DNA from: Bacteroidia bacterium
Lineage (GTDB): Bacteria > Bacteroidota > Bacteroidia > CAIKAF01
Reading direction: 5' to 3'
Assembly (NCBI GenBank): GCA_030427255.1
Contig: JAUHWY010000005.1
Location: forward strand, 87,776 to 151,775
Length of the DNA: 64,000 bases
The notes beneath the pieces were generated by a model. That model did no database searches. It had not been told where the DNA came from and saw nothing but the letters and a program-made list of their open reading frames with translations. Position numbers and translations under genes: made by a program. How positions within the stretch are numbered: position 1 is the first letter of the stretch; every line of letters begins with the position of its first letter. Of the stretch, positions 1 through 64,000 are shown one piece after another.

Positions 1-777
1 CTGCTCAATAATGGGCAATACTTTTTCCAACAACCGTACCCCTAAATGTCCGCCCCAAGGAAAGGTCTCCACCTCATCAGGCAACACGGTATGCACTTCT
101 ATGGGCTTTGCTTCTTTGCTGCGGATCAATACGGCATCTGCAAATCCATCGGCACCGTGCAGTACGTATTGGCCTTCTTCTAAATTCCCAATGGTAGCTG
201 TAATGCCCCAGGTTTGCAGCTTGGGACGTAAACTCCGCAAACGACTCAAGGCCAGCTCCACCTGAACCCCACGCTTGGAGCCTAACAGTTCATGCCATTC
301 ATCTACCACCACAAAATCCAAGGATTCAAAAAACTTCGGATAACCCTTCATGGCAAGCAGTAGGTGAAGACTCTCCGGGGTGCTTATCAATACTTCCGGA
401 CATGACTTTTGCTGCATCTTTCGCTCTGCAACCCCCGTGTCCCCATTGCGGACACCTACGCGCCATTGAGGCAAAAACGCTTTCAACAAACGTTCGGTAG
501 CCTGCTCTATTTCACGCGATAAAGCCCGGATAGGTGTAATCCATAAAATACGCAACCCTTTGCCCGGTTTAGGCTCCCGGTTCGAACTGCACAGCAAAGC
601 CGGCACCAACAAACTATAGGTTTTGCCACTGCCTGTGGGAGCATTTACCAACCCACTTTTTTGAGCTATGGCAGACTTCCAAGCTTTCCGCTGAAAGTCT
701 CGGGGCTCCCAGCCAAAGTGTCGAAACCACGCCAAAGCCCCTTCAAAAAGCTGGTCATTTGTTAACCCTGATTTCAT
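1..777 (-). CDS. Ligase-associated DEXH-box (Lhr-like) helicase, 3' part missing
   Basis: About 259 N-terminal residues are present; the gene runs off the left edge. Motif I is APTGSGKT (about residue 45), followed by LWITPIRALSRE (Ia), a TPESLHLLL segment and motif II as DEWHELLGSKRG. DEWH in place of DEAD/DEAH, followed by GSKRG, is characteristic of Lhr-like helicases associated with DNA ligase in DNA repair. ITATIGN looks like motif III (usually SAT). The ATG at 777 lies 53 bp from the divergent phosphatase start. The ligase and exonuclease partners are not visible, so the repair role rests on family knowledge only. Confidence 0.85.
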   Translation of the reverse strand, partial: MKSGLTNDQLFEGALAWFRHFGWEPRDFQRKAWKSAIAQKSGLVNAPTGSGKTYSLLVPALLCSSNREPKPGKGLRILWITPIRALSREIEQATERLLKAFLPQWRVGVRNGDTGVAERKMQQKSCPEVLISTPESLHLLLAMKGYPKFFESLDFVVVDEWHELLGSKRGVQVELALSRLRSLRPKLQTWGITATIGNLEEGQYVLHGADGFADAVLIRSKEAKPIEVHTVLPDEVETFPWGGHLGVRLLEKVLPIIEQ

Positions 778-829
778 CTTGCCTTTTTTTTGTGGTTACA
801 ACCCGGCCTTAATTTCGGGCAAAACACGC

Positions 830-1684
830 ATGCCTAAAGCTAAACGTAAGGTGGAGGTTTTGGTTCTTTCCGACATCCACTTGGGCACCTTTGGTTGCCA
901 CGCCACAGCCCTTTTAGATTACCTTAAATCCGTCGAGCCGGAAATGGTTATTCTCAATGGAGACATTGTGGATGCCTGGCAGTTTTCAAAGTGGTATTGG
1001 CCCAAAAGCCACTGGGACGTCGTAAAGCATTTGGTAAAATGGCTTAGCAACGACATTCCTGTTGTTTATTTAACAGGAAACCACGACGATGTCCTGCGCC
1101 GTTTGCCGGATTTGCATTTGGGCTCTTTTACGCTTGCCGAAACACTAGTTCTAGACCTGCAGGGGCAAAAAACCTGGTTCTTTCATGGCGATGTATTTGA
1201 CAGCAGCATACAACATGCCCGTTGGTTGGCTAAACTTGGAGGAAAAAGCTACGACGCACTTATTCTCTTAAACCGAGCCATAAATTGGGCGAGTCAAAAA
1301 CTGGGAAAAGGCCCTGTATCGCTCTCCGCAAAGATAAAGCACAGCGTAAAACAAGCCGTAGCATTTATGTCCGACTTTGAAGGTTTCGCCGCGGATTACG
1401 CCTTACAACAAGGCTATAATACAGTGGTTTGCGGTCACATTCACCAAGCGGCCGACAAAAACCTGCACCGCAAAAACGGAAGTGTGCGCTACCTAAACTC
1501 AGGTGACTGGATCGAAAGCCTTACCGCATTGGAGTATGCGCATGGCCGCTGGCGCATCCATACCCACAAACCAACTCCTAAAAGTTCAAAAGAAGAAAAA
1601 ACTTCGCTTCGCGAACAAAAAGAAGCTGTTTACGCCCACTTTTTCTATTCCATGGGCAATGACTTGGCCTCCAACCCTCGCTGA
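830..1684 (+). CDS. LpxH-like UDP-2,3-diacylglucosamine diphosphatase (calcineurin-like phosphoesterase)
   Basis: A 284-aa metallophosphoesterase with the full metal-ligand series: SDIHLG near the N terminus, NGDIVD, TGNHDD, FHGDVFD and CGHIH near residue 220. It has the Bacteroidetes insert QFSKWYWPKSHWD. The family hydrolyses UDP-2,3-diacylglucosamine to lipid X in lipid A synthesis at the inner membrane, but related family members exist, so the exact substrate is inferred. The ATG at 830 is preferred over an in-frame TTG at 779, because homologues begin just before the KVEVLVLSDIHLG strand. The last 40 bp overlap the 3' end of the convergent deacetylase gene. Confidence 0.8.
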   Translation: MPKAKRKVEVLVLSDIHLGTFGCHATALLDYLKSVEPEMVILNGDIVDAWQFSKWYWPKSHWDVVKHLVKWLSNDIPVVYLTGNHDDVLRRLPDLHLGSFTLAETLVLDLQGQKTWFFHGDVFDSSIQHARWLAKLGGKSYDALILLNRAINWASQKLGKGPVSLSAKIKHSVKQAVAFMSDFEGFAADYALQQGYNTVVCGHIHQAADKNLHRKNGSVRYLNSGDWIESLTALEYAHGRWRIHTHKPTPKSSKEEKTSLREQKEAVYAHFFYSMGNDLASNPR

Positions 1685-2238
1685 ACAATTGCCTTTTCCA
1701 AGGCATCCAGCAAGCGCCATTGCTTCTCCAAAGCATCTCCTCGGTCATGCAGCACCACAATGGCTCCGGGTTGCAAAGCCGTTTCCAAGCGAGGCCACAA
1801 TGCCTCGGCATCCAGGTTCTTCTTATAGTCACCAGGCATGTGGCTCCAGAAAACCAGCTGCCAATCCTTACTCAGTCTGTGATAAGCTCTTGGAAGCACT
1901 CTTCCATAAGGAACTCTTAATAGCCGGGAGGGAAAACCGGCGGGACGTTCAAAGTTCTTTAGATAGGCGCTATGGGCTGCAGAAAAACCGCTTATATGCG
2001 AATAACCATGGTAGCCAACAGAATGATTTAAGGCCAATAAAGCCTCCGGATATTCCGGTGCTTTTTCCAAAGCCGTACCCAAACAAAAAAACGTAGCTCT
2101 TATGCCTCTTTGTGCCAGTTCTTGGGCAAAGGCCAAACTGCCTTCCGGGTCAGGGCCGTCGTCGTAGGTTAGGTACAAGCCCTGGTCCGGCCCCTCAAAC
2201 CAAGCCTTCCGGTATAGGCATTTGACCAAGCGGTTCAT
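1645..2238 (-). CDS. Polysaccharide deacetylase family protein (NodB homology domain)
   Basis: A 197-aa single-domain NodB-type deacetylase. TYDDGPDP near residue 24 supplies the catalytic base Asp and a metal Asp, GYHGYSH near residue 95 supplies the two metal His, and VLHDRGD near residue 163 carries the late His motif. No signal peptide or membrane segment is visible, so a cytoplasmic location is likely unless it is exported another way. It removes N- or O-acetyl groups from a glycan; the substrate cannot be read from sequence. Its ATG overlaps the stop of the upstream prenyl synthase gene by 4 nt (ATGA), so the two are probably co-translated. Confidence 0.85.
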   Translation of the reverse strand: MNRLVKCLYRKAWFEGPDQGLYLTYDDGPDPEGSLAFAQELAQRGIRATFFCLGTALEKAPEYPEALLALNHSVGYHGYSHISGFSAAHSAYLKNFERPAGFPSRLLRVPYGRVLPRAYHRLSKDWQLVFWSHMPGDYKKNLDAEALWPRLETALQPGAIVVLHDRGDALEKQWRLLDALEKAIVQRGLEAKSLPME

Positions 2239-3209
2239 TTTTTTCGCTCTGTAGTGTACAGCACTAAATCCCTAAGACTCTCTCGTGCAGCTAGCTCAGG
2301 TGCTTTATCCAACAAGTCTAAGGCTTGCCCCCTAAACCTCAACATCTGCTGTTCGGCATACTCCATTCCACCGCTTTCCAGCACAAAACGCACCACTTCC
2401 TGCACTTTATCCGGATGCTCATGGTGCCTGCGGATTTTTCGAATGATGGACCGCTTAGTAGCCCAAGAGCTTTTATCCAATGCATAAATCAGAGGCAAGG
2501 TCATTTTTTGCTCCTTGATGTCAATGCCGGTGGGCTTTCCAATAGAGCTGCTTTGTTGGAAATCAAACAAGTCGTCTTTAATTTGAAAGGCCATGCCGGT
2601 ATACTCGCCAAACAAGCGCATGTGTTCTACCCAAGCGGGGTCAGCACCGGCGGTATGCGCCCCGGCCGCACAGCAAGCCGCAATCAAACTGGCCGTTTTT
2701 CCACGAATGATGTCGTAATACACAGGCTCTTTAATATCCAGTCGCCGGGCCTTCTCAATCTGCAAAAGCTCTCCCTCACTCATGAGCCGCACTGCCTCCG
2801 AAATGATTTCCAAGGACTTAAAATCTCCGTTTTGGGTAGACAGAAGCAAAGATTTCGACAACAAATAGTCCCCTATCAATACAGCAATTTTGTTTTTCCA
2901 TAGGGCATTTAAAGAAAAAAATCCGCGCCTTTCGTTGGAGTCGTCCACCACATCGTCGTGCACCAAAGTGGCCGTATGCATGAGCTCCACCAACATGGCC
3001 GCGCGGTAGGTCTCCTCACGAATGCCGCCACTCACGGAGGCACTCAGAAACACAAACATAGGACGCACCTGCTTGCCTTTGCGCCGAACAATGTACTGCG
3101 TCACCGTATCCAAAAGAGGCACAGAGCTTTTCATTGAACGCCGAAAGCGACGTTCAAAGTCCTTCATTTCCTCCTGAATCGGCGCCTGAATTTGCTCAAG
3201 TCGTCCCAT
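2235..3209 (-). CDS. Polyprenyl diphosphate synthase (trans-isoprenyl diphosphate synthase)
   Basis: A 324-aa all-alpha prenyltransferase. GKQVRP (isopentenyl diphosphate binding) is followed by the first Asp-rich motif HDDVVDD, GDYLLSKS, a GKTAS loop and the second motif DDLFDF. It condenses isopentenyl diphosphate units onto an allylic primer, most likely making the side chain of menaquinone; chain length cannot be read reliably. The start at 3209 (MGRLEQIQAP) is preferred. A start at 3242 is possible, but a near-consensus -7 box (TAACTTCG on the minus strand, 3216-3223) lies inside that extension, and homologues start near MGRLEQ. It is translationally coupled to the deacetylase downstream. 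Confidence 0.88.
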   Translation of the reverse strand: MGRLEQIQAPIQEEMKDFERRFRRSMKSSVPLLDTVTQYIVRRKGKQVRPMFVFLSASVSGGIREETYRAAMLVELMHTATLVHDDVVDDSNERRGFFSLNALWKNKIAVLIGDYLLSKSLLLSTQNGDFKSLEIISEAVRLMSEGELLQIEKARRLDIKEPVYYDIIRGKTASLIAACCAAGAHTAGADPAWVEHMRLFGEYTGMAFQIKDDLFDFQQSSSIGKPTGIDIKEQKMTLPLIYALDKSSWATKRSIIRKIRRHHEHPDKVQEVVRFVLESGGMEYAEQQMLRFRGQALDLLDKAPELAARESLRDLVLYTTERKK

Positions 3210-3276
3210 CAAAGGCGAAGTTACGCATTTGGGCTTTGGCACCCTGCTCCGAGCTTTATTCTTTGCATCTATCGGT

Positions 3277-3397
3277 CCTTAGTCCTGCTCCGGTGCCGCC
3301 CCTGTGGTGTAGCCATGGGCAGCAGGGGCGTTTGCTGCGCGCCACGTCCCCCTGCCCGGCTCCACACACAGGCCCGTCATCCGGGGCATCCCTGCGG
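3277..3397. repeat. Intergenic hairpin element A (class 1 loop)
   Basis: A long imperfect hairpin. Left arm 3301-3329 pairs with right arm 3347-3372 around the apical sequence GTTTGCTGCGCGCCACGT (3330-3347). It is flanked by CCTTAGTCCTGCTCCG (3277-3292) and CATCCGGGGCATCCCTGCGG (3378-3397). Both flanks and the loop recur almost exactly at 51471-51591, but the stem sequence there is different and still paired. It is much more GC-rich than its surroundings. Confidence 0.75.
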
Positions 3398-3433
3398 CCC
3401 GGGGTTCCCTAGGGAAAATAAGCTCCGGAGCAG

Positions 3434-3464
3434 ACAAAAAAAAGGCCTCCCTAAGGAGGCCTTT
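3434..3464 (-). terminator. Rho-independent terminator of the T9SS cargo gene
   Basis: A perfect 10-bp stem AAAGGCCTCC / GGAGGCCTTT with a 4-nt loop. On the minus strand it is followed by a run of eight T. It lies 21 bp beyond the stop codon of the minus-strand gene at 3485-4696. Confidence 0.85.
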
Positions 3465-3484
3465 AGATGTATATTCTCTGTGGC

Positions 3485-4696
3485 TTATTGCTTCACAATA
3501 AACTTAATGCTAGAGCTTTGTCCTCCGGCGTTTAAGTTCATGAAGTATACGCCATTGGTAAGACCGGACAAGCTAACTTCTTCGCTTACGTTACCGGCAG
3601 CCACTTGGCCCAAAGACTTGGTAGCAACGGTACGGCCTGCCAAATCAACGATGGTGTAAGAAACCTCGGCCGCTTGTTGAAGCTCAAAGCTCAAACGAGT
3701 TGCTTCAGAAGCAGGGTTTGGAGCCAAAGAGGCTTCACCTTGCATTACTTCGTTGATACTGGCGTGATTTGGGTCGTAAGTAACGGTAACCTTTGACCAA
3801 ATACCCCAGTGCTGATATGGGTGCTCGTCTTGGTAATCTACGGCTCCATTACTGTTGCAATCGTAGAACCATACCAAAGACCAGTCGTTGGTTTGGGTGC
3901 TAATGAAGGGGATAGTAATAGAAATAGCTCCGCCATTTACACCTACGGTATCGTCAAGAACCACTTGGTAAGAAGCAGAAGGGAAGAACTCGCCAAGAAC
4001 AGGCTGGGTTCCCTGGTTGGTACCGCAAGCACTACCCAAGGTTGGGTATGCAAAGAGCATCATTACGGTATCGATAACTGCGCCACGGAAGTCTAAAGAA
4101 ACCGCGAACTCAGTAACACCGGCGGGCAGGGTAAAGTTGGGAGCCTCGCTGATTACACGAATAGGATATCCGGTAGACGAAGGAGGATTAGTCAACGAAG
4201 TATCGGTAAAGATGCGTTGTTCCCAAAGAATAGTAGCCAAATCAGGACGCTGATCGTTGGCCATTCCATAAATACGCATGGTCAAAGTATCGGTAAGACC
4301 ATCGTTGTTTTGGTGGTGCAACACGTAAAAAATCGAATCAACAGTCATGCTGGTGATTGTGTTTTTGGCATACGGTGTGAAGGTTACATAGTCTGTAGTA
4401 CCAACGATGGTGTCGTAATTTGCAAAAACACGAGCAAACTCTAGTTCTGCTGTATCACGAATGTTCATGTTGGTTACAAATTGCTCAATTGTGTAGAATT
4501 GGGCATCGTATTCCAAATAATCCAAGTATACCGTTTCGGTAGTTGGAGCCTTGTTGGGATCCACCGTAATGGCATGCTTTTGAATGGTGTTGGCAGGCCG
4601 CTTAAACTTGCTGTCATCTACAGCGCGGCTTCCTGTTTGAGCCACCACGGTACCGGTTACCATGAGGGCTGCTAGTAGTGTAGTAGTACTTTTCAT
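3485..4696 (-). CDS. Secreted protein with T9SS type A C-terminal sorting domain
   Basis: A 403-aa protein. It begins with a signal peptide (MKSTTTLLAALMVTGTVVAQ). The final 80 residues are a type A sorting domain: LAPNPASEATRLSF, then a VDLAGRTV strand, LTNGVYFMNL and a basic end (IKFIVKQ). These domains direct export by the type IX secretion system and anchoring at the cell surface. The middle 300 residues are beta-rich with many D/N/T residues and match no family I recognise; SCDYN-like short motifs do not point to an enzyme. It has its own promoter and terminator, so it is probably monocistronic. Confidence 0.8.
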   Translation of the reverse strand: MKSTTTLLAALMVTGTVVAQTGSRAVDDSKFKRPANTIQKHAITVDPNKAPTTETVYLDYLEYDAQFYTIEQFVTNMNIRDTAELEFARVFANYDTIVGTTDYVTFTPYAKNTITSMTVDSIFYVLHHQNNDGLTDTLTMRIYGMANDQRPDLATILWEQRIFTDTSLTNPPSSTGYPIRVISEAPNFTLPAGVTEFAVSLDFRGAVIDTVMMLFAYPTLGSACGTNQGTQPVLGEFFPSASYQVVLDDTVGVNGGAISITIPFISTQTNDWSLVWFYDCNSNGAVDYQDEHPYQHWGIWSKVTVTYDPNHASINEVMQGEASLAPNPASEATRLSFELQQAAEVSYTIVDLAGRTVATKSLGQVAAGNVSEEVSLSGLTNGVYFMNLNAGGQSSSIKFIVKQ

Positions 4697-4755
4697 GTGT
4701 TTGTAATTAACCTTAGTTATGAACCTTAAGGTGCAAGATACGAAATTTTAACATA

Positions 4756-4786
4756 CAAAACTAACAATGCTTTTTTTTTGAACAAA
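4756..4786 (-). promoter_or_regulatory. Bacteroidetes-type promoter for the T9SS cargo gene
   Basis: On the minus strand, TTTG (4783-4786) and TAGTTTTG (4756-4763, matching TAnnTTTG) are separated by exactly 19 nt. This fits the known -33/-7 pattern of the primary sigma factor of Bacteroidetes. The gene starts 59 bp downstream. Confidence 0.65.
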
Positions 4787-4798
4787 TCCTTACATATT

Positions 4799-4836
4799 AA
4801 AAAAAAATCGCCGTTCGAACCCTGTCGAACGGCGAT
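4799..4836 (-). terminator. Rho-independent terminator of the polyketide synthase gene
   Basis: A perfect 12-bp stem ATCGCCGTTCGA / TCGAACGGCGAT (4807-4818 and 4825-4836). On the minus strand a run of T follows. It starts 22 bp after the synthase stop codon. Confidence 0.85.
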
Positions 4837-4857
4837 ATAAATCTAGTATTCAACTGC

Positions 4858-7800
4858 TTACTGCTTCACCTCGGCCAGCATGGCGTCAAGCTCCTCGTCG
4901 CTCAACTGATCGATATCGGCACCAATAACACCCTGAGCAGCTGCCTTTTCAAGCAACATGGATGCCAGTTGACTCACATTAGGACCACTTAGCAGCTCCA
5001 TGGTTGACACATCAAGGCCAAAACGTCCCGTTATGGCACGGCCCAACTCCACGGCAATCAAAGAGTCAATTCCCAAGAAGTTAATCCCTCTGGACTTGTC
5101 TATTTTCTCCACCGGAAGCTTAAGTACGGCAGCCAACTGTTCTGCCATGGCTTGCTCCATGTAGCTTTGGCGTTCGTTATCGGCCATGGCACCTAAAACA
5201 GCTCCCAGCTCCACGAGCACACTGTTGGTGGCTCCGGATGCTCCACTGGCTTCTACCAGTTTCACAAACCGTGAAGAATTGGCGGCGCCTGCATTTACAG
5301 AAGCCCAACGGTGCCAATCTACATCAAACATACCCGCTTGTACAGGGTGGTGCTCAATAAGAATCTCAAGGCCTTCTAGGGCTTGTCGGTTCGAGAAGCC
5401 CATAATTCCTCCGGACTCTAGGATGGCCGTAACATTGGCATCGCGAGCTGCTACACCCACCTCTGCCAAAACACCTAGGTTTACCGTTGTAGCGGCTTGC
5501 CCTTTAGCTCTTCTGTAGTGCGCAAAGCCATCCAAGAAGGCATTTGCAGCGACGTAGTTCGCTTGACCATTATTTCCAATTAGAGCAGAAATAGATGAGA
5601 AGGAAAGGAAAAAATCTAAATCTACATCGGCTAAGGCACGATGCAAGTTCATTGCCCCTCCAACTTTGGCTTGGAACGAGGTCATAAAACGGCTGCGGTT
5701 CATGTCGGCCAAGAAGCCGTCGTCCAGCACCACCGCTCCATGAATCACTCCCTTCACCGGAGCCAGCTCCGCTTTTATAAAGCCAATGGCTTTGTTTACG
5801 GCCGAAGCATCAGTAATATCGAGGGGCTCTGCCCACACTTTGGTTCCTCGGCTCTCCATGACCTCCACGGCCTTTTGGGCCTCTTCACTCTTGAGGCCAC
5901 TGCGTGAAGCCAAAACCAACTGCTCTACCCCTTTGGAAGAAAGCCATTTGGCAATTTCCAAACCAAAGCCGCCGGTTCCACCGGTAATAATGTAGGTGCC
6001 TTTGGGATCAATTTCGCGCACTTCCTGACGAATGGGAACCTCAACTTCTTGGTCTTTGTAATTCAAAACCACCTTACCCATGTGCTTGGATTGAGCAAGG
6101 AAGTTAAAGGCTTCTATAGCATCGTTGGCCGGGAAACTGTAGGTCTTTACTGCCGAGAAAACCCCTTCCTCATAGTATCGCTCAATATCGCGCAAAATAT
6201 TTTGCACCACAGGCGTACGCTCAATCATTAAGCGGTCTACGTCTATTCCGTGGAAGGTAATGTTTCGGTTAAAGGCTGCCATAGGTAGGCCATTGTTTTC
6301 CGAAATATCGCGCTTACCAATCTCCACAAATCGGCCATAAGAAGCCAACAATTCAAAGGATTGATACAGGGCTTCTCCGGCAATGGCATTAATAACCACA
6401 TCTACACCATAGCCTCCGGTGGCCTCGCGAATGTCTTTGGCAAAATCCAAAGAGCGAGAATCAAATACATGCTGTATTCCGAGGGACCGCAAGTGCTCGC
6501 GCTTCTCTTCATTTCCGGCGGTGGCATAAATCTCAGCACCCACATGTTGTGCCCACTGAATAGCAGCTAAACCAACCCCACCGGTAGCATTGTGGATAAG
6601 TATCTTCTCGCCTTTTTGAAGCTGAGCTCTGTCACGCAAACCGTACAATACGGTCATGTAGGGAACCACCATTAGGCAGTCTTCCCAAGCAATATGCTTA
6701 GGTTTCCGCACAAAAAAGGTAGGTTCTGCGGTTACATAGCTCTTGAGGCAACCGCTTTGTGCCGCCAAAATCACTTCGTCACCCGGCTTAAAGTCGCTTA
6801 CATCGCTTCCCACACGGGTCACGATACCGCTAGCCTCCATACCAAAGGTGCTTTCAAAGTAGGTTCCGCTGGTAGCTTTGGTAGAAAGTTGACCAATAAC
6901 CTTAAGTACATCTTTAAGGTTCAGACAAGAGGCAAAGGTTTGGATTTCAATTTCCTTAGCCTCAGGCGCTCGGCGTTCTGTCACTTCGTGGTGCAGCGAA
7001 TCAATACGACCCACTTGACCAATCTCAAGACTTACAGGCTCTTCGGTGGATACTTTTCTGGTTTTACCGGCCATGTCCTCGCGCTGATAAGCCACTTGAA
7101 CCAAAGACTTAACCAAACGGTCTCCATTCCTAAAGGCCACATCGTCTGCCGGAAGTCCTGCTGCCAGCTCATTGGCCACAGCTGCAAAAGAGTTTTCACC
7201 CTCGCTAATATCCACCATGGCAGTTCTAATGTTGGGGTGCTCATTGGCAATAAGGCGAGCCAAGCCCCAATAGGGAGTAGTTTCCAAAGATTTCACATGG
7301 TCGCTTTCTTCCACTACCTGTGCGTTCTGTGTGAGCGTTAACCAAAGGATTTCTTTGCTTGCCCAACGCTGTGCCAAGGCTTTGCCCAAATATACGGCAG
7401 GCATGGTGCGGTCAACAATTTGATCGGGCTCCAGGCCGTCGCTATCGCTGTCGGTAGCCTCCGACCACAAATAAACAATGCCGGAAATATCTAAGGCTGC
7501 GGCATCGTCTAAAAGCTGTGAATAGTCGGATTCCTCATTGGGACGAATGGTGAACAACACCTCATCGTTGAGATAACTGTCGCCGGGAAGTACCAACATA
7601 CTGGTTATTCCTTTCTCAGCTAAGGCTTCAACAGCTTGTGAGGTACGTTGGCTCTCATCACCGAATACCAAACAATTGCCTTGGAACTTGTTTTGTTCTT
7701 GCAGCTTAGTGCTTTGCCATTGATACTCGTAAAACCAATCGTCGGAGGCAGCGCTATCTTCCTCGCCACCGGAAGAAATGGCTTGAAGGGTAATTCCCTC

Positions 7801-10800
7801 TAATGCCACCAACACCTCTCCTTGCTCATCAAATAAGGTAAGGTCTCCTTTAATTTGACTGTCTTTTACCTCGGTTATTTGGCACCAGCTCCAGCAAGAC
7901 TCACCGGGGCTGGTATAAAAAATCACCTGATCAATAGATACCGGCACAAATGGGTTGGGGTTAGAGCTCAGCTCTCCCACAATAGCTACCATGCTTTGGA
8001 ATCCCGAGTCAAGAATGGTAGGGTGCAGCAAATAGTTGTCTGCATTTACCATTAAGCTTTCGTCGCCTTCCAGCCTAACGAGCACTTCGGTGCCCCCCTT
8101 GTAAATGGTTTTGATGCCCTGGAACCAAGGGCCATAATGCAAGCCTCTATCGGTCAAAGTCTGATAAAGCTCTTTGGCTACCAGTTCTTGAGGACAACGT
8201 TTGCGGATGGCTTCGAAATCAACCACCGGAATTTTCCGGCTTACTGTTTCTTTCAACATACGCCCGCTGGCATGCAAGGTCCAAGGAGAATCGTCCTCCC
8301 TGTAGCGGCTAAACACCTTGTAACCCTTGGTATCCGGGTTGTAGGTGGTATGGAACATTTGGATCCGCTTTTCGTCTACCACCAACACCTGATTAAAGTT
8401 CAGGTTTTGTAGCGTACAGGCTTGCGATTCAAAGGTTTTCTCATGCAATGCAAGTCCTGCTTCAACGTATGCAGCCCCGGGGATTACGGTCATGGACTCG
8501 ATTTTATGATCGTCCATCCAAGGCATCAAGTAGCGGTTGATTTCTACTTCCCAAGAGGGGTTGGGTTGGCGCAAATTGTTGTTCAAGAAAATATGGCCGG
8601 GAACCCCGTGCTTTTCTTCGATAGACCGTTCTGATTCTTGCCAATAGACGTCCATATCCCAAGCGTAGCTTGGAAGCTTAACGTAGTGTCCATGCTCGGT
8701 AAAGGAATCCCAACGAATAGAGAAACCTAAGCCATGCAGCGCCCCTAAACTGTTGAGTAAAGTAGGCATTTCAGGTTCGTTTCGGCGTAGCGAAGGCAAG
8801 CTGAATCCTTTTTTATCATCGGCTTGCAAGCACTCATTGATGTTGGTTCTCAAAACCGGGTGTGGGCCAACTTCGAGGAACACACGGTAACCATCTTCTA
8901 CCAGCGTTTTTGCTGCCTTAGCAAAGCGCACGGGTTGACGCACATTTTGCCACCAATAATCGGCACCAAATTCATCGCCCTGCATTCTTGTACCTGTGAC
9001 GGTAGAATACAAGGGAATGCTTGCCTTTTTCGGCTTAATGGATTTTAAACACTCTTTTAGCTCCTCTTCTAAGGGGTCCATTTGATAGGAGTGGTAAGCC
9101 ACTTCTACCGTGAGCATTTTATTAAACACGCCACGTTCGGTGCAGGCCTCGCTCACTTTGGTAAGAGCCTCCGGTGTACCTGCTATAGTTACTCCGCTAA
9201 AGGAGTTGATAGCAGCCACGGAAAGGGTATCCACCAAGCCCAATTCGGCAATGAGTGCTTCTGCATCTTCTTCGCCAAGGCCAATGGCAAGCATGGTACC
9301 TTGACCGGCTGTTTTTTGCTGACAGCGCGACCTATGGTAAGAAACCAGTACGCTATCTTCCAAACTTAGGGCACCGGAAACATAGGCAGCCGGCACCTCA
9401 CCGACAGAGTGACCAACTACGGCATCGGGTGTTACCCCCCAAGCCTTCCACATTTCAATCAAGCCGGCTTGAATAAAGAAGTTGGCAGGCTGAGCAATGC
9501 GGGTTTCGGCCATATTTGATTCGGCCTCAGGCTTAAGCATTTCCTCTTTTAAGGACCAGCCGGCATAGCCCACAAACAACTCATCGCAGGTGTCGATGGT
9601 AGCTTTAAAAATAGGTTCGGTTTGGTACAACTCACGACCCATTGCCCACCACTGTGGACCCATACCCGTGAACACCCATACCAGCTCAGGGTTTTCTAAG
9701 GCTTGCTGTTGGTTAACTCCGGCAAGTACTTCGCCACGAGCAAAGGCCTCAAGCTTCTCAATGAGTTCGTCGTGGTTTTTGGCTACAAAAGTAGCTCGGT
9801 GTTGGTGGTGGGTTCTACGCCAAACCAAGCTATAGGCCAAATCGGCCAAGCCGGGCTTTTTGTCTTTAATGAAATCCACATATTTCCCGGCAAGATTACG
9901 CAAAGCGTTTTCACTTTTAGCCGAAAAAGGAAACAGCCAGTGCTCACGTTGTTCAACATGACCGTTGGCCTGGAACCTTTTGAGGTAATCTCTTGGAGGG
10001 TCTCCAATAACCATATGGCCGTTGGTGCCACCGTAACCAAATGAATTGATGGAAACCAGCGCAGGGCCTTCGGGATAAGCCTCTAATTGAAGCGGCACTT
10101 TAAGCGCCAGCTTATCAAAATCAATATTGGGGTTTGCCTTTTTAAAATGTAAGTGCGGTGGAATTTCCCGACGGTTAACTGATATGGCAGACTTAATAAT
10201 TCCGGCAATTCCTGCACCGGCTTCTAAGTGGCCAATATTGGTTTTAACCGAACCTACAAATACCTTATCGTTTTCGCCACGCCCTTCTTTGAGCACATTA
10301 TTAAGCGCGGAAAGCTCTACGGGGTCACCCGCTTTGGTTCCTGTACCGTGGGCTTCTACATATCGAATATCGCTTGGCTTAATGCCGGCTCGATCGTATA
10401 CTTTTCGAATGAGGGCTTCTTGGGCATCCGGGTTTGGTACCGTAATACCATTGGTAGCGCCGTCTTGATTTGCTCCCGTGGCATGCACCGTAGCATAAAT
10501 ATAATCGCCATCAGCCATGGCTTTGGAAAGCGGCTTAAAGACCACCACACCCACGCCTTCACCACGCACATAGCCGCCAGCATCCTCGTCAAAAGCTTTG
10601 CAACGCGAGTGCTTGGAGAGGAATTGCCCTTTAGACATTGCAATGGGATACTCCGGACGCAACATAATGTTTACACCACCCGCTATGGCCATATCGCTTT
10701 CGCCGGACCAGATGGAAGTACAAGCATAGTGAGCAGCCACCAATGCAGAAGAGCAGGCAGTATCGATGCTAAGAGATGGGCCACGCAAATCAAACGCATA

Positions 10801-11304
10801 GGAAATGCGGTTGGAAAGCATAACCATAGTGGAGGAGGTTGCCGTATGCGGCCCAATTAAATCGCGGTTAAGGGAACTTAGCTGCTGGAGCTTATTGTCG
10901 AAGCAAAAGCCGCCAACAAACACTCCTGTTTCTGAGCCTTTGAGCTGCTGCTCAGTAAATCCCGCATCTTCAAACGCTTCCCAAGTAGTTTGCAAAAGCA
11001 AGCGTTGTTGTGGATCGAGTACGGCTGCTTCTCGGGGAGACATCCCAAAAAAGAGCGGATCGAACTCTTCTACCTTTAATTTTAAAAACCCACCTTGAAA
11101 TTGGTGGCTTTTGCCCGGCCGGTCGGTTTCAGGGTCATAAAAACGGCGATAATCCCAACGGTCTTTGGGAACATCTATAATGCAATCGGTGCCTTCGGCA
11201 AGAAGGTTCCAAAACTGCTCGGGGCTAGCCGCACCACCGGGGAATCGGCAGCCAATACCTACAATAGCTATGGGTTCTTTGCTCATGTGTACGGGTTTCT
11301 CCAT
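4858..11304 (-). CDS. Type I polyketide synthase, fully reducing (KS-AT-DH-ER-KR-ACP)
   Basis: A 2148-aa single-module synthase. KS spans about residues 10-435, with DTACSSALVA (Cys about 184), EAHGTGT and KTNIGH. AT spans about 550-860, with GHSVGE (Ser about 635) and the specificity-region motif VAYHSYQM. DH starts near 920, with HKIESMTVIP (His about 930; the usual Gly of HxxxGxxxxP is Ser) and the second motif LHPTILDSGFQ. ER spans about 1430-1750 (GGVGLAAIQWA). KR spans about 1768-1960 (TGGTGGFGLE, SFSS and NYVAAN catalytic Ser/Tyr). ACP carries LGIDSL (Ser about 2078). No thioesterase is present. A set able to reduce fully, in one protein with no partner modules, suggests iterative synthesis of a saturated or methyl-branched chain; the product is unknown. 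A second ATG at 11286 (MSKEPIAIVG) is an equally good start. Confidence 0.9.
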   Translation of the reverse strand: MEKPVHMSKEPIAIVGIGCRFPGGAASPEQFWNLLAEGTDCIIDVPKDRWDYRRFYDPETDRPGKSHQFQGGFLKLKVEEFDPLFFGMSPREAAVLDPQQRLLLQTTWEAFEDAGFTEQQLKGSETGVFVGGFCFDNKLQQLSSLNRDLIGPHTATSSTMVMLSNRISYAFDLRGPSLSIDTACSSALVAAHYACTSIWSGESDMAIAGGVNIMLRPEYPIAMSKGQFLSKHSRCKAFDEDAGGYVRGEGVGVVVFKPLSKAMADGDYIYATVHATGANQDGATNGITVPNPDAQEALIRKVYDRAGIKPSDIRYVEAHGTGTKAGDPVELSALNNVLKEGRGENDKVFVGSVKTNIGHLEAGAGIAGIIKSAISVNRREIPPHLHFKKANPNIDFDKLALKVPLQLEAYPEGPALVSINSFGYGGTNGHMVIGDPPRDYLKRFQANGHVEQREHWLFPFSAKSENALRNLAGKYVDFIKDKKPGLADLAYSLVWRRTHHQHRATFVAKNHDELIEKLEAFARGEVLAGVNQQQALENPELVWVFTGMGPQWWAMGRELYQTEPIFKATIDTCDELFVGYAGWSLKEEMLKPEAESNMAETRIAQPANFFIQAGLIEMWKAWGVTPDAVVGHSVGEVPAAYVSGALSLEDSVLVSYHRSRCQQKTAGQGTMLAIGLGEEDAEALIAELGLVDTLSVAAINSFSGVTIAGTPEALTKVSEACTERGVFNKMLTVEVAYHSYQMDPLEEELKECLKSIKPKKASIPLYSTVTGTRMQGDEFGADYWWQNVRQPVRFAKAAKTLVEDGYRVFLEVGPHPVLRTNINECLQADDKKGFSLPSLRRNEPEMPTLLNSLGALHGLGFSIRWDSFTEHGHYVKLPSYAWDMDVYWQESERSIEEKHGVPGHIFLNNNLRQPNPSWEVEINRYLMPWMDDHKIESMTVIPGAAYVEAGLALHEKTFESQACTLQNLNFNQVLVVDEKRIQMFHTTYNPDTKGYKVFSRYREDDSPWTLHASGRMLKETVSRKIPVVDFEAIRKRCPQELVAKELYQTLTDRGLHYGPWFQGIKTIYKGGTEVLVRLEGDESLMVNADNYLLHPTILDSGFQSMVAIVGELSSNPNPFVPVSIDQVIFYTSPGESCWSWCQITEVKDSQIKGDLTLFDEQGEVLVALEGITLQAISSGGEEDSAASDDWFYEYQWQSTKLQEQNKFQGNCLVFGDESQRTSQAVEALAEKGITSMLVLPGDSYLNDEVLFTIRPNEESDYSQLLDDAAALDISGIVYLWSEATDSDSDGLEPDQIVDRTMPAVYLGKALAQRWASKEILWLTLTQNAQVVEESDHVKSLETTPYWGLARLIANEHPNIRTAMVDISEGENSFAAVANELAAGLPADDVAFRNGDRLVKSLVQVAYQREDMAGKTRKVSTEEPVSLEIGQVGRIDSLHHEVTERRAPEAKEIEIQTFASCLNLKDVLKVIGQLSTKATSGTYFESTFGMEASGIVTRVGSDVSDFKPGDEVILAAQSGCLKSYVTAEPTFFVRKPKHIAWEDCLMVVPYMTVLYGLRDRAQLQKGEKILIHNATGGVGLAAIQWAQHVGAEIYATAGNEEKREHLRSLGIQHVFDSRSLDFAKDIREATGGYGVDVVINAIAGEALYQSFELLASYGRFVEIGKRDISENNGLPMAAFNRNITFHGIDVDRLMIERTPVVQNILRDIERYYEEGVFSAVKTYSFPANDAIEAFNFLAQSKHMGKVVLNYKDQEVEVPIRQEVREIDPKGTYIITGGTGGFGLEIAKWLSSKGVEQLVLASRSGLKSEEAQKAVEVMESRGTKVWAEPLDITDASAVNKAIGFIKAELAPVKGVIHGAVVLDDGFLADMNRSRFMTSFQAKVGGAMNLHRALADVDLDFFLSFSSISALIGNNGQANYVAANAFLDGFAHYRRAKGQAATTVNLGVLAEVGVAARDANVTAILESGGIMGFSNRQALEGLEILIEHHPVQAGMFDVDWHRWASVNAGAANSSRFVKLVEASGASGATNSVLVELGAVLGAMADNERQSYMEQAMAEQLAAVLKLPVEKIDKSRGINFLGIDSLIAVELGRAITGRFGLDVSTMELLSGPNVSQLASMLLEKAAAQGVIGADIDQLSDEELDAMLAEVKQ

Positions 11305-11349
11305 GCTTAGAAACTGTTAAAATACCTTAAAGCCTCGAAATAAAGGAGG

Positions 11350-11357
11350 CAAAGGTA
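11350..11357 (-). promoter_or_regulatory. -7 box (TACCTTTG) upstream of the polyketide synthase
   Basis: On the minus strand TACCTTTG matches TAnnTTTG exactly and lies 46 bp before the ATG at 11304. A good -33 TTTG was not found, so this is a partial match only. Confidence 0.45.
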
Positions 11358-11492
11358 GCCTTAAAAACTGGGGATTAAAATACTGCGAAAGAAGGGTCTT
11401 TAGCGGGGCTAACGCCCTATTTACGGACAGGACCTTCAACAATCTTAAGAAGAAATGAGAACGAGTAAGGGCTTGGGCAATGCCGAGCTTGT

Positions 11493-11500
11493 TACATTTG
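11493..11500 (+). promoter_or_regulatory. -7 box (TACATTTG) upstream of the MBL-rhodanese gene
   Basis: TACATTTG matches TAnnTTTG and lies 30 bp before the ATG at 11530. A TTG at 11473-11475 is 17 nt upstream, slightly closer than the usual spacing. The box lies inside an in-frame extension that would begin at 11455, which argues for the shorter start. Confidence 0.5.
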
Positions 11501-11529
11501 AGGCTTGTTTGACCAAACGAACGACCTGT

Positions 11530-12900
11530 ATGCATATTGAGCAGATCTATACCAAATGCCTTTCTCAAGCCTCCTACTTGGTGGTGAGCAAAGGAGAAGC
11601 GCTTGTGATTGACCCTATTCGGGAACCGGACATTTATTTGGAAGCGGCGAAAGCTCACGGCGCACGCATTTGTTATATCCTCGAAACACATATTCATGCC
11701 GATTTTGTTTCGGGACACTTGGAACTTGCACAAAAATCCGGGGCCCAAATCGCCATAGGCGAACAAGCCAAGGTCCGCTTTGAGCACATTGGACTCAAAG
11801 ATGGACAACGGATTGCTTTGGGAGACATTCAGATTCATGCTTTGCATACACCGGGACATACTCCGGAGTCGTTTTCGTTCTTAATTAAAGACGAGAACAG
11901 CAAAAACCATGCCATTTTCACAGGCGATTGCCTGTTCGTAGGGGAAGTAGGCCGCCCCGACTTGGCCGTCGGAGGTTTCGGAAGCGTAGAGGACCTCGCT
12001 GGGATGCTCTTTGATAGTATACAAGAAAAAATCATGCCACTTTCTGATGAGGTGCTGGTTTACCCGGCACACGGCCCCGGCAGCGCCTGCGGAAAAAACA
12101 TTGGTCCTGAGACACATAGCACTATCGGAAAAGAGAAAAAAAGCAATTACGCACTACAAATTAAATCCAAAGAGGCCTTTATTGCGGCAGTAAGTGAGCA
12201 TATTCCCAAAGCTCCCGATTATTTTGCCAAAGCAGCAGCAGCCAATCGCGATTTAATAGACAGTACCGACCAGCTTTTAGAAAGGGGTGTAAACCCCTTA
12301 CGGCCGGAAGATATTCCTGCACTGCAAGAACAAGGAGTTTTGATTTTGGATGTGCGCAGCACCGAAGCCTTTTGCAAAGGACATATTCCGGGTTCTATTT
12401 TTATTGGCCTTGACGGACAATTCGCTGTATGGGCAGCCAACGTATTGCCTTGGACACAAAAGCTGGTTTTGGTTTGTCCCGAAGGACGAGAAAAAGAGGC
12501 CGTTATGCGCTTAGGAAGGGTCGGACTTGAACATGTGCTCGGCTATCTGGAAGAAGGTTTGGAGCACTGGAACAGCACGGTGGAAACCTTGGAATGTGTG
12601 GATCCAGAGGAAGCTCTAAGCTTACTCAAAAACATGCCTATACTGGATGTGCGCAAAGCCTCCGAATGGAGCCAAGGCAGCTTGCGCGATGCGCAGCACT
12701 TTTCCTTGGAAGATTTACCCAATAGCCTTCCAGAGATCGACAAAGACAGTCCTTTTTTGGTGCATTGCGCAGGAGGCTATCGAAGCGTTATTGCCGCCTC
12801 CATTCTAAAAAAAGAAGGTTTCCAAAAAGCGATGAACGTGCGGGAAGGCTGGAAAGGCCTAAAAGAACTCGTCTCCGGAGCGTCGGTAGCCCACCCATAA
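11530..12900 (+). CDS. MBL-fold hydrolase fused to two rhodanese domains (persulfide dioxygenase/sulfurtransferase type)
   Basis: A 456-aa fusion. The N-terminal metallo-beta-lactamase domain (about 1-240) has ETHIHADFVSGH, TPGHTPES, FTGDCLFVGEVGRPDL and YPAHGPGS, the ethylmalonic encephalopathy/persulfide dioxygenase pattern. Rhodanese 1 (about 255-350) has a Cys in the active loop (VCPEGRE). Rhodanese 2 (about 360-450) also has one (VHCAGGYRS), so both may be active. Family members oxidise glutathione or other low-molecular-weight persulfides and move sulfane sulfur. It has its own promoter and no sulfur-metabolism neighbours. A longer start at 11455 adds residues that do not resemble the family. 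Confidence 0.85.
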   Translation: MHIEQIYTKCLSQASYLVVSKGEALVIDPIREPDIYLEAAKAHGARICYILETHIHADFVSGHLELAQKSGAQIAIGEQAKVRFEHIGLKDGQRIALGDIQIHALHTPGHTPESFSFLIKDENSKNHAIFTGDCLFVGEVGRPDLAVGGFGSVEDLAGMLFDSIQEKIMPLSDEVLVYPAHGPGSACGKNIGPETHSTIGKEKKSNYALQIKSKEAFIAAVSEHIPKAPDYFAKAAAANRDLIDSTDQLLERGVNPLRPEDIPALQEQGVLILDVRSTEAFCKGHIPGSIFIGLDGQFAVWAANVLPWTQKLVLVCPEGREKEAVMRLGRVGLEHVLGYLEEGLEHWNSTVETLECVDPEEALSLLKNMPILDVRKASEWSQGSLRDAQHFSLEDLPNSLPEIDKDSPFLVHCAGGYRSVIAASILKKEGFQKAMNVREGWKGLKELVSGASVAHP

Positions 12901-12929
12901 TGCCGGAACTAAGCCCAAACACAAGGCTT

Positions 12930-13118
12930 AGGAAAAATCCTTTATCTGTAGCGAAGGAGCTTAGTGATTTTGGTTCTGGAAGACATTGCGCCCCGGCGCA
13001 GTTGGAAAGCCCGGAGGTTTTGGCCTTAGGGCAGCAAGGACTGAGGAGGCCCCCGACGTTTCGAGGGGGACCCCGCAAGCCTTGCTGCCCTTAGGCTGAA
13101 ACCGAGGACTTGGAAACG
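12930..13118. repeat. Intergenic hairpin element B (distinct loop class)
   Basis: A 24-bp near-perfect stem (13016-13039 with 13080-13103; inner ends CTTAGGGCAGCAAGG and complement) carries a 40-nt apex containing its own small hairpin (CCCCC/GGGGG around GACGTTTCGA). Additional GC-rich sequence flanks it. The overall shape resembles the other seven intergenic elements, but the loop sequence is not shared within this window. Confidence 0.55.
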
Positions 13119-13146
13119 GAGACGGATAAGGCGCCCAAATCCCCTT

Positions 13147-13393
13147 TCGAGACTGTTGATGCGACGCTATTCTGGCGGCAATCCTGCCCTGACTGTAACG
13201 TCAGGGTCTGCGTTACGGCCAAATCTCAAGCAATTTGTCCTGACCGTAGCGTCAGGGGTCCTCATTTACAACTAGTAAACTGCGGCCTGCCCTGACCGAA
13301 GCGTCAGTGGCCTTTCTATTTGTCTGCGCCTTAATTTGAACCAACGCTGCGGTCGGTTTCAAAGACCTTGAAAACGCAACGCATCAACAGTCA
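13147..13393. repeat. MITE-like composite repeat with 13-bp terminal inverted repeats
   Basis: Ends are GACTGTTGATGCG (13151-13163) and its exact complement CGCATCAACAGTC (13380-13392). The left end continues into a sequence (13164-13193) recurring in the opposite orientation at 37271-37312 and 54071-54115. Inside are three near-identical imperfect palindromes of the form CCTGACCGTAGCGTCAGGG at about 13187, 13239 and 13290, spaced about 52 bp. No open reading frame with coding character is present. It sits between convergent gene ends. Confidence 0.6.
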
Positions 13394-13415
13394 ACTTTCC
13401 CTAATTTGGAATGCC

Positions 13416-16400
13416 TTATTTCCTAAACTTGGCCAGGACCCAATGTTTGGTGCGCCAAGCCAAAACGTACATGGAGGGCACCACCAATAGGGTGAGAAAG
13501 GTGGCCACGGTAAGTCCAAAAATAATGGTCCAAGCCAGTGGTCCCCAAAAGGCTACATTGTCGCCGCCCAAGTGAATTTTTGGGTCAAGTGTGCTGAGTA
13601 GGCTGCCGAAATCGATATTAAAACCGATGGCCAGAGGCACCAAACCCGAAATGGTGGAGATGGCGGTGAGCACTACAGGGGTGATACGTGTGGCACCGGC
13701 TTCGATGGCAGCTTCTACTGCCCCAATGCCGTTGAGCCTACGCTCGTCAATAAACTCAATGAGCAATATGCCGTTTCGGATGACAATACCGGCCAAAGCA
13801 AACATGCCGACTCCGGTCATTACAATAGACATGGTCATGCCGGTGAGGGCAAATCCGGTGAAAATACCAATGAGGCTAAAGAGCACGGTGGCAAATATGA
13901 GCAATGGTTTAACGATGGAGTTGAACTGAGTCACCATTACCGAGAACATGAGTGCCAAGGCGCCCAAGAAGGCCACGGCAAGGAAGTCGGAAGTTTCCTT
14001 CTGGTCTTCTTGTTCCCCTGCGAGTCGGATATCGTAGCCCTCCGGGATTTCCATTTGATCGATTACGTTCTTTTGAATGAGCGGGTTTACTTCGCTAGAG
14101 CTGTAATCTTCGAGCAGGTTGGAGCCCAGCGTTACCACGCGTTTTTGGTTTTTTCGGTTGATGGCCGAGTAGGAAGGGGCGTAGCGCAGGTTGGCAATGG
14201 CCGAAAGTGGAATTTGGCGAAACTGTCCTGTGGCCATGTCCATAAAGGAGATGTTTAGCGCCAACAATTGCTCTGCCGATTTTCGGTACCGTTCTTGCAA
14301 ACGAAGTTGAATGGGGTAATCGTCTTCGGCGGCACGAAATTTAGAAATTTCTTTTCCGTAGAGGGCAGTACGAAGGTCCATGCCGATGGTTGCCAAGTTA
14401 ATGCCTTCTCGCTGGGCCTTTTCCTGGTCAATTTCCACGATTATTTCGGGCTTATTGAGCTGCAAATCGCTTTTCAGTTCCTCAATACCTTCAATGCCTT
14501 CGGTTACAATGCGTCGTTTCACTTCTTCTTGAAGCGCCAGCAGCTGGTCAAAGTCTTCACCGGAAATCTCAATACTCACGGGTTTTCCGGTGGGAGGACC
14601 GGCCTGCTCTTTGTCGACGGTAATGGTAGCTCCTTGAATGGGGCTCTGTTCAAACGCCTTGCGTATATCCTCCAAGCCCTGCTTGGTGCTGTAGCCATGG
14701 CGTTCGGCATATTTCACAAAAGCCACCGTGACTTTGGACTTATGTGGTGTAGGTACACGGTCGGGGTTTTGTGGATCGCCTGCATTTAGGCCTACATTAG
14801 AAATGATACTTTCCACGGCCGGATGGTCTTTGCCCATCACAGAAAACACCTTATCTTCAATGATATGGGTAACGCTATCGGTCACTTCTGCGTCCGTGCC
14901 AATGGGCATTTCGCAATAGACATAAACAAAGTTGGGATCCGGATCCGGAAAGAAATTCACCTTAGGATTGGAAGCTCCAAAGCCCATGGCTGAAAAAATA
15001 AGAGCAAACACCGCACCTAGGACCATAAGGGTTGAGCCCAAAGGTGTTGTGAGGCGATGCAACCAACGCTCATAAGCGCGGATGACTTTAGGCCATGCCT
15101 TTTCTTGAAAACCTCGAATCAGGTTCCAAAGCACTAGGTTGTAAAGCGCATTGACCAAAAGCAAAAAGACCAAAAAGTTTCCTAGCGCCATTGAGCCTCC
15201 CAAATAGCTGAACAAAGCCAGCACCCCAAAGGCAATGGACCAACGAATGAGCTTTTTGCGGCGGGGGGGCATGAGGTGCTCGTCGCGCTTCATAAAGTCG
15301 GCAGCAAACACCGGGTTCATTACAAAAGCGACCAAAAGCGAGGCCCCAAGGGTAATAATAAGCGTTACCGGAAGGTATTGCATAAAGTTTCCAACAATTC
15401 CGGGCCAAAACAATAATGGAATAAAGGGTCCTAAGGTGGTTAATGTGCCTGCCAGTACCGGAACAAATACCTCCCCGGCACCCCATTTTGCGGCTGTTTC
15501 TATTTCTAAATCCCGGTGTTTATGCAACAAGCGGTGGGTGTTTTCAATAACTACAATGGCGTCGTCAACAATAATACCCAAGGCCAACAAAAAGCTAAAG
15601 AGCACAATTACGTTGAGGGTGTAGTCGAGCCCCGGCATAATTAAAAAGGCAACAACGCTGGAGAGAGGCCCTGCCAAGGCCACAAAAAAGGCGCTTTTGA
15701 GTCCCATAAAAAACATGAGCACCACCAAGACCAAAACAAAACCGATAATTACGGTATTGAGAAGTTCGTTGAGGTTGACTCGTGTGGCATCGGATTGGTC
15801 GCCGGTAATAACCACTTCCAGGCCATCGGGAAACTTGGTTTTTTGGAATTCATCAATGATGGATCGAATACCGTCGGAAGCTTCCAACAGGTTTTCGCCG
15901 GAGCGCTTTATGACGTTAAGGGTTACTACCGGCTTGTTGTCGAGCCTTGCAAAGTCTTGTTTTTCGGCAAAGCCGTCGACTACGGTAGCAATGTCGCGGA
16001 TAAATGCGGTGTTGCCTCTGCTGCTGCGCACCACAATATTTCGGATGGCCTCAGGGTCTTTAAACTGTCCGGTTACTCTAAGGTTTCGGCGGAGTTTCCC
16101 GATGCGGATTTCGCCTCCCGAGATGTTTACGTTTTCGGCTGCCACGGCTCGCTCAATATCACCGAAAGTGATGCCGGAGGCCTGCATTTTGTATAGGTCT
16201 ACAAAAATTTGCACTTCCCTTTCGAGACCTCCTACAATATCAACCCGCGTAATTTGGGGGAGGGTTTCGATGCGCTCTTCGAGCTGTTCGCCGTAGTCTT
16301 TGAGTTTTTCGAGCGGAAATTGCCCCGATAGGTTAATATTCATAATGGGGAACTCGGAAAAGTCGAGCTCCTCCACCCTTGGGTCTTCGTCGAGGTCGGT

Positions 16401-16784
16401 TGGCAAATCCTTCATGGCCTTGTCTACCGCGTCGGACACCTTTTGTTTGGCCTCAGCCACTTCTACGCTGGTATTGAACTCTACCACAATAGAGCTGAAG
16501 TCCGAGATTGACTGTGAAGTTACCTTTCTGGTTCCATTGATGGACTTAAGTTGTTTCTCAATGGGTTTGGTAATAAGGTTTTCTACGTCTTCCGGAGTAG
16601 CTCCCGGGTAAATGGTATTTACCGAAATGGTAGGAATAACGATTTCGGGAAACTGCTCTTTGGGAATTCGAAGGAAGGCCACAATACCGGCCAGCGAAAG
16701 AAATACGGTAAATACGTAAATCGCTGTGCGGTTTCGAATGCACCAGTTGGTGAACTTGAGCGTTTTTATGCGTTCGCTTTGCAT
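13416..16784 (-). CDS. RND efflux transporter permease (AcrB/HAE family)
   Basis: 1122 aa, a little longer than typical AcrB (about 1050). A first membrane helix near residues 17-35 is followed by periplasmic porter sequence (GATPEDVENLITKPIE), then a helix cluster from about 340. TM4 contains GIIVDDAIVVIENTHR, with the paired Asp of proton-driven HAE pumps. A second porter half and a second helix cluster (from SVMVTQFNSIVKPL to the C terminus) follow. An extra membrane-like segment lies around residues 510-560. It works with the adaptor and TolC-like channel encoded just upstream, exporting hydrophobic compounds across both membranes. Substrate unknown. The gap to the adaptor gene is 11 bp. 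Confidence 0.92.
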   Translation of the reverse strand: MQSERIKTLKFTNWCIRNRTAIYVFTVFLSLAGIVAFLRIPKEQFPEIVIPTISVNTIYPGATPEDVENLITKPIEKQLKSINGTRKVTSQSISDFSSIVVEFNTSVEVAEAKQKVSDAVDKAMKDLPTDLDEDPRVEELDFSEFPIMNINLSGQFPLEKLKDYGEQLEERIETLPQITRVDIVGGLEREVQIFVDLYKMQASGITFGDIERAVAAENVNISGGEIRIGKLRRNLRVTGQFKDPEAIRNIVVRSSRGNTAFIRDIATVVDGFAEKQDFARLDNKPVVTLNVIKRSGENLLEASDGIRSIIDEFQKTKFPDGLEVVITGDQSDATRVNLNELLNTVIIGFVLVLVVLMFFMGLKSAFFVALAGPLSSVVAFLIMPGLDYTLNVIVLFSFLLALGIIVDDAIVVIENTHRLLHKHRDLEIETAAKWGAGEVFVPVLAGTLTTLGPFIPLLFWPGIVGNFMQYLPVTLIITLGASLLVAFVMNPVFAADFMKRDEHLMPPRRKKLIRWSIAFGVLALFSYLGGSMALGNFLVFLLLVNALYNLVLWNLIRGFQEKAWPKVIRAYERWLHRLTTPLGSTLMVLGAVFALIFSAMGFGASNPKVNFFPDPDPNFVYVYCEMPIGTDAEVTDSVTHIIEDKVFSVMGKDHPAVESIISNVGLNAGDPQNPDRVPTPHKSKVTVAFVKYAERHGYSTKQGLEDIRKAFEQSPIQGATITVDKEQAGPPTGKPVSIEISGEDFDQLLALQEEVKRRIVTEGIEGIEELKSDLQLNKPEIIVEIDQEKAQREGINLATIGMDLRTALYGKEISKFRAAEDDYPIQLRLQERYRKSAEQLLALNISFMDMATGQFRQIPLSAIANLRYAPSYSAINRKNQKRVVTLGSNLLEDYSSSEVNPLIQKNVIDQMEIPEGYDIRLAGEQEDQKETSDFLAVAFLGALALMFSVMVTQFNSIVKPLLIFATVLFSLIGIFTGFALTGMTMSIVMTGVGMFALAGIVIRNGILLIEFIDERRLNGIGAVEAAIEAGATRITPVVLTAISTISGLVPLAIGFNIDFGSLLSTLDPKIHLGGDNVAFWGPLAWTIIFGLTVATFLTLLVVPSMYVLAWRTKHWVLAKFRK

Positions 16785-16795
16785 GATGCCTTAGC

Positions 16796-17932
16796 TTAAA
16801 ATTCTATAGGTTGGTTGTCTACTACCTCGCTGTTTCCTGCGGTAATGATTTGCTGCCCTTCGGTGAGGCCGTTAGTTACCACGATAGTCCCATCGTATTG
16901 CATGCCGGTTACCACGGGCACTTTTTTGGCAATTTGGCCTCCGTTCTCGGCTGTGCCTACGGCCATAATATAGGTGCCGTCTTCTAGATTCTGAATGAGG
17001 TTGGAAGGCACCTGCACTACAGAGTCAAGGGTTACATCGTTGATGCGCAAACTTCCAACCATGTTGGGGCGAATGGCACAATCGCAGCCGCTTAAATCTA
17101 CTTCCACGCTCAGCGAACGGTTGCCGGGATCTACTACTCTACTTACAAAGCTCACCTCCTTTTGCATAATCAAATCAAGGTCAGGAAAGCTCACCTCCAC
17201 CGGAAGTCCGGTGCGAATGCTGCCGACAAAGGCATCGGCTACAGGGGCCACAATTTTAAGGTGGTTTAGATTTACCACACGCACCCCATGCATACCGGGG
17301 CTCGCCATTTCGCCCGGCTTAAGCATCACCGCGTCCACAGTTCCGGATACAGGAGCAACAATGCGTGTCATATCGATTTGAGCTTCCAGGGTTTTTACCC
17401 TTTGTTGCATGGTTTCGAAATTGGTTTTGGCTTGCAAGTATTGAAGCTCTGACCCAATCTTTTGCTCCCATAATTTACTGGTGCGCTTAAAGGTTTCTTC
17501 GGCCAGTTCAAGTGCGGTTTTGGCTTCATCCAAGGAGCGCTTGATGGCGGTATTCTCAAGCTCTGCCAAGAGCTGTCCGGCACTTACATTGTCTCCTTCT
17601 TTAACAAAAACACCGGTAATAACTCCGGGTTGTTCGGGGGTGGCCAATACGTTGTTGTCGGCTTCTACGGAGCCTTGAACCTCAATATAGTGTTTAAAAG
17701 TACCCCGCGTCACTTCCTCGACACTCACAAACCGGCTTTTTAGGCCTTGATTAGCGCTGGTGTCTAATGCCGCAATTTCTTCTTCCAAGCCCGCAATCTG
17801 AGTTTTCAGCTCTGCCAGTTGTCCTTTAAGCTGCTTAAGCTCTTCTTTTTTCTGCTCCAAAGGCGAAGGAGAGTTGCAGGCAAGCAAAACCAAGGCCATG
17901 CCTAAGGAAGCCAATCGTACCATACGTTTCAT
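16796..17932 (-). CDS. RND efflux periplasmic adaptor (membrane fusion) lipoprotein
   Basis: A 378-aa protein. The N terminus is a lipoprotein signal with lipobox LLAC (Cys about 19), followed by a predicted coiled coil of about 40 residues rich in E/K/L/Q. The biotinyl-lipoyl half motif (LATPEQPGVITGVFVKEGDNV) is near residue 95, a helical hairpin at about 130-185, the second half motif VSGTVDAVMLKPGEM near 195, and beta-barrel and membrane-proximal domains follow. It bridges the RND pump and the outer-membrane channel. The additional N-terminal coiled coil is not standard for AcrA. Second gene from the pump in an operon of four. Confidence 0.9.
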   Translation of the reverse strand: MKRMVRLASLGMALVLLACNSPSPLEQKKEELKQLKGQLAELKTQIAGLEEEIAALDTSANQGLKSRFVSVEEVTRGTFKHYIEVQGSVEADNNVLATPEQPGVITGVFVKEGDNVSAGQLLAELENTAIKRSLDEAKTALELAEETFKRTSKLWEQKIGSELQYLQAKTNFETMQQRVKTLEAQIDMTRIVAPVSGTVDAVMLKPGEMASPGMHGVRVVNLNHLKIVAPVADAFVGSIRTGLPVEVSFPDLDLIMQKEVSFVSRVVDPGNRSLSVEVDLSGCDCAIRPNMVGSLRINDVTLDSVVQVPSNLIQNLEDGTYIMAVGTAENGGQIAKKVPVVTGMQYDGTIVVTNGLTEGQQIITAGNSEVVDNQPIEF

Positions 17933-17960
17933 AACAAAGGATTAATGCGTTAAAAGAAGA

Positions 17961-19313
17961 TTAAAAAGTGCCCATGGCTTTATCCAGAGCTGCTTTGCTG
18001 TTTAAGAGGTCAAACAAAGCCTGATAATAAGACTGTTGTGCCTCGAACAGCTGTTGTTCTGATTGAGACAATTCCAAACTGGTGATAAGGCCTTCTTTGT
18101 ATTTAAGGCCATTAACTCGACGAATTTTTTTGGCCAACTCAAAGCCTCTTTCTCTATTTTGAAAACGCTGAAAGTTATCCATAACCTGATTGCGGGCATT
18201 AAGGTATTCTACCTGTAAACCTTGCTCCAAATAGGCTTGTTGGCGCAGCACTTTTTCGCGCTCCAACTGCAATTGCTTCAGTTTAGACATTCTGTTCCAG
18301 CTAGAGAAAATAGGCACCTGCAAATTCAGCCCCCAAACCAGTCCTCCTTGTGCTCCTACCGTACCGGAGCCTGCCAAAAAGCGGTCGTTGTTGAACAAAT
18401 TGTATTGGTAGCCTAAGCTGGTACTCAAACTGGGAAGGGCTTCGGCCTTTTGCAGTTTAATTTGGTACTCATTGATGGCCAGCTGTTGGCTCATAATTTG
18501 GTACTCCAAACGCTGCTTCACTTCAAAAGTGTCTTTTAGCCCGGGAACCAAACCGGAAAAGCCGCCTTGGTTCAGCAAAGTTTCCAAGCTTTCGGTCAAG
18601 CTTATTTCTTCTTGTGCCGGGAATCCCATCTGAAATTTAAGGGTTGCATAAGCGAGCTTACGGGCATTATCGGCTTGGATTCTGGCATCTTTGGTATTGG
18701 CAAGAATTAGCTCCAACTGTTCAACATCGAGGTCTTCCGCAAAACCTTGTGTATACAAAGCTTTGGTCTCCTCCACGTTATTCTCCAACACCTGAAGCGA
18801 GGAGTCTAGGGTGCGAATGGAAGCTTCAGACACTAAGCATAAAAAATACGTTTGGGCTACTTGGAAACGTACATCACGTTCGGTTTGTGCTTTTTGACTG
18901 CGTGTAAGCTCTAAAAACTGCTTGGCGGTAGCAATTCCGATAAAGTACTGGCCATTAAACAGCAGCATGGATCCATTCACCCCAATTACCGCTTGGTTTA
19001 AAGGAGCGGCAGGAATGGTAGTAAATTGATCCGGATTTCCATTGATAAAGTCCGGAAAAATAAACACCGGAGATTCAATGTTATAGCTATAATTGGCGTT
19101 GGCCGAAATTTGCGGTAGCCCGGTAGCCACATTCTCTGTAATGCGCTGTTTGCCAATCTCGACCTCTGTGCCTGCATTAAGCGCATTGGCATTGTGCTTG
19201 AGGGCATAGGTATACGCATCTTGCAGACTAAATTGCTGTTGCGCTCCTAGCGTGCTGCACGCCATTAGGCCCAATAAGCCAAAAAACGTCGATGGTTTCA
19301 TAAGCTTTTTCAT
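17961..19313 (-). CDS. TolC-family outer membrane efflux protein
   Basis: A 450-aa protein with a signal peptide (…LLGLMACSTLGAQQQ) and the duplicated helical pattern of OEP proteins: SLQDAYTYALKHNANALNAG near the mature N terminus, long amphipathic helices, and a second LAINEYQIKLQKAEALPSLS repeat start near residue 275. It forms the trimeric outer-membrane channel for the RND pump encoded downstream. A Cys (MACS) in the signal region resembles a lipobox, but AQQQ fits signal peptidase I cleavage. The ATG overlaps the TetR stop by 4 nt (ATGA). Confidence 0.9.
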   Translation of the reverse strand: MKKLMKPSTFFGLLGLMACSTLGAQQQFSLQDAYTYALKHNANALNAGTEVEIGKQRITENVATGLPQISANANYSYNIESPVFIFPDFINGNPDQFTTIPAAPLNQAVIGVNGSMLLFNGQYFIGIATAKQFLELTRSQKAQTERDVRFQVAQTYFLCLVSEASIRTLDSSLQVLENNVEETKALYTQGFAEDLDVEQLELILANTKDARIQADNARKLAYATLKFQMGFPAQEEISLTESLETLLNQGGFSGLVPGLKDTFEVKQRLEYQIMSQQLAINEYQIKLQKAEALPSLSTSLGYQYNLFNNDRFLAGSGTVGAQGGLVWGLNLQVPIFSSWNRMSKLKQLQLEREKVLRQQAYLEQGLQVEYLNARNQVMDNFQRFQNRERGFELAKKIRRVNGLKYKEGLITSLELSQSEQQLFEAQQSYYQALFDLLNSKAALDKAMGTF

Positions 19314-19945
19314 GCGTTTATTGAGGATATCTCTTCGGGATTTTTATAATGATGATCGAGGTAGACCAAGCCTTCCTTGCTGGCTATGCCGCGCACATGA
19401 TAGCGGAATACCTCAAAGTACAGTTTTACAAATGGGTATTGAGCCGATGGAAACACCTCCGGATTCATGGTAAGTGGTATGATATTCACATACAAGCGTG
19501 AAACCACTTCCACGTCCAAATCGGCGCGGTACAAGCCTTCCTCTTTTCCTCTGCTCAAATTTTGCTTTATCATGGCCAAAATCTCGCCGTTCCGAAATTG
19601 CTCAAAATATTGGAAGGCCTGAGGATAGTAGCGACGCAAATCGAAATAAATCGTAGGCTTCATTTCGCTCATGTCTTCGGTAACCAAGCGTGCAATACGG
19701 AACCATCGGTCTATGGCATTCCCTCCCTCTGCTAAGGTGTCTTCTATGCACCTTTTGTGGTTCTTAACATAATGTTGGATGGTGGCCAACACCAAGTGCT
19801 TTTTGTCCTTAAAATGCACGTACAGGGTTTTCTTTGAAATGCCCAATTCGCGCGCAACGTCATCCATGGTAACGCTTTTAAGGCCATACCGCAAAAAAAG
19901 ACGTGTGGTCGCCTCTAATATTCGGACAAATTTTGGATCGTTCAC
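19310..19945 (-). CDS. TetR/AcrR family transcriptional regulator
   Basis: A 211-aa protein. The N-terminal helix-turn-helix is typical: ATTRLFLRYGLKSVTMDDVARELGISKKTLYVHFKDK (about residues 11-47, given in overlapping view only), followed by an all-helical ligand domain. It starts with GTG at 19945. As first gene of the TetR-TolC-adaptor-pump operon it probably represses its own operon until an inducer binds. A palindrome overlapping the likely promoter (19976-20008) supports this. Confidence 0.88.
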   Translation of the reverse strand: MNDPKFVRILEATTRLFLRYGLKSVTMDDVARELGISKKTLYVHFKDKKHLVLATIQHYVKNHKRCIEDTLAEGGNAIDRWFRIARLVTEDMSEMKPTIYFDLRRYYPQAFQYFEQFRNGEILAMIKQNLSRGKEEGLYRADLDVEVVSRLYVNIIPLTMNPEVFPSAQYPFVKLYFEVFRYHVRGIASKEGLVYLDHHYKNPEEISSINA

Positions 19946-19949
19946 GCGG

Positions 19950-20008
19950 CAAATGTAGTAGGATATTTGCCACGGAAACCCTAGTAACCAAAAAAGTTTC
20001 CTAGGTTT
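19950..20008 (-). promoter_or_regulatory. Promoter and candidate TetR operator of the efflux operon
   Basis: On the minus strand TACATTTG (19950-19957) is a perfect TAnnTTTG box, only 4 nt before the GTG start, implying a very short or no leader. Upstream, AAACCCTAGTAAC (19976-19988) and GTTTCCTAGGTTT (19996-20008) form an imperfect inverted repeat (10 of 13 positions paired) covering the expected -33 position. TetR proteins bind such palindromes, so this is the likely operator. Confidence 0.5.
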
Positions 20009-20034
20009 TATGGCTATTTAACATTAGGGCGCCC

Positions 20035-20173
20035 GGGCGGGCTGCTGCCTCCAAGTCCGCGCCTCTCTGTTAAGGGCTGTGGGCTTTAGGCGCCCTTCGC
20101 TAAGGCTCAGTGGCCCAAAGCCTCACAGCCCTAAACAGGGAGGCTTGCGGGCTTTCCGGCGCATCCCTGGCGC
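20035..20173. repeat. Intergenic hairpin element C (class 2 loop)
   Basis: Stem 20061-20090 pairs with 20114-20144 around the apex GCCCTTCGCTAAGGCTCAGT (within 20091-20113). Flanks are GGGCGGGCTGCTGCCT on the left and GCGGGCTTTCCGGCGCATCC on the right. Loop and flanks recur in inverse orientation at 27734-27869, while the stems share almost no sequence. Confidence 0.75.
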
Positions 20174-20208
20174 AAAAAAAAGCCCGACCAAAAGGCCGGG
20201 CTTTTTTT
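20173..20208 (-). terminator. Terminator closing the paralogue-array operon
   Basis: A stem AGCCCGaCC / GGcCGGGCT with an AAAA loop is flanked by A-runs and T-runs on both sides, so it can act in either direction. It lies 15 bp past the stop codon of the minus-strand gene at 20223. Confidence 0.85.
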
Positions 20209-20222
20209 AGAGCTTTCAAAGC

Positions 20223-23200
20223 TTATTTCATTCGAATCACTTTGTGAATAGAACGCTCGCCGGCTTTGTTCACAACATGAACAAAGTAGGTGCCACGAGA
20301 AGCATCAAAGAACTGACTGTGTAGGGTCACCTGGTTGGTGCCTGCTTGCATGGTAGCAAATCCGGTTTCTCCGGTTTTGCGTCCAAGCATGTCAAATACT
20401 TCGATGTTGATTTCTTGCGCATTGGTCAAGCTGATCTCCACATTGGTCATGTCTTGGAATGGGTTGGGGAACACGGTAATGGCAGCGCCACCGTCAAACC
20501 CGTCAATTCCGGTAACCACATTAAGCTTGGTCATAAAGGTATCGGCTCCGCAGTTGTTGGTTACAATCAACATAACATCGTAGCTACCGCTTTGAGAGTA
20601 GGTATGTTGAACGCTATCTCCTTGAGCTACGTTACCATCTCCAAAGTCCCAAGTGTAGTTAATGCCATACAAGGTTCCAGTACCGTCATACGTATAGGTC
20701 AACTGTCCTACTTGGTTCAAGGTAATGTTACCTGCAGCAACAGGAATGTCGTTAACCGTTACGGCTTGAGTGTCAACAGCGGTACAACCATTTGCAGTAA
20801 CGGTATGTACTACATCAAACACACCGGCACCTGATTGAGCAGGAGCAAAGTTGCTTCCGCTAACACCGGTTCCGCTAAAGGATCCTCCGGAAGTATTGGG
20901 GTTCAATACCACAGGGTTGTCCGTTACACAGAGTGGTGTGGTAACACTAAACACGGCGTCTGGAGCCGGATTAATGGTAATATCCAAGGTGTCTGTGTCG
21001 GAACATTGTCCGGCTGTAGCGGTGTAGGTCACTTGAGCAGCACCCGAACCGGCAATAGAAGGATCAAAAGTTCCCAAAGCGGCGTCGGTGATACCTGCTC
21101 CGGACCAAGAGCCACCCGCAGGCGTTGCGCTTAGGTTCAAAGGACCATCGTTATCGCAAAGCGCCGTTTGATTGGCAATTTGAGCGTTGGGTGCGGGCAA
21201 TACATCTACAAACCTAGATGAAGTGTCCTGACAGCCGTTATTGTCTACCGTATAAAGAATTTGAGTCACACCGGTGCCTGCAGTTGCAGGGTCAAAGGTT
21301 CCTTGACTGGCGTTTACCACACCATTGCCAGACCAGGTACCGCCGGAAGTTGTTGCCGAAAACTGTACGATTCCAGCATTGTCGCACACGGTTGCCGGTG
21401 CGGTAAAGCTGGGGTCAGGCAAGGCATTCACAGCCACAGACTGTGTATCAATGCTTGTACAGTTGTTGTTGTCGGTAACTGTATAAATGGCGTTGAAGTT
21501 TCCTACGCCGCTTACAGATGGGTCAAAGGTTCCGTTGTTGGCACTGGTAATGCCGGTTCCGGACCAGGTACCGCCCGCTGGAGTAGCACTAAGGTTAGCC
21601 GCCTGTCCGTTTTGACAGAAGGTAGGCTGAGCGCTAAAGCTAATGTTGGGCGATTGGTTAACCGTAATGGTGTTGGTTACGGTATCGGTACAGCCGTTTG
21701 CAGAAAGAATGTAGGAAACATTGATGGATCCTGAGCCTGCAGCTGTTGGGTCAAATGTACTGCCAGTTACACCTGAACCTTGGAAAGTACCGCCAGAGTT
21801 TGTGGGGGTCAAAGATACCGGGGACCCATTATCACAAAGTACAGCGGGAGAAGTAAAGCTAGCGTCCGGAAGCGTATTCACCGTAATGTTGGTGGTATCG
21901 GCATCGGAGCAGCCATTCACTGTTACGTTATAAATCACCTGAATTGAACCGGTGCCAGAGACGTTGGGGTCAAAGGTTCCGGCGGTAGGGTTGGTGATGC
22001 CCGTACCTGACCAAGTACCACCTGGGGTAGCTGCGCTCAAGTTGGTGGCGTTACCACCTGCGCAAAGCGTACCTGGGTTACTGATGGCAGGGTTCGGCAA
22101 AGCATTAACCGTCACCACCACGCCTTGTGAGGTGTCGGCACAGATGCCGTTGCTGCCCACCAGCTGGTAAGTACCTGCTTGGTTTGCATAAATGGCCGTA
22201 TCGGAAGAACCCACACCCGGTATTGGGGTTCCGTTCCTTAGCCATGTATAAATGGTATGGTCAAAATCAGAATCGAGCTGTACGCTGTCACCCTGGCAGA
22301 TGGTGGTCGAAGACAATGGCGTAATGTTGCTCGGAATGGTATTGATGGTTAAACCGAAAGGCAAATCCGTAAAAGCTGTTACGGTAGCCGTAAGGGTGCT
22401 CAACTGAGGAGACACGTTGCTCACCAAGTTGGCATTGCCTTGATCGGTCCAAGTATTTGAAGTATAGTTGGCGATGCCTGTAAATACAGTATCGAGTTGG
22501 TCATCAAATGCAATGGTAACGTCGGCGTTAGACGATCCGGTCAACTGACCGATGTGGTGATACCACTGATCGTTTACCCAACAAGCAGGCGCTTGGGCGT
22601 TGCTGGTAAGGAATCCGTCGTTGTTGGGGTCGCTGTTCACAAAGCCTACGGAGAAGTCGTTGGCGTTTGCGTTGGCCGGTGTAATGTTTACCGGACGGTA
22701 GCGAGGGGTGCCTACGGTTGAACCCATTGGGTAAAGGTAGGTACCGGTAGAATTGGTTGAACGCACCAAAGCTCCATTTAAGCTATTGCTTACAAAACCA
22801 ACCGGGCTAACCGAAAGTGCATTAGCTGCAGGGTTGGTTAAATGAAGGGTGTCGTTGCCCAAAGCCAGCTCACAGCTGTCGATGTCTAAGTGATCGGTAA
22901 CAACGGCGTTTAAGTTAAGGGTCTTAACTGCGTTGTTGTTGAGCACTAGACGGGCAAAGTGCGTGGGTGAGGTTCCCTGCACAGTTTGGGCGGCTCCATC
23001 CAACACGACTACGCCGGTATCGCCGGGCGTAAATACGTTGTTGGAGGCGTTATTTTCCCAATCTCCGGTCAGCGTAATGGTACCATTGCTGGTAATTTGT
23101 CCGCTGCCCTGGTTGGTAAGCCCTCCCTGGACATAAATTTGAGCGCCCGGTTCTACGTGAACCGACGCGCCATTGAAGAAAACCTGTTGCCCTCGCGCTG

Positions 23201-23267
23201 CCCCGGCAAACCCTATAAGGGCAGCGGAGCTGGCGACAAGCAGCAGGCCGGTAGTCATTGGCTTCAT
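20223..23267 (-). CDS. Large secreted protein with six PKD/Ig-like repeats, PKD domain and T9SS sorting domain
   Basis: 1014 aa from the ATG at 23267 (an in-frame TTG at 23312 is less likely). A signal peptide ending ARGQQ is followed by a region of about 300 residues with short beta repeats. Six tandem repeats of about 72-75 aa follow (pattern LC…GGTWSGTGI…GTFDP…G…Y.V..NGC.D), then a PKD domain (WDFGDGNVAQGD…HTYSQSGSYDV) and a sorting domain (VFPNPFQDMTNVEI … FVHVVNKAGERSIHKVIRMK). It is probably a cell-surface structural or adhesive protein. It ends the tandem array and may be its surface anchor or scaffold, but no direct evidence shows this. Confidence 0.85.
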   Translation of the reverse strand: MKPMTTGLLLVASSAALIGFAGAARGQQVFFNGASVHVEPGAQIYVQGGLTNQGSGQITSNGTITLTGDWENNASNNVFTPGDTGVVVLDGAAQTVQGTSPTHFARLVLNNNAVKTLNLNAVVTDHLDIDSCELALGNDTLHLTNPAANALSVSPVGFVSNSLNGALVRSTNSTGTYLYPMGSTVGTPRYRPVNITPANANANDFSVGFVNSDPNNDGFLTSNAQAPACWVNDQWYHHIGQLTGSSNADVTIAFDDQLDTVFTGIANYTSNTWTDQGNANLVSNVSPQLSTLTATVTAFTDLPFGLTINTIPSNITPLSSTTICQGDSVQLDSDFDHTIYTWLRNGTPIPGVGSSDTAIYANQAGTYQLVGSNGICADTSQGVVVTVNALPNPAISNPGTLCAGGNATNLSAATPGGTWSGTGITNPTAGTFDPNVSGTGSIQVIYNVTVNGCSDADTTNITVNTLPDASFTSPAVLCDNGSPVSLTPTNSGGTFQGSGVTGSTFDPTAAGSGSINVSYILSANGCTDTVTNTITVNQSPNISFSAQPTFCQNGQAANLSATPAGGTWSGTGITSANNGTFDPSVSGVGNFNAIYTVTDNNNCTSIDTQSVAVNALPDPSFTAPATVCDNAGIVQFSATTSGGTWSGNGVVNASQGTFDPATAGTGVTQILYTVDNNGCQDTSSRFVDVLPAPNAQIANQTALCDNDGPLNLSATPAGGSWSGAGITDAALGTFDPSIAGSGAAQVTYTATAGQCSDTDTLDITINPAPDAVFSVTTPLCVTDNPVVLNPNTSGGSFSGTGVSGSNFAPAQSGAGVFDVVHTVTANGCTAVDTQAVTVNDIPVAAGNITLNQVGQLTYTYDGTGTLYGINYTWDFGDGNVAQGDSVQHTYSQSGSYDVMLIVTNNCGADTFMTKLNVVTGIDGFDGGAAITVFPNPFQDMTNVEISLTNAQEINIEVFDMLGRKTGETGFATMQAGTNQVTLHSQFFDASRGTYFVHVVNKAGERSIHKVIRMK

Positions 23268-23324
23268 ACTATCGCGTTTTGGTGTGGATTTACTATGTTG
23301 TGTTTTAGACAAAGGGTTGGTTAT

Positions 23325-23858
23325 TTATTTGAGGTCAAACTCTAATACTTCAAATGTATACATTATTTCGCTTTGGTCTTCTGCTACCAAAGCAGCTTCG
23401 GACGAAAAACTTGGGGTTTGCAGCACTTCTCCCTCGCTCAGCTGTTCCGGGAAGGGTATAGATTTAACCAAAATTTGATAATCGCCCATCCCTGCAGAGC
23501 AGGTAACCCTTCGAATTTTCCAAGCTTTGCCGGTTGGAACAGTAAACGCGGTGCCGGTCATTCCCGAAAACTGCTTAAGTTCTGCACTGCTTCCAACGGA
23601 TTGCACAGCTTGCTTTCGATCGGCTTCGGAAAGTGCATTGATTCTGTCTTGTTCGGCGCGAATTCTAAGATTCCATGCCTCTAAAGCTTCTTGTTCAATG
23701 GGCCTTCCGGCCTCGGCTTCTTGGGCTATCCAAGCTTGCATGCTGTCAATTTTGACTTGTACCGAAGGGGGTACACCTTGTGCCAAAGAACGATGAGAGC
23801 AAGTTAGCCCGATTAATGCCAAAATCAAAGAAAGAATGTGCTTGTTTCTTACCTTCAT
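23325..23858 (-). CDS. Array member 19: diverged paralogue with helical N-terminal extension
   Basis: A 177-aa protein with a signal peptide ending SLAQG. A charged helical segment of about 70 residues (rich in E, R, A, Q) precedes a degenerate array motif, FTVPTGKAWKIRRV near residue 109. The C terminus is TFEVLEFDLK instead of VIEFNVVP. It is therefore a relative of the 18 upstream paralogues with an added domain and a changed tail. It lies 4 bp after member 18. Function unknown; its position suggests a link between the array proteins and the PKD-repeat protein downstream. Confidence 0.7.
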   Translation of the reverse strand: MKVRNKHILSLILALIGLTCSHRSLAQGVPPSVQVKIDSMQAWIAQEAEAGRPIEQEALEAWNLRIRAEQDRINALSEADRKQAVQSVGSSAELKQFSGMTGTAFTVPTGKAWKIRRVTCSAGMGDYQILVKSIPFPEQLSEGEVLQTPSFSSEAALVAEDQSEIMYTFEVLEFDLK

Positions 23859-23862
23859 TGAA

Positions 23863-24438
23863 TTAAGGAACTATGTTGAATTCTATAATCGTGTACAAAG
23901 GGGTATTGGGAACGGAGCCCAAGTTTAGAGGCCCATCGCACTCATAATACCCGGTATTTCCACTGGGGTTGGTCTGATCTAAAACATAATACGGAGTTCC
24001 GGCGGGGATGTTGGGGCTAAGCGTATTTATACATGGGGTTTCTGAAACCAAAATTGTAGTTCCTGCCGGGAACCAAAGCGCCCCCTCCTGATTTCCGCGC
24101 AAGGGGGTCCCATTCACCAAAATACCGTTTTGGGACGTTCCACAAAGCACCTTGCCCAAATACCGCACACTTACCGTGCCGGAAGTTGCCCCAGTGCAGG
24201 GATTGGGGTTGGTGGCAGACCAAGTGACATTAAAGTTGTTGGCATGATTTCCATACCGATACCCACCGCTTTGCCGTTCCGAAGTAAGTTTCCAAACCTT
24301 ACCGGCAGGTACTGTCTGCTGCCCTGTTTGGGCAGTAAGCAGTAGCACCTGATTAAATTGCAAACTGCCTTGCGCAGAAAGCTTTGCTCCGGCAAAGACT
24401 AAAGCCAATAAAATACAGAACCTTACATGGGTTGTCAT
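23863..24438 (-). CDS. Array member 18: small secreted TVPAGKVWK-family protein, long four-Cys type
   Basis: A 191-aa protein starting at MTTHVRF (a TTG at 24459 is unlikely). Signal peptide ends KLSAQG; the framework follows: SLQFNQV, TVPAGKVWKL, ALWFPAGT and TIIEFNIVP at the stop. The centre holds NPNPCTGATSGT shared with members 15-17, then a Cys-containing GKVLCGTSQN segment and ETPCINTLSPNIPAGTPYYV. Ten bp separate it from member 17. Confidence 0.8.
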   Translation of the reverse strand: MTTHVRFCILLALVFAGAKLSAQGSLQFNQVLLLTAQTGQQTVPAGKVWKLTSERQSGGYRYGNHANNFNVTWSATNPNPCTGATSGTVSVRYLGKVLCGTSQNGILVNGTPLRGNQEGALWFPAGTTILVSETPCINTLSPNIPAGTPYYVLDQTNPSGNTGYYECDGPLNLGSVPNTPLYTIIEFNIVP

Positions 24439-24448
24439 AAAGTCAAAC

Positions 24449-25018
24449 TTAAGGAACAATGTTGAATTCTAAAATGGTTAACAAAAGAGAATTTGGGACA
24501 GGTCCCACATTAATTTGCCCATCGCATGCATAATATTGAAAGGACTGATTGGGGTTGGTTTGGTCGTTCAAATAATAGGGAGTAGCGGCCGGCATATCTG
24601 GGCTCAAAGTATTTGAACAAGTTGTGGCAATTAAAGAAACGGTGGTTCCGGAAGGAAGCCATACCAGCCCTTTGTTTCCATCCATCTCCAATTGGGTTCC
24701 GTTAATCAGCACGCGGTTATTGCCCGAAGGACACCTTTGCTTTTCTATTCTCCGCACGTTTGAAGTACCCGAAGTGGCTCCAGTACATGGATTCGGGTTT
24801 GAGCTGGACCAAGTAATATTAAAATTGGAGCTCCAGTTTTGATAGTAGGCTCCTCCACTGGTATAATAGGAAGTTATTTTCCAAACTTTTCCCGCCGGAA
24901 CGGTTTGGGTACCGCTTTGGGCATTAAGCACCAAAACTTGGTTGAACTGCAGGTTCCCTTGGGCATTTAAACCAAAGGAAAACAAAAGCATTGCAAGTAA
25001 AAAGAATCGATACTTCAT
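24449..25018 (-). CDS. Array member 17: small secreted TVPAGKVWK-family protein, long four-Cys type
   Basis: A 189-aa protein. The first ten residues (MKYRFFLLAM) and the DNA around its start are identical to member 16, indicating recent duplication. The framework is NLQFNQVLVL, TVPAGKVWKIT, GLVWLPSGT and TILEFNIVP. The centre has four Cys: NPNPCTGA, KQRCPSGNN, TTCSNTLSPDMP and YACDGQI. It is likely to form disulfides after export. Unknown function. Confidence 0.82.
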   Translation of the reverse strand: MKYRFFLLAMLLFSFGLNAQGNLQFNQVLVLNAQSGTQTVPAGKVWKITSYYTSGGAYYQNWSSNFNITWSSSNPNPCTGATSGTSNVRRIEKQRCPSGNNRVLINGTQLEMDGNKGLVWLPSGTTVSLIATTCSNTLSPDMPAATPYYLNDQTNPNQSFQYYACDGQINVGPVPNSLLLTILEFNIVP

Positions 25019-25021
25019 GGG

Positions 25022-25588
25022 TTAAGGAACAATATTGAATTCTATTACGCTTACCAAGATGGAGTTGGGAACCGCTCCTGCATTGATTGGGCCGGCACAG
25101 TCGTAGTAGGACCTAATGTCGCCCAAATCAGTCCTATCCTCTTGAAAATAAGGAGTTCCTGCAGGAATATTGGGGCTCAATGTATTGAAACAAACCGTTT
25201 CCAAAATGTCTACCGTGGCTCCAGCAGGCAGCCAAAATGGCCCAGACTCGGACAAAGCTGTAGTTACTCCATTCAATACCAGGGCGTTGTTGGACTTCGG
25301 GCACATTCTTTTTCGTATTTGCCTTAGGCTGGAAGTTCCTGAAGTTGCTCCGGTGCATGGGTTGGGATTGTTGACCGACCAAGTAACCAGATCGTTGCTG
25401 CTCCAATTGTAAAAATATATGCCTCCACTTGTGTTCTGTGCGGTGATTTTCCAAACTTTCCCGGCAGGTACGGTTTGGGTTCCACTTTGGGAATTTAGCA
25501 CCAACACCTGATTAAACTGTAGGTTTCCCTGGGCGCTCAATCTAGTGAAAAGCAAAAGCATTGCAAGTAAAAAGAATCGATACTTCAT
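25022..25588 (-). CDS. Array member 16: small secreted TVPAGKVWK-family protein, long four-Cys type
   Basis: A 188-aa protein with signal peptide ending RLSAQ. Framework NLQFNQVLVL, TVPAGKVWKIT, PFWLPAGA and SVIEFNIVP. Four Cys in the centre: NPNPCTGA, RMCPKSNN, ETVCFNTLSPNIP and YDCAGPI. It differs from member 17 mainly between these anchors. The gap to member 17 is 3 bp. Confidence 0.82.
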   Translation of the reverse strand: MKYRFFLLAMLLLFTRLSAQGNLQFNQVLVLNSQSGTQTVPAGKVWKITAQNTSGGIYFYNWSSNDLVTWSVNNPNPCTGATSGTSSLRQIRKRMCPKSNNALVLNGVTTALSESGPFWLPAGATVDILETVCFNTLSPNIPAGTPYFQEDRTDLGDIRSYYDCAGPINAGAVPNSILVSVIEFNIVP

Positions 25589-25591
25589 GGG

Positions 25592-26161
25592 TTATGGAAC
25601 AATATTAAATTCAATAACACTTACAAGAATAGAATTGGGAACAGCTCCGGCATTGATAGGGCCATCGCACTCTCGGTAATACTGCAAATTATTTGGGTCG
25701 GTCCTATCTTCCAAATAGTACGGTGTAGCTGAAGGAATATTAGGACTTAAGGAGTTAACGCATGGGGTTTCAACGATTCCCAAGGTAGCTCCTGCCGGCA
25801 ACCATAGCGGCCCGGACTCCCCCAGCTTGGTCTTGACCCCATTCAGCACAAGGTTGTTATTGGCATCCGGGCATTTATACTTACGGACTTGCCTAATGGA
25901 ACTAGTTCCTGAGGTGGCGCCATTGCAGGGATTTGGGTTGGTAATGGACCATGTAGTGTTTGAATTGCTACTCCAGTTGCTGTAATACACCCCACCGCTG
26001 AGGTTCTGCGAAGTAATCTTCCAAACTTTTCCGGCGGGTACGGTTTGGGTGCCGCTTTGCGCATTAATAACCAGCACTTGATTGAACTGCAAATTGCCTT
26101 GCGCAAATAGCCCAACACTTGAAAAAAGGCCAAAAAGCCCGGCCAAAAGGGAACGACGCAT
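25592..26161 (-). CDS. Array member 15: small secreted TVPAGKVWK-family protein, long four-Cys type
   Basis: A 189-aa protein from MRRSLLAG (an alternative ATG at 26185 would overlap member 14). Signal peptide ends GLFAQG. Framework NLQFNQVLVI, TVPAGKVWKIT, PLWLPAGA and SVIEFNIVP. Four Cys in NPNPCNGA, KYKCPDANN, ETPCVNSLSPNIP and RECDGPI. It is the upstream-most member of the four-Cys subgroup. Confidence 0.8.
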   Translation of the reverse strand: MRRSLLAGLFGLFSSVGLFAQGNLQFNQVLVINAQSGTQTVPAGKVWKITSQNLSGGVYYSNWSSNSNTTWSITNPNPCNGATSGTSSIRQVRKYKCPDANNNLVLNGVKTKLGESGPLWLPAGATLGIVETPCVNSLSPNIPSATPYYLEDRTDPNNLQYYRECDGPINAGAVPNSILVSVIEFNIVP

Positions 26162-26171
26162 ATACTTTGAT

Positions 26172-26537
26172 TTAGGGAACAACATTAAATTCTATTACGG
26201 AGGCAAATCGCTCTTGATTAAAGGCAAAAGGTAGGCTGAGACTGGTACCCGCCGGCAGCCACAAAGGCAAGGTTAGCGAAAAACGCCCTTGGTCGGTCGA
26301 AAAATTGGGCGTGTACCAATAAGAGACTCCATTGATTCCAATCGACATAAAGTTGCTGTTGTTGCTGCTTACACTTACCGAAGTCACTTTCCAAACCTTA
26401 CCCGAAGGCACACTCCATGCTTGTCCATTGCTGTTGGTGCTAAGCAACAATACCTGATTGAACTGAAGGCTTCCTTGGGCTTTTACACCTAAACTTAGCA
26501 AAGCACCAAAAATGAGGGTTAAAATGAAGTTTTTCAT
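26172..26537 (-). CDS. Array member 14: small secreted TVPAGKVWK-family protein, short Cys-free
   Basis: A 121-aa protein from MKNFILTL, whose ATG overlaps the stop of member 13 by 4 nt. Framework SLQFNQVLLL, a modified SVPSGKVWKVTSV, LPLWLPAGT and SVIEFNVVP. The mature part has no Cys; the centre carries GINGVSYWYTP. It is the shortest member. Confidence 0.8.
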   Translation of the reverse strand: MKNFILTLIFGALLSLGVKAQGSLQFNQVLLLSTNSNGQAWSVPSGKVWKVTSVSVSSNNSNFMSIGINGVSYWYTPNFSTDQGRFSLTLPLWLPAGTSLSLPFAFNQERFASVIEFNVVP

Positions 26538-26926
26538 GGGACTACCGTAAATTCTATAACCGAAATTTCGCCTACTCCGGATCCGGCAGAAAGGGTGGCT
26601 CCTGCAGGCAACCAGAGCGGCCAGTTGGTTTCCCAAACCACACCGGAAGCATGGTTAAATCCACCTGCGGCTCTAACAGAACGCACGGCTCGGTTTTGGC
26701 CGTTGATTTGAATAAAAGCGTCAGAATTTGAACTTACACCAGCGCTTTGTCCCGTTGAAATCATGCCTGTAATGTTGCTGCTGTAAGCACATCCGGTGAG
26801 CTTCCACACCTTTCCTGCGGGGACCGTTTCTTGGTTGGTAACCAGCTTAACCTGACTAAACTGAAGGCTTTGGGCATGCAGCATGCCGGCAAAGCAAAGA
26901 AGGAGTAATGCAAGCAAGCGTTTCAT
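26534..26926 (-). CDS. Array member 13: small secreted TVPAGKVWK-family protein, FSQV type
   Basis: A 130-aa protein with signal peptide ending MLHAQ. Framework SLQFSQVKLV, TVPAGKVWKLT, WPLWLPAGA and SVIEFTVVP. The centre has a QINGQNRAV motif. The FSQVKLV start and EFTVVP end group it with members 11 and 12; member 3 is similar but ends in EFTVNP. The ATG overlaps the stop of member 12 by 4 nt. Confidence 0.8.
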   Translation of the reverse strand: MKRLLALLLLCFAGMLHAQSLQFSQVKLVTNQETVPAGKVWKLTGCAYSSNITGMISTGQSAGVSSNSDAFIQINGQNRAVRSVRAAGGFNHASGVVWETNWPLWLPAGATLSAGSGVGEISVIEFTVVP

Positions 26927-27321
26927 GGTACTACCGTAAATTCAATGACCGAAATTTTATTGAGGCAAGGCCCTCCTGAGAGTGTCGCTCCTGCGGGCAA
27001 CCAAATGGGCAAACTGGTGCCGTAATAATACCCCGTGTACCCATTGTAGGCCGAATTTCCGGCGCCGCCCAGTTTGGTAAAGACCCCATCGACTTCAATG
27101 GCTTGGTTTTGGTATTGACCGGCATTGCAATTGCTGCTTCCGCTATTGGCCAAGGGCATGGTAGTTGCGGGAATGTTAAAAATCACGCTTTCTACTTTCC
27201 AAACTTTTCCGGCAGGGACGGTCTCCTGACTGGTAACCAGCTTAACTTGGCTAAATTGAAGGCTCTGGGCATGCAGCATGGCACCGAGACCAAGAAAAAT
27301 TACGATAAGGAACTGTTTCAT
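26923..27321 (-). CDS. Array member 12: small secreted TVPAGKVWK-family protein, FSQV type
   Basis: A 132-aa protein with signal peptide ending MLHAQ. Framework SLQFSQVKLV, TVPAGKVWKVESV, LPIWLPAGA and SVIEFTVVP. A Cys in SGGPCLNK before the last strand and one in SNCNAG could pair. This arrangement resembles member 2 (SGGPCNNQ). The ATG overlaps the stop of member 11 by 4 nt. Confidence 0.8.
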   Translation of the reverse strand: MKQFLIVIFLGLGAMLHAQSLQFSQVKLVTSQETVPAGKVWKVESVIFNIPATTMPLANSGSSNCNAGQYQNQAIEVDGVFTKLGGAGNSAYNGYTGYYYGTSLPIWLPAGATLSGGPCLNKISVIEFTVVP

Positions 27322-27701
27322 GGCACTACGGTAAATTCAATGACGCTTATTTGACCTACGTTGGTAGAAGGCTCTAAAGTAGTTCCTGCAGGAAGCCACA
27401 TGGGCAGACGACTCAGTTCCTGAGAGTGCACCCCGTTGGCGTTTCCAAAGGTGTGTCTTAGGTTTATACTTTGTCCATCGACTCTTAAAACAGCTGTGTG
27501 GCTTTGGTAAGATGAGGTTCCGGTATTAATCCCCATAGAAGCCGTAAGCATCGCCGATTCTACCTTCCATACTTTTCCGGCGGGCACGGTTTGCAGGTTG
27601 GTAACGAGCACTACCCGGCTAAACTGCAGAGACTGAGCCGAGCTTTGGGTGGCGAAAAAGAAGGCAAACAAAAAGACGGTACAGACGAATAGGTTTTTCA
27701 T
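27318..27701 (-). CDS. Array member 11: small secreted TVPAGKVWK-family protein, FSQV-like
   Basis: A 127-aa protein from MKNLFVCTVF; a longer frame to 27794 runs through hairpin element D and is rejected. Signal peptide ends QSSAQ. Framework SLQFSRVVLV, TVPAGKVWKVESA, LPMWLPAGT and SVIEFTVVP. No Cys in the mature part. It is the first member after the hairpin that splits the array. Confidence 0.8.
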   Translation of the reverse strand: MKNLFVCTVFLFAFFFATQSSAQSLQFSRVVLVTNLQTVPAGKVWKVESAMLTASMGINTGTSSYQSHTAVLRVDGQSINLRHTFGNANGVHSQELSRLPMWLPAGTTLEPSTNVGQISVIEFTVVP

Positions 27702-27733
27702 GGGTATGCGCTTGTGTTTGGAAGGAGATGCGG

Positions 27734-27869
27734 CAGGGATGCGCCGGAAAGCCCGCAAGCAGCCAAGCCAAAGGGGGGCGAGGGTTGCAGCCACTGAGCC
27801 TTAGCGAAGGGCGCTGCGGCCCCGCCCCCCTTGGCTTGGCTGCGCGGACTTGCAGGCAGCAGCCCGCCC
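27734..27869. repeat. Intergenic hairpin element D (class 2 loop) inside the paralogue array
   Basis: Stem 27760-27790 pairs with 27814-27842 (left end CAGCCAAGCCAAAGGGGGGC) around the apex 27791-27813, the complement of the element C apex. Flanks (27734-27759 and 27842-27869) also match element C in reverse, but the stem sequence is unrelated. It lies in the only long gap (189 bp) of the array, between members 10 and 11. Confidence 0.75.
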
Positions 27870-27890
27870 GGCCGCCCAAAAAAACAAACC

Positions 27891-28259
27891 TTAGGGCACC
27901 ACATTGAATTCCAAAGCAAAAAAGGTGATGTTTTGATTGGAGCCCAATCCGCTGTAGCCGATGCTAGCACCGGAGGGGAGCCAAAAAGGGAATTGATACA
28001 CCCATCGTGAATCGCTTTGGGTGGTGATTTGTGAAAGAAAGCCGAGCTGCCGGTTGTTAACAAATAGGGTAGCCAAATTGCTGGTATTTGTGCTCATGGA
28101 GGTGACTTTCCAAACTTTTCCGGCGGGTACAGTCCAGCAAGTGGTGCAGGTGCTTTGGTTGCCTTCGAGCAAAACTACATTGTTGAACTGCAGGCTGCCC
28201 TGTGCAGAAAGCATCATTGAAAAGCAAAGCGCCAAGAAAAAAAGTATGTGCTTATTCAT
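27891..28259 (-). CDS. Array member 10: small secreted family protein, CxxCW type
   Basis: A 122-aa protein with signal peptide ending MLSAQG. Framework SLQFNNVVLL, CTTCWTVPAGKVWKVTSM, FPFWLPSGA and ALEFNVVP. A CxxC pair placed directly before the TVPAGKVWK strand marks members 8, 9 and 10. Its ATG overlaps the stop of member 9 by one base (TAATG). It is followed by hairpin element D. Confidence 0.8.
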   Translation of the reverse strand: MNKHILFFLALCFSMMLSAQGSLQFNNVVLLEGNQSTCTTCWTVPAGKVWKVTSMSTNTSNLATLFVNNRQLGFLSQITTQSDSRWVYQFPFWLPSGASIGYSGLGSNQNITFFALEFNVVP

Positions 28260-28654
28260 TAGGGTATTACATTAAATTCAATGCCGTAAAAAATGGTATT
28301 CATACTGGATGTGCCGTTGCCAAAGCCTAGTGTTGTTCCGGCAGAAAGCCAAATGGGGAATTTTGGATTTCCATAGCGTGGCCCCCAAAAGGAAGAAGAG
28401 CTGTTGTTAAAAAAGTCGCCCACCAAGCCCGACCCTTCCAAGCCGTTGATGTACATAGAAGGCAGAGCGGTACTGTTGCATGAGAAGCCGGTGATTTTCC
28501 AAACCTTTCCTGCGGGTACGGTCCAGCAGCTGGTGCAAGAGGACTGTGCTTGTGCCGTAAGTACCAGAGCTTGGTTAAACTGAAGGGTTCCTTGAGCTTG
28601 TGTAGCTAAGCTAAGTCCTAAACCAAGAATTAAAGTGCCTAAAAACTGTCGCAT
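28259..28654 (-). CDS. Array member 9: small secreted family protein, CxxCW type
   Basis: A 131-aa protein with signal peptide ending ATQAQG. Framework TLQFNQALVL, SCTSCWTVPAGKVWKITGF, FPIWLSAGT and YGIEFNVIP. An additional Cys lies just after the second strand (FSCNST). The centre contains MYINGLEGSG. The gap to member 8 is 1 bp. Confidence 0.8.
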   Translation of the reverse strand: MRQFLGTLILGLGLSLATQAQGTLQFNQALVLTAQAQSSCTSCWTVPAGKVWKITGFSCNSTALPSMYINGLEGSGLVGDFFNNSSSSFWGPRYGNPKFPIWLSAGTTLGFGNGTSSMNTIFYGIEFNVIP

Positions 28655-28655
28655 A

Positions 28656-29048
28656 TCAGGGTACTTCTAAAAATTCGATGCCGTAGAAAGCGATGTTGCG
28701 GTTGGAGCCGATGGAACCATAACCAAGGGCTGAACCTGCCGGGAGCCAAATCGGGAAAACTTGGTCTGCGTATGCAGCATCTAAATAGGTACCGCTGCTT
28801 GACGAAAAGACACTTCCTATTAAAAAGCCTAAAGAAAGGCCATTCAAATGGATGGAGGTCATGGTATTGGAGTTGGTAGAAACACCGGTTATCTTCCAAA
28901 CCCTACCCGAAGGTACCGTCCAACAGGTGGAACATCCGCTGGCTTGGCTGGTCAACAATAAGGCTTGATTGTATTTTAAATTGGCGCCTTGGGCTTTAAG
29001 TCCCTGCAAGGAAAGGCCAAACAACAATAGAATGAGAAGTTTGCGCAT
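28656..29048 (-). CDS. Array member 8: small secreted family protein, CxxCW type
   Basis: A 130-aa protein with signal peptide ending GLKAQG. Framework NLKYNQALLL, GCSTCWTVPSGRVWKITGV, FPIWLPAGS and YGIEFLEVP. The tail LEVP is the most changed among the canonical members but still ends in Pro. The ATG overlaps the stop of member 7 by one base. Confidence 0.8.
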   Translation of the reverse strand: MRKLLILLLFGLSLQGLKAQGANLKYNQALLLTSQASGCSTCWTVPSGRVWKITGVSTNSNTMTSIHLNGLSLGFLIGSVFSSSSGTYLDAAYADQVFPIWLPAGSALGYGSIGSNRNIAFYGIEFLEVP

Positions 29049-29500
29049 TAGGGTACAATATTGAATTCAATGGCCGACAAAAAAATATTGGATCCGCTGG
29101 TTTGCACGGTAGAGCCTGCCGGAATCCATATAGGCAATACGTTGGGGTCGCTTTCGAAATTTAAGCTTGAGAAGTTGTAGCCACTATTGCTGTTGGAACT
29201 GCAGGTTGGGCTATTGCTATACATGGTTTGGGTAAGAAACTTCCGAAAAGAAAGCACCTCCACCCCATTCAGAAAAAAACCGGCCACCAAGGCTTTTGAA
29301 AACCAGTTGTTGTAGAGCGGAGCCACGCTTCGGCACACCTCGTCTTTGCCGTAAATGGCGGTTACTTTCCAAACCTTACCGGAGGGAACCGTTTGCAATT
29401 GGTCGGTAACCACCAAGGCTTGGTTAAACTGCAGGGTACCTTGGGCAGTGGCCGAAAGGCCAAAAAAGCTTAGTAAGGCTAGGAATAGGAATGATTTCAT
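29048..29500 (-). CDS. Array member 7: small secreted TVPAGKVWK-family protein
   Basis: A 150-aa protein from MKSFLFLALL; the longer frame to 29578 overlaps member 6 and is rejected. Signal peptide ends ATAQG. Framework TLQFNQALVV, TVPSGKVWKVTAI, LPIWIPAGS and SAIEFNIVP. The centre is longer than in its neighbours, with GFFLNGVEVLSF and a Cys-containing SPTCSSNSNSG. ATGA overlap with member 6. Confidence 0.8.
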   Translation of the reverse strand: MKSFLFLALLSFFGLSATAQGTLQFNQALVVTDQLQTVPSGKVWKVTAIYGKDEVCRSVAPLYNNWFSKALVAGFFLNGVEVLSFRKFLTQTMYSNSPTCSSNSNSGYNFSSLNFESDPNVLPIWIPAGSTVQTSGSNIFLSAIEFNIVP

Positions 29501-29886
29501 GGAACAATATTGAATTCTATAACCGAAAGAAAGTCTTTGCTGCATTGGGTTTGGAGGGTGGTACCGGCAGGAAGCCACATGGGAAAATCGTTGGAAGGAG
29601 CCATATACACACTGTTTAGGCCCGTAGACACATTGCGAAACACATAAAAGGACTGGCCATCTACCACAAAAGGCGTATGACGACTACTATTACCACAGGT
29701 GCTTTGCGTAGAGGAGGTATTGGTCACATTTGCCTGCCAATAGCTTGTTACTTTCCACACCTTGCCCGCAGGCACCGTTTGCACTTGGTCGCTCACTTTC
29801 AGCACTTGGTTGAACTGCAAGTTGCCTTGAGCAAGGGCTGAAAGGCTGAGAAAAGAAAGGAACAATAAAGAAAGCAAGTACTTCAT
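29497..29886 (-). CDS. Array member 6: small secreted TVPAGKVWK-family protein
   Basis: A 129-aa protein with signal peptide ending ALAQG. Framework NLQFNQVLKV, TVPAGKVWKVTSY, FPMWLPAGT and SVIEFNIVP. The centre has STCGNSSRHTPFVVDGQSFYV and a late TQCSKDF, close to member 5, suggesting a pairwise duplication. ATGA overlap with member 5. Confidence 0.8.
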   Translation of the reverse strand: MKYLLSLLFLSFLSLSALAQGNLQFNQVLKVSDQVQTVPAGKVWKVTSYWQANVTNTSSTQSTCGNSSRHTPFVVDGQSFYVFRNVSTGLNSVYMAPSNDFPMWLPAGTTLQTQCSKDFLSVIEFNIVP

Positions 29887-30275
29887 GGCACTATGTTAAA
29901 TTCAATGATGGAAAGCACATCTGCAGAACAGACCGTCTGAAAGGTAGTGCCGGCAGGGGCCCAAAAAGGAAAGTCGGTTTGAACCCCTAGCACCACCGTA
30001 CTAATTCCTGTGGCTACCCCATTCAGCACATAGTACCTATTGCCGTTCATTAAAAAAGGGCTATGTCTTGAAACGTCTGTACAGCTGGTGCTATTGAAGT
30101 TACTGGCATTGGTAGTTTGTGCTTGCAGGTAACTAATCACTTTCCAAACCTTGCCTGAGGGTACGGTTTGTTGTTGTGTTCCCACCATAATTACTTGGTT
30201 GAACTGCAAACTCCCCTGAGCGTGCAAGGCAAATGCAGCAAAAAAGCTCAACAAAAAGAAACTCAATTTCATCAT
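29883..30275 (-). CDS. Array member 5: small secreted TVPAGKVWK-family protein
   Basis: A 130-aa protein with signal peptide ending ALHAQG. Framework SLQFNQVIMV, TVPSGKVWKVISY, FPFWAPAGT and SIIEFNIVP. The centre SCTDVSRHSPFLMNGNRYYVL and late TVCSAD parallel member 6. Two ATG codons in tandem start it; the first overlaps the stop of member 4 by 4 nt. Confidence 0.8.
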   Translation of the reverse strand: MMKLSFFLLSFFAAFALHAQGSLQFNQVIMVGTQQQTVPSGKVWKVISYLQAQTTNASNFNSTSCTDVSRHSPFLMNGNRYYVLNGVATGISTVVLGVQTDFPFWAPAGTTFQTVCSADVLSIIEFNIVP

Positions 30276-30805
30276 GGAACCACATTAAATTCTATAACGG
30301 AAAGACGGGTGCCCGCACCGGTAGAAGCCACTTGGGCTCCGGCCGGCAACCAAAGAGGCAGCACGTCGGTATCTTCGGTTTGGTTTACGCAGGCCAACTG
30401 GCTCAAATTAAAACAGGAAGGTTGGCTTCCGGTGCAGTTGGTGGTGGTGTAGGTATTGTCGCAGCTGGAGCCGTTTCTAAATCCGGACAAAAAGGTAGGC
30501 ACGGTTCTGCCGTCTATAATCAAACCACGAATGGCATAGCTGTAGCGAAAAGAGCCGGTAGGCCAAGAGCTTCCTACCGAGCAGCGGACCAACTGACCCA
30601 CTTCATGGGTGGAGCCGTTGCTGTAATCAATGCACTCGTTGGTTCGGTAATCCAATCCGTAAACTGAAATCACTTTCCAAACCTTGCCGGAAGGAATGGT
30701 TACGGTATTGTTGTCGATCACCCGCACTTGATTGAATTGCAAGCTGCCTTGAGCCCAAGCGCCCAAGGGCAAAACAATGGCAAATACGAGGGACCAAAAC
30801 TTCAT
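30272..30805 (-). CDS. Array member 4: small secreted family protein with long Cys-rich centre
   Basis: A 177-aa protein with signal peptide ending GAWAQG. Framework SLQFNQVRVI, TIPSGKVWKVISV, LPLWLPAGA and SVIEFNVVP. The centre is about 45 residues longer than in short members, with six Cys (for example NECIDYSN, LVRCSVG, SCDNTYTTTNC, PSCFNLSQLAC). This suggests extra disulfide-stapled loops. The gap to member 3 is 3 bp. Confidence 0.8.
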   Translation of the reverse strand: MKFWSLVFAIVLPLGAWAQGSLQFNQVRVIDNNTVTIPSGKVWKVISVYGLDYRTNECIDYSNGSTHEVGQLVRCSVGSSWPTGSFRYSYAIRGLIIDGRTVPTFLSGFRNGSSCDNTYTTTNCTGSQPSCFNLSQLACVNQTEDTDVLPLWLPAGAQVASTGAGTRLSVIEFNVVP

Positions 30806-30808
30806 AAA

Positions 30809-31201
30809 TCAGGGGTTTACGGTAAACTCTATTACACTAATGCCTGTGGCATTTGTATTGAGCCCTAGACTAGTTCCTGCGGGTAGCCAAAGCGGTAAAT
30901 CGGTAACGTTCATACCATCAGCGGCGGCCATATCCGACTCACGCATGGCCATTCTAGATTTGATAATGGTATTCTGACCATCAACTGTAATTGCCACAGT
31001 TGAAACAATGTAACCTGAGGAATTGCCACTCAAATCATTGCTCGACAACACGCTCACCACCTTCCAAACTTTTCCGGCCGGCACGGTTTCGGTTTGGGTC
31101 ACCAATTTGGCCTGACTAAAGCTCAGGGTTTGCGCAGTAGCCCTTGAGTTTAGAACGAGAAGAAAAAAAGCGGTTAGAAAAAGGAAGAAACGGTATTTCA
31201 T
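30809..31201 (-). CDS. Array member 3: small secreted TVPAGKVWK-family protein, FSQ type
   Basis: A 130-aa protein with signal peptide ending ATAQ. Framework TLSFSQAKLV, TVPAGKVWKVVSV, LPLWLPAGT and SVIEFTVNP. Mature part without Cys; the centre has AITVDGQNTII. Its N-terminal MKYRFFLF resembles members 16 and 17, though the rest belongs to the FSQ group. ATGA overlap with member 2. Confidence 0.8.
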   Translation of the reverse strand: MKYRFFLFLTAFFLLVLNSRATAQTLSFSQAKLVTQTETVPAGKVWKVVSVLSSNDLSGNSSGYIVSTVAITVDGQNTIIKSRMAMRESDMAAADGMNVTDLPLWLPAGTSLGLNTNATGISVIEFTVNP

Positions 31202-31617
31202 GGCACTACGTTAAATTCAATCACGCTTATCTGGTTGTTGCAAGGCCCTCCGGAAAGCGTAGCACCGGCAGGAAGCCAAAGAGGCAGCTCGGTGTAGGCA
31301 TGCGCATAGGACAAACTGGAATAGGATGCTGTATGCATTCCCAAACCGGTTTTGGTGTTAACACCGTTAATAACTACGGCACGAGCGTGGTAACGATTGC
31401 TCGAACAGCTAGAAGATGTACTGCTTAAGTCGCCTGAGCTGGTTGTTGGAATATCATAAATCACCGATACCACCTTCCATACCTTATTGGCAGGAACGGT
31501 TTCCAGACTGGTCACCAATTTCACCTGATTGAACTGCAGCGAGCCCTGAGCTCGGCCATGGAGGGAAAGCCCCAAAATGGCGACAGCTAAAAGCAAAATC
31601 ATTACGCCTTGTTTCAT
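31198..31617 (-). CDS. Array member 2: small secreted TVPAGKVWK-family protein
   Basis: A 139-aa protein with signal peptide ending HGRAQG. Framework SLQFNQVKLV, TVPANKVWKVVSV, LPLWLPAGA and SVIEFNVVP. The centre has SSCSSNRYHARAVVINGVNT, and SGGPCNNQ comes before the last strand, so the two Cys may pair as in member 12. It starts 11 bp after member 1. Confidence 0.8.
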   Translation of the reverse strand: MKQGVMILLLAVAILGLSLHGRAQGSLQFNQVKLVTSLETVPANKVWKVVSVIYDIPTTSSGDLSSTSSSCSSNRYHARAVVINGVNTKTGLGMHTASYSSLSYAHAYTELPLWLPAGATLSGGPCNNQISVIEFNVVP

Positions 31618-31628
31618 AACACTAACTA

Positions 31629-32123
31629 TTAAGGTACTATGTTGAATTCAAGAATACTTACCAGCATATTGGTAACGTTTACTTGAAATGTATTTCCGGA
31701 GGCCAACCAAAAAGGGGTATTTAGGGAAGCCGTCATATTCACGTTATAGGTATGGGTTGGCGGGCAGTTTCCTGTACCTCCGGTGCAAGTGCTACCGCTA
31801 CACACAAAGCAGCCTACCGCTTCATTGAAACCAATTCCATTGATGTCGTACAAATAGGCCAGATATCGACAAGAGCTGGAACTGCAGCTACCGCCTCCGC
31901 AACTGGTGCCACAGTGGCCCGAAACTGCACCGGTGGCTGTAATTTGCCCGCCTGTATTGCGCATGTTTACAATCTTCCAGGTTTTGCCTGCAGGAACTGT
32001 AAGCAAGCCGTCGGTATGATCAATCACCAGAGTTTGATTGTACTGCAAAGCCCCTCCTTGCGCCAGGAGACTTAGGGACAAAATCCAAGCCGCACATATC
32101 AGAACGACACGTGAAAACAACAT
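31629..32123 (-). CDS. Array member 1: small secreted family protein with Cys-rich centre
   Basis: A 164-aa protein from MLFSRVV; an in-frame TTG three codons earlier is less likely. Signal peptide ends LLAQG. Framework ALQYNQTLVI, TVPAGKTWKIVNM, TPFWLASGN and SILEFNIVP. The centre carries eight Cys in short clusters (GHCGTSCGGGSC, SSCRYLAYL, GCFVCSGSTC, GNCPPTH) around the DINGIGF motif. It starts 20 bp after the fibre-like gene. Confidence 0.8.
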   Translation of the reverse strand: MLFSRVVLICAAWILSLSLLAQGGALQYNQTLVIDHTDGLLTVPAGKTWKIVNMRNTGGQITATGAVSGHCGTSCGGGSCSSSSCRYLAYLYDINGIGFNEAVGCFVCSGSTCTGGTGNCPPTHTYNVNMTASLNTPFWLASGNTFQVNVTNMLVSILEFNIVP

Positions 32124-32143
32124 AGGCTTCAAAGCTTAAGTAA

Positions 32144-32602
32144 TTAGAATCCGTCTACGGTGTACACCAAGGTAGGGTCACCACCTTGGCCACCGCCACC
32201 GCCAACTACGCTCACCATGGTAACCCACTGAGCACCGTCGTAATAATAGAACTTATTGTCGTCGGTATTGAAAATAAGCAAACCGGTGGCAGGGTTCGAA
32301 ATGGCTTGGTATTGAACGGCAGTCATTCTAGGAATCAACACACCGCCGGTGGTAGAGCTTACATCCAAAACCGAAGAAGCATCGGGCGAGTTGGTATTGA
32401 TACCTGTGCGCATGTCGTCCTGAACGGTCAACATAGAATTGCCGTCGCTGTTTTTCACATCCAAGGCTGTGGTTCCGCTGGTATTTCCAGCACCCTCCAC
32501 TTCCAATCGAGCATTGGGGTTGGAGGTACCCACACCCACGTTTTGCGCATTAACTCCCAGGGCCAATCCGGCGAATGCAACTACTAAAGACCAGGTTTTC
32601 AT
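32144..32602 (-). CDS. Secreted fibre-like protein heading the array operon
   Basis: A 152-aa protein from MKTWSLVVAF; signal peptide ends GVNAQ. The mature part begins NVGVGTSNPNARLEVEG, then DVKNSDGNSMLTVQDD and SVLDVSSTTGGVLIPRMT, ending with NPATGLLIFNTDD and KFYYYDGAQWVTM. This is a frequent Bacteroidetes secreted pattern that resembles phage tail-fibre and trimeric adhesin stalk repeats. No T9SS sorting domain is seen. Its promoter and a 20-bp gap make it the probable first gene of the array transcript. Confidence 0.75.
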   Translation of the reverse strand: MKTWSLVVAFAGLALGVNAQNVGVGTSNPNARLEVEGAGNTSGTTALDVKNSDGNSMLTVQDDMRTGINTNSPDASSVLDVSSTTGGVLIPRMTAVQYQAISNPATGLLIFNTDDNKFYYYDGAQWVTMVSVVGGGGGQGGDPTLVYTVDGF

Positions 32603-32629
32603 AATTGTGTAATTGAGTAGATGTTTTAT

Positions 32630-32637
32630 CAAATGTA
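32630..32637 (-). promoter_or_regulatory. -7 box (TACATTTG) of the paralogue-array operon
   Basis: On the minus strand TACATTTG matches TAnnTTTG exactly, 27 bp before the ATG at 32602. A clear -33 TTTG at the right distance was not seen. It is the only good candidate upstream of a tightly packed 21-gene strand run. Confidence 0.5.
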
Positions 32638-33156
32638 GCACATTAACTGCGCTTGTGTAGGGCATTTAAGCCCACATTCTTACATTAAGAAATTGCTAAA
32701 CCCCACTTAACTCAACGAAAACTCTATTTAGACAAAACCAAAAAGCCAAAGCTAAGCCACTTATTTGTCACCGCATTGAATTGAAACAAAAAACAAAGCC
32801 ATGAAGCCTCTTAACCTTACACACATCTAAAAACACGACTATTTGACACAACTTTCTAACGCCAAAAAGAACAAAACCCAAAGTTGGAATTTGCATATAG
32901 AGTCAAAAACAAACCCAACAAATCTCCGACAGACACCCCTTTCTCCTTTCAAAAAGCTGAACTAGGTCAAAGCGCACCCGAAAGAATCAGGAATCCGCCT
33001 GATTTATTTTTTGAAGAAACCCTCAAAACACATTGGGCTCTTAAGCCGCCAAAAACAAAAAAAACAAGCCAAAACCTTTCCCAAAGCATTGAGGCACGAC
33101 CTTTGCACTAAGTACCTAAAAGCTGAAAATTCGTACCTTAAACGTCTTGTTTGGGC

Positions 33157-33164
33157 TAGCTTTG
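33157..33164 (+). promoter_or_regulatory. -7 box (TAGCTTTG) upstream of the helical protein gene
   Basis: TAGCTTTG matches TAnnTTTG and lies 44 bp before the ATG at 33209, within a possible in-frame extension from 33011, favouring the shorter start. Confidence 0.4.
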
Positions 33165-33208
33165 CTCAAGCTACCCAAGTTTTAAAGCACATTTCACCCG
33201 TTCGACCT

Positions 33209-34630
33209 ATGGACGACTTAATAGAAATTGTACACCAACTCTCTACCGTTGAGATTGCCCAACTTAAGAGGGAGTTGAAGACCGACAAGCAAAAGATTAA
33301 ATTGCTTGAATACCTCTTGGTTACTGATGAAATCAACAATCAGGAAATCATGGAGGTGCTCAATTACCAAAACAACAAAAGCGCTTATTACACCTTTAAG
33401 CACAGGCTGCTTCAAGACATTATATCTTTTAAATTTGATTCAGGAAAAAACGCTGTTGTTAAACTGCGCGAAGACATCGACAACATCCGCAGCTTACTGT
33501 ATTCCAATCAGCCCAAACTCCTTGAAAAAAAGCTCAACGACCTTACCCGACGTTCCGAAGAAACCGAACTTTTTGGCGGAGCACATGAGGTAGCGCTTTG
33601 TAAATACCTGTTGCACTACCACGACCCCAAAAAAAGACTACAGCACGAGGAAGAAATCCGAAGCACTGCCCGGAAATCGCACCTATTCAACCGGTTGGAA
33701 TTCCTGTTTTTTGAATCGGTATTTCTTACTCACGACCAATTTTACTTAGAAGAAGAAAGCTGCAGCACACGGCTCAAAGAAATTGTGCAGGAAATGGAGG
33801 GCATCCACAAAGAGCTACAAGCCGCCATTTCGCTCTTTATGCTCGAGTCTACGGCACTTTCGGTAAAACTAAACCACCGCAGCTCTACTCAGCCTCAAGA
33901 CCTAGAACGCATTCGGCAACTCAGTTTAGCTTACTTAAAAACACCGCTCAAGTTCTACTACCCCAACTGCAATCCGGCCATTCAATGCTTGCTTGGTAAA
34001 TTCTATTACAATACCGGGGGCTTTGAGCAGTACGAAAACATCATAGAAGAAATGGCCGAATCCTTAGACGACATCAAAGGATTTCGACCCTACGAAGACG
34101 TTTACTTCTATTATTTACACTCGGTTTGCGATATTCTTATTCGTAAAAGAAAATACCGAGAAATGCTCGACTACATCAACGAGCAAATTACCGAAATGGA
34201 TGTGCTCGGAGCTTCCAATAAAATAAGCTTCTACCTGCTTTACCTCAAAGGTGTGGTTAATTTTTATGGAGGCCAATACAGTAAGGCCTACAGTTATTTA
34301 CTTAAAGCCAGAAACTACACCAAATACCTCGAAAAAAACAGCCGGTGGGTTTTGGTGGACGCCTCCGTTTTTGCGCTTATGGTCTTAAGCAGAGAAGGCA
34401 ACTTCCAACTCATGGATTCCGAAAAAAAATACCTGAAACGCCAGCTTAAAAAAACCGATGCCAACCCTGAACTAATCGCCGCCTTTTTAGACGTACTCAA
34501 CGCACACTCCAAAAACAAAAAGCCGGCAAAAGTAGAAGAGGCTCGTCAGCAATTCTTGAATTTGCAAGACCGCACCGGACAACTTAAGCTGGTGCATCTT
34601 GACTTTTTTTTGGAGCGCAACCTCGGCTAA
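33209..34630 (+). CDS. Uncharacterised helical-repeat (TPR-like) protein
   Basis: A 473-aa protein with no signal peptide or membrane helix, so probably cytoplasmic. The first 90 residues (MDDLIEIVHQLSTVEIAQLK, then KLLEYLLVTDEINNQEIMEVLN) look like a small helical or winged-helix segment. The rest is helical with TPR-like pairs, such as LLGKFYYNTGGFEQYENIIEEM and YLKGVVNFYGGQYSKAYSYLLKA (quoted only in part). I do not recognise a named family. It is transcribed away from the array and could be a regulator of it, though nothing proves this. An earlier ATG at 33011 adds a basic stretch of poor coding character. Confidence 0.6.
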   Translation: MDDLIEIVHQLSTVEIAQLKRELKTDKQKIKLLEYLLVTDEINNQEIMEVLNYQNNKSAYYTFKHRLLQDIISFKFDSGKNAVVKLREDIDNIRSLLYSNQPKLLEKKLNDLTRRSEETELFGGAHEVALCKYLLHYHDPKKRLQHEEEIRSTARKSHLFNRLEFLFFESVFLTHDQFYLEEESCSTRLKEIVQEMEGIHKELQAAISLFMLESTALSVKLNHRSSTQPQDLERIRQLSLAYLKTPLKFYYPNCNPAIQCLLGKFYYNTGGFEQYENIIEEMAESLDDIKGFRPYEDVYFYYLHSVCDILIRKRKYREMLDYINEQITEMDVLGASNKISFYLLYLKGVVNFYGGQYSKAYSYLLKARNYTKYLEKNSRWVLVDASVFALMVLSREGNFQLMDSEKKYLKRQLKKTDANPELIAAFLDVLNAHSKNKKPAKVEEARQQFLNLQDRTGQLKLVHLDFFLERNLG

Positions 34631-34761
34631 GCTTTTTCTTCGGTAAACGCTAGAAAGCAAGCCTCCGTTTTACTCTTGAAAAACCCAACAAGAGGAAGGC
34701 TCTTTAGGGCTAAGTTTGCTCGCTTAACAAACAATCCTCATCTTTGGCCACTGCACCAATT

Positions 34762-34769
34762 TAATTTTG
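34762..34769 (+). promoter_or_regulatory. -7 box (TAATTTTG) abutting the SlyD-like start
   Basis: TAATTTTG matches TAnnTTTG and ends only 3 nt before the ATG at 34773, so transcription would begin at or very near the start codon (leaderless mRNA). A TTTG about 15 nt upstream is closer than the usual spacing. Confidence 0.45.
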
Positions 34770-34772
34770 CAC

Positions 34773-35276
34773 ATGCATATTCAAAACGACTTGGTAGTAG
34801 GCATCTCCTACACCTTGCGCGAAAACGGCAACGAAGACATCATCGAATCCGTTCAAGCTGAAAAACCCTTCTATTTTCTTTTTGGATCCGGAAACCTGCT
34901 TCCCGCCTTTGAAGAAGCTTTGGAAGGAAAAGCTCAAGGCGAAGACTTCCAATTTGTCCTTTCTGCCGATCAAGCCTACGGTCAGGTAGACGAAAATGCC
35001 GTAGTTGACCTGCCGGTTTCTGCCTTTATGATTGACGGAAAATTCGCCGAAGATCATGTGAAAGAAGGCGAATTTATTCAAATGCAAGACCCCGAAGGAA
35101 ACCCGCTTATGGGTAAGGTAATGAAGCGCGGTTTGGATGCCGTAACCATTGATTTTAACCACCCTATGGCCGGTAAAGAACTCAACTTCGCGGGAACCGT
35201 AGTAGAAGTTCGCGAAGCTACCGAAGAAGAAAAGGCCCATGGTCATGCCCATGGTCCCGACAGTGCCCCTCACTAA
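34773..35276 (+). CDS. FKBP-type peptidyl-prolyl cis-trans isomerase, SlyD-like
   Basis: A 167-aa cytoplasmic protein. FKBP half with YTLRENGNEDIIES and the FLFGSGNLLPAFEEALEGKAQGE turn, then the insert-in-flap domain (AYGQVDENAVVDLP … DHVKEGEFIQMQDPEGN), and return to FKBP with FNHPMAGKELNFAGTVVEVREAT. The His tail HGHAHGPDSAPH is a short form of the SlyD metal-binding tail. SlyD proteins catalyse prolyl isomerisation and act as chaperones and nickel carriers. The ATG at 34773 is preferred to a TTG at 34767. Confidence 0.9.
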   Translation: MHIQNDLVVGISYTLRENGNEDIIESVQAEKPFYFLFGSGNLLPAFEEALEGKAQGEDFQFVLSADQAYGQVDENAVVDLPVSAFMIDGKFAEDHVKEGEFIQMQDPEGNPLMGKVMKRGLDAVTIDFNHPMAGKELNFAGTVVEVREATEEEKAHGHAHGPDSAPH

Positions 35277-35312
35277 AGCACGAAAGTTTTTCGCCATTTT
35301 TGGCGATTCCTG

Positions 35313-35353
35313 AAGCCCGGGTATGACCATAATCATGGTTTTTGCCCGGGCTT
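35313..35353. promoter_or_regulatory. Inverted repeat between SlyD-like and oxygenase genes
   Basis: AAGCCCGGG (35313-35321) and CCCGGGCTT (35345-35353) form a perfect 9-bp stem around a 23-nt loop. The following bases are TGTCG rather than a T-run, so it may be a weak terminator or an mRNA stabiliser. It ends 35 bp before the oxygenase start. Confidence 0.45.
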
Positions 35354-35388
35354 TGTCGCATATTTGTAGCAAATCAATTTGCACAATT

Positions 35389-36345
35389 ATGTCTCAGTCT
35401 CTTGGTATTCCTTCGGTTGACTTAGCGCATTTTACTCAAGGCAACCCCGAACAACGAGCTCAATTCGTTAAGGACCTCGGTGCTGCCTTTAGCCAAGTCG
35501 GCTTTGTAGCTGTTAAAAATCACGGATTAAGCAACGACCTTACCGAAACCCTTTACCGCGAAGTAAAAGCATTCTTTGACCTCCCCGCCGAAAGCAAACT
35601 TAAATACGAAGTCAAAGAACTTGCCGGACAACGCGGCTACACTTCCTGGGGTAGAGAACACGCCAAAGGCATGACCGAAGCCGACCTCAAAGAATTTTGG
35701 CACTTTGGTCAAGAAGTTACCGATAACGACCCCATCGCCAAAGAATACCCCGACAATATCTGGTGCGAAGAATTGCCCGAATTCAATAAAGTGGGTATGG
35801 AAGCCTACAACCGCCTCGAAGAGGCAGGACGGCAACTCCTCCGCGCCATTGCGCTTTACCTCGAACTCGACGAAAAATATTTCGACGACAAAATCCACAA
35901 CGGCAACTCCATTCTTCGACCCATTCACTACGGCCCCATTCTTAATGAGCCCAAAGGCGCCGTAAGGGCCGGTGCGCACGAGGACATCAACCTCATTACG
36001 CTGCTCATGGGCGCTTCTGCCGATGGCCTTCAAATCCTCAACAAAGCCGGTGAGTGGGTATCCGTTACCGCACTTCCCGACCAAGTAGTGGTTAATGTAG
36101 GCGATATGCTCCAACGCCTTACCAACAATGTCCTAAAATCCACAACACACAGGGTTATTAACCCTCCAAAAGAACTTTGGCATACCAGCCGGTATTCCAT
36201 TCCTTTCTTTTTGCACCCACGCTCCGAAATGCGCCTGGACTGCTTGGAATCTTGCATTACGCCAAACAATCCTCTACACTACGAACCTTGCTCTGCAGGC
36301 GAATACCTGGACCAACGACTTCAGGAAATTGGCCTTAAAAACTAA
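35389..36345 (+). CDS. Isopenicillin-N-synthase-family 2-oxoglutarate/Fe(II) oxygenase
   Basis: A 318-aa double-stranded beta-helix oxygenase. The N-terminal DIOX_N-like part is SLGIPSVDLAHF … GFVAVKNHGL. The iron site is H-x-D in AGAHEDINLITLL (about residue 200) and the distal His in STTHRVINP. The 2-oxoglutarate-binding RYS follows in TSRYSIPFF. The family oxidises diverse small molecules; no substrate can be assigned. The ATG at 35389 is chosen because an upstream ATG at 35323 lies inside the inverted repeat. Probably a single-gene unit, followed by a terminator. Confidence 0.88.
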   Translation: MSQSLGIPSVDLAHFTQGNPEQRAQFVKDLGAAFSQVGFVAVKNHGLSNDLTETLYREVKAFFDLPAESKLKYEVKELAGQRGYTSWGREHAKGMTEADLKEFWHFGQEVTDNDPIAKEYPDNIWCEELPEFNKVGMEAYNRLEEAGRQLLRAIALYLELDEKYFDDKIHNGNSILRPIHYGPILNEPKGAVRAGAHEDINLITLLMGASADGLQILNKAGEWVSVTALPDQVVVNVGDMLQRLTNNVLKSTTHRVINPPKELWHTSRYSIPFFLHPRSEMRLDCLESCITPNNPLHYEPCSAGEYLDQRLQEIGLKN

Positions 36346-36371
36346 GGTTTTGTGTATTTTCACGTAAATTT

Positions 36372-36412
36372 GATACATCTCTTGCCCTCGGGTAAGAGAT
36401 GTATCTTATTTT
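36372..36412 (+). terminator. Strong hairpin terminator immediately upstream of the next start
   Basis: A perfect 12-bp stem GATACATCTCTT / AAGAGATGTATC (36372-36383 and 36394-36405) with a 10-nt loop, followed by TTATTTTTATCC. It terminates the oxygenase gene, 27 bp earlier. Only 14 bp separate the stem from the next ATG at 36420. Confidence 0.75.
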
Positions 36413-36419
36413 TATCCGC

Positions 36420-36872
36420 ATGAAACACCTCCTAGCAGCGCTCTTTTTCGTTTTTGTTTCGGCTATTCAAGCCCAAGAAAACGGCGAACAACTTCATACC
36501 TGCTACAACCAGTGGGCCAAAGCCTTTGACGCGCGCGGCGCCAACGAAGTAAAAGACGGTTGGCACGAAGACGTAATTATTTCTATCCGTCACAAAAGCA
36601 CCAACGACTGCTTCCTTGGTAAGGTTCAAGTAGTTAACGGCAAAGTAACCCAGATTTACATCCGCTTTGTCGACGGCAAATACGACCTCTTTAAACCCAA
36701 CTTCCAAAGCGAAAAAAACAACGGACCCGACGGGTTTTCGGTAAGTGGCGGCATTACCCGAACCATGATTACCATGGAAGAAGAACTCATCAACGTGATT
36801 TTCCAAAACCACCTTAAGCCCAAGAAAAAAGCCTACGAGCGCGCACCACTCCCTTCATTCGACGACCTCTGA
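36420..36872 (+). CDS. Small secreted protein of unknown function
   Basis: A 150-aa protein from MKHLLAALFF; signal peptide ends AIQAQ. The mature part begins ENGEQLHTCYNQWAKAFDARG and continues with IIRHKSTNDCFLGKVQVVNG-type beta strands and KYDLFKPNF. Two Cys may pair. No family recognised. Its stop overlaps the ATG of the following small lipoprotein (TGATG), so the two are probably co-translated and may work together in the periplasm or outer membrane. Confidence 0.65.
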   Translation: MKHLLAALFFVFVSAIQAQENGEQLHTCYNQWAKAFDARGANEVKDGWHEDVIISIRHKSTNDCFLGKVQVVNGKVTQIYIRFVDGKYDLFKPNFQSEKNNGPDGFSVSGGITRTMITMEEELINVIFQNHLKPKKKAYERAPLPSFDDL

Positions 36873-37012
36873 TGCTGTCCAAAAGAAAATACCTCCTTTC
36901 CGCCGGCTGCCTGCTGTTAGCCTTGGCCCTCAACTCCTGCAAGTCCTCCAAAAATTGCGACTGCCCTACCTGGGGCAAAGCCAAACAAGCGCAAAAAGAA
37001 GCACAGCTTTAG
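36872..37012 (+). CDS. Very small lipoprotein (46 aa)
   Basis: MLSKRKYLLSAGCLLLALAL is followed by the lipobox LNSC and a short Cys-rich mature part (KSSKNCDCPTWGKAKQ). The mature lipoprotein would be about 24 residues with a CDCP motif. The start overlaps the preceding stop by one base. It is close to hairpin element H. Short but convincing because of lipobox, coupling and basic n-region. Function unknown. Confidence 0.6.
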   Translation: MLSKRKYLLSAGCLLLALALNSCKSSKNCDCPTWGKAKQAQKEAQL

Positions 37013-37017
37013 TTTTT

Positions 37018-37165
37018 GGGCGCCTTTTCCGCCCTCCGCTTTTAGTGCAAGCATGCCCTTGCTAGCGGTGCTAAGGCCTCCGGTAGTTCGCATGCGCTCC
37101 ACTTCCTCGGCCAAGCTCCGCTGCAAGCCCATACTTCCAGCTAACCGCTCAGGTCGGGGCGCTTA
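37018..37165. repeat. Intergenic hairpin element H (diverged class 1 loop)
   Basis: Stem 37049-37078 pairs with 37109-37136. The apex GGTAGTTCGCATGCGCTCCA is a diverged copy of the class 1 loop (element E has GGTAGTTTGCTGCGCGCCAC). Stem pairing is imperfect compared with the others, so this copy may be decaying. Confidence 0.55.
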
Positions 37166-37270
37166 AGCTCCGTAGATAAATTCACGCAAAAAATATACCA
37201 AAAACAAGCCCAACACCTAACGACCGCTTACGCTTTGTATTTTCAATACGAAGCCCCTTACCAAAGTGTT

Positions 37271-37312
37271 AGGACAGGGTCGCCGCCCGAATAGCAGCGC
37301 GTCAACGGTTTC
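37271..37312. repeat. Copy of the GCCGCCAGAATAGC repeat family
   Basis: The sequence AGGACAGGGTCGCCGCCCGA, then ATAGCAGCGCGTCAACGGTT, aligns base by base with 54071-54115 and with the reverse strand of 13148-13193. The rest of 37166-37438 shows no gene or structure. Confidence 0.55.
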
Positions 37313-37438
37313 ACTTCGCTATACCCGGACCTACCTCCAAATCACAGCATAATCTTGTTCGTTGGCTATTTGCTCGTATTTTTGACCTTCTGTAGGTAAC
37401 CCGGCATGCTTTGTGCCCAAAACCATAAGCGCGATCCT

Positions 37439-38986
37439 ATGAAACATCAAAATAAATACGAACTCCTTTCCAAAAAACAGCAAGAAGCACGCCTTGGCGG
37501 AGGAGAAAAACGAATTGAAGCCCAACACTCCAAAGGCAAACTAACCGCCAGAGAGCGCCTTGACCTACTTCTTGACCCCGGATCTTTCGAAGAAATAGGC
37601 ATGCTGGTAACCCACCGCTCCAAACATTTTGGCCTAGACAAACAAACCTTTTTGGGCGATGGTGTAATTACCGGTTACGGAACCATCGATGGACGGCTAG
37701 TCTATGTATTTTCTCAAGACTTTACCGTATTGGGAGGCTCTTTAGCCGAAGCCCACGCCGAAAAAATTTGCCGCATCATGGATTTGGCCATGAAAAACGG
37801 CGCTCCGGTCATTGGACTTAACGACTCCGGCGGTGCGCGCATTCAAGAAGGCGTTGTTTCGCTGGGTGGCTATGCCGACATCTTTTATAGAAACACACGG
37901 GCCTCCGGGGTAATTCCTCAATTGTCTGCCATTATGGGGCCATGTGCCGGTGGTGCCGTATACTCTCCCGCCATTACCGACTTCACCTTAATGGTCGAAG
38001 ACTCCTCGTACATGTTTGTTACCGGCCCAAATGTGGTCAAAACCGTTACCCACGAAACCGTAACCAGCGAAGAGTTGGGAGGAGCCTCAACCCATGCCGA
38101 AAAATCCGGAGTAACGCATTTTGCCTGCCTCAATGAAACCGACTGCATTCGGCACCTTAGAAGACTGCTTCGGTATATTCCACAAAACTGCGAGGAAAAG
38201 CCCCTGAGTCTTCCCTACACACCCGGCAACGAACAACGGCCTTCGCTAAACCACATCGTTCCCGAAAACCCAAACCAACCATACGACATCCGCGAGGTAA
38301 TTCGGGAGGTAATAGACCCGGAGTCTTTTATGGAAGTCCATAAAGATTATGCCGAAAACATGGTGGTGGGCTTTGCCCACTTAGCCGGAAAAAGCATTGG
38401 CATTGTAGCCAATCAACCTGCCTTTTTAGCCGGAGTACTCGACATTAAATCCTCTACCAAAGCGGCGCGCTTTGTGCGCTTTTGCGATGCCTTCAATATC
38501 CCTTTGCTGGTATTCGAAGATGTACCCGGATTTTTGCCCGGAACCGATCAGGAATGGAACGGAATCATCACCAACGGTGCCAAACTACTATATGCCTTTT
38601 GCGAAGCCACCGTGCCTAGAATAACCGTAATTACCCGCAAAGCCTATGGGGGCGCCTACGATGTAATGAACTCCAAACACATTGGTGCCGACATGAACTT
38701 TGCCTGGCCCACAGCCGAAATTGCCGTAATGGGTGCCAAGGGAGCCGCTGAAATTATTTTTAGACAAGAAATAGCGGCTGCAGAGGATCCGGAAGCCAAA
38801 CTCAAAGAAAAAGAGCTAGCCTATGGTGAGCAATTTGCCCACCCCTACGAAGCGGCCGCCAGAGGTTATGTAGACGAAGTTATCATGCCTGAGCAAACAC
38901 GAGCCAAACTCATTCGTGCCTTTGCCATGCTCGAAAATAAAAGCGAAAGCCTCCCTCAAAAAAAACACGGAAACATTCCATTGTAA
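37439..38986 (+). CDS. Acyl-CoA carboxylase beta subunit (carboxyltransferase, propionyl-CoA type)
   Basis: A 515-aa biotin-dependent carboxyltransferase. N half: [34 protein letters not shown] and an oxyanion region [13 protein letters not shown] … [14 protein letters not shown] half: [29 protein letters not shown] and [16 protein letters not shown]. It transfers the carboxyl group from carboxybiotin to acyl-CoA, most often propionyl-CoA, giving methylmalonyl-CoA. The biotin carboxylase partner is not in this window. A methylmalonyl supply would also suit the polyketide synthase here, but that link is speculative. ATG at 37439 chosen over 37406. Confidence 0.92.
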
Positions 38987-38992
38987 ACAGCT

Positions 38993-40273
38993 ATGCATAT
39001 ATTGGTTTTAGGTAGCGGAGGAAGAGAACATGCCTTGGCTTGGAAACTGGCACAAAGCCCCTCTTGCGATACGCTTTTTGTAGCTCCGGGAAATGCCGGG
39101 AGTCCAAATCGCGTAAACCTAGACCCCCTAGACTTTCCTTCCATAGCCTCTTTTGTCCGAGAACATCAAATTGGATTAGTGGTGATCGGTCCGGAAGGTC
39201 CTTTGGTGGGGGGCATTGTAGACTATTTTAAAGAACAAAAGGACCTGAACTTTTGTAAGCTGATTGGTCCGAACCAAACCGCAGCTCAACTGGAAGGAAG
39301 TAAGGTTTTTGCCAAGGAGTTTATGGCAAAATACCATATACCTACGGCTCCTTTTCAAGCCTTTCAACGCGACAGCTTATATCTCGGCTTTAAAGCCATT
39401 GATGCCGCCAAACCTCCTTATGTACTCAAAGCCGATGGATTGGCTGCCGGAAAAGGAGTGCTTATTTTACAAAATCCCGACGATGCCAAACGGGAATTGG
39501 CCATCATGACCAATCCTGAAAAGTATGGTGCCGCCGGTAAAACCGTGTTGTTGGAGTCTTTTTTAACCGGTAAAGAATGTAGTGTGTTTGCCCTGTGCGA
39601 CGGAGAAAACTACGTATTGCTCCCCACAGCCAAAGATTATAAGCGAATAGCTGAGGGCGACCAAGGGCCCAACACAGGAGGCATGGGGGCCATTTCTCCC
39701 TGGCCTGAAGAAAATCCGGAATTTATGAACCGGGTAACCAAAGAAATTTTAGAACCGGTACTCCAAGGCATGAAAGCCGAAGGGAACCCCTACACAGGAT
39801 TCTTGTACATAGGGTTGATGGTAGATGCAGCAGGAAACCCAATGGTAATTGAATTTAACGCACGCATGGGAGATCCCGAAACCCAGGCCGTAATGCTAAG
39901 AATAGAAAGCGATCTTGTTCCCTTTCTAGAAGCCAGCACCCGTCCGGGAGGGCTTAAGGACATGCAACTTAACATCAGCTCCTCGGCAAGTGCTGCCGTG
40001 GTTTTAGCAGCACCGGGCTACCCTGGACATTATCCAAAAGATTTGGTTATTCAACTAAGCACAGAAGCAGAAAAAAAGGAGGCCGTGCTTTTTCATGCCG
40101 GCACCAAGCAGCAGGAACAACGTTTGCTTAGCTCCGGGGGACGCGTATTTGCTGCTGCCGCAAAAGGAGTGAACCGCCAAGAGGCCTTAGACAAGGCTTA
40201 TTCCCTTGCAAAATCTGTAGCATTTGAGGGCATGCAATACCGCCGCGATATAGGGTACGAATGGCAAGATTAG
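38993..40273 (+). CDS. purD: Phosphoribosylamine-glycine ligase (GAR synthetase)
   Basis: A 426-aa ATP-grasp enzyme of full normal length. It begins MHILVLGSGGREHALAWKL and carries LVVIGPEGPLVGGIVDYF, PYVLKADGLAAGKGV (ATP binding), DQGPNTGGMGAISPW and EFNARMGDPETQAV. It joins 5-phosphoribosylamine to glycine in purine synthesis in the cytoplasm. The gap to the carboxyltransferase gene is 6 bp, so they are probably co-transcribed although metabolically unrelated. Confidence 0.95.
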   Translation: MHILVLGSGGREHALAWKLAQSPSCDTLFVAPGNAGSPNRVNLDPLDFPSIASFVREHQIGLVVIGPEGPLVGGIVDYFKEQKDLNFCKLIGPNQTAAQLEGSKVFAKEFMAKYHIPTAPFQAFQRDSLYLGFKAIDAAKPPYVLKADGLAAGKGVLILQNPDDAKRELAIMTNPEKYGAAGKTVLLESFLTGKECSVFALCDGENYVLLPTAKDYKRIAEGDQGPNTGGMGAISPWPEENPEFMNRVTKEILEPVLQGMKAEGNPYTGFLYIGLMVDAAGNPMVIEFNARMGDPETQAVMLRIESDLVPFLEASTRPGGLKDMQLNISSSASAAVVLAAPGYPGHYPKDLVIQLSTEAEKKEAVLFHAGTKQQEQRLLSSGGRVFAAAAKGVNRQEALDKAYSLAKSVAFEGMQYRRDIGYEWQD

Positions 40274-40300
40274 ACTTAAGAAGCCTAGCCCTTTTCTAAA

Positions 40301-41731
40301 TCATTCCTTCATTGGCTTAGGAGGAGCAGGCAGGCCATGTTCGGCCAAAAGCCAAGCCATAGAGGCCACTGCAGCTGCGCCCAAACAAAGCTCTCTAGGG
40401 TGAACAGCATCTATATTGTCTGCAGGGGTGTGGTGTACATCAAAATACCGGTGAGGGTCAGGCACCAAACCCAAAAGAAAGGTGCCAAGCGGCTTTAACT
40501 TACTCACATCCACCCCACTGCCTCCGGAGGCCATATGCTGGAGCCCGTATGGCTCCAACAAAGGCAGCCATGACTTTAACCTTCTTTCGCCCAGCCATTC
40601 GGTGGCTCCTAAAGCTTCGTAACTAAAGCCTCTGGGGCTAAACCCTCCTCGGTCAGACTCAATAGCAGCCAAATGGATAAGGCCTCGGTCGGCCTCTGCC
40701 CGTGCCGAATCGGCATAGGCTTGAGCTCCCCGCACCCCGCTTTCCTCGTTCATAAACAACACGCAACGGACGGACCTTCTAGGCCGAAGGTTTAGCGTTT
40801 TCAGAATGCGTAGGGTTTCCATGGCATGAACCACACCGGCACCATCGTCGTGAGCACCTTGGCTATTGTCCCAACTGTCTAAATGTCCGCCAACCAGCAC
40901 CACTTCTTCGGCTAAATCCCGCCCATGCCATTGAGCTGCTACATTGTAAGAAAGTACAGAATCTTTTGGGCTGCAGCTAAGCTGCAATCGAACCTCAACC
41001 TTTTCCCCTTGGGTTAAGAGGTCCGCCAAAAATGCGGACTCTCGCACCGGTATTGCTACGCCGGGAATAAAAGGCGGCTTTTTATAATGCATGATTCCGG
41101 TGTGGGCATGATGGTCGTGCCCCAAGCTCAGAGAACGCACCAATACGGCCTTTGCGCCCTTTTGAGAAGCAACATCTGCCCCCAATACCCGTTGAGCGCC
41201 GCAAGCCCCATAGGCAGCAAAAGTGTTGATTAGTCTGGGATCCATAGCCTGATTGAGCAGCGCAATTTTACCCTGAAGCGCCTGTTCAGGCATTGCCTTT
41301 AAGGCCTCCATATCCTCTACCAAAACCAGGTTGGCGTGCAGCCATTCGCCTTGCGTACCATAAGATCCGCCAAGCTCGGTGAACTCTAAGTTTTGCCATG
41401 CTCCTTTGGCAACCCTATACTCCACTTTTCCATGGCCGCGTTCCCAAACGGGGACCCAGGTGGGTTGAAGCCAAACCGAATCGGGCTTGAGTTCTTTGAG
41501 CCAATTAAAACAAAATTCTACCGCCAATTCTGCGTTCTTTGAGCCGGAAAGCCGAGCCGGAGCTTTAGCGCAAAGTGCTTGGAGCGTAGTAAAGGCCTTT
41601 TCAGATACAAGAGCCTCGTCGTAAATACGTCTCAAAACCAAGGAGTCTTCTTGAGCACACAAGGCAGAAAATTGGGAAAAGCTTGCCAAGAGCAGGGAAT
41701 ATCTTACACCTTGACCCAAGAAATACGGCAT
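40301..41731 (-). CDS. Secreted M28-family metallopeptidase (carboxypeptidase Q-like)
   Basis: A 476-aa protein from MPYFLGQG, with signal peptide ending ALCAQ. A PA-like insert (about residues 110-230) precedes the catalytic domain. Zinc-site motifs are GGHLDSWDNSQGAHDDGAG (His, Asp, Asp), NEESGVRG (general base Glu and metal Glu), ESDRGG and DVHHTPADN. Order and sequence match dipeptidase/aminopeptidase M28 enzymes that trim peptides in the periplasm. The 3' end is 27 bp from the convergent purD. An upstream extension to 41929 would cover the divergent promoter and is rejected. Confidence 0.85.
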   Translation of the reverse strand: MPYFLGQGVRYSLLLASFSQFSALCAQEDSLVLRRIYDEALVSEKAFTTLQALCAKAPARLSGSKNAELAVEFCFNWLKELKPDSVWLQPTWVPVWERGHGKVEYRVAKGAWQNLEFTELGGSYGTQGEWLHANLVLVEDMEALKAMPEQALQGKIALLNQAMDPRLINTFAAYGACGAQRVLGADVASQKGAKAVLVRSLSLGHDHHAHTGIMHYKKPPFIPGVAIPVRESAFLADLLTQGEKVEVRLQLSCSPKDSVLSYNVAAQWHGRDLAEEVVLVGGHLDSWDNSQGAHDDGAGVVHAMETLRILKTLNLRPRRSVRCVLFMNEESGVRGAQAYADSARAEADRGLIHLAAIESDRGGFSPRGFSYEALGATEWLGERRLKSWLPLLEPYGLQHMASGGSGVDVSKLKPLGTFLLGLVPDPHRYFDVHHTPADNIDAVHPRELCLGAAAVASMAWLLAEHGLPAPPKPMKE

Positions 41732-41764
41732 TAGCCGTACCTTCGGGCAAAGTTCAAATGCGCT

Positions 41765-42535
41765 ATGGAAACGAAAGAAGAAATTGTACAAGACTGGCTT
41801 CCAAGATACACGGGAACGCCTTTGGATCAATTTGGTGAGTATGTGCTGTTGGTGAACTTTCATAATTATGTTGAAATGTTTGCAGAAAAGTTTGGAGTGC
41901 CTGTTGTTGGTGAGGACAAGCCCATGCAAACAGCAACCGCCAACAATATAACAATTATCAACTTTGGAATGGGCAGTGCCATGGCTGCCACCATTATGGA
42001 TTTGCTTTCGGCAGTAATGCCAAGAGCGGTTTTATTTTTGGGAAAATGCGGTGGACTAAAAAAGACCAAAATAGGCGATTTGGTGCTTCCCATTGCTGCC
42101 ATTAGAGGGGAGGGTACCTCCAACGACTACATGCCGCCCGAGGTGCCGGCACTTCCCAGCTTTCGCCTTCAAATGGCTGTTTCGGCTATGATTCGCGAAC
42201 ACCGCTGCGATTACTGGACAGGCACGGTATACACCACCAACCGTAGGGTTTGGGAGCACGATACAAAGTTCAAAGATTACCTCCAGGAAATTCGAGCAAA
42301 CGCCATAGACATGGAAACCGCCACCATTTTCACCACAGGTTTTGCCAATGGCTTACCTCATGGTGCCTTGCTTTTGGTGTCGGACAATCCTTTGGTTCCC
42401 GAAGGGGTAAAAACCAGCAAAAACGACCAAAAAGTAACCCGGGCTTTTGCCGAAAGGCACTTAGACATTGGCATAGATTCTTTGGGAGAGCTTAGAGATT
42501 CGGGCGAATCTGTGAAGCATTTGAAGTTTGAGTAG
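41765..42535 (+). CDS. amn: AMP nucleosidase (Bacteroidetes type)
   Basis: A 256-aa nucleoside phosphorylase-fold enzyme, much shorter than the enterobacterial form (about 480 aa). Motifs: FGMGSAMAATIMDLL, FLGKCGGLKKTKIGDLVLP, a NDYMPPEVPALPSF loop, AIDMETATIF with catalytic Glu, and LLVSDNPL with the late Asp. It cleaves AMP to adenine and ribose-5-phosphate. A near-consensus -7 box (TACCTTCG, 41739-41746) precedes it. The start is 33 bp from the divergent peptidase start. Confidence 0.88.
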   Translation: METKEEIVQDWLPRYTGTPLDQFGEYVLLVNFHNYVEMFAEKFGVPVVGEDKPMQTATANNITIINFGMGSAMAATIMDLLSAVMPRAVLFLGKCGGLKKTKIGDLVLPIAAIRGEGTSNDYMPPEVPALPSFRLQMAVSAMIREHRCDYWTGTVYTTNRRVWEHDTKFKDYLQEIRANAIDMETATIFTTGFANGLPHGALLLVSDNPLVPEGVKTSKNDQKVTRAFAERHLDIGIDSLGELRDSGESVKHLKFE

Positions 42536-42590
42536 CAGGCTTTTTTGGCTTCTGTTTATTTTTTAGCCAAAGGAAACAAAGCGGCTAACC

Positions 42591-42733
42591 GGCGGAGGGA
42601 TTGAAGCCGGGAGCGGTTAAGGTTTGGCGCCATGTAGCCCTTAGGCGAGGAAGTGGCGCGCAGCAAACTACCGGAGCCTTAGGGATACAGAGCGCCAAGC
42701 CTTAACCCGAAGGCTGAAAGCCCGTTTCCGCCC
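42591..42733. repeat. Intergenic hairpin element E (class 1 loop)
   Basis: A long stem (42615-42650 with 42671-42708; GGTTAAGGTTTGGCGCCATG pairs with its complement downstream) carries the apex AAGTGGCGCGCAGCAAACTA, the reverse of the class 1 loop. Outer arms GGCGGAGGGA and TTTCCGCC also pair. It lies between convergent gene ends. Confidence 0.7.
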
Positions 42734-42742
42734 CAAATACCC

Positions 42743-43453
42743 TTAGTCTAAATGGGCAGGAAAGCCGGGGTAATCGAAAGGCTGAATGAGCGTGGGGTCG
42801 TTGGGCTCCACATCCCGGCGCGTAATGTTTTTTCCTATAGAATAGGCCTCCAATTGCCCATTGGTCAGCGGTTTAGCCACTTGCATAGCCTCCTTAGGCG
42901 AGCCATGAATCCAGGTTTGCCAATCCTCGGCTTTGGTGAAACAGAGCGGCATGCGCTCCTTGCTGTTGTGAATGTAGGCCATCATTGGGTTTGCAGGCAC
43001 CGTAACCACGCTCATACTGTATAAATCCAGCGCACCATTGTAGGTCCATATGGCTCCTAAAGCCAACAATCGGTTTTGGGTTGCTTGAATTCGGTAAGGA
43101 ACTTTGAGCTTTCCCTGGTGCCTCCATTCGTAAAAAGCATCGACCACGGCAACTCCGCGGCGGTAGGTAAATGGCCCTTTCCATGCCTTACTTTGTTCGA
43201 GGTTTTCGACCCGCGCATTGGCCATACGTTTTGCCCAAGCCGGGTCAAATGAGGCATTCCAAGAGGGCGTCAGGCCCCAATACATAGGCTGCAACTGAGG
43301 ACCATCGGCTGTAAGCATGGGTAGTGCCGGATGGGAGCTGCGGTGCACAGAAACCAAAAATGTTGGCGGAAAAAGGACTTGCAACAAGGCTTGAGCCTCA
43401 AATTGCGCCTGCACCTGTTCGGGCTTAAAATAAACGGAAGCGTTGTAGCACAT
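42743..43453 (-). CDS. SOS response-associated peptidase family protein (HMCES/YedK-like)
   Basis: A 236-aa SRAP domain. Cys2 (MCYN) forms the thiazolidine cross-link with abasic sites. NARVEN holds the conserved Asn, VDAFYEWRHQGK the Glu, and AYIHNSKERMPLCF the His. HMCES-like proteins shield abasic sites in single-stranded DNA by covalent attachment. The start is certain because Cys must follow the initiator Met. The upstream lipoprotein stop overlaps this ATG. Confidence 0.92.
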   Translation of the reverse strand: MCYNASVYFKPEQVQAQFEAQALLQVLFPPTFLVSVHRSSHPALPMLTADGPQLQPMYWGLTPSWNASFDPAWAKRMANARVENLEQSKAWKGPFTYRRGVAVVDAFYEWRHQGKLKVPYRIQATQNRLLALGAIWTYNGALDLYSMSVVTVPANPMMAYIHNSKERMPLCFTKAEDWQTWIHGSPKEAMQVAKPLTNGQLEAYSIGKNITRRDVEPNDPTLIQPFDYPGFPAHLD

Positions 43454-43680
43454 CAGTCGCCCACTTGTTCGGGTTCACCCACCGGAGTATTGGCATCCGG
43501 CGGCAAATGGCGAAGCCTTTGCCCCTCTTTTGGGCGCAGGTCGGGCACATCGGGTTTGGGTGCCGGTCCACTTTCGGCAGGTGTTTGCTCATTGGTCTTT
43601 AAGGGCCGTTCGGTACTTCGGCAAGAAATGGAACCCAAAAGGGCAAGAAACAGCGCCGAAAGAAAGAAAAAGGGCTTCAT
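43453..43680 (-). CDS. Small proline-rich lipoprotein of unknown function
   Basis: A 75-aa protein. MKPFFFLSALFLALLGSISC gives a lipoprotein signal with SISC as the lipobox, then a hydrophilic Pro/Glu-rich mature region of about 55 residues (for example PESGPAPKPDVPDLRPKEGQ in part). Low complexity suggests a flexible chain. It ends where the SRAP gene begins. Function unknown. Confidence 0.6.
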   Translation of the reverse strand: MKPFFFLSALFLALLGSISCRSTERPLKTNEQTPAESGPAPKPDVPDLRPKEGQRLRHLPPDANTPVGEPEQVGD

Positions 43681-43715
43681 TGGAGGGATTTTATTACATT
43701 AGAGAATTGCGGGCT

Positions 43716-45968
43716 ATGAGGAATGTTGAGCCATTAAAATTACAGAGAATGGGGAGGTTTTTAGTCATTTTTTTGTGCTTTTTAAGCACTTTAAAGGTCC
43801 ATGGAGGCCCTGGAGACACTTTATTTCATGTGCAAAGCCACGATAAAGTGCACCTGAATTGGTTTGGCAACTTTGACCGCTGGGCCGACTTTCCTACCGC
43901 AGGCAGCGGTCCTTTTTACAGAGTGGTGATGGACTATACTTTAGGCTGCCCGTCTACAGGCTGTTCGGAATGGGACTATACCACACAGGTATTTTTGAGG
44001 CACCGCACAGGAGTTATGGACAGCAATGCCGTTCAACATCCTTACTTTACCGTAAACGGCAACAGTCCGGACTCTGTAGGCTTGTCGTTTAGCCCTACGT
44101 ACATTACGTTTTGGGACACCCTAAATCAAGAAGTAGACACCACTTTTTACCCCCAAGTTCAAGTGGTTCTATTTCAAAACCCAAGCCAACCGGGACAAGC
44201 CACCGACACCCTTATGGGCTGGCCGGTGTGGTCGTGGTACCCTTTGTTTGATGCCAACGGCCAGGTTATAGACTCCGTTTGGTGGGCTGCCGACTCTGTG
44301 GTGCAGCAAAGTTTCAGCACTACATACCAAGTATTCGAAGTAATAGAAGATTATGAACTTGGACGGGTAATCACCCCCTTTTCGGGCACCTTTGGTACCG
44401 GTTGGTCTTGGCGCTGGAGTTACGATGTAACCGATTATCAGCATTTGCTTAAAGATTCGGTAGAAATTCGAGCCAAATACAGCGGATGGCAAGACGGGTT
44501 TACGGTGAGCCTTGATTTTTATTTTATTGAGGGCAATCCGCCTTTGGAGGCCCTTCAAATAAAAAAAATGTTTGGAGGCTCGTTTGCCTATGGAAACCCC
44601 AACCAACCCATTAATAACCGCATGCGGCCCTTAATGCACAAACCTTTAGCACAGTCCGCACGTACCGATGCCCTTTTGCATATTACGGGTCATGGATTTG
44701 GAGGAAACGAAAATTGCGCAGAGTTCTGCAGTAAAGCCTATTATTTAGATGTGGATCAACAACAAAGAGCCTCGGCTCAGGTTTGGCGCGATGGCTGCGG
44801 CTGGAATCCAATTTTTCCGCAAGGCGGCACCTGGGTTTATGACCGCTCCAATTGGTGTCCCGGCGATAAGGTAGATTGGTACCGCCACAAGGTCAATAGC
44901 TGGTTGGGCAGCGACAGCAGCGAAATCCGTTTTAGAATGCAAGATTTTGTGAACATAAACAACAACAACACCAGTTATATTGCAGAAGGGTATGTCATTG
45001 ATTATGCCGCTCCGAGTTATCCGGTGGAAGCTTCTTTGGAATCCATTTTGGCTCCCTCAAATACCCTTCCGAACAGTAGGCACAACCCCATTTGTGGAAG
45101 CCCTGTGGTGCAGGTGCGCAACGAGGGTGCACAGACCTTAACAGAGCTGAGTTTTGAGTATGGTGTGGAGGGTGGTCCCATGTATAGCCATACGTGGACC
45201 GGACAATTGGAATTGTTGGAAACCGAAACCATAGAGCTTCCTCCGATTGGCTCCTGGTTTAATGGGTTTGGGCAAAAAAAGTTCGTGGTGCGCATTGTGC
45301 AAGCCAACCAACAAAGCGATGCCCTAAGCTTCAACAATGAAAAGACCAGCCTATTTGAATCGGTACCTCAGTTTCCCGACTCCATGGTGCTTTTTCTTAA
45401 AACCAATGTGCGCCCCAACGAAAACAGTTGGGAATTGACCGATGCTCAGGGTCAGGTGGTAGCTTCAGCAAATGGCTTTGCGGCCAATGCCATTCGCAGA
45501 GACACCTTGCGTTTAAGCCCTGGCTGTTATCGATTCCGCTTTTTAGACACGGGAGGAGATGGCTTGTCATTTTGGGCCAACCCTAATGCAGGCAACGGCT
45601 TATTGCGCTTTGAACAAATCAGTACCTCAGGGATTCAGCCGCTCAAAATTTTTCAACCGGACTTTGGCAGTGGGGTAGATTTCAGCTTTACCGTGGGTTA
45701 TGAAATGAATGTAGTCAACGAAAAAAAGCTCTATTGGTCATGCTATCCGGTGCCAACCTCGCATGGACTCAGCATTGATTTAAGCATGCTTCCGGAGGGC
45801 CTTTATGACCTTAGTTTGGCAGATATGCAAGGTCGAATACTCAAACGCGAAACCTTGAACAAGGGGCTGCATCACTGGGACATTCAAAACCTCAGTCCCG
45901 GGGTATATCTACTTAGCATGGAGAGTCCTGAGGGACAAATAGACCTAAAAAGGGTGGTAAAGCAGTAA
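43716..45968 (+). CDS. Secreted PNGase F-like protein with T9SS sorting domain
   Basis: A 750-aa protein. The signal region MGRFLVIFLCFLSTLKVHGG is preceded by ten residues; an ATG at 43749 is an alternative start. About residues 40-380 resemble peptide-N-glycosidase F, with MDYTLGCPSTGCSEWDYTTQ near the start and FGGNENCAEFCSK plus several Trp-rich strands. A second beta region (ASLESILAPSNTLPNSRHNP) and a sorting domain (CYPVPTSHGLSIDLSM … GVYLLSMESPEGQIDLKRVVKQ in parts) follow. PNGase F releases N-glycans from glycoproteins; activity here is inferred. Confidence 0.75.
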   Translation: MRNVEPLKLQRMGRFLVIFLCFLSTLKVHGGPGDTLFHVQSHDKVHLNWFGNFDRWADFPTAGSGPFYRVVMDYTLGCPSTGCSEWDYTTQVFLRHRTGVMDSNAVQHPYFTVNGNSPDSVGLSFSPTYITFWDTLNQEVDTTFYPQVQVVLFQNPSQPGQATDTLMGWPVWSWYPLFDANGQVIDSVWWAADSVVQQSFSTTYQVFEVIEDYELGRVITPFSGTFGTGWSWRWSYDVTDYQHLLKDSVEIRAKYSGWQDGFTVSLDFYFIEGNPPLEALQIKKMFGGSFAYGNPNQPINNRMRPLMHKPLAQSARTDALLHITGHGFGGNENCAEFCSKAYYLDVDQQQRASAQVWRDGCGWNPIFPQGGTWVYDRSNWCPGDKVDWYRHKVNSWLGSDSSEIRFRMQDFVNINNNNTSYIAEGYVIDYAAPSYPVEASLESILAPSNTLPNSRHNPICGSPVVQVRNEGAQTLTELSFEYGVEGGPMYSHTWTGQLELLETETIELPPIGSWFNGFGQKKFVVRIVQANQQSDALSFNNEKTSLFESVPQFPDSMVLFLKTNVRPNENSWELTDAQGQVVASANGFAANAIRRDTLRLSPGCYRFRFLDTGGDGLSFWANPNAGNGLLRFEQISTSGIQPLKIFQPDFGSGVDFSFTVGYEMNVVNEKKLYWSCYPVPTSHGLSIDLSMLPEGLYDLSLADMQGRILKRETLNKGLHHWDIQNLSPGVYLLSMESPEGQIDLKRVVKQ

Positions 45969-46022
45969 AAAGAAGCCAAACAAAGGGCTTGTAGCTCAAA
46001 GAAAACCTGTATTTTGGGGTTC

Positions 46023-47174
46023 ATGCAGTCTTTAGAACCCCGAGAACAGCAGTGGCTTGAATCCTTTCGCCGCGACATCCACAAGCACCCCGAAATTGGT
46101 TTGGAAGAGCACCGAACCTCCCAAAAAGTAACAGAGGCTCTTGAGGATTGCAAACCCGATCATAGCTTAGAGTTAGCAGGGACTGGAAGGTTATTCATCT
46201 TTGGAACGCAGGGGCCTATGCTAATGATTCGTGCCGAATTGGATGCACTTCCCTTAAAAGAAGTAAATCCGGATTTACCCTACGCATCGAGTGTGAAAGG
46301 GAAAGGGCATTTATGCGGTCATGATGGCCACATGACCATGCTGGTGGGCTTGGCAAGAAAGTTGGCCCAAAAGCCCATGGAAGGAAAGCGTATTGCCTTG
46401 TTATTTCAGCCGGCCGAAGAAACCGGGCAGGGAGGTCCGGAAGTTGTAAAAGATCCCGTATTCCAAAAACATAAGCCGGACGCAGCCATAGCCCTGCACA
46501 ACATTCCGGGCATTCCCTTAGGCGAAGTCCGCATAAAAGATGGGGCTTTCACCCCTGCATCGCTGGGAGCCACCCTATTTCTGGAAGGCAAAACCAGCCA
46601 TGCAGCAGAACCTCACAGGGGCATCAACCCTGCCTTAGCCATGGCTCAAATTGCCATTGGAGCCTCTAAAATGGTGCAGCCTGATATTTCAAAAGCCGAT
46701 TTCAGTTTGCTTACCCCGGTAGAAAGCCAAATGGGCAGCAAGGCCTTTGGGACCTCTGCCGGGGAAGGATTTATGCGCTATACCTTAAGAACCCTGGACA
46801 ATGAAGGTTTGGAATCATTGCACCGCCGATTTTTAGAAATGGCTCAAAAAGAAGCCGAAAAAGCAGGACTGCGCCTTTCGCATACCCAAGAGGAAGTATT
46901 TTTTGCCAACCAAAACACCCCCTATTTGTGCCGTCAATTGCGCGAAACGGTGCGTGACTTAGCGGCACCATTGAAAGAGCTCGAAGTTCCTTATCCTTGG
47001 TGTGAAGACTTTGGCGCCATCACCCAGGAAGTACCCGGCATGATGTTTGGCCTAGGCTCCGGCGAAGACCAACCGGCGCTGCATAACCCGGATTTCAACT
47101 TCCCCGACGCCCTTTTAGGCCATGGTATTGCCCTCTTTTATGCCTTTGCCCAACAGTGGAACCCAAACGCATGA
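46023..47174 (+). CDS. M20-family amidohydrolase
   Basis: A 383-aa metal-dependent amidohydrolase. FRRDIHKHPEIGLEE at the N terminus, MIRAELDALPLKE (metal Asp), LCGHDGHMTMLVGLA, QPAEETGQGGPEV and a dimerisation lid KTSHAAEPHRGINPALA match IAA-amino-acid/N-acyl-amino-acid hydrolases. It cleaves an N-acyl or amide bond of an amino-acid derivative in the cytoplasm. No signal peptide. A TTG at 46014 is a weaker alternative start. Its stop overlaps the racemase start (ATGA), which suggests joint action on amino acids. Confidence 0.88.
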   Translation: MQSLEPREQQWLESFRRDIHKHPEIGLEEHRTSQKVTEALEDCKPDHSLELAGTGRLFIFGTQGPMLMIRAELDALPLKEVNPDLPYASSVKGKGHLCGHDGHMTMLVGLARKLAQKPMEGKRIALLFQPAEETGQGGPEVVKDPVFQKHKPDAAIALHNIPGIPLGEVRIKDGAFTPASLGATLFLEGKTSHAAEPHRGINPALAMAQIAIGASKMVQPDISKADFSLLTPVESQMGSKAFGTSAGEGFMRYTLRTLDNEGLESLHRRFLEMAQKEAEKAGLRLSHTQEEVFFANQNTPYLCRQLRETVRDLAAPLKELEVPYPWCEDFGAITQEVPGMMFGLGSGEDQPALHNPDFNFPDALLGHGIALFYAFAQQWNPNA

Positions 47175-48352
47175 GAAACACCTCACGCATACTGCTCAAC
47201 CGAGAATCCTTAAAGGCTAACCTTAGCTTTTTGCGCCGCATGATGGGCCAAGACCGACTCATTTCTTTGGTGGTTAAAGGAAATGCCTATGGCCATGGCA
47301 TTCATGCCTACGTGCCTTTGGCCGAGAGCTTGGGCATGCATCACTTTTCTGTATTTAGTGCCTGGGAGGCCTGGCAAGTAAAAGAGGCCGCCAATCAGCC
47401 ATGCGAAATAATGATTATGGGCATGCTGTTTCCGGATGAGCTAGACTGGGCCATTCGGCATAAGGTTTCCTTTTTTGTATTTGACTTAGACCGGCTTCGC
47501 TTGGCCATAGAAACCGCAAAAAACCTAGGCATCCCTGCTCGAATTCACCTAGAAGTAGAGACAGGAATGAACCGAACAGGTCTGGAAAGAGGCTGTTGGG
47601 AAGAAACCTGCCGGCTGTTGCACCATAACAAACAGTGGTTGGTATTTGAAGGGCTTTGCACCCATTTTGCCGGTGCCGAAAGCATTGCCAACTATGCCCG
47701 TATCATGCGGCAAAAAAAACAGTTTGGCATGGCCCGTGCCTATTTTGCCAGTCATGGACATAGACCCAAACGTTACCATTGTGCCTGCTCTGCCGCTGCC
47801 ATTCGTTATCCTGCCACGCGCATGGATATGGTGCGCATCGGCATTCTTCAATATGGCTTTTGGCCTAGTCGCGAAACCTTTATCGAATACGTTAAAAACA
47901 GAAAACGAAAAGACGATCCGCTTAAACGAGTCATTCGTTGGGAGTCCGAAGTAATGAGCACAAAGCAGGTAGCCGAAGGCGATTTTATTGGATACGGCAC
48001 CAGCTTTTTGGCTCCCCGGCCTATGCATATTGCCGTGGTGCCTGTAGGCTACTCCCATGGATTCAGCAGAGCGCTAAGCAATAGTGGGCATGCCTTGGTG
48101 CGAGGACGACGTGTGCCGGTCATTGGCACCATAAATATGAACGCCCTAAGCTTGGACATTACCGATGTCCCGGAAGTTGTTCCCGGAGATGAAGTAGTGC
48201 TCATTGGTCATCAAGACGACCAAGAAGTCTCTGTGGCTTCTTTTAGCGAAATGAGCAGCCAGCTCAACTATGAACTGCTCACGCGGCTTCCTATGGATAT
48301 TCCCCGACAAGTATATCCCATTACTCCTTCCGATGCACCCAAGTCAGGCTAA
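47171..48352 (+). CDS. Alanine racemase-family PLP enzyme
   Basis: A 393-aa fold-III PLP enzyme. The PLP Lys lies in SLVVKGNAYGHG (Ala racemases usually have VVKANAYGHG). VETGMNRTGLE, CSAAAIRYP and RIGILQYGFWPS follow, and the C-domain Tyr is in VPVGYSHGFSR (usually GYADG). The C-domain motif INMNALSLDIT replaces the more typical CMDQ. These changes leave room for a related racemase or a broad-specificity enzyme. The last 32 bp overlap the convergent kelch-like gene. ATG at 47171 overlaps the M20 stop. Confidence 0.82.
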   Translation: MRNTSRILLNRESLKANLSFLRRMMGQDRLISLVVKGNAYGHGIHAYVPLAESLGMHHFSVFSAWEAWQVKEAANQPCEIMIMGMLFPDELDWAIRHKVSFFVFDLDRLRLAIETAKNLGIPARIHLEVETGMNRTGLERGCWEETCRLLHHNKQWLVFEGLCTHFAGAESIANYARIMRQKKQFGMARAYFASHGHRPKRYHCACSAAAIRYPATRMDMVRIGILQYGFWPSRETFIEYVKNRKRKDDPLKRVIRWESEVMSTKQVAEGDFIGYGTSFLAPRPMHIAVVPVGYSHGFSRALSNSGHALVRGRRVPVIGTINMNALSLDITDVPEVVPGDEVVLIGHQDDQEVSVASFSEMSSQLNYELLTRLPMDIPRQVYPITPSDAPKSG

Positions 48353-49913
48353 ACTGATGGCCGCTGCCCGTGGAACCTCGCACCACATAAATACCGGAAG
48401 CTAAGGAAGCATCCAAAGGAACCTTAAGCTCCTTTGCATCCACCTGTTCTCGGATTGGCCTGCCCACCCGTTTTCCTGAAGAATCAAAAACTTCAATGCC
48501 TACTTGACCTAAAACATCCGCTGCTTTCAACCACAGGGCCGCCCCATTTCCTGGGTTTGGAAGCAATTGTGCTTCAAAAGGCAAGGGGGCATCAAAGGCC
48601 TCAAAAGCCATGCTCTGGTCCTGCTTTATCCAAACTTCAAAAACCCTAAGGCTTGCTTTGGTCAATTGGGTTTGATTGGCCGAAAATGGATTGGGCGAGC
48701 TACTTTCCAATCCCCCCAGCAAATAGCCCAACAAAAAGGAGTCGGCTTGCATCTCATGCAATCGAAAAACACCATTGGAATATTGGGGTGCTAAACTCAC
48801 GGGCACAAACTCGGCCGAGGCTCCAAAATAACCGGGAAGGATGTCCGGCATCACAAATTCCGCCAAACTGCTGTCTGCATATCGGCTCACGCGACTAATG
48901 GTTGGCACAAAGGGAACCAAAGGGTCGTCTATCAATTGTCCATTTTGATAATAATACCGGCTCATACTACCTAAAAACAAGTGATGCAACTGGTCGTGTA
49001 TGCTGTCAAACAAACTCAAATGGGCTCCATGATAATTGGCCAATTGCTGGCTAAAGCTTGGCTCAGGAACAATACCGTCCTCTCGTATGCGCACCGGATA
49101 CAACCAAGGCAAGTCCTGATTTACCTGAAAAACCCCCGAGGAAATTACATATCCGGGTTTGCCGGCACGTGTCATTTCTTCTAATAAACTAAAGTCCCTG
49201 CGGTGCAAATGGCCTGGATCACTGAGGCTCTGCACCTGACTCAGCTGCATGTTGTTCCTGTCTACATGAAACCAAAGCAATGCTTCTGTATAGCTTTGGC
49301 TGTAGGTGGGGTTTCCCATAGGATTGTACCTGCCGTCGAACCGATGACCACCTGCCACAAAAAGCTTTCCCTCAATATCCCCCATATAGCCGCCGGTAAT
49401 CGCCATACGTTGGTCTTGAATTTGTTGCACAAAAGAAGATGCATTCCCTTGTTGCCAAATGGCTTGAACCATTCCGGGTACGTCTATCAAACACAGTGCC
49501 GGATACGTAATATGGTCTTGAGCAGAACCAACATATCCATAGCCTCCTCCAAAATATAAGGTATCTCCCATTTGGTAAAATACCGGATTGGTTAAAGCCA
49601 GCTGCTCGGCAATGGGCACGGGCATTTGAGACAAGGGCAGGGATTTCCAGGTGCCGCTTGCCAAATGTCCAACAAACAAGCTATCGTTATTAAAGCTCTG
49701 CGGAAATGCATTAAAAGGCTGCCGTGCATGAAGTCCATCACGGCGGCCACCTACCACCAAAACCAAGCTGTCGTGCGCAGCCCAAGCATAAGAATGAAAG
49801 CCGGGATTTGCTACTCCTGCATCCCGCACAAAAACACGCCAAGGGAAGTGGTCTTGCTGACTCCATAAGCCATGTAAGGTCAGCCAAAAGAAGAAAATGA
49901 TTCCGGTTTTCAT
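48321..49913 (-). CDS. Secreted kelch-like beta-propeller protein with T9SS sorting domain
   Basis: A 530-aa protein with signal peptide ending GLWSQ. Repeated strands with double Gly (VLVVGGRRDG, LYFGGGYGYVG, MAITGGYMGDIEGKLFVAGG) suggest a beta propeller of roughly six blades. The last 80 residues (LLPNPGNGAALWLKA, EVFDSSGKRVG, LASGIYVVRG) are a sorting domain. Surface or secreted binding protein; ligand unknown. The short 3' overlap with the racemase gene is convergent. Confidence 0.8.
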   Translation of the reverse strand: MKTGIIFFFWLTLHGLWSQQDHFPWRVFVRDAGVANPGFHSYAWAAHDSLVLVVGGRRDGLHARQPFNAFPQSFNNDSLFVGHLASGTWKSLPLSQMPVPIAEQLALTNPVFYQMGDTLYFGGGYGYVGSAQDHITYPALCLIDVPGMVQAIWQQGNASSFVQQIQDQRMAITGGYMGDIEGKLFVAGGHRFDGRYNPMGNPTYSQSYTEALLWFHVDRNNMQLSQVQSLSDPGHLHRRDFSLLEEMTRAGKPGYVISSGVFQVNQDLPWLYPVRIREDGIVPEPSFSQQLANYHGAHLSLFDSIHDQLHHLFLGSMSRYYYQNGQLIDDPLVPFVPTISRVSRYADSSLAEFVMPDILPGYFGASAEFVPVSLAPQYSNGVFRLHEMQADSFLLGYLLGGLESSSPNPFSANQTQLTKASLRVFEVWIKQDQSMAFEAFDAPLPFEAQLLPNPGNGAALWLKAADVLGQVGIEVFDSSGKRVGRPIREQVDAKELKVPLDASLASGIYVVRGSTGSGHQFSLTWVHRKE

Positions 49914-49950
49914 ACAAGGTGTATTTTGTACGAAATTGCTACCTTCTTTC

Positions 49951-50862
49951 CTACTTATTGGTGACTTTTATCACCCCGTCATGACTGATTTGCAAAAAGT
50001 TAGGATTTAGCTCTTGTTTAACCCCTTGCATCCACAATTCCAAAAGGCTTTCCTTACCAAATAGAGCGCTCTCCAACAAGGCCAAAACATGCGATTTTTG
50101 AGGCACGGATAGGTGTTGAATCACAACAGCATCGATGTCGCTTAGCACCCAGTCTCCCCTTTCCGGCAAAGGCGCTAACAATTGCCGCAAGGACTCCATA
50201 TCGGGATTTTCCTGAACCCGCAATTGTTCAAATAAATCCAAGGCAAAGCGAAGCCTAAGCGCATGATGCTGTGTATCTCCACGCCGACTTGGCCAAAACT
50301 GCTCGTGCTGCATTACAAAATCCCAATGGGGATGCCCATTGCTCAACGCAGGCCCGGAAGCCGGATACAAAAAACTTGAAACCCAAGCCTTAAACTCAGG
50401 AGCCTTGGCCCAATCTAAAGGATTCCCCTCCAGCAATGCCTCAAAAATACTGTCGTTTAAATCGGCCCGGTCTTGCAAAGCAAGCATATACCGCATCCTA
50501 AAGGAAAAATCCTGCAAGCTGTCCTTGGCATACAATTCCACATGCTTCCAGCGTGCATGCTCAGGCAGCTGCAATCGCTCCAAAAAGTGCGTTTTGGCAT
50601 AGGCTCCTACCAAACGGTGTTGCTCTTCTCCCTTGGCGTTGACCAAAACAAAGGTGGGAAACAGGCGAACGGTAAGAGGAAGGTTGGGAGCCGGGGCCAA
50701 AAACTTGCGGATATGCCAGGACTTTAACTCCGGGGCCGGCAGCACTTCCTGCTCCATGCGCATGCAGGCCGGGCAGCTTTTGGTCGAAAAATACCAAAGG
50801 CTTTCTTGAGCAAACAAGCCGCCTGCAGAAAAAAAGAGACAAAAAAAAGCCCGGACCATCAT
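49951..50862 (-). CDS. Secreted thioredoxin-fold protein (CPAC motif)
   Basis: About 303 aa. Signal peptide ends GLFAQ; the thioredoxin half has LWYFSTKSCPACMRMEQEVL with CxxC as CPAC near residue 37 and cis-Pro in LFPTFVLVN. The helical C-terminal 170 residues are unrecognised. It probably reduces or oxidises disulfides in the periplasm. Start is uncertain: ATG at 50862 or 50859 lies in the loop of a strong hairpin terminator, and ATG at 50886 lies upstream of it. Confidence 0.72.
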   Translation of the reverse strand: MMVRAFFCLFFSAGGLFAQESLWYFSTKSCPACMRMEQEVLPAPELKSWHIRKFLAPAPNLPLTVRLFPTFVLVNAKGEEQHRLVGAYAKTHFLERLQLPEHARWKHVELYAKDSLQDFSFRMRYMLALQDRADLNDSIFEALLEGNPLDWAKAPEFKAWVSSFLYPASGPALSNGHPHWDFVMQHEQFWPSRRGDTQHHALRLRFALDLFEQLRVQENPDMESLRQLLAPLPERGDWVLSDIDAVVIQHLSVPQKSHVLALLESALFGKESLLELWMQGVKQELNPNFLQISHDGVIKVTNK

Positions 50863-50882
50863 ATAAGATGTCCGGGCAAAAA
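50841..50882 (-). terminator. Hairpin terminator of the RRM gene overlapping the next start codon
   Basis: A perfect 8-bp stem GCCCGGAC (50849-50856) / GTCCGGGC (50870-50877) with a 13-nt loop is flanked by A8 and A5. On the minus strand it ends in T8. It lies 17 bp after the RRM gene stop. The start codons at 50859-50862 of the thioredoxin-fold gene are inside the loop. Confidence 0.8.
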
Positions 50883-50898
50883 TCATACCTAAATCAAA

Positions 50899-51291
50899 TT
50901 ACCAGCTTCCGCCTTCGTTTGAATTGCCGTAGTCGTTTCTAGGACGTGAGCCACCGCCGCTGCGGAAGCCGCCACCGCCTTGACGGTCACGGAAACCACC
51001 GCCGCCGCCACCGCCACCGGGACGACGAAAACCGCCTTGAGGACGGTCCTCTTTGGGACGTGCTTTTTTAACCACAATTACATGGTGGTCATATTCGGCC
51101 TGATCTAACTCGGTAATAGCCTTTTGCGCGTCGTCGTCGTTGCTCATTTCAACGAATCCAAAACGCTTAGACATGCCGGTTTCACGGTCCATGATAACCT
51201 TCGCAGAGGTTACTTCTCCATACGACGAAAAAAGGTCGTGGAGGTCTTCGCTCGTGGTGTCACCACTAAGCTTTGCAACAAAAATGTTCAT
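50899..51291 (-). CDS. Single-RRM glycine-rich RNA-binding protein
   Basis: A 130-aa protein. MNIFVAKLSGDTTSEDLHDLF begins an RRM; RNP2 is NIFVAKL and RNP1 is KRFGFVEM near residue 45. A basic Gly/Arg-rich tail (PQGGFRRPGGGGGGGGFRDR in part) follows from about residue 85. Such proteins bind single-stranded RNA and are often cold-induced in bacteria. A 5' leader of about 97 nt lies between the promoter and the start, leaving room for leader control. The extension to 51333 is rejected as the family starts at MNIFVAKL. Confidence 0.92.
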   Translation of the reverse strand: MNIFVAKLSGDTTSEDLHDLFSSYGEVTSAKVIMDRETGMSKRFGFVEMSNDDDAQKAITELDQAEYDHHVIVVKKARPKEDRPQGGFRRPGGGGGGGGFRDRQGGGGFRSGGGSRPRNDYGNSNEGGSW

Positions 51292-51390
51292 AGGAAAAAA
51301 AGAAAAAAAACGATTGGTCTTAGAACTTACCAATCTGATCTGTAGGCCAGGGCTTATAGAGCCAGATGTAGCTTATCGCTAAGATTTAGG

Positions 51391-51421
51391 CAAAGCTAGG
51401 CCTAAGTTTTTACATACACAA
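51391..51421 (-). promoter_or_regulatory. Promoter of the RRM gene
   Basis: On the minus strand TTG (51419-51421) and TAGCTTTG (51391-51398) are 20 nt apart. The transcript would have a leader of about 90-100 nt containing several short inverted repeats. Confidence 0.6.
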
Positions 51422-51470
51422 GCTATTTGCCAATCTCTTTGGACTCTTTTTTTTGGGCGCCTGTTCCTGC

Positions 51471-51591
51471 CCTTAGTCCTGCTCCGTTGCCGTGGGGCTT
51501 AGGCCGGCTCCTGTTTCGTCAGCGTTTGCTGGCGCGCCACGTGCCTCAACAGGCCGCCCTAGGCCCCACAGCATCCGGGGCATCCCTGCGG
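51471..51591. repeat. Intergenic hairpin element F (class 1 loop)
   Basis: Flanks CCTTAGTCCTGCTCCG (51471-51486) and CATCCGGGGCATCCCTGCGG (51572-51591) are identical to element A. The apex GTTTGCTGGCGCGCCACGT differs from A by one inserted base. The stem, GTGGGGCTTAGGCCGGCTCC (left) with its partner at 51548-51569, is unrelated to A in sequence but still paired. Confidence 0.78.
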
Positions 51592-51646
51592 TCAGGGGCG
51601 CGTCTATCTTCATAAACCCCTGAGGTTTTCTTCCTTTTTGCTTGCT

Positions 51647-53905
51647 TTATTTGCGGGCCTCAAAACGAGACAAACCGCACAACAACCATTGCTTAAATTT
51701 CTCCGGATCCGGATCGTAACCATAGGAATCACCCAACAAACGGCCTTTATGGTCCAACATTACATACAGCGGTTGAGATTGCTGACCAAAATAGTACGAC
51801 TGAAAATCAGACCACTGCCGGCCATAAGTAGCCATAGGCTCCCCCGTTACCGGTGAAATCATTTGCTCAGCATCGGGTATAGCTGTTTTGTCGTCGCAGT
51901 ACAAACTCACCACCTGAAACTCGGTCTCCAACAAAGCCAGGTTCCCCGACTTGGTCCAAACATTCTCCTCCATTAGGCGGCAATTGGTACATCCATAGCC
52001 CGTAAAATCAATAAACACAGGCTTTCCTTCTTCGGCAGCTCGTTGCATGCCCTCCCCATAATCGTTGCTGCACTCCAAGCCCATAGGGCAGTGGCCCTCT
52101 TCCATAGCACCCTCTGTGTAATGCATGGGAGGAGCCAAACCGGCCAACAACTTTAGGGGTGCGCCCCACATTCCCGGAATTAAATAAATGGTAAAAGACA
52201 AGATAAGGGTGGTAAATAAAATTCGAGGAACCTTGAGCTTTACCTCTCCCGGGCTGTCGTGTGAAGTCTTAAACAAGCCAAGCAAATACAGGCTTTGCAA
52301 CCCAAAAATGGCCACCCAAATTGCAATAAAGCGTTCCCGATACAAGAAATCCCAGTGGTAGGCCATATCTACCGTAGACAAAAACTTAAGCGCAAGCGCT
52401 AATTCCAAAAAGCCCAAATTCACCTTTACCGAATTGAGCCAACCTCCCGACTTGGGTAAGCTGTTCAGCCATCCGGGAAAAGCTGCAAACAAAGCAAAGG
52501 GCATGGCCAAGGAAACGGAAAAACCAAACATGCCCAACAAGGGGGCAATAAAGTTGCCGGTATTGGCCGCTTCAACCAATAAAGTGCCAATCAATGGCCC
52601 CGTACAACTAAACGAAACCAAAGAAAGGGTAAAGGCCATAAAAAAGATACCAATTAGCCCTCCTTTATTAGAGCCCTTATCTACTGCGTTTACAAAACGA
52701 GCCGGTAATACAATCTCAAAAGCCCCTAAAAAAGAAATCGCAAAGACCACAAAGACCACAAAAAACAAAAGATTCCAAAACGCACTGGTGGCCATGGCAT
52801 TCAGCGCACTGGTTCCAAAAATCACGGTAATTAAAAAGCCTAAGCCCGTATAAATCGCCATAATGGATATGGCGTAAGTAAAAGCATTCATTAAGCCTTT
52901 GGAGCGGTTGGAGCTTTGCTTGGTAAAAAAGCTAACCGTTAATGGAATCATGGGAAAAACGCAGGGCGTCAGCAAGGCCAAAAAGCCCGCCAAAAAGCCT
53001 CCCACAAAAATACTCCAAGGGGTTTTGGACTCGGCGGCAGTTACGCCACAATCTTGTTCGGCCCTTAGTTCGGCTCGTGCCGATTCATCGAGTCGCTGAG
53101 GGTCATGAGGAGCTCCCCACATGCCTCCTTGGCCTTTTCCGGCTTCCTCGCAACCGTCCGGACCGCTTCCCGCCACCCCGGGACAAGCGTCCTCATGGTC
53201 CGGCACACCATCTCCATCACTGTCCGGACAACCTTTCCAATCTGCTTTTCCGGGCTCTGCCGGACAAGCATCTTCCAAATCCGGTATTCCATCTCCGTCG
53301 GTATCGTCTTCATTAGCTTGCTCCTCTCCATTCCCGGTGCTTCCCTCCTGATTATCGTTGGGAGTAGCTCCTCCACAAGAGGACGTGTAGCGTACCTTAA
53401 CTTTCTGCTCAAAGGGCAAACATTGGCCCGCATCTTCGGTGCACACCTGGCCGTATACCACCACCTCAATATCCATAGGGCTTTGGTAGGAACACAAATC
53501 AAGTACTTTACTAAAGAGCACTTTATGTTCTTTAAAATAGGCAACGGGTCCTAGATACTCGTCCTCCTCTTCAACCGGCTTGGGTTCTTTAAATTCCATT
53601 TGCCCCAAGGCTTTCCCATTGATGCTCACCTCAAACCCTGTGGGATTTGGCGGGTTTTTCTGCGAATACAAGTGCCAGCCCTTATCTACTAGAGCGGTCA
53701 TTTGCAATTCTGCGTTCTTTGAATCTTCTCCTATCACCTTAAGCACCCAGCGCACCTGACTAGCTTGAAGAGGAGGAGACTCTTCCTCGATTTCTTTAAC
53801 AAACTCCACACCATTGCCTGTTTCTAAAGGCAAGGGCGGCTCAGGTTTGCAATGGGCCATTAAAACCAAAAGCAAGGAAAAGGAAAAAAGAATGACGCGT
53901 TTCAT
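51647..53905 (-). CDS. DsbD-type thiol:disulfide transporter with inserted thrombospondin type 3 repeats
   Basis: A 752-aa protein; ATG at 53905. A lipoprotein-like start (LLVLMAHC) is followed by the DsbD alpha domain (about 45-175) with its Cys pair in VCTEDAGQC (155 and 162). Residues about 199-252 hold two D-rich units ([15 protein letters not shown] and [15 protein letters not shown]), which are calcium-binding thrombospondin type 3 repeats and are not part of normal DsbD. The CcdA-like membrane part (about 297-590) has [11 protein letters not shown] and [11 protein letters not shown], each with one of the buried Cys. The C-terminal thioredoxin domain has [10 protein letters not shown]. 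It passes electrons from cytoplasmic thioredoxin to the periplasm. Confidence 0.9.
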
Positions 53906-54018
53906 GCTACTAAAATACAGAAGGCTGGTGAATACAGGCAAGATATTGGAATAGGAATCTTAAAAACCAAGCCTGCCTTAGGTGTCTTTTAATGCCTTTT
54001 GTCATCAAGCGTTTTGTT

Positions 54019-54115
54019 CTGATCGTGGCGTCAACATGAAGCCTCAGATTTTTAATCCTTACCAAAGCCTCAGGGACAGGAACGCCGCCAGAATAGCAAC
54101 GTCTCAACAATCTCC
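54019..54115. repeat. Copy of the GCCGCCAGAATAGC repeat family with a linked palindrome remnant
   Basis: 54071-54115 aligns with 37271-37312 and with the reverse of 13148-13193. A diverged form of the CTGACCGTAGCGTCAG palindrome (CTGATCGTGGCGTCAAC) lies at 54019-54035, on the same side as in the 13.2-kb copy. It is likely a degraded copy of the same composite element. Confidence 0.5.
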
Positions 54116-54427
54116 TTAAGTGAAGATGGAAACATAAACAAGGCGTGCTTTCCCCTTAACATTCAAACAAAAATTGCACAAAACCAAGGGCAATCTTAGA
54201 GGAATATAATCTATTTTTCAAGTAAACTATGTTTTACAATCTTAATTTTAAAAAGTAAAAACTCCCTTATTTAATGGTGCCACAAATAAAATTTTAGCTA
54301 AAAACTAATAATTTAAAAAAACAAAAACAACCAAATCATTATCAAATCCTTACGGCTTCTACATAAAAAGAAAAAATAAAGAACCATTAAACTATCTTGC
54401 TTCACATTTTTTAACCAAACCCTTTTT
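54116..54427. other. AT-rich upstream region of the giant T9SS protein gene
   Basis: About 310 bp of very AT-rich sequence with long A and T runs. A weak -7-like TATCTTGC lies about 35 bp before the ATG. No gene, hairpin element or repeat seen. Confidence 0.4.
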
Positions 54428-57400
54428 ATGAGGAATCTTAGACCCAAGCGTTGGGGATCGGTGGTTTCTGCGGTGGTTTTGGGCTTATTTATGGCCCTAC
54501 CTCTGCAAAACCTAAGAGCTCAATGCCCTAATCCGCCAGCTTTGCCGGGGGCAAACGTTGGCAACTCGGTGTGTGGACAAACCACCACCCTGACAGCTAC
54601 CGGTTCTACCGGTATTTACCGTTGGTACAGTCAGCCAACGGGAGGCTCTCCCCTGAGCAGCAGTAGCGTTTACACTACGCCTACGCTGTATCAGGCGACC
54701 ACCTATTACTTGGCAGCGGTAGACCCAAACAACAGCAGTTGCCAAAGCAACCGCATTGCCATTTTGGTACCTGCCGGCCCAATTGCCTCTCCTACGGCAC
54801 AGGGAGCCACCGTAAACTGTGGCTCTAACGCCACCTTAACGGCTACGGGAAGCACAGGCAATTATTGGTGGTACGACTCCCCAACAGGCAATAACATATT
54901 GCATACGGGCAGCAGCTACTCGGCTTGGGTAAACCAAACCAAAACTTACTATGTAGCGGCAACAACCAATTCAAACCCCACCCAATTGGTGACCTTCAAT
55001 TATACGGGTGGTTCACAAAGCTGGACTGTTCCTACTGGGGTTTTCTCCCTTACTGTAGATTTGTATGGTGCAGAAGGCGGTCGCAACAACAACCCCGGAG
55101 CTCGTGGTGGTTATGGCGGGCGCGTAACGGCAGACGTTGCAGTTACTCCCGGACAAACCATTTATATTTATGTAGGAGGTTGGCCTAGCACCAGCACCGC
55201 CGGAGGTTATAACGGAGGCGCTAATTCTAATGTCTCCAGTTCGTATGGACAAGGTGGTGGCGGCGGAACCGATATCCGCATCAACAGCACCAGCACCAAC
55301 AACCGCGTTTTAGTTGCCGGCGGCGGCGGCGGGGCTAGTTACAATTGCGGCATCGACGAATCTCGTGGTGGCGAAGGTGGTGGCCTAACCGCCGAAAATG
55401 GTTGGTACTGCAACAGCCAAAGCACTAGCAACGTAGGACAGGGAGGCACTCAATCATCATCTCCTCCCAATACTAACTGTGGCAACCCGGGCAGCTTGTT
55501 CAATGGCAGTCCCTCTTGCTACCGCGGCGGCGGCGGCGGTGGTGGTTACTACGGAGGAAGCGGCGGTTACCGCGGCGGCGGCGGTGGCGGCTCATCTTAT
55601 GCTGACCCGGCCATTACCAGCAATGTAGTTCACCAGCAAGGCGTTCGTACCGGCCATGGTATGGCTACCATCCAATACACCGTTCCTTTCTGTACAAGCC
55701 AGCGTATTCCTGTACAAGCTGTTTCAAACCCCTTGGGTCAGGCCTCTGTAAATGTGCCGAGTCCCATCAATTGTGGAGACACCATTGCGCTCAACGGTGT
55801 AGGTGCCGGTTATTTTGATTGGTACGATGCGCCTACCGGCGGCAACAAAATTGGTCCTGTAGGCGCTAGCCTCAGCCTACCCTTCGTTATGGATACCATG
55901 GTAGTATATGCCCAAGCGGCAGCTACCCAAAACCCGGCAACTTCGCAAACCTTCAATTATACCGGGAGCCCACAAAGTTGGACCGTACCTTCAGGAGTAA
56001 CTGAAATTTCTGTAGACGTACAAGGTGCTCAAGGCCAAGGAGGCTTGCCAAACCCAAACAGTTCCAGAGGTGGAAATGGAGGAAGAGTTCAAGCAACCCT
56101 TTCGGTAACTCCGGGACAGACCCTATTTGTTTACGTTGGTCAACAAGGCCAAAACAACAACGGCGGCTGGAACGGTGGTGGCCGTGGCAATTCCAACGGC
56201 GGTGGCGGTGGCGGTGCTTCCGATATCCGTATCGGTGGCCAAAACCTATCCAACCGAGTAATCGTTGCCGGCGGCGGCGGCGGTGGCGCTTGGGCTTGCG
56301 GTAGCGACCATGGAGGCGCAGGGGGCGGATCAGGCGCTGCAGAAAACGGATACTATTGCAACAGCAACAATACGGGAAGCTGCCAGAATGGTTATGGAGC
56401 ATCCCAATCAGCGGGCGGAAACCGCTCAGATTGCTGGGGATGTGACCCAAGCGGAAATGGTACGCTTGGCATGGGCGGTGATAATTTTGACTGCTCCAAT
56501 GGCGGCGGCGGCGGCGGCGGCTATTATGGCGGTGGTCGCGGCTATGACGGTGGCGGAGGCGGAGGATCTTCCTTTGCTGACCCTTTGCTTAGCTCCAACA
56601 TCTCTCATACCCAAGGTTTTAAAACCGGAAACGGTCAAATCACCATTTTCTACAACAACCCCTCATGCGCAACCGCTCGTATTCCTGTGAATATTAATGT
56701 AGCTCCTTTGCAGGCTCCGGTTACCGTAGGCGATAGTGTTTCTTGTGGAGCCACTGCCTTTGTTTCTGCTACTGCTCCTACAGGCCCAATCAACTGGTAC
56801 ACCCAGTCCAATGGTGGTAATGTATTGGCAAGCGGCGCCGGAATTGTAGTACCAAATGTGGTTTCTTCGGACACCCTTTGGGCGGCTACAGAGCGGAACT
56901 TCAACAACCCTCAATCGGTAACCTTTGGATTTACCAACTCTCCTCAAACCTTTGTAGTTCCCAACGGAGTATTCTCCCTTGCGGTAGACTTACAAGGGGC
57001 ACAAGGCGGCAGCAATGCTCAAAACCCTAGTCAAAATCCAGGTGGAATGGGCGGACGCGTACAAACCAACATCCCAGTAACCCCAGGACAAACCGTGCAC
57101 CTCTATGTAGGTGGCGAAGGCGTAAGTGGTGGTAACAGCGGAAACGCCGGAGGTTACAACGGCGGTGGTATTGGTTCACAACAGGCCGGCGGTGGCGGCG
57201 GAGCCAGCGACATTCGTATCGGTGGTACCACCTTAAACGATCGCGTGGCAGTAGCCGGCGGCGGTGGCGGCGGCGGCTGGAACTGCAGCACCGGTAACAA
57301 CGGTGGTGCCGGTGGTGGTTCAGGAACAGCCCAACAAGGTTGGGAGTGTGGCAACCCCAACACCTGCGCAGGAGGTTATGGAGCCACGCAAAGTGCCGGT

Positions 57401-60343
57401 GGTAACCGTGGCGACTGCTGGAACTGTGACCCAAGCGGAAATGGAAGCTTTGGCCAAGGTGGTGACAGCTATGACTGCTCCCCCGGCGGCGGCGGCGGCG
57501 GTGGCTGGTATGGCGGCGGCCGAGGTGTATTTGGCGGCGGCGGCGGCGGCTCGTCCTACACCAATCCGCAGCTTACCAACAACACTACCCACATCCAAGG
57601 CTTTAAATCAGGTAACGGTCAAATTGTAATTTCTTACAACCAAATCCTTACTTGTGCCAGTGCTCGTGTTCCTGCAGCCATCAAAATCGATTCGCTGCAA
57701 GCTCCTGTAGTTTCTGTAGATACCACGTTTTGTGGTACAGGTTCTAATGTGTTTACTGCCACAGGCCCTAGCGGCACCTACGGCTGGTATGATGCACCTA
57801 ATGGAAACTTGCTTGGGCTTGGTACCAGCTACAATACCGGTACCCTTACCCAAACCGACACCCTTTATGCTAAGTTTAACGATGCCAGCGGCTGTCCTTC
57901 ACGCTACGATTTCGGAGTAATTACCGTAAATCCAATTCCTGACGCCAGCATCGTGAACCCAGGCCAACTTTGCTCCACGAATCCTGCCCTCTTCTTGCAA
58001 GTAGCTGATTCAGGAGGTGTTTGGTCCGGAAACGGCATCACAAACAACGGTACCGGTGCTTTTGATCCCGCTCAGGCTCAAATCGGCAACAACCAAATCA
58101 ACTACAGCATTACCGTGAATGGCTGCTCCGATGCAGACTCTATTCAATTGGCTGTAGTGGCAGGGCCCGATGCAAGCATCACCAGCCAGGCACCTAGCTA
58201 TTGCGACTACGACCTTACCGATACTTTGGCTAGCCAAAACAGCGGTGGTATGTGGTCTGGAATGGGCATCATAGACAACAGCCTTGGGGTATTTGATCCT
58301 GCGGCGGTTATGCCCGGCAGCTACATGGCTTACTACCATATTATGGATGCCAACACCGGTTGCTCCGATATGGACAGCTTAGCCATTGTGGTGAACCCTA
58401 GTCCTAATGCGGCCATTAGTCCTGTAAATGCCTTCTGTTCTGCAGATGCTCCTGCAAACCTTAACGCAGCAACCTCGGGTGGTACTTGGTCCGGCAATGG
58501 AATCAGCAACCCAAGCAACGGCACCTTTAGCCCGTCCATGAACTTGGTGGGTCAAAACACCGTTCAATACAGCGTAACCGTAAATGGTTGTATGGCCATG
58601 GACTCCGTAATGGTAATGGTACACCCAACTCCGGATGCGAGCATTTTGAATGCTCCTCAAAACCTATGTCAAAATGGTGGTCTTAGCCTGCTAACCACCC
58701 AAAATGGTGGTGGTGTTTGGTTTGGAAACGGCATCGCCTCTTCCAGCTCCGGCTTGTTTGACCCGGCATTGGCAGGGACAGGAACCGCTCAGGTTACCTA
58801 CACCCTTAGCAACGCCAACTGTACCGGTGTAGACACCGTATTGATTGCGGTAACTGCTCCTCCGGTGGTAAACGCAGCCGCACAAGGATCAACCACCGTT
58901 TGCTCCGGCAACCAGGTACAATTGAATGCTTCCGGTGCGATTAACTACCAATGGATGAACAACGGCCAAAACATATCCGGTGCAACCGGTATGAGCTATA
59001 ATGCTTCCATGAACGGTCAGTACTCTGTAATGGGTACCGATGCCAACGGTTGCTCCTCTAGCTTTGGTCCAATTTCCGTTATGATAGCTCCCAACCCAAT
59101 TGCTCAGCAAATCACGGCATCTTCTGTTTGTGAAGGCTTAGCTACCCAAATGAGTGCAGCAGCATCTATCCCTAGCGGTGGAACCATTGCGGCCTACAGC
59201 TGGGACTTTGGCAACGGAAACAACGGAACCGGCCTAAACACCTCAGAAACCTATGCTTCTGCAGGTAATTACACGGTTCAGTTGGTGGTAAGCTCAACCG
59301 ACGGCTGTACAGACACCTTGACCCAAAACGTTCAAGTGAAGGCTTTGCCTGTAATTGACTCGTTGATGGTACAAGGCGCTTGTTTCCCCAACCCGGCTCA
59401 GTTTGACGCCTACGTTTCCAACCTACCGGTAAGCAATTTCCAATGGAACTTTGGTGGAACCAACAACGGTTTCGGACAAAGCTTGAGCTACAACTTTAAC
59501 AACCCCGGCACCTACAACTACCAAGTTACGGTAACGGCGGCTAACGGTTGTGTGCAACAGCAAACCGGAACTGTGAACATCGACGCGAAACCTACGGCAG
59601 ATTTCTTCTTCCAAAACGGTTGTTCCGGCGATGCCATCAACTTCCAGGATTTGTCTACCGGAAACATTAGCAATTGGAACTGGGACTTCGGTTCTGCTAC
59701 CGACACCCTAATGAACCCAAGCTACACCTTTGCTCAGGCTGGTGCCTATGTGGTATCCTTGACTGTTCAAACACCTGAAGGCTGCACCGATCAGCAAAAC
59801 GCTACAGTAAACATCTTGCCTACGCCCGATGCCAACTGGAGTGGAATAAACCTAGGTGTGAATCAAGTGAGCTTTACCACCCTGCAACCTCAATTGGGTG
59901 CAAACCACTTCTGGACTTTTGGTGACACCACCAACTCTACCTTGCCTAACCCAGTTAAATCCTACAATCAGTCAGGTACTTACTGGGTATGCTTAACCGT
60001 AGAGAAAGACGGTTGCACCAGCACCCAATGCGACTCTGTAATTGCTAAAGACGTATTCAGCTTTGAAGACGGAATGGCCAACGGTTTGCAAATGACGGTA
60101 TATCCAAACCCATTCGAGGGCGAAGCCTTCTTGAATGTAAGCTTGGAAAGTGCTACCGAATTGCAAGCCAATTTGGTTGACATTACCGGACGTCGTTTGG
60201 CAAGCTATGCTTTTGGAATGTTGCCCGCAGGTCAACACCAATTGTTGGTAGATGCACGCAGCCTTGGCTTAGCCAAAGGAGTGTACCTACTGCAAGTGGA
60301 GGCCAATGGTCAGGTGTACAGCACCAGACTAGTGAAGCAATAA
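54428..60343 (+). CDS. Giant glycine-rich, Ig/PKD-repeat surface protein with T9SS sorting domain
   Basis: A 1971-aa protein. The signal peptide ends LRAQ. Two Ig-like units of the Bacteroidetes type (GIYRWYSQPTGGSPLSSSS; NYWWYDSPTGNN) lead in. Three glycine-rich domains follow at about 190-420, 500-745 and 825-1070; each has a SWTVPTGVFSLTVDLYGAEG-like start, PGQTIYIYVGG, GGGGGTDIRI and a VAGGGGGA core with Cys pairs. Similar glycine-rich domains occur in anaplastic lymphoma kinase. Then come four repeats of about 75 aa (GGVWSGNGI…FDP; about 1170-1477), an Ig-like unit, PKD-like domains (YSWDFGNGN, WNWDFGSATD, FWTFGDTTN) and a sorting domain (VYPNPFEGEAFLNV to RLVKQ). Probably a surface adhesin or matrix protein. 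Confidence 0.85.
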   Translation: MRNLRPKRWGSVVSAVVLGLFMALPLQNLRAQCPNPPALPGANVGNSVCGQTTTLTATGSTGIYRWYSQPTGGSPLSSSSVYTTPTLYQATTYYLAAVDPNNSSCQSNRIAILVPAGPIASPTAQGATVNCGSNATLTATGSTGNYWWYDSPTGNNILHTGSSYSAWVNQTKTYYVAATTNSNPTQLVTFNYTGGSQSWTVPTGVFSLTVDLYGAEGGRNNNPGARGGYGGRVTADVAVTPGQTIYIYVGGWPSTSTAGGYNGGANSNVSSSYGQGGGGGTDIRINSTSTNNRVLVAGGGGGASYNCGIDESRGGEGGGLTAENGWYCNSQSTSNVGQGGTQSSSPPNTNCGNPGSLFNGSPSCYRGGGGGGGYYGGSGGYRGGGGGGSSYADPAITSNVVHQQGVRTGHGMATIQYTVPFCTSQRIPVQAVSNPLGQASVNVPSPINCGDTIALNGVGAGYFDWYDAPTGGNKIGPVGASLSLPFVMDTMVVYAQAAATQNPATSQTFNYTGSPQSWTVPSGVTEISVDVQGAQGQGGLPNPNSSRGGNGGRVQATLSVTPGQTLFVYVGQQGQNNNGGWNGGGRGNSNGGGGGGASDIRIGGQNLSNRVIVAGGGGGGAWACGSDHGGAGGGSGAAENGYYCNSNNTGSCQNGYGASQSAGGNRSDCWGCDPSGNGTLGMGGDNFDCSNGGGGGGGYYGGGRGYDGGGGGGSSFADPLLSSNISHTQGFKTGNGQITIFYNNPSCATARIPVNINVAPLQAPVTVGDSVSCGATAFVSATAPTGPINWYTQSNGGNVLASGAGIVVPNVVSSDTLWAATERNFNNPQSVTFGFTNSPQTFVVPNGVFSLAVDLQGAQGGSNAQNPSQNPGGMGGRVQTNIPVTPGQTVHLYVGGEGVSGGNSGNAGGYNGGGIGSQQAGGGGGASDIRIGGTTLNDRVAVAGGGGGGGWNCSTGNNGGAGGGSGTAQQGWECGNPNTCAGGYGATQSAGGNRGDCWNCDPSGNGSFGQGGDSYDCSPGGGGGGGWYGGGRGVFGGGGGGSSYTNPQLTNNTTHIQGFKSGNGQIVISYNQILTCASARVPAAIKIDSLQAPVVSVDTTFCGTGSNVFTATGPSGTYGWYDAPNGNLLGLGTSYNTGTLTQTDTLYAKFNDASGCPSRYDFGVITVNPIPDASIVNPGQLCSTNPALFLQVADSGGVWSGNGITNNGTGAFDPAQAQIGNNQINYSITVNGCSDADSIQLAVVAGPDASITSQAPSYCDYDLTDTLASQNSGGMWSGMGIIDNSLGVFDPAAVMPGSYMAYYHIMDANTGCSDMDSLAIVVNPSPNAAISPVNAFCSADAPANLNAATSGGTWSGNGISNPSNGTFSPSMNLVGQNTVQYSVTVNGCMAMDSVMVMVHPTPDASILNAPQNLCQNGGLSLLTTQNGGGVWFGNGIASSSSGLFDPALAGTGTAQVTYTLSNANCTGVDTVLIAVTAPPVVNAAAQGSTTVCSGNQVQLNASGAINYQWMNNGQNISGATGMSYNASMNGQYSVMGTDANGCSSSFGPISVMIAPNPIAQQITASSVCEGLATQMSAAASIPSGGTIAAYSWDFGNGNNGTGLNTSETYASAGNYTVQLVVSSTDGCTDTLTQNVQVKALPVIDSLMVQGACFPNPAQFDAYVSNLPVSNFQWNFGGTNNGFGQSLSYNFNNPGTYNYQVTVTAANGCVQQQTGTVNIDAKPTADFFFQNGCSGDAINFQDLSTGNISNWNWDFGSATDTLMNPSYTFAQAGAYVVSLTVQTPEGCTDQQNATVNILPTPDANWSGINLGVNQVSFTTLQPQLGANHFWTFGDTTNSTLPNPVKSYNQSGTYWVCLTVEKDGCTSTQCDSVIAKDVFSFEDGMANGLQMTVYPNPFEGEAFLNVSLESATELQANLVDITGRRLASYAFGMLPAGQHQLLVDARSLGLAKGVYLLQVEANGQVYSTRLVKQ

Positions 60344-60360
60344 ACTCCATAGAATCATAA

Positions 60361-60394
60361 AAAAAGGCCGGGCTATTGTCCGGCCTTTTTTTTT
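60361..60394 (+). terminator. Rho-independent terminator of the giant T9SS gene
   Basis: AAAAAGGCCGG / CCGGCCTTTTT stem with an 8-nt loop, followed by nine T. It lies 17 bp after the stop codon. Confidence 0.88.
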
Positions 60395-60395
60395 G

Positions 60396-60502
60396 GCCCC
60401 CGGACCGAGGCGGTACCGCCCTGCAGCCGCCGGCCATGGCCCTTGGGCTGCGGAGGTGGCGCGCAGCAAACCCACGCAAGCCCTAGGGACATGAGCCGGG
60501 GG
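60396..60502. repeat. Intergenic hairpin element G (class 1 loop)
   Basis: Stem 60428-60453 pairs with 60473-60499 around the apex GTGGCGCGCAGCAAACCC, the reverse of the class 1 loop. Outer arms CCCCCGG and CCGGGGG also pair. It follows directly after a terminator, between two same-strand genes. Confidence 0.7.
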
Positions 60503-60573
60503 CAAAGGGAGTAAAGCCAAGGGCCGGAATTGGGCCCCACAAAAATCTACCAAAGCTTTTGGGAAGGGTGTCT

Positions 60574-60581
60574 TATATTTG
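60574..60581 (+). promoter_or_regulatory. -7 box (TATATTTG) abutting the peptidase start
   Basis: TATATTTG matches TAnnTTTG and ends 4 nt before the ATG at 60586, implying a leaderless or very short-leader transcript. A TTTTG 12 nt upstream is too close for a standard -33. Confidence 0.45.
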
Positions 60582-60585
60582 AACT

Positions 60586-62730
60586 ATGAAAACACGCGTA
60601 TTTGCCTTGTTTTGTGCCTTAAGCCTTTCTGCCGTGGCGCAACAGCTCGACATTCAGCAGGCCACCTTGGGGCAGTGGATGGATTTTAGACCGGAAGCTT
60701 TTTACCAAATGCAATGGCGCGACGGTGAGCGATTAAGCGCCTGGAAAGACGGCATATTATGGGAAGCTAGCGCCAAACAGGGGCCGGACACCCTACTCAC
60801 CGCCGAGCGCTTAGCCCAAATTACCGGAAAAGAGTTCAAAAGTGTTCCGTTTTCGCACGAATGGGTGGAACCTAATTTGTTGTTTATTCAGCAGGGATTG
60901 GATGTTTGGCTAATAAATCTCGAAAAAGCGTCGGTGGTGTATACCTACGACTTGCCCAAGGAGGCCGAAAATATTGAAGTGCATCCCGCCAGCGGAAAAA
61001 CAGCATTTACCATGGGGCCAAACGTGTGGATTGCCGAAAAAGACGGCAGTTTATTGGGGCTTACCGATGAAAAAAGAGAGGGCGTATCCCACGGTTCAGG
61101 CTATGTGCATAGGCAAGAATTTGGCATCAAAAAAGGGCTTTGGTGGTCGTCTGACGGCCAAAAGCTGGCTTGGTATGTAAAAGACGAGTCTATGGTAACC
61201 GACTATCCGCTGGTGGCAACGAGCAGCCGAATTGCAGCACAAAAAGCCGTTAAATATCCTATGGCCGGCATGAAATCAGAAGAAGTAAGCATTCGAATTC
61301 ATGACTTTAAAGACGGGTCGCAGCGGTCTTTAGACGTGGCCGGGCCAAAAGAGCAATACCTCACCGCCGTAACTTGGGGACCAACAGGAAAGCACATGTA
61401 TGTGGGTATTCTAAACCGCGGACAAGACAGCCTATCTATGCAGGTGTACGATGCCGAAAGTGGGAAAAAACTGAAGGAACTGTTTACCGAAACCCACACC
61501 ACCTGGGTGGAGCCCGAACACCCTTTGTATTTTATTCCCGAAAAGCCCGAACTCTTTATTTGGCAAAGCGAAAGGGACGGCTTCAACCATTTGTACTTGT
61601 ACAATACCGAAGGAGAATTACAACGCCAGTTAACTCAAGGAGAGTTTGTAGTTACCGAACTGTACGGAGCCTTTGGCGGCGAAATTTATTACCAAAGCAC
61701 GGAGCCCGACCCCAGGGACCGCCATGTGTATGCCGTTTCCCTAAAAAAGAACAAAAAGCGGAAAATCAGCGGTGTTTCCGGCTGGAATAGCGCAGTCGTA
61801 GCTCCCGAAGGGCGATACTTGGCCCATAGCTTTGAATCCGCCAGCCATCCCGGAAAATTCCAGATTCTAAGCAGCGACGGTACCGTAAGGCAACTTTTGT
61901 TGGAATCAAAAAACCCATACAAAGATGCGGGCATAAGACTGCCGGATATGGAAATGGTGGAATTGAAAGCCGAAGATGGCACGCCGCTGTATGGCCGCCT
62001 TATAAAACCCCAAAACATGAAGGAAGGGGAAAATTACCCGACCATTGTTTATGTCTACGGTGGGCCGCATGCTCAAATGGTTACCAATACTTGGTTAGGT
62101 GGCGGCCGTTTGTGGGACTACTATATGGCCCAGCGGGGTTATGTGGTGTTCACTTTAGACAACCGGGGCTCTGCCGATAGAGGAAAAGCCTTTGAAGAAG
62201 CCATTCACCGCCAACTGGGAAAAGTAGAATGCAAAGATCAGATGACCGGTGTGGCTTGGCTAAAAAAACAAAGCTATGTGGACCCAACTCGAATAGGAGT
62301 GCACGGATGGAGCTTTGGCGGTTTTATGACTACCTCCCTCATGACCAAATACCCGGCAACCTTTGCTGCCGGAGTTGCCGGAGGTCCGGTTATAGATTGG
62401 AAATGGTATGAGGTTATGTACGGGGAGCGCTATATGGACAGTCCACAAGAAAATGCCATGGGCTATGCCGAAACTTCGCTTATAGAAAAAGCCGGCCGCC
62501 TAGAAAACCCGCTGCTCATTATTCACGGATACCAAGACGATGTGGTAGTTCCTCAACATGCCTTGGAGTTTATAGAGGCTTGCATAAAGTCAGGCACTCA
62601 GGTCGACTTCTTTTTGTATCCAAGCCATCCGCACAATGTTCGAGGTAAGGATCGGGTGCATTTAATGGAAAAAATCACCCGATATTTTGATTTGCATTTA
62701 AAAGGGGTAAACGGAAAATCATTTCGTTAA
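60586..62730 (+). CDS. Secreted S9-family prolyl dipeptidyl peptidase (DPP-IV-like)
   Basis: A 714-aa protein with signal peptide ending AVAQ. The N-terminal eight-bladed propeller region (about 30-450) includes GIKKGLWWSSDGQKLAWYVKD. The alpha/beta-hydrolase domain carries PTIVYVYGGPHAQMV, GVHGWSFGGFMTTS (nucleophile Ser about 571), IHGYQDDVVV (Asp) and YPSHPHNVRG (His). It removes X-Pro dipeptides from peptide N termini in the periplasm. Length and motif order fit DPP-IV-like enzymes of Bacteroidetes. Confidence 0.92.
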   Translation: MKTRVFALFCALSLSAVAQQLDIQQATLGQWMDFRPEAFYQMQWRDGERLSAWKDGILWEASAKQGPDTLLTAERLAQITGKEFKSVPFSHEWVEPNLLFIQQGLDVWLINLEKASVVYTYDLPKEAENIEVHPASGKTAFTMGPNVWIAEKDGSLLGLTDEKREGVSHGSGYVHRQEFGIKKGLWWSSDGQKLAWYVKDESMVTDYPLVATSSRIAAQKAVKYPMAGMKSEEVSIRIHDFKDGSQRSLDVAGPKEQYLTAVTWGPTGKHMYVGILNRGQDSLSMQVYDAESGKKLKELFTETHTTWVEPEHPLYFIPEKPELFIWQSERDGFNHLYLYNTEGELQRQLTQGEFVVTELYGAFGGEIYYQSTEPDPRDRHVYAVSLKKNKKRKISGVSGWNSAVVAPEGRYLAHSFESASHPGKFQILSSDGTVRQLLLESKNPYKDAGIRLPDMEMVELKAEDGTPLYGRLIKPQNMKEGENYPTIVYVYGGPHAQMVTNTWLGGGRLWDYYMAQRGYVVFTLDNRGSADRGKAFEEAIHRQLGKVECKDQMTGVAWLKKQSYVDPTRIGVHGWSFGGFMTTSLMTKYPATFAAGVAGGPVIDWKWYEVMYGERYMDSPQENAMGYAETSLIEKAGRLENPLLIIHGYQDDVVVPQHALEFIEACIKSGTQVDFFLYPSHPHNVRGKDRVHLMEKITRYFDLHLKGVNGKSFR

Positions 62731-63067
62731 ACGCTAATAATTTGGGGTTTAGCCCTAGCCCCATGGACAGGCCTTGTCGCGCTTATTGAGTCAACAGGGG
62801 CGTTTCGGCATTAGGCTTAATAATTTTGTTTAACCTACTCGCCTTGTAAACAGGGGCGTTGGGTGGAAAATATTGTGCATACAACTAAAAAGTTCATTTT
62901 ATTGGTCAAAAAAAAGTGTCCCAAAGCGGTATTTTCCTTAAATTGAACTTTATAGAAAATGGTGAAATAGTACGTCCAATATTGGTACGGTTTTGGCGTT
63001 TTCCCAAAAAACAAGATGTAATTTTGTGTGGCAGCACCCAAGAGGACCACACAAGGAAGAAGAGTAT
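62731..63067. other. Intergenic region with a short direct repeat
   Basis: 337 bp between the peptidase and recQ. AACAGGGGCGTT occurs at 62793-62804 and again at 62849-62860, each preceded by GCCTTGT at slightly different distance. The remainder is AT-rich, with a promoter box near its right end. No hairpin element or gene is seen. Confidence 0.45.
63019..63026 (+). promoter_or_regulatory. -7 box (TAATTTTG) upstream of recQ
   Basis: TAATTTTG matches TAnnTTTG and lies 41 bp before the ATG at 63068. A TTTG is 23 nt upstream, slightly further than usual. Confidence 0.42.
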
Positions 63068-64000
63068 ATGATAGAAGTTGCTGACCTGGAATTGAGCCAC
63101 CATCTTAAGCGGATATTTGGCTTCAACACATTTAAAGGCCAACAAGAAGCCATCATTGAAAGTTTGATGGAAGGCAATGATACCTTTGTTATCATGCCCA
63201 CAGGAGGCGGGAAAAGCCTCTGTTACCAACTTCCGGCGCTCATTAGCCCCGGCACGGCCATTATTGTGAGCCCTTTAATTGCCCTGATGAAAAATCAGGT
63301 GGACTCTATACGCGGCTATGGCGAACAAGAAGGCATTGCACACTTTTTTAACAGCTCACTCTCCAAATCTGAACGAGAACGCGTAAAAGCCGACATAATT
63401 TCGGGCTTAACCAAAATGTTGTTTGTAGCTCCGGAATCGCTCACCAAAGAAGAAAATGTTCAATTTCTTCAGTCCATTGAAATCTCCTTCTTTGCCATAG
63501 ACGAGGCGCACTGTATTTCGGAATGGGGACACGACTTTAGGCCGGAATACCGGCGACTAAGGCCAATTATTGAAGAAATTGACCGGGTGCCAATTATTGC
63601 ACTAACGGCCACAGCAACCCCAAAAGTACAGCACGACATCCTCAAAAACCTGGGCATGACCGATGCTGCTGTCTTTAAGGACTCCTTCAACAGGCCCAAT
63701 CTGTACTACGAAATCCGACCTAAAAAAGACATCAACCGCGAAATCATTCGCTTTGTAAGAAAACATCCCGGAAAGTCAGGCATTATATACTGCCAAAACC
63801 GGAAAAAAGTAGAGGAACTCGCCGAAACCCTTCAGGTGAATGGCATTCAAGCCGTTCCGTACCATGCCGGAATGGATTCCAAAACCCGGAGCAGGCACCA
63901 AGATTTATTCCTGCACCAAGATGTGGAAGTAATTGTGGCCACCATTGCCTTTGGCATGGGCATTGACAAACCCGACATTCGTTACATCCTCCACCACGAC
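63068..64000 (+). CDS. recQ: ATP-dependent DNA helicase RecQ, N-terminal part
   Basis: 311 residues are present; the gene continues past the window. Motif 0 is FGFNTFKGQQEAII, motif I MPTGGGKSLCYQLPA, Ia SPLIALMKNQVD, II DEAHCISEWGHDFRPEY, III ALTATAT, IV IIYCQNRKKVEEL and V VEVIVATIAFGMGIDKPDIR. All are typical of RecQ 3'-5' helicases in recombination and repair. The GIDKPDIRYILHHD segment (motif VI region) is cut off. The missing part should hold the zinc-binding and HRDC domains. Confidence 0.93.
   Translation, partial: MIEVADLELSHHLKRIFGFNTFKGQQEAIIESLMEGNDTFVIMPTGGGKSLCYQLPALISPGTAIIVSPLIALMKNQVDSIRGYGEQEGIAHFFNSSLSKSERERVKADIISGLTKMLFVAPESLTKEENVQFLQSIEISFFAIDEAHCISEWGHDFRPEYRRLRPIIEEIDRVPIIALTATATPKVQHDILKNLGMTDAAVFKDSFNRPNLYYEIRPKKDINREIIRFVRKHPGKSGIIYCQNRKKVEELAETLQVNGIQAVPYHAGMDSKTRSRHQDLFLHQDVEVIVATIAFGMGIDKPDIRYILHHD

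Follow-up and report, generated by a model that had tools for sequence, protein, structure and literature searches.

We propose, with confidence evenly balanced between acceptance and doubt, that a locus in the 64,000-nucleotide stretch of Bacteroidota DNA analysed here (the window) encodes an undescribed cell-surface fibre system built from a stalk protein (S), an array of small jelly-roll proteins (family F) and a terminal protein (T). A more specific version, which we hold tentatively and somewhat short of even, is that of a Bacteroidota surface organelle in which the ten-residue tail of a collagen-like or collagen-derived trimeric stalk would be the specific dock for a position-conserved set of F proteins, so that each cluster would supply as many as 22 different subunits to a fibre, either hetero-polymeric or many-headed.

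Open reading frames and their translations bear out the coordinates and counts of the first-pass annotation: 18 F genes and a diverged nineteenth fill positions 23325-32123 on one strand, all reading frames are intact, and successive genes are spaced by -4 to +20 bp, the sole exception being a 189-bp gap at 27702-27890. With starts corrected, the F proteins are 121-191 aa long. All are encoded on the minus strand, and we give for each the protein length, the E-value of its match to the family profile and the identity to its ortholog in a close relative (L029): gene 1 at 31629..32123 (164 aa, 1.3e-34, 93%), gene 2 at 31198..31617 (139 aa, 1.4e-41, 88%), gene 3 at 30809..31201 (130 aa, 6.0e-35, 72%), gene 4 at 30272..30805 (177 aa, 1.3e-33, 92%), gene 5 at 29883..30275 (130 aa, 2.2e-39, 72%), gene 6 at 29497..29886 (129 aa, 1.7e-43; the protein modelled below), gene 7 at 29048..29500 (150 aa, 8.7e-39, 89%), gene 8 at 28656..29048 (130 aa, 4.1e-30, 93%), gene 9 at 28259..28654 (131 aa, 2.4e-32, 81%), gene 10 at 27891..28259 (122 aa, 2.2e-32, 73%), gene 11, which the only long gap precedes, at 27318..27701 (127 aa, 1.4e-36, 80%), gene 12 at 26923..27321 (132 aa, 3.9e-38, 91%), gene 13 at 26534..26926 (130 aa, 7.7e-40, 88%) and gene 14 at 26172..26537 (121 aa, 8.2e-34, 77%), followed by genes of a long type, namely gene 15 at 25592..26161 (189 aa, with a second inserted loop, 5.9e-32, 97%), gene 16 at 25022..25588 (188 aa, 3.4e-29, 87%), gene 17 at 24449..25018 (189 aa, 5.5e-31, 80%) and gene 18 at 23863..24438 (191 aa, 8.2e-28, 89%). 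As the profile recovers every array copy at an E-value of about 1e-27 or lower and finds further copies at eight additional places on other contigs of the genome, the array is not a chance assemblage.

The aligned 18 proteins share the consensus AQGSLQFNQV...TVPAGKVWKVTS...PxWLPAG...SVIEFNVVP, in which the A-Q at the signal-peptide cleavage site is invariant, as are further residues (L, W, K, W, E-F and the C-terminal P). That they belong to no named family, as had been supposed, agrees with our searches: in comparisons of eight window proteins, F among them, with Pfam, NCBIfam and PHROGs, and of 106 F members with Pfam, F obtained no credible match, the curated-family scans giving only isolated weak or single-member matches. 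Literature searches, limited to open-licence papers, likewise found no description of the system.

The AlphaFold2 monomer of F gene 6 is a confidently predicted small jelly-roll (pLDDT 86.8, pTM 0.80). Searching the PDB with this model returned no specific structural homolog (best Z 6.0), and the want of an outstanding one is counted against the proposed fibre; a fold search with an earlier model (pLDDT 77.6) was likewise without a specific match. Nucleoplasmin, satellite-virus and phage cement/capsid jelly-rolls, cupins and TNF-like folds were considered and none was assigned; since every fold match listed has a Z of 6 or less, we claim only the fold class for F, as one that the model predicts with confidence, and a family outside that list may still be the true match. 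Collagen stalks with TNF/C1q-like heads, such as those of BclA and C1q, resemble the system in combining a collagen-like stalk with small jelly-rolls, and adiponectin, Cbln1 and GITRL match the F model at Z 3.5-4.0, within chance resemblance; however, their heads are fused to the collagen stalk, whereas the F proteins are encoded separately in arrays and show no sequence match to them.

The nineteenth gene, T (23325..23858, minus strand; T-profile match 5e-35), has an added N-terminal segment, probably helical, and matches the F profile only weakly, at 21 bits. It had been taken for a diverged member, and diverged from F it is, but a T gene lies directly 3' of the last F gene in 26 loci, and T is a conserved part of F arrays that closes them on the 3' side. 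After T comes a gene (20223..23264, minus strand) for a protein with a PKD domain (4.6e-14) and a T9SS C-terminal sorting domain (Por_Secre_tail, 6.2e-09), which stands in identical order in L029 and, in the window genus, is possibly part of the same operon as the array. The suggested synteny of the array with this PKD gene was observed within the genus alone; elsewhere, other T9SS-tailed proteins adjoin the array. The recurrence of small Por_Secre_tail proteins beside F arrays recalls the T9SS-secreted adhesins of the same phylum, and presumably of the same surface; F, T and the tested stalks differ from these, with no C-terminal Por_Secre_tail or CHU_C domain found by Pfam in F, T or the window S. 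The lack in F of a T9SS sorting domain for crossing the outer membrane is counted against the proposed fibre.

Synteny with a fibre-like gene, also suggested by the first-pass annotation, is confirmed, the gene being S (32144..32665, minus strand). Among 37 F runs of at least two genes with a same-strand 5' neighbour, 33 follow a gene for a secreted stalk whose last residues are precisely the tail, and the remaining four are the second halves of stalk clusters, after a Gly-rich gene; many other F runs are oriented divergently from a tailed stalk. The stalks end in a flexible linker and, strictly at the C-terminus, TLIYTxDGF or a variant. The window S is a short form comprising a signal peptide (likely start MKTWSLV at 32602), a fibre module with the motifs VGVGTxxPxA and LDVSSTTGGVLIPRMT..GLLIFNTDDNKFYYYDGAQWV, a Gly-rich linker and the tail DPTLVYTVDGF (32147-32179). 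Most lineages have a collagen-like stalk, with Gly-X-Y repeats in the secreted stalks of relatives matching PF01391 at 1.3e-24, 1.3e-38, 1.7e-21 and 6.6e-37; the window genus has no collagen repeat in its stalk, which we also count against the proposed fibre. Beyond the genus, stalks beside F arrays, both collagen-like and of other types, have C-terminal modules homologous to the C-terminal part of S (38-55% identity across 68-113 residues), and this module is all that the window S (173 aa), itself devoid of Gly-X-Y repeats, shares with the collagen-like stalks.

The F-ENA appendages of Bacillus endospores are fibres of stacked small subunits, to either end of which collagen-like proteins attach by imitating the homotypic contact (PMC11952670). 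By this precedent, the F subunits might polymerise together into a hetero-polymeric pilus, with S only a tip or anchor whose docking peptide mimics the subunit-subunit contact, a scheme that we judge unlikely though worth serious weight. The likeness lies in small beta subunits and in collagen-like proteins (F-Anchor, F-BclA) docking at the ends of surface fibres, docking in the present system being a prediction; moreover, by our own reading, the N-terminal strand of F (NLQFNQV) and the tail appear to have an L-x-aromatic-N/T pattern in common, and Ena2A is among the structural matches of the full-length F model, albeit weakly (Z 4.2, rmsd 4.2, 80 aligned). However, while the jelly-roll model fits, such scores are no higher than a common arrangement would give; the ENA subunits have a docking N-terminal hook, whereas mature F begins two to three residues ahead of its first strand and has no such extension; and some clusters hold one F gene per stalk. 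The window system further differs in coming from Bacteroidota rather than from spores, in its many paralogous subunits per operon, in the C-terminal position of the putative docking tail on the stalk, and in having no sequence match to ENA families, with no DUF4183/DUF3992-type Pfam match in 106 F members at E-values up to 0.1.

The tail could instead be a short sorting or secretion signal for an unknown exporter, with the F proteins as independent secreted or periplasmic proteins that are merely co-expressed. A strictly C-terminal motif behind a flexible linker, borne by otherwise different stalks (with collagen repeats, with the fibre module, or short and NYQAV-type), does look like a sorting signal, and the F proteins carry an ordinary Sec signal peptide. 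Yet a general signal is expected on many proteins, whereas each of six genomes from the genus has the tail exactly once, invariably at the F array, and no dedicated enzyme gene lies consistently beside the arrays; we give this explanation a rather poor chance. Across 395 genomes of the class, the strict tail is found in frame in 8 of 19 F-positive and in none of 376 F-negative genomes (Fisher p 6e-12; 2e-4 when counted by genus), four other matches to the pattern in F-negative genomes being dismissed as out of frame or antisense. The C-terminal signal of outer-membrane beta-barrels has an alternating hydrophobic pattern and sits on a barrel. This identity was set aside for the tail, which follows a flexible linker with neither barrel nor such a pattern. 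Most single F genes, including those at the eight dispersed places in the window genome, have no tailed stalk adjoining, another point counted against the proposed fibre; hence, F may not need a linked stalk to function.

Family F has a scattered distribution in Bacteroidota, most of its carriers being Flavobacteriales MAGs; genomes of the window genus carry 26-42 copies each, and a cluster can have up to 22 paralogs. The possibility, raised in the first-pass annotation, that the copies are isolated decaying duplicates is rejected: all 18 genes are intact and colinear with those of L029 (72-97% identity), and their pooled dN/dS against L029 is 0.107. By region, dN/dS is 0.04 for the N-core, 0.08 for the C-core and 0.10 for the variable part. 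Orthologs specific to the individual array positions occur in the closest relative and, for many positions, in three further species of the genus too (the F tree being a quick tree). Because positions are orthologous between species and dN/dS is about 0.11, we read these sequences as pointing to a fixed set of subunits rather than decaying or fast-shuffling copies. This orthology and purifying selection also weaken the earlier idea of a repertoire of binding proteins, if by that a quickly diversifying set is meant. Soluble or surface lectin-like proteins that diversify in antigenicity or recognition and form no ordered assembly would accord with the strong variation in length and sequence of the segments linking the strands of a constant scaffold, with the Ser/Thr/Asn/Gly-rich loops and with a lineage-specific expansion in another clade (L062); but the positional orthologs, the loop dN/dS of 0.095, which indicates purifying selection, and the fact that the neighbourhood of the array showed no recombination or inversion machinery leave it quite improbable.

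Phage long tail fibres of the gp38 type pair a trimeric fibre with a separately encoded tip adhesin at its distal end. The proposed likeness to them is that of a trimeric fibre with a separate distal protein, but the F system differs in having no phage context, in being Sec-exported and in offering as many as 22 paralogous candidates for the tip in a single cluster. Derivation from a phage or tailocin tail-fibre/adhesin cassette is scarcely credible: the stalk module resembles phage proteins (PHROG 1325, of unknown function; 7.5e-08) and one collagen-like protein neighbouring an F cluster has a Peptidase_S74 trimer-chaperone domain, but the components carry Sec signal peptides, a scan of viral contigs found no F relative at its sensitivity, and no phage structural genes were noted beside the F arrays read.

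Returning to the docked fibre, S would be exported as a stalk, probably a trimer, that resembles collagen in most lineages but is a collagen-less short form in the window, and that presents its tail on a flexible Gly/Ser linker. In favour of this reading we count the tailed stalks 5' of F runs, the occurrence of one tail on otherwise different stalks, its link to F-positive genomes, the collagen matches and the Peptidase_S74 domain on a neighbouring protein, T at the array end, the small Por_Secre_tail neighbours, the jelly-roll model and the low dN/dS. The F proteins, as separately encoded jelly-roll domains with a near-invariant scaffold and paralog-specific loops, would bind the three tails that an S trimer offers, and possibly one another as well, and the resulting fibre head or sheath would display many different loops. 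T, as a diverged F, may start or cap the assembly, and the neighbouring small T9SS-tailed proteins may place or anchor the fibre outside the outer membrane, its likely purpose being attachment to surfaces, particles or other cells. The multi-subunit surface structure envisaged at the outset is supported by the recurrent neighbourhood of stalk, F array, terminal gene and T9SS-tailed protein, its surface location and assembly being predicted.

If this is true, Bacteroidota would gain a fibre system in which a ten-residue tail joins a stalk to a large number of subunits encoded apart from it, and the presence of 26-42 gene copies of one small fold in some Flavobacteriales would be explained. The tail offers a simple handle on a family that is unnamed in the databases searched (Pfam, NCBIfam and PHROGs), and such a modular display scaffold could prove useful.

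The eighteen genes of the array lie on one strand, from 31629-32123 to 23863-24438, and encode the small secreted proteins of family F; their ORFs and alignment bear out the gene number, strand and motifs given in the first-pass annotation. Across the alignment of 18, an A-Q at the signal-peptide cleavage site is invariant, as the Q-rule for signal peptidase I sites in Bacteroidota predicts (PMC10653852), followed in order by LQFNQV, TVPAGKVWK, PxWLPAG and SVIEFNVVP. Adjoining genes share 1-4 bases or have 1-20 bases between them, the one exception being a 189-base gap at 27702-27890, the sole long intergenic gap inside the array, where an internal promoter is possible. The annotation's claim of no named family also stands: Pfam, NCBIfam and PHROG gave no family matches, and a Pfam scan of 106 diverse members, each alone, returned just scattered single-member matches. 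The search for F relatives yielded 67 loci, all labeled Bacteroidota except one unnamed bacterium, mostly from Flavobacteriales MAGs (many lake-derived, judging by names), with none in the viral contigs scanned. The family is present in 19 of 395 genomes of the class, with 26-42 matches per genome in six genomes of the genus; the window genome has F at eight further places on other contigs, one a two-domain protein.

The decisive finding, the stalk (S), came from gene neighbors. Outside the genus, most F arrays either follow immediately after, or are divergent from, a gene for a secreted collagen-like protein (matching Pfam Collagen at 1e-21 to 1e-38). In some loci a second such protein adjoins it, and the one tested carries Peptidase_S74, a domain known from trimeric fibers. 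Stalk bodies vary between collagen repeats, an 'LDVSSTT..GLLIF' fiber module and a short NYQAV-type protein; in every case the very C-terminus is a linker rich in Gly, Ser and Asn followed by TLIYTxDGF or a near variant of this tail. The window stalk (32144-32665) is the C-terminal module without the collagen part, 38-55% identical to stalks outside the genus and ending in DPTLVYTVDGF. The tail is on the same-strand 5' neighbor in 33 of 37 runs of two or more F genes (about 28-30 independent cases, since some of the loci are identical or nearly identical DNA), the remaining four being second halves of clusters split by a glycine-rich fiber gene. In this genus, proteins that join a fiber module to glycine-rich sequence and lack the DGF tail split long arrays or adjoin single F genes (L030:12138-13496, L038:8906-10279, L041:8903-10279, L042:9140-10507, L096:4428-5951, L103:6693-7994). 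Some stalks have, between collagen and tail, a 'DYAIFEDRQ...YIEATAPAG' segment that may be a TNF/C1q-like domain (L075:7721-9997, L084:7053-9563, L085:8441-9961, L072:8428-9987); Pfam had no match to it in L075, the one of these four tested.

Among 395 genomes of the class, the strict tail occurs in frame only in F-bearing ones. YTxDGF-stop occurs once per genome in six genus genomes, each time at the array, and a stricter pattern matches 12 of 395 genomes, eight of them F-positive, with the tail at the stalk (six belong to this genus); the matches in the remaining four were rejected on inspection as antisense or out of frame. Fisher's test gives 2e-4 by genus and 6e-12 by genome, the latter over-optimistic because the genomes are related. 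Further F-positive genomes have TLIYTTQGF, SLVHTVKGF, TLIYLSDGF and TLIYLGSGF.

At the opposite end, the gene after the last F (23325-23858), initially taken for a diverged member, retains a weak F-profile match but belongs to a conserved family, T, directly 3' of the last F in 26 loci. In most lineages T is about 105 residues long; the T of the window has an extra N-terminal segment. Next to it, a PKD protein (20223-23312) has a type IX secretion sorting domain. Small proteins (160-207 residues) adjoining stalk or array have this domain above the Pfam cut-off in ten loci tested (L031, L034, L068, L070, L072, L073, L082, L083, L085, L127); that of L062 falls 0.3 bits under. Elsewhere in the window, a 1971-residue protein (54428-60343) matches ALK/LTK-type glycine-rich domains three times (1.5e-72), besides containing Ig_7 and PKD repeats and a T9SS tail that is borderline. 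In this 3.2-Mb genome, the window also has a 2148-residue single-module polyketide synthase (4858-11304; Pfam domains KS-AT-DH-ER-KR-ACP), and genes for an RND efflux pump and an HlyD adaptor (13416-17932), with two more genes on their strand at 17961-19945.

F is predicted to be a small jelly-roll: a first model (18 sequences) was moderate (pLDDT 77.6), and a second (106 sequences) good (pLDDT 86.8, pTM 0.80), with nine strands at least three residues long, the invariant LQFNQV segment forming the first and SVIEFNVVP the last. Fold comparison of the model gave general resemblance only, to nucleoplasmin cores (top Z 6.0), phage cement (4.8), Ena2A (4.2) and C1q/TNF heads (3.5-4.0), scores short of the level for claiming any specific relation. 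Conservation clusters at both ends, and the middle 50-60 residues differ in length and sequence. In five loci the domain is circularly permuted, its C-terminal half directly preceding the N-terminal half, and followed by a glycine-rich domain (L074:3804-4805, L076:4278-5288, L090:1643-2611, L093:956-1921, with Gly_rich_2 confirmed, and L095:4674-9431); some such chains also end in an ordinary F domain. The permutation implies that the termini of F are close together, so the variable part would face away from them.

That the copies might be isolated decaying duplicates is contradicted by the close relative in L029, where all 18 genes are intact and colinear, with pooled dN/dS of 0.107 (N-core 0.04, variable region 0.095, C-core 0.08). 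In a quick tree, of few columns and limited support, nearly every window gene pairs with its positional counterpart in L029, many also group with counterparts in three further species, and the L062 array expanded separately. Each copy is thus a part maintained in its own right, and the family has expanded more than once.

The consistent S-F(n)-T order, the F-restricted tail and the trimeric features of the stalk together point to one assembly. Most economically, F or T would dock on the tail, in a manner comparable to the docking of collagen-like proteins on F-ENA fibers by a peptide (PMC11952670), and the F proteins might be arranged as a sheath, as a single head on each stalk or as a hetero-polymeric pilus. 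A single assembly leaves the dispersed, stalk-less single F genes and the export route of F unexplained. Surface location rests on the signal peptides, collagen stalks and T9SS-tailed neighbors, and we infer a role in adhesion by analogy. The parts, stalk and jelly-roll subunits, are known in kind, while their combination, the array size and the tail are without description in the literature and databases searched; S, F and T constitute a real gene system in several Bacteroidota lineages.
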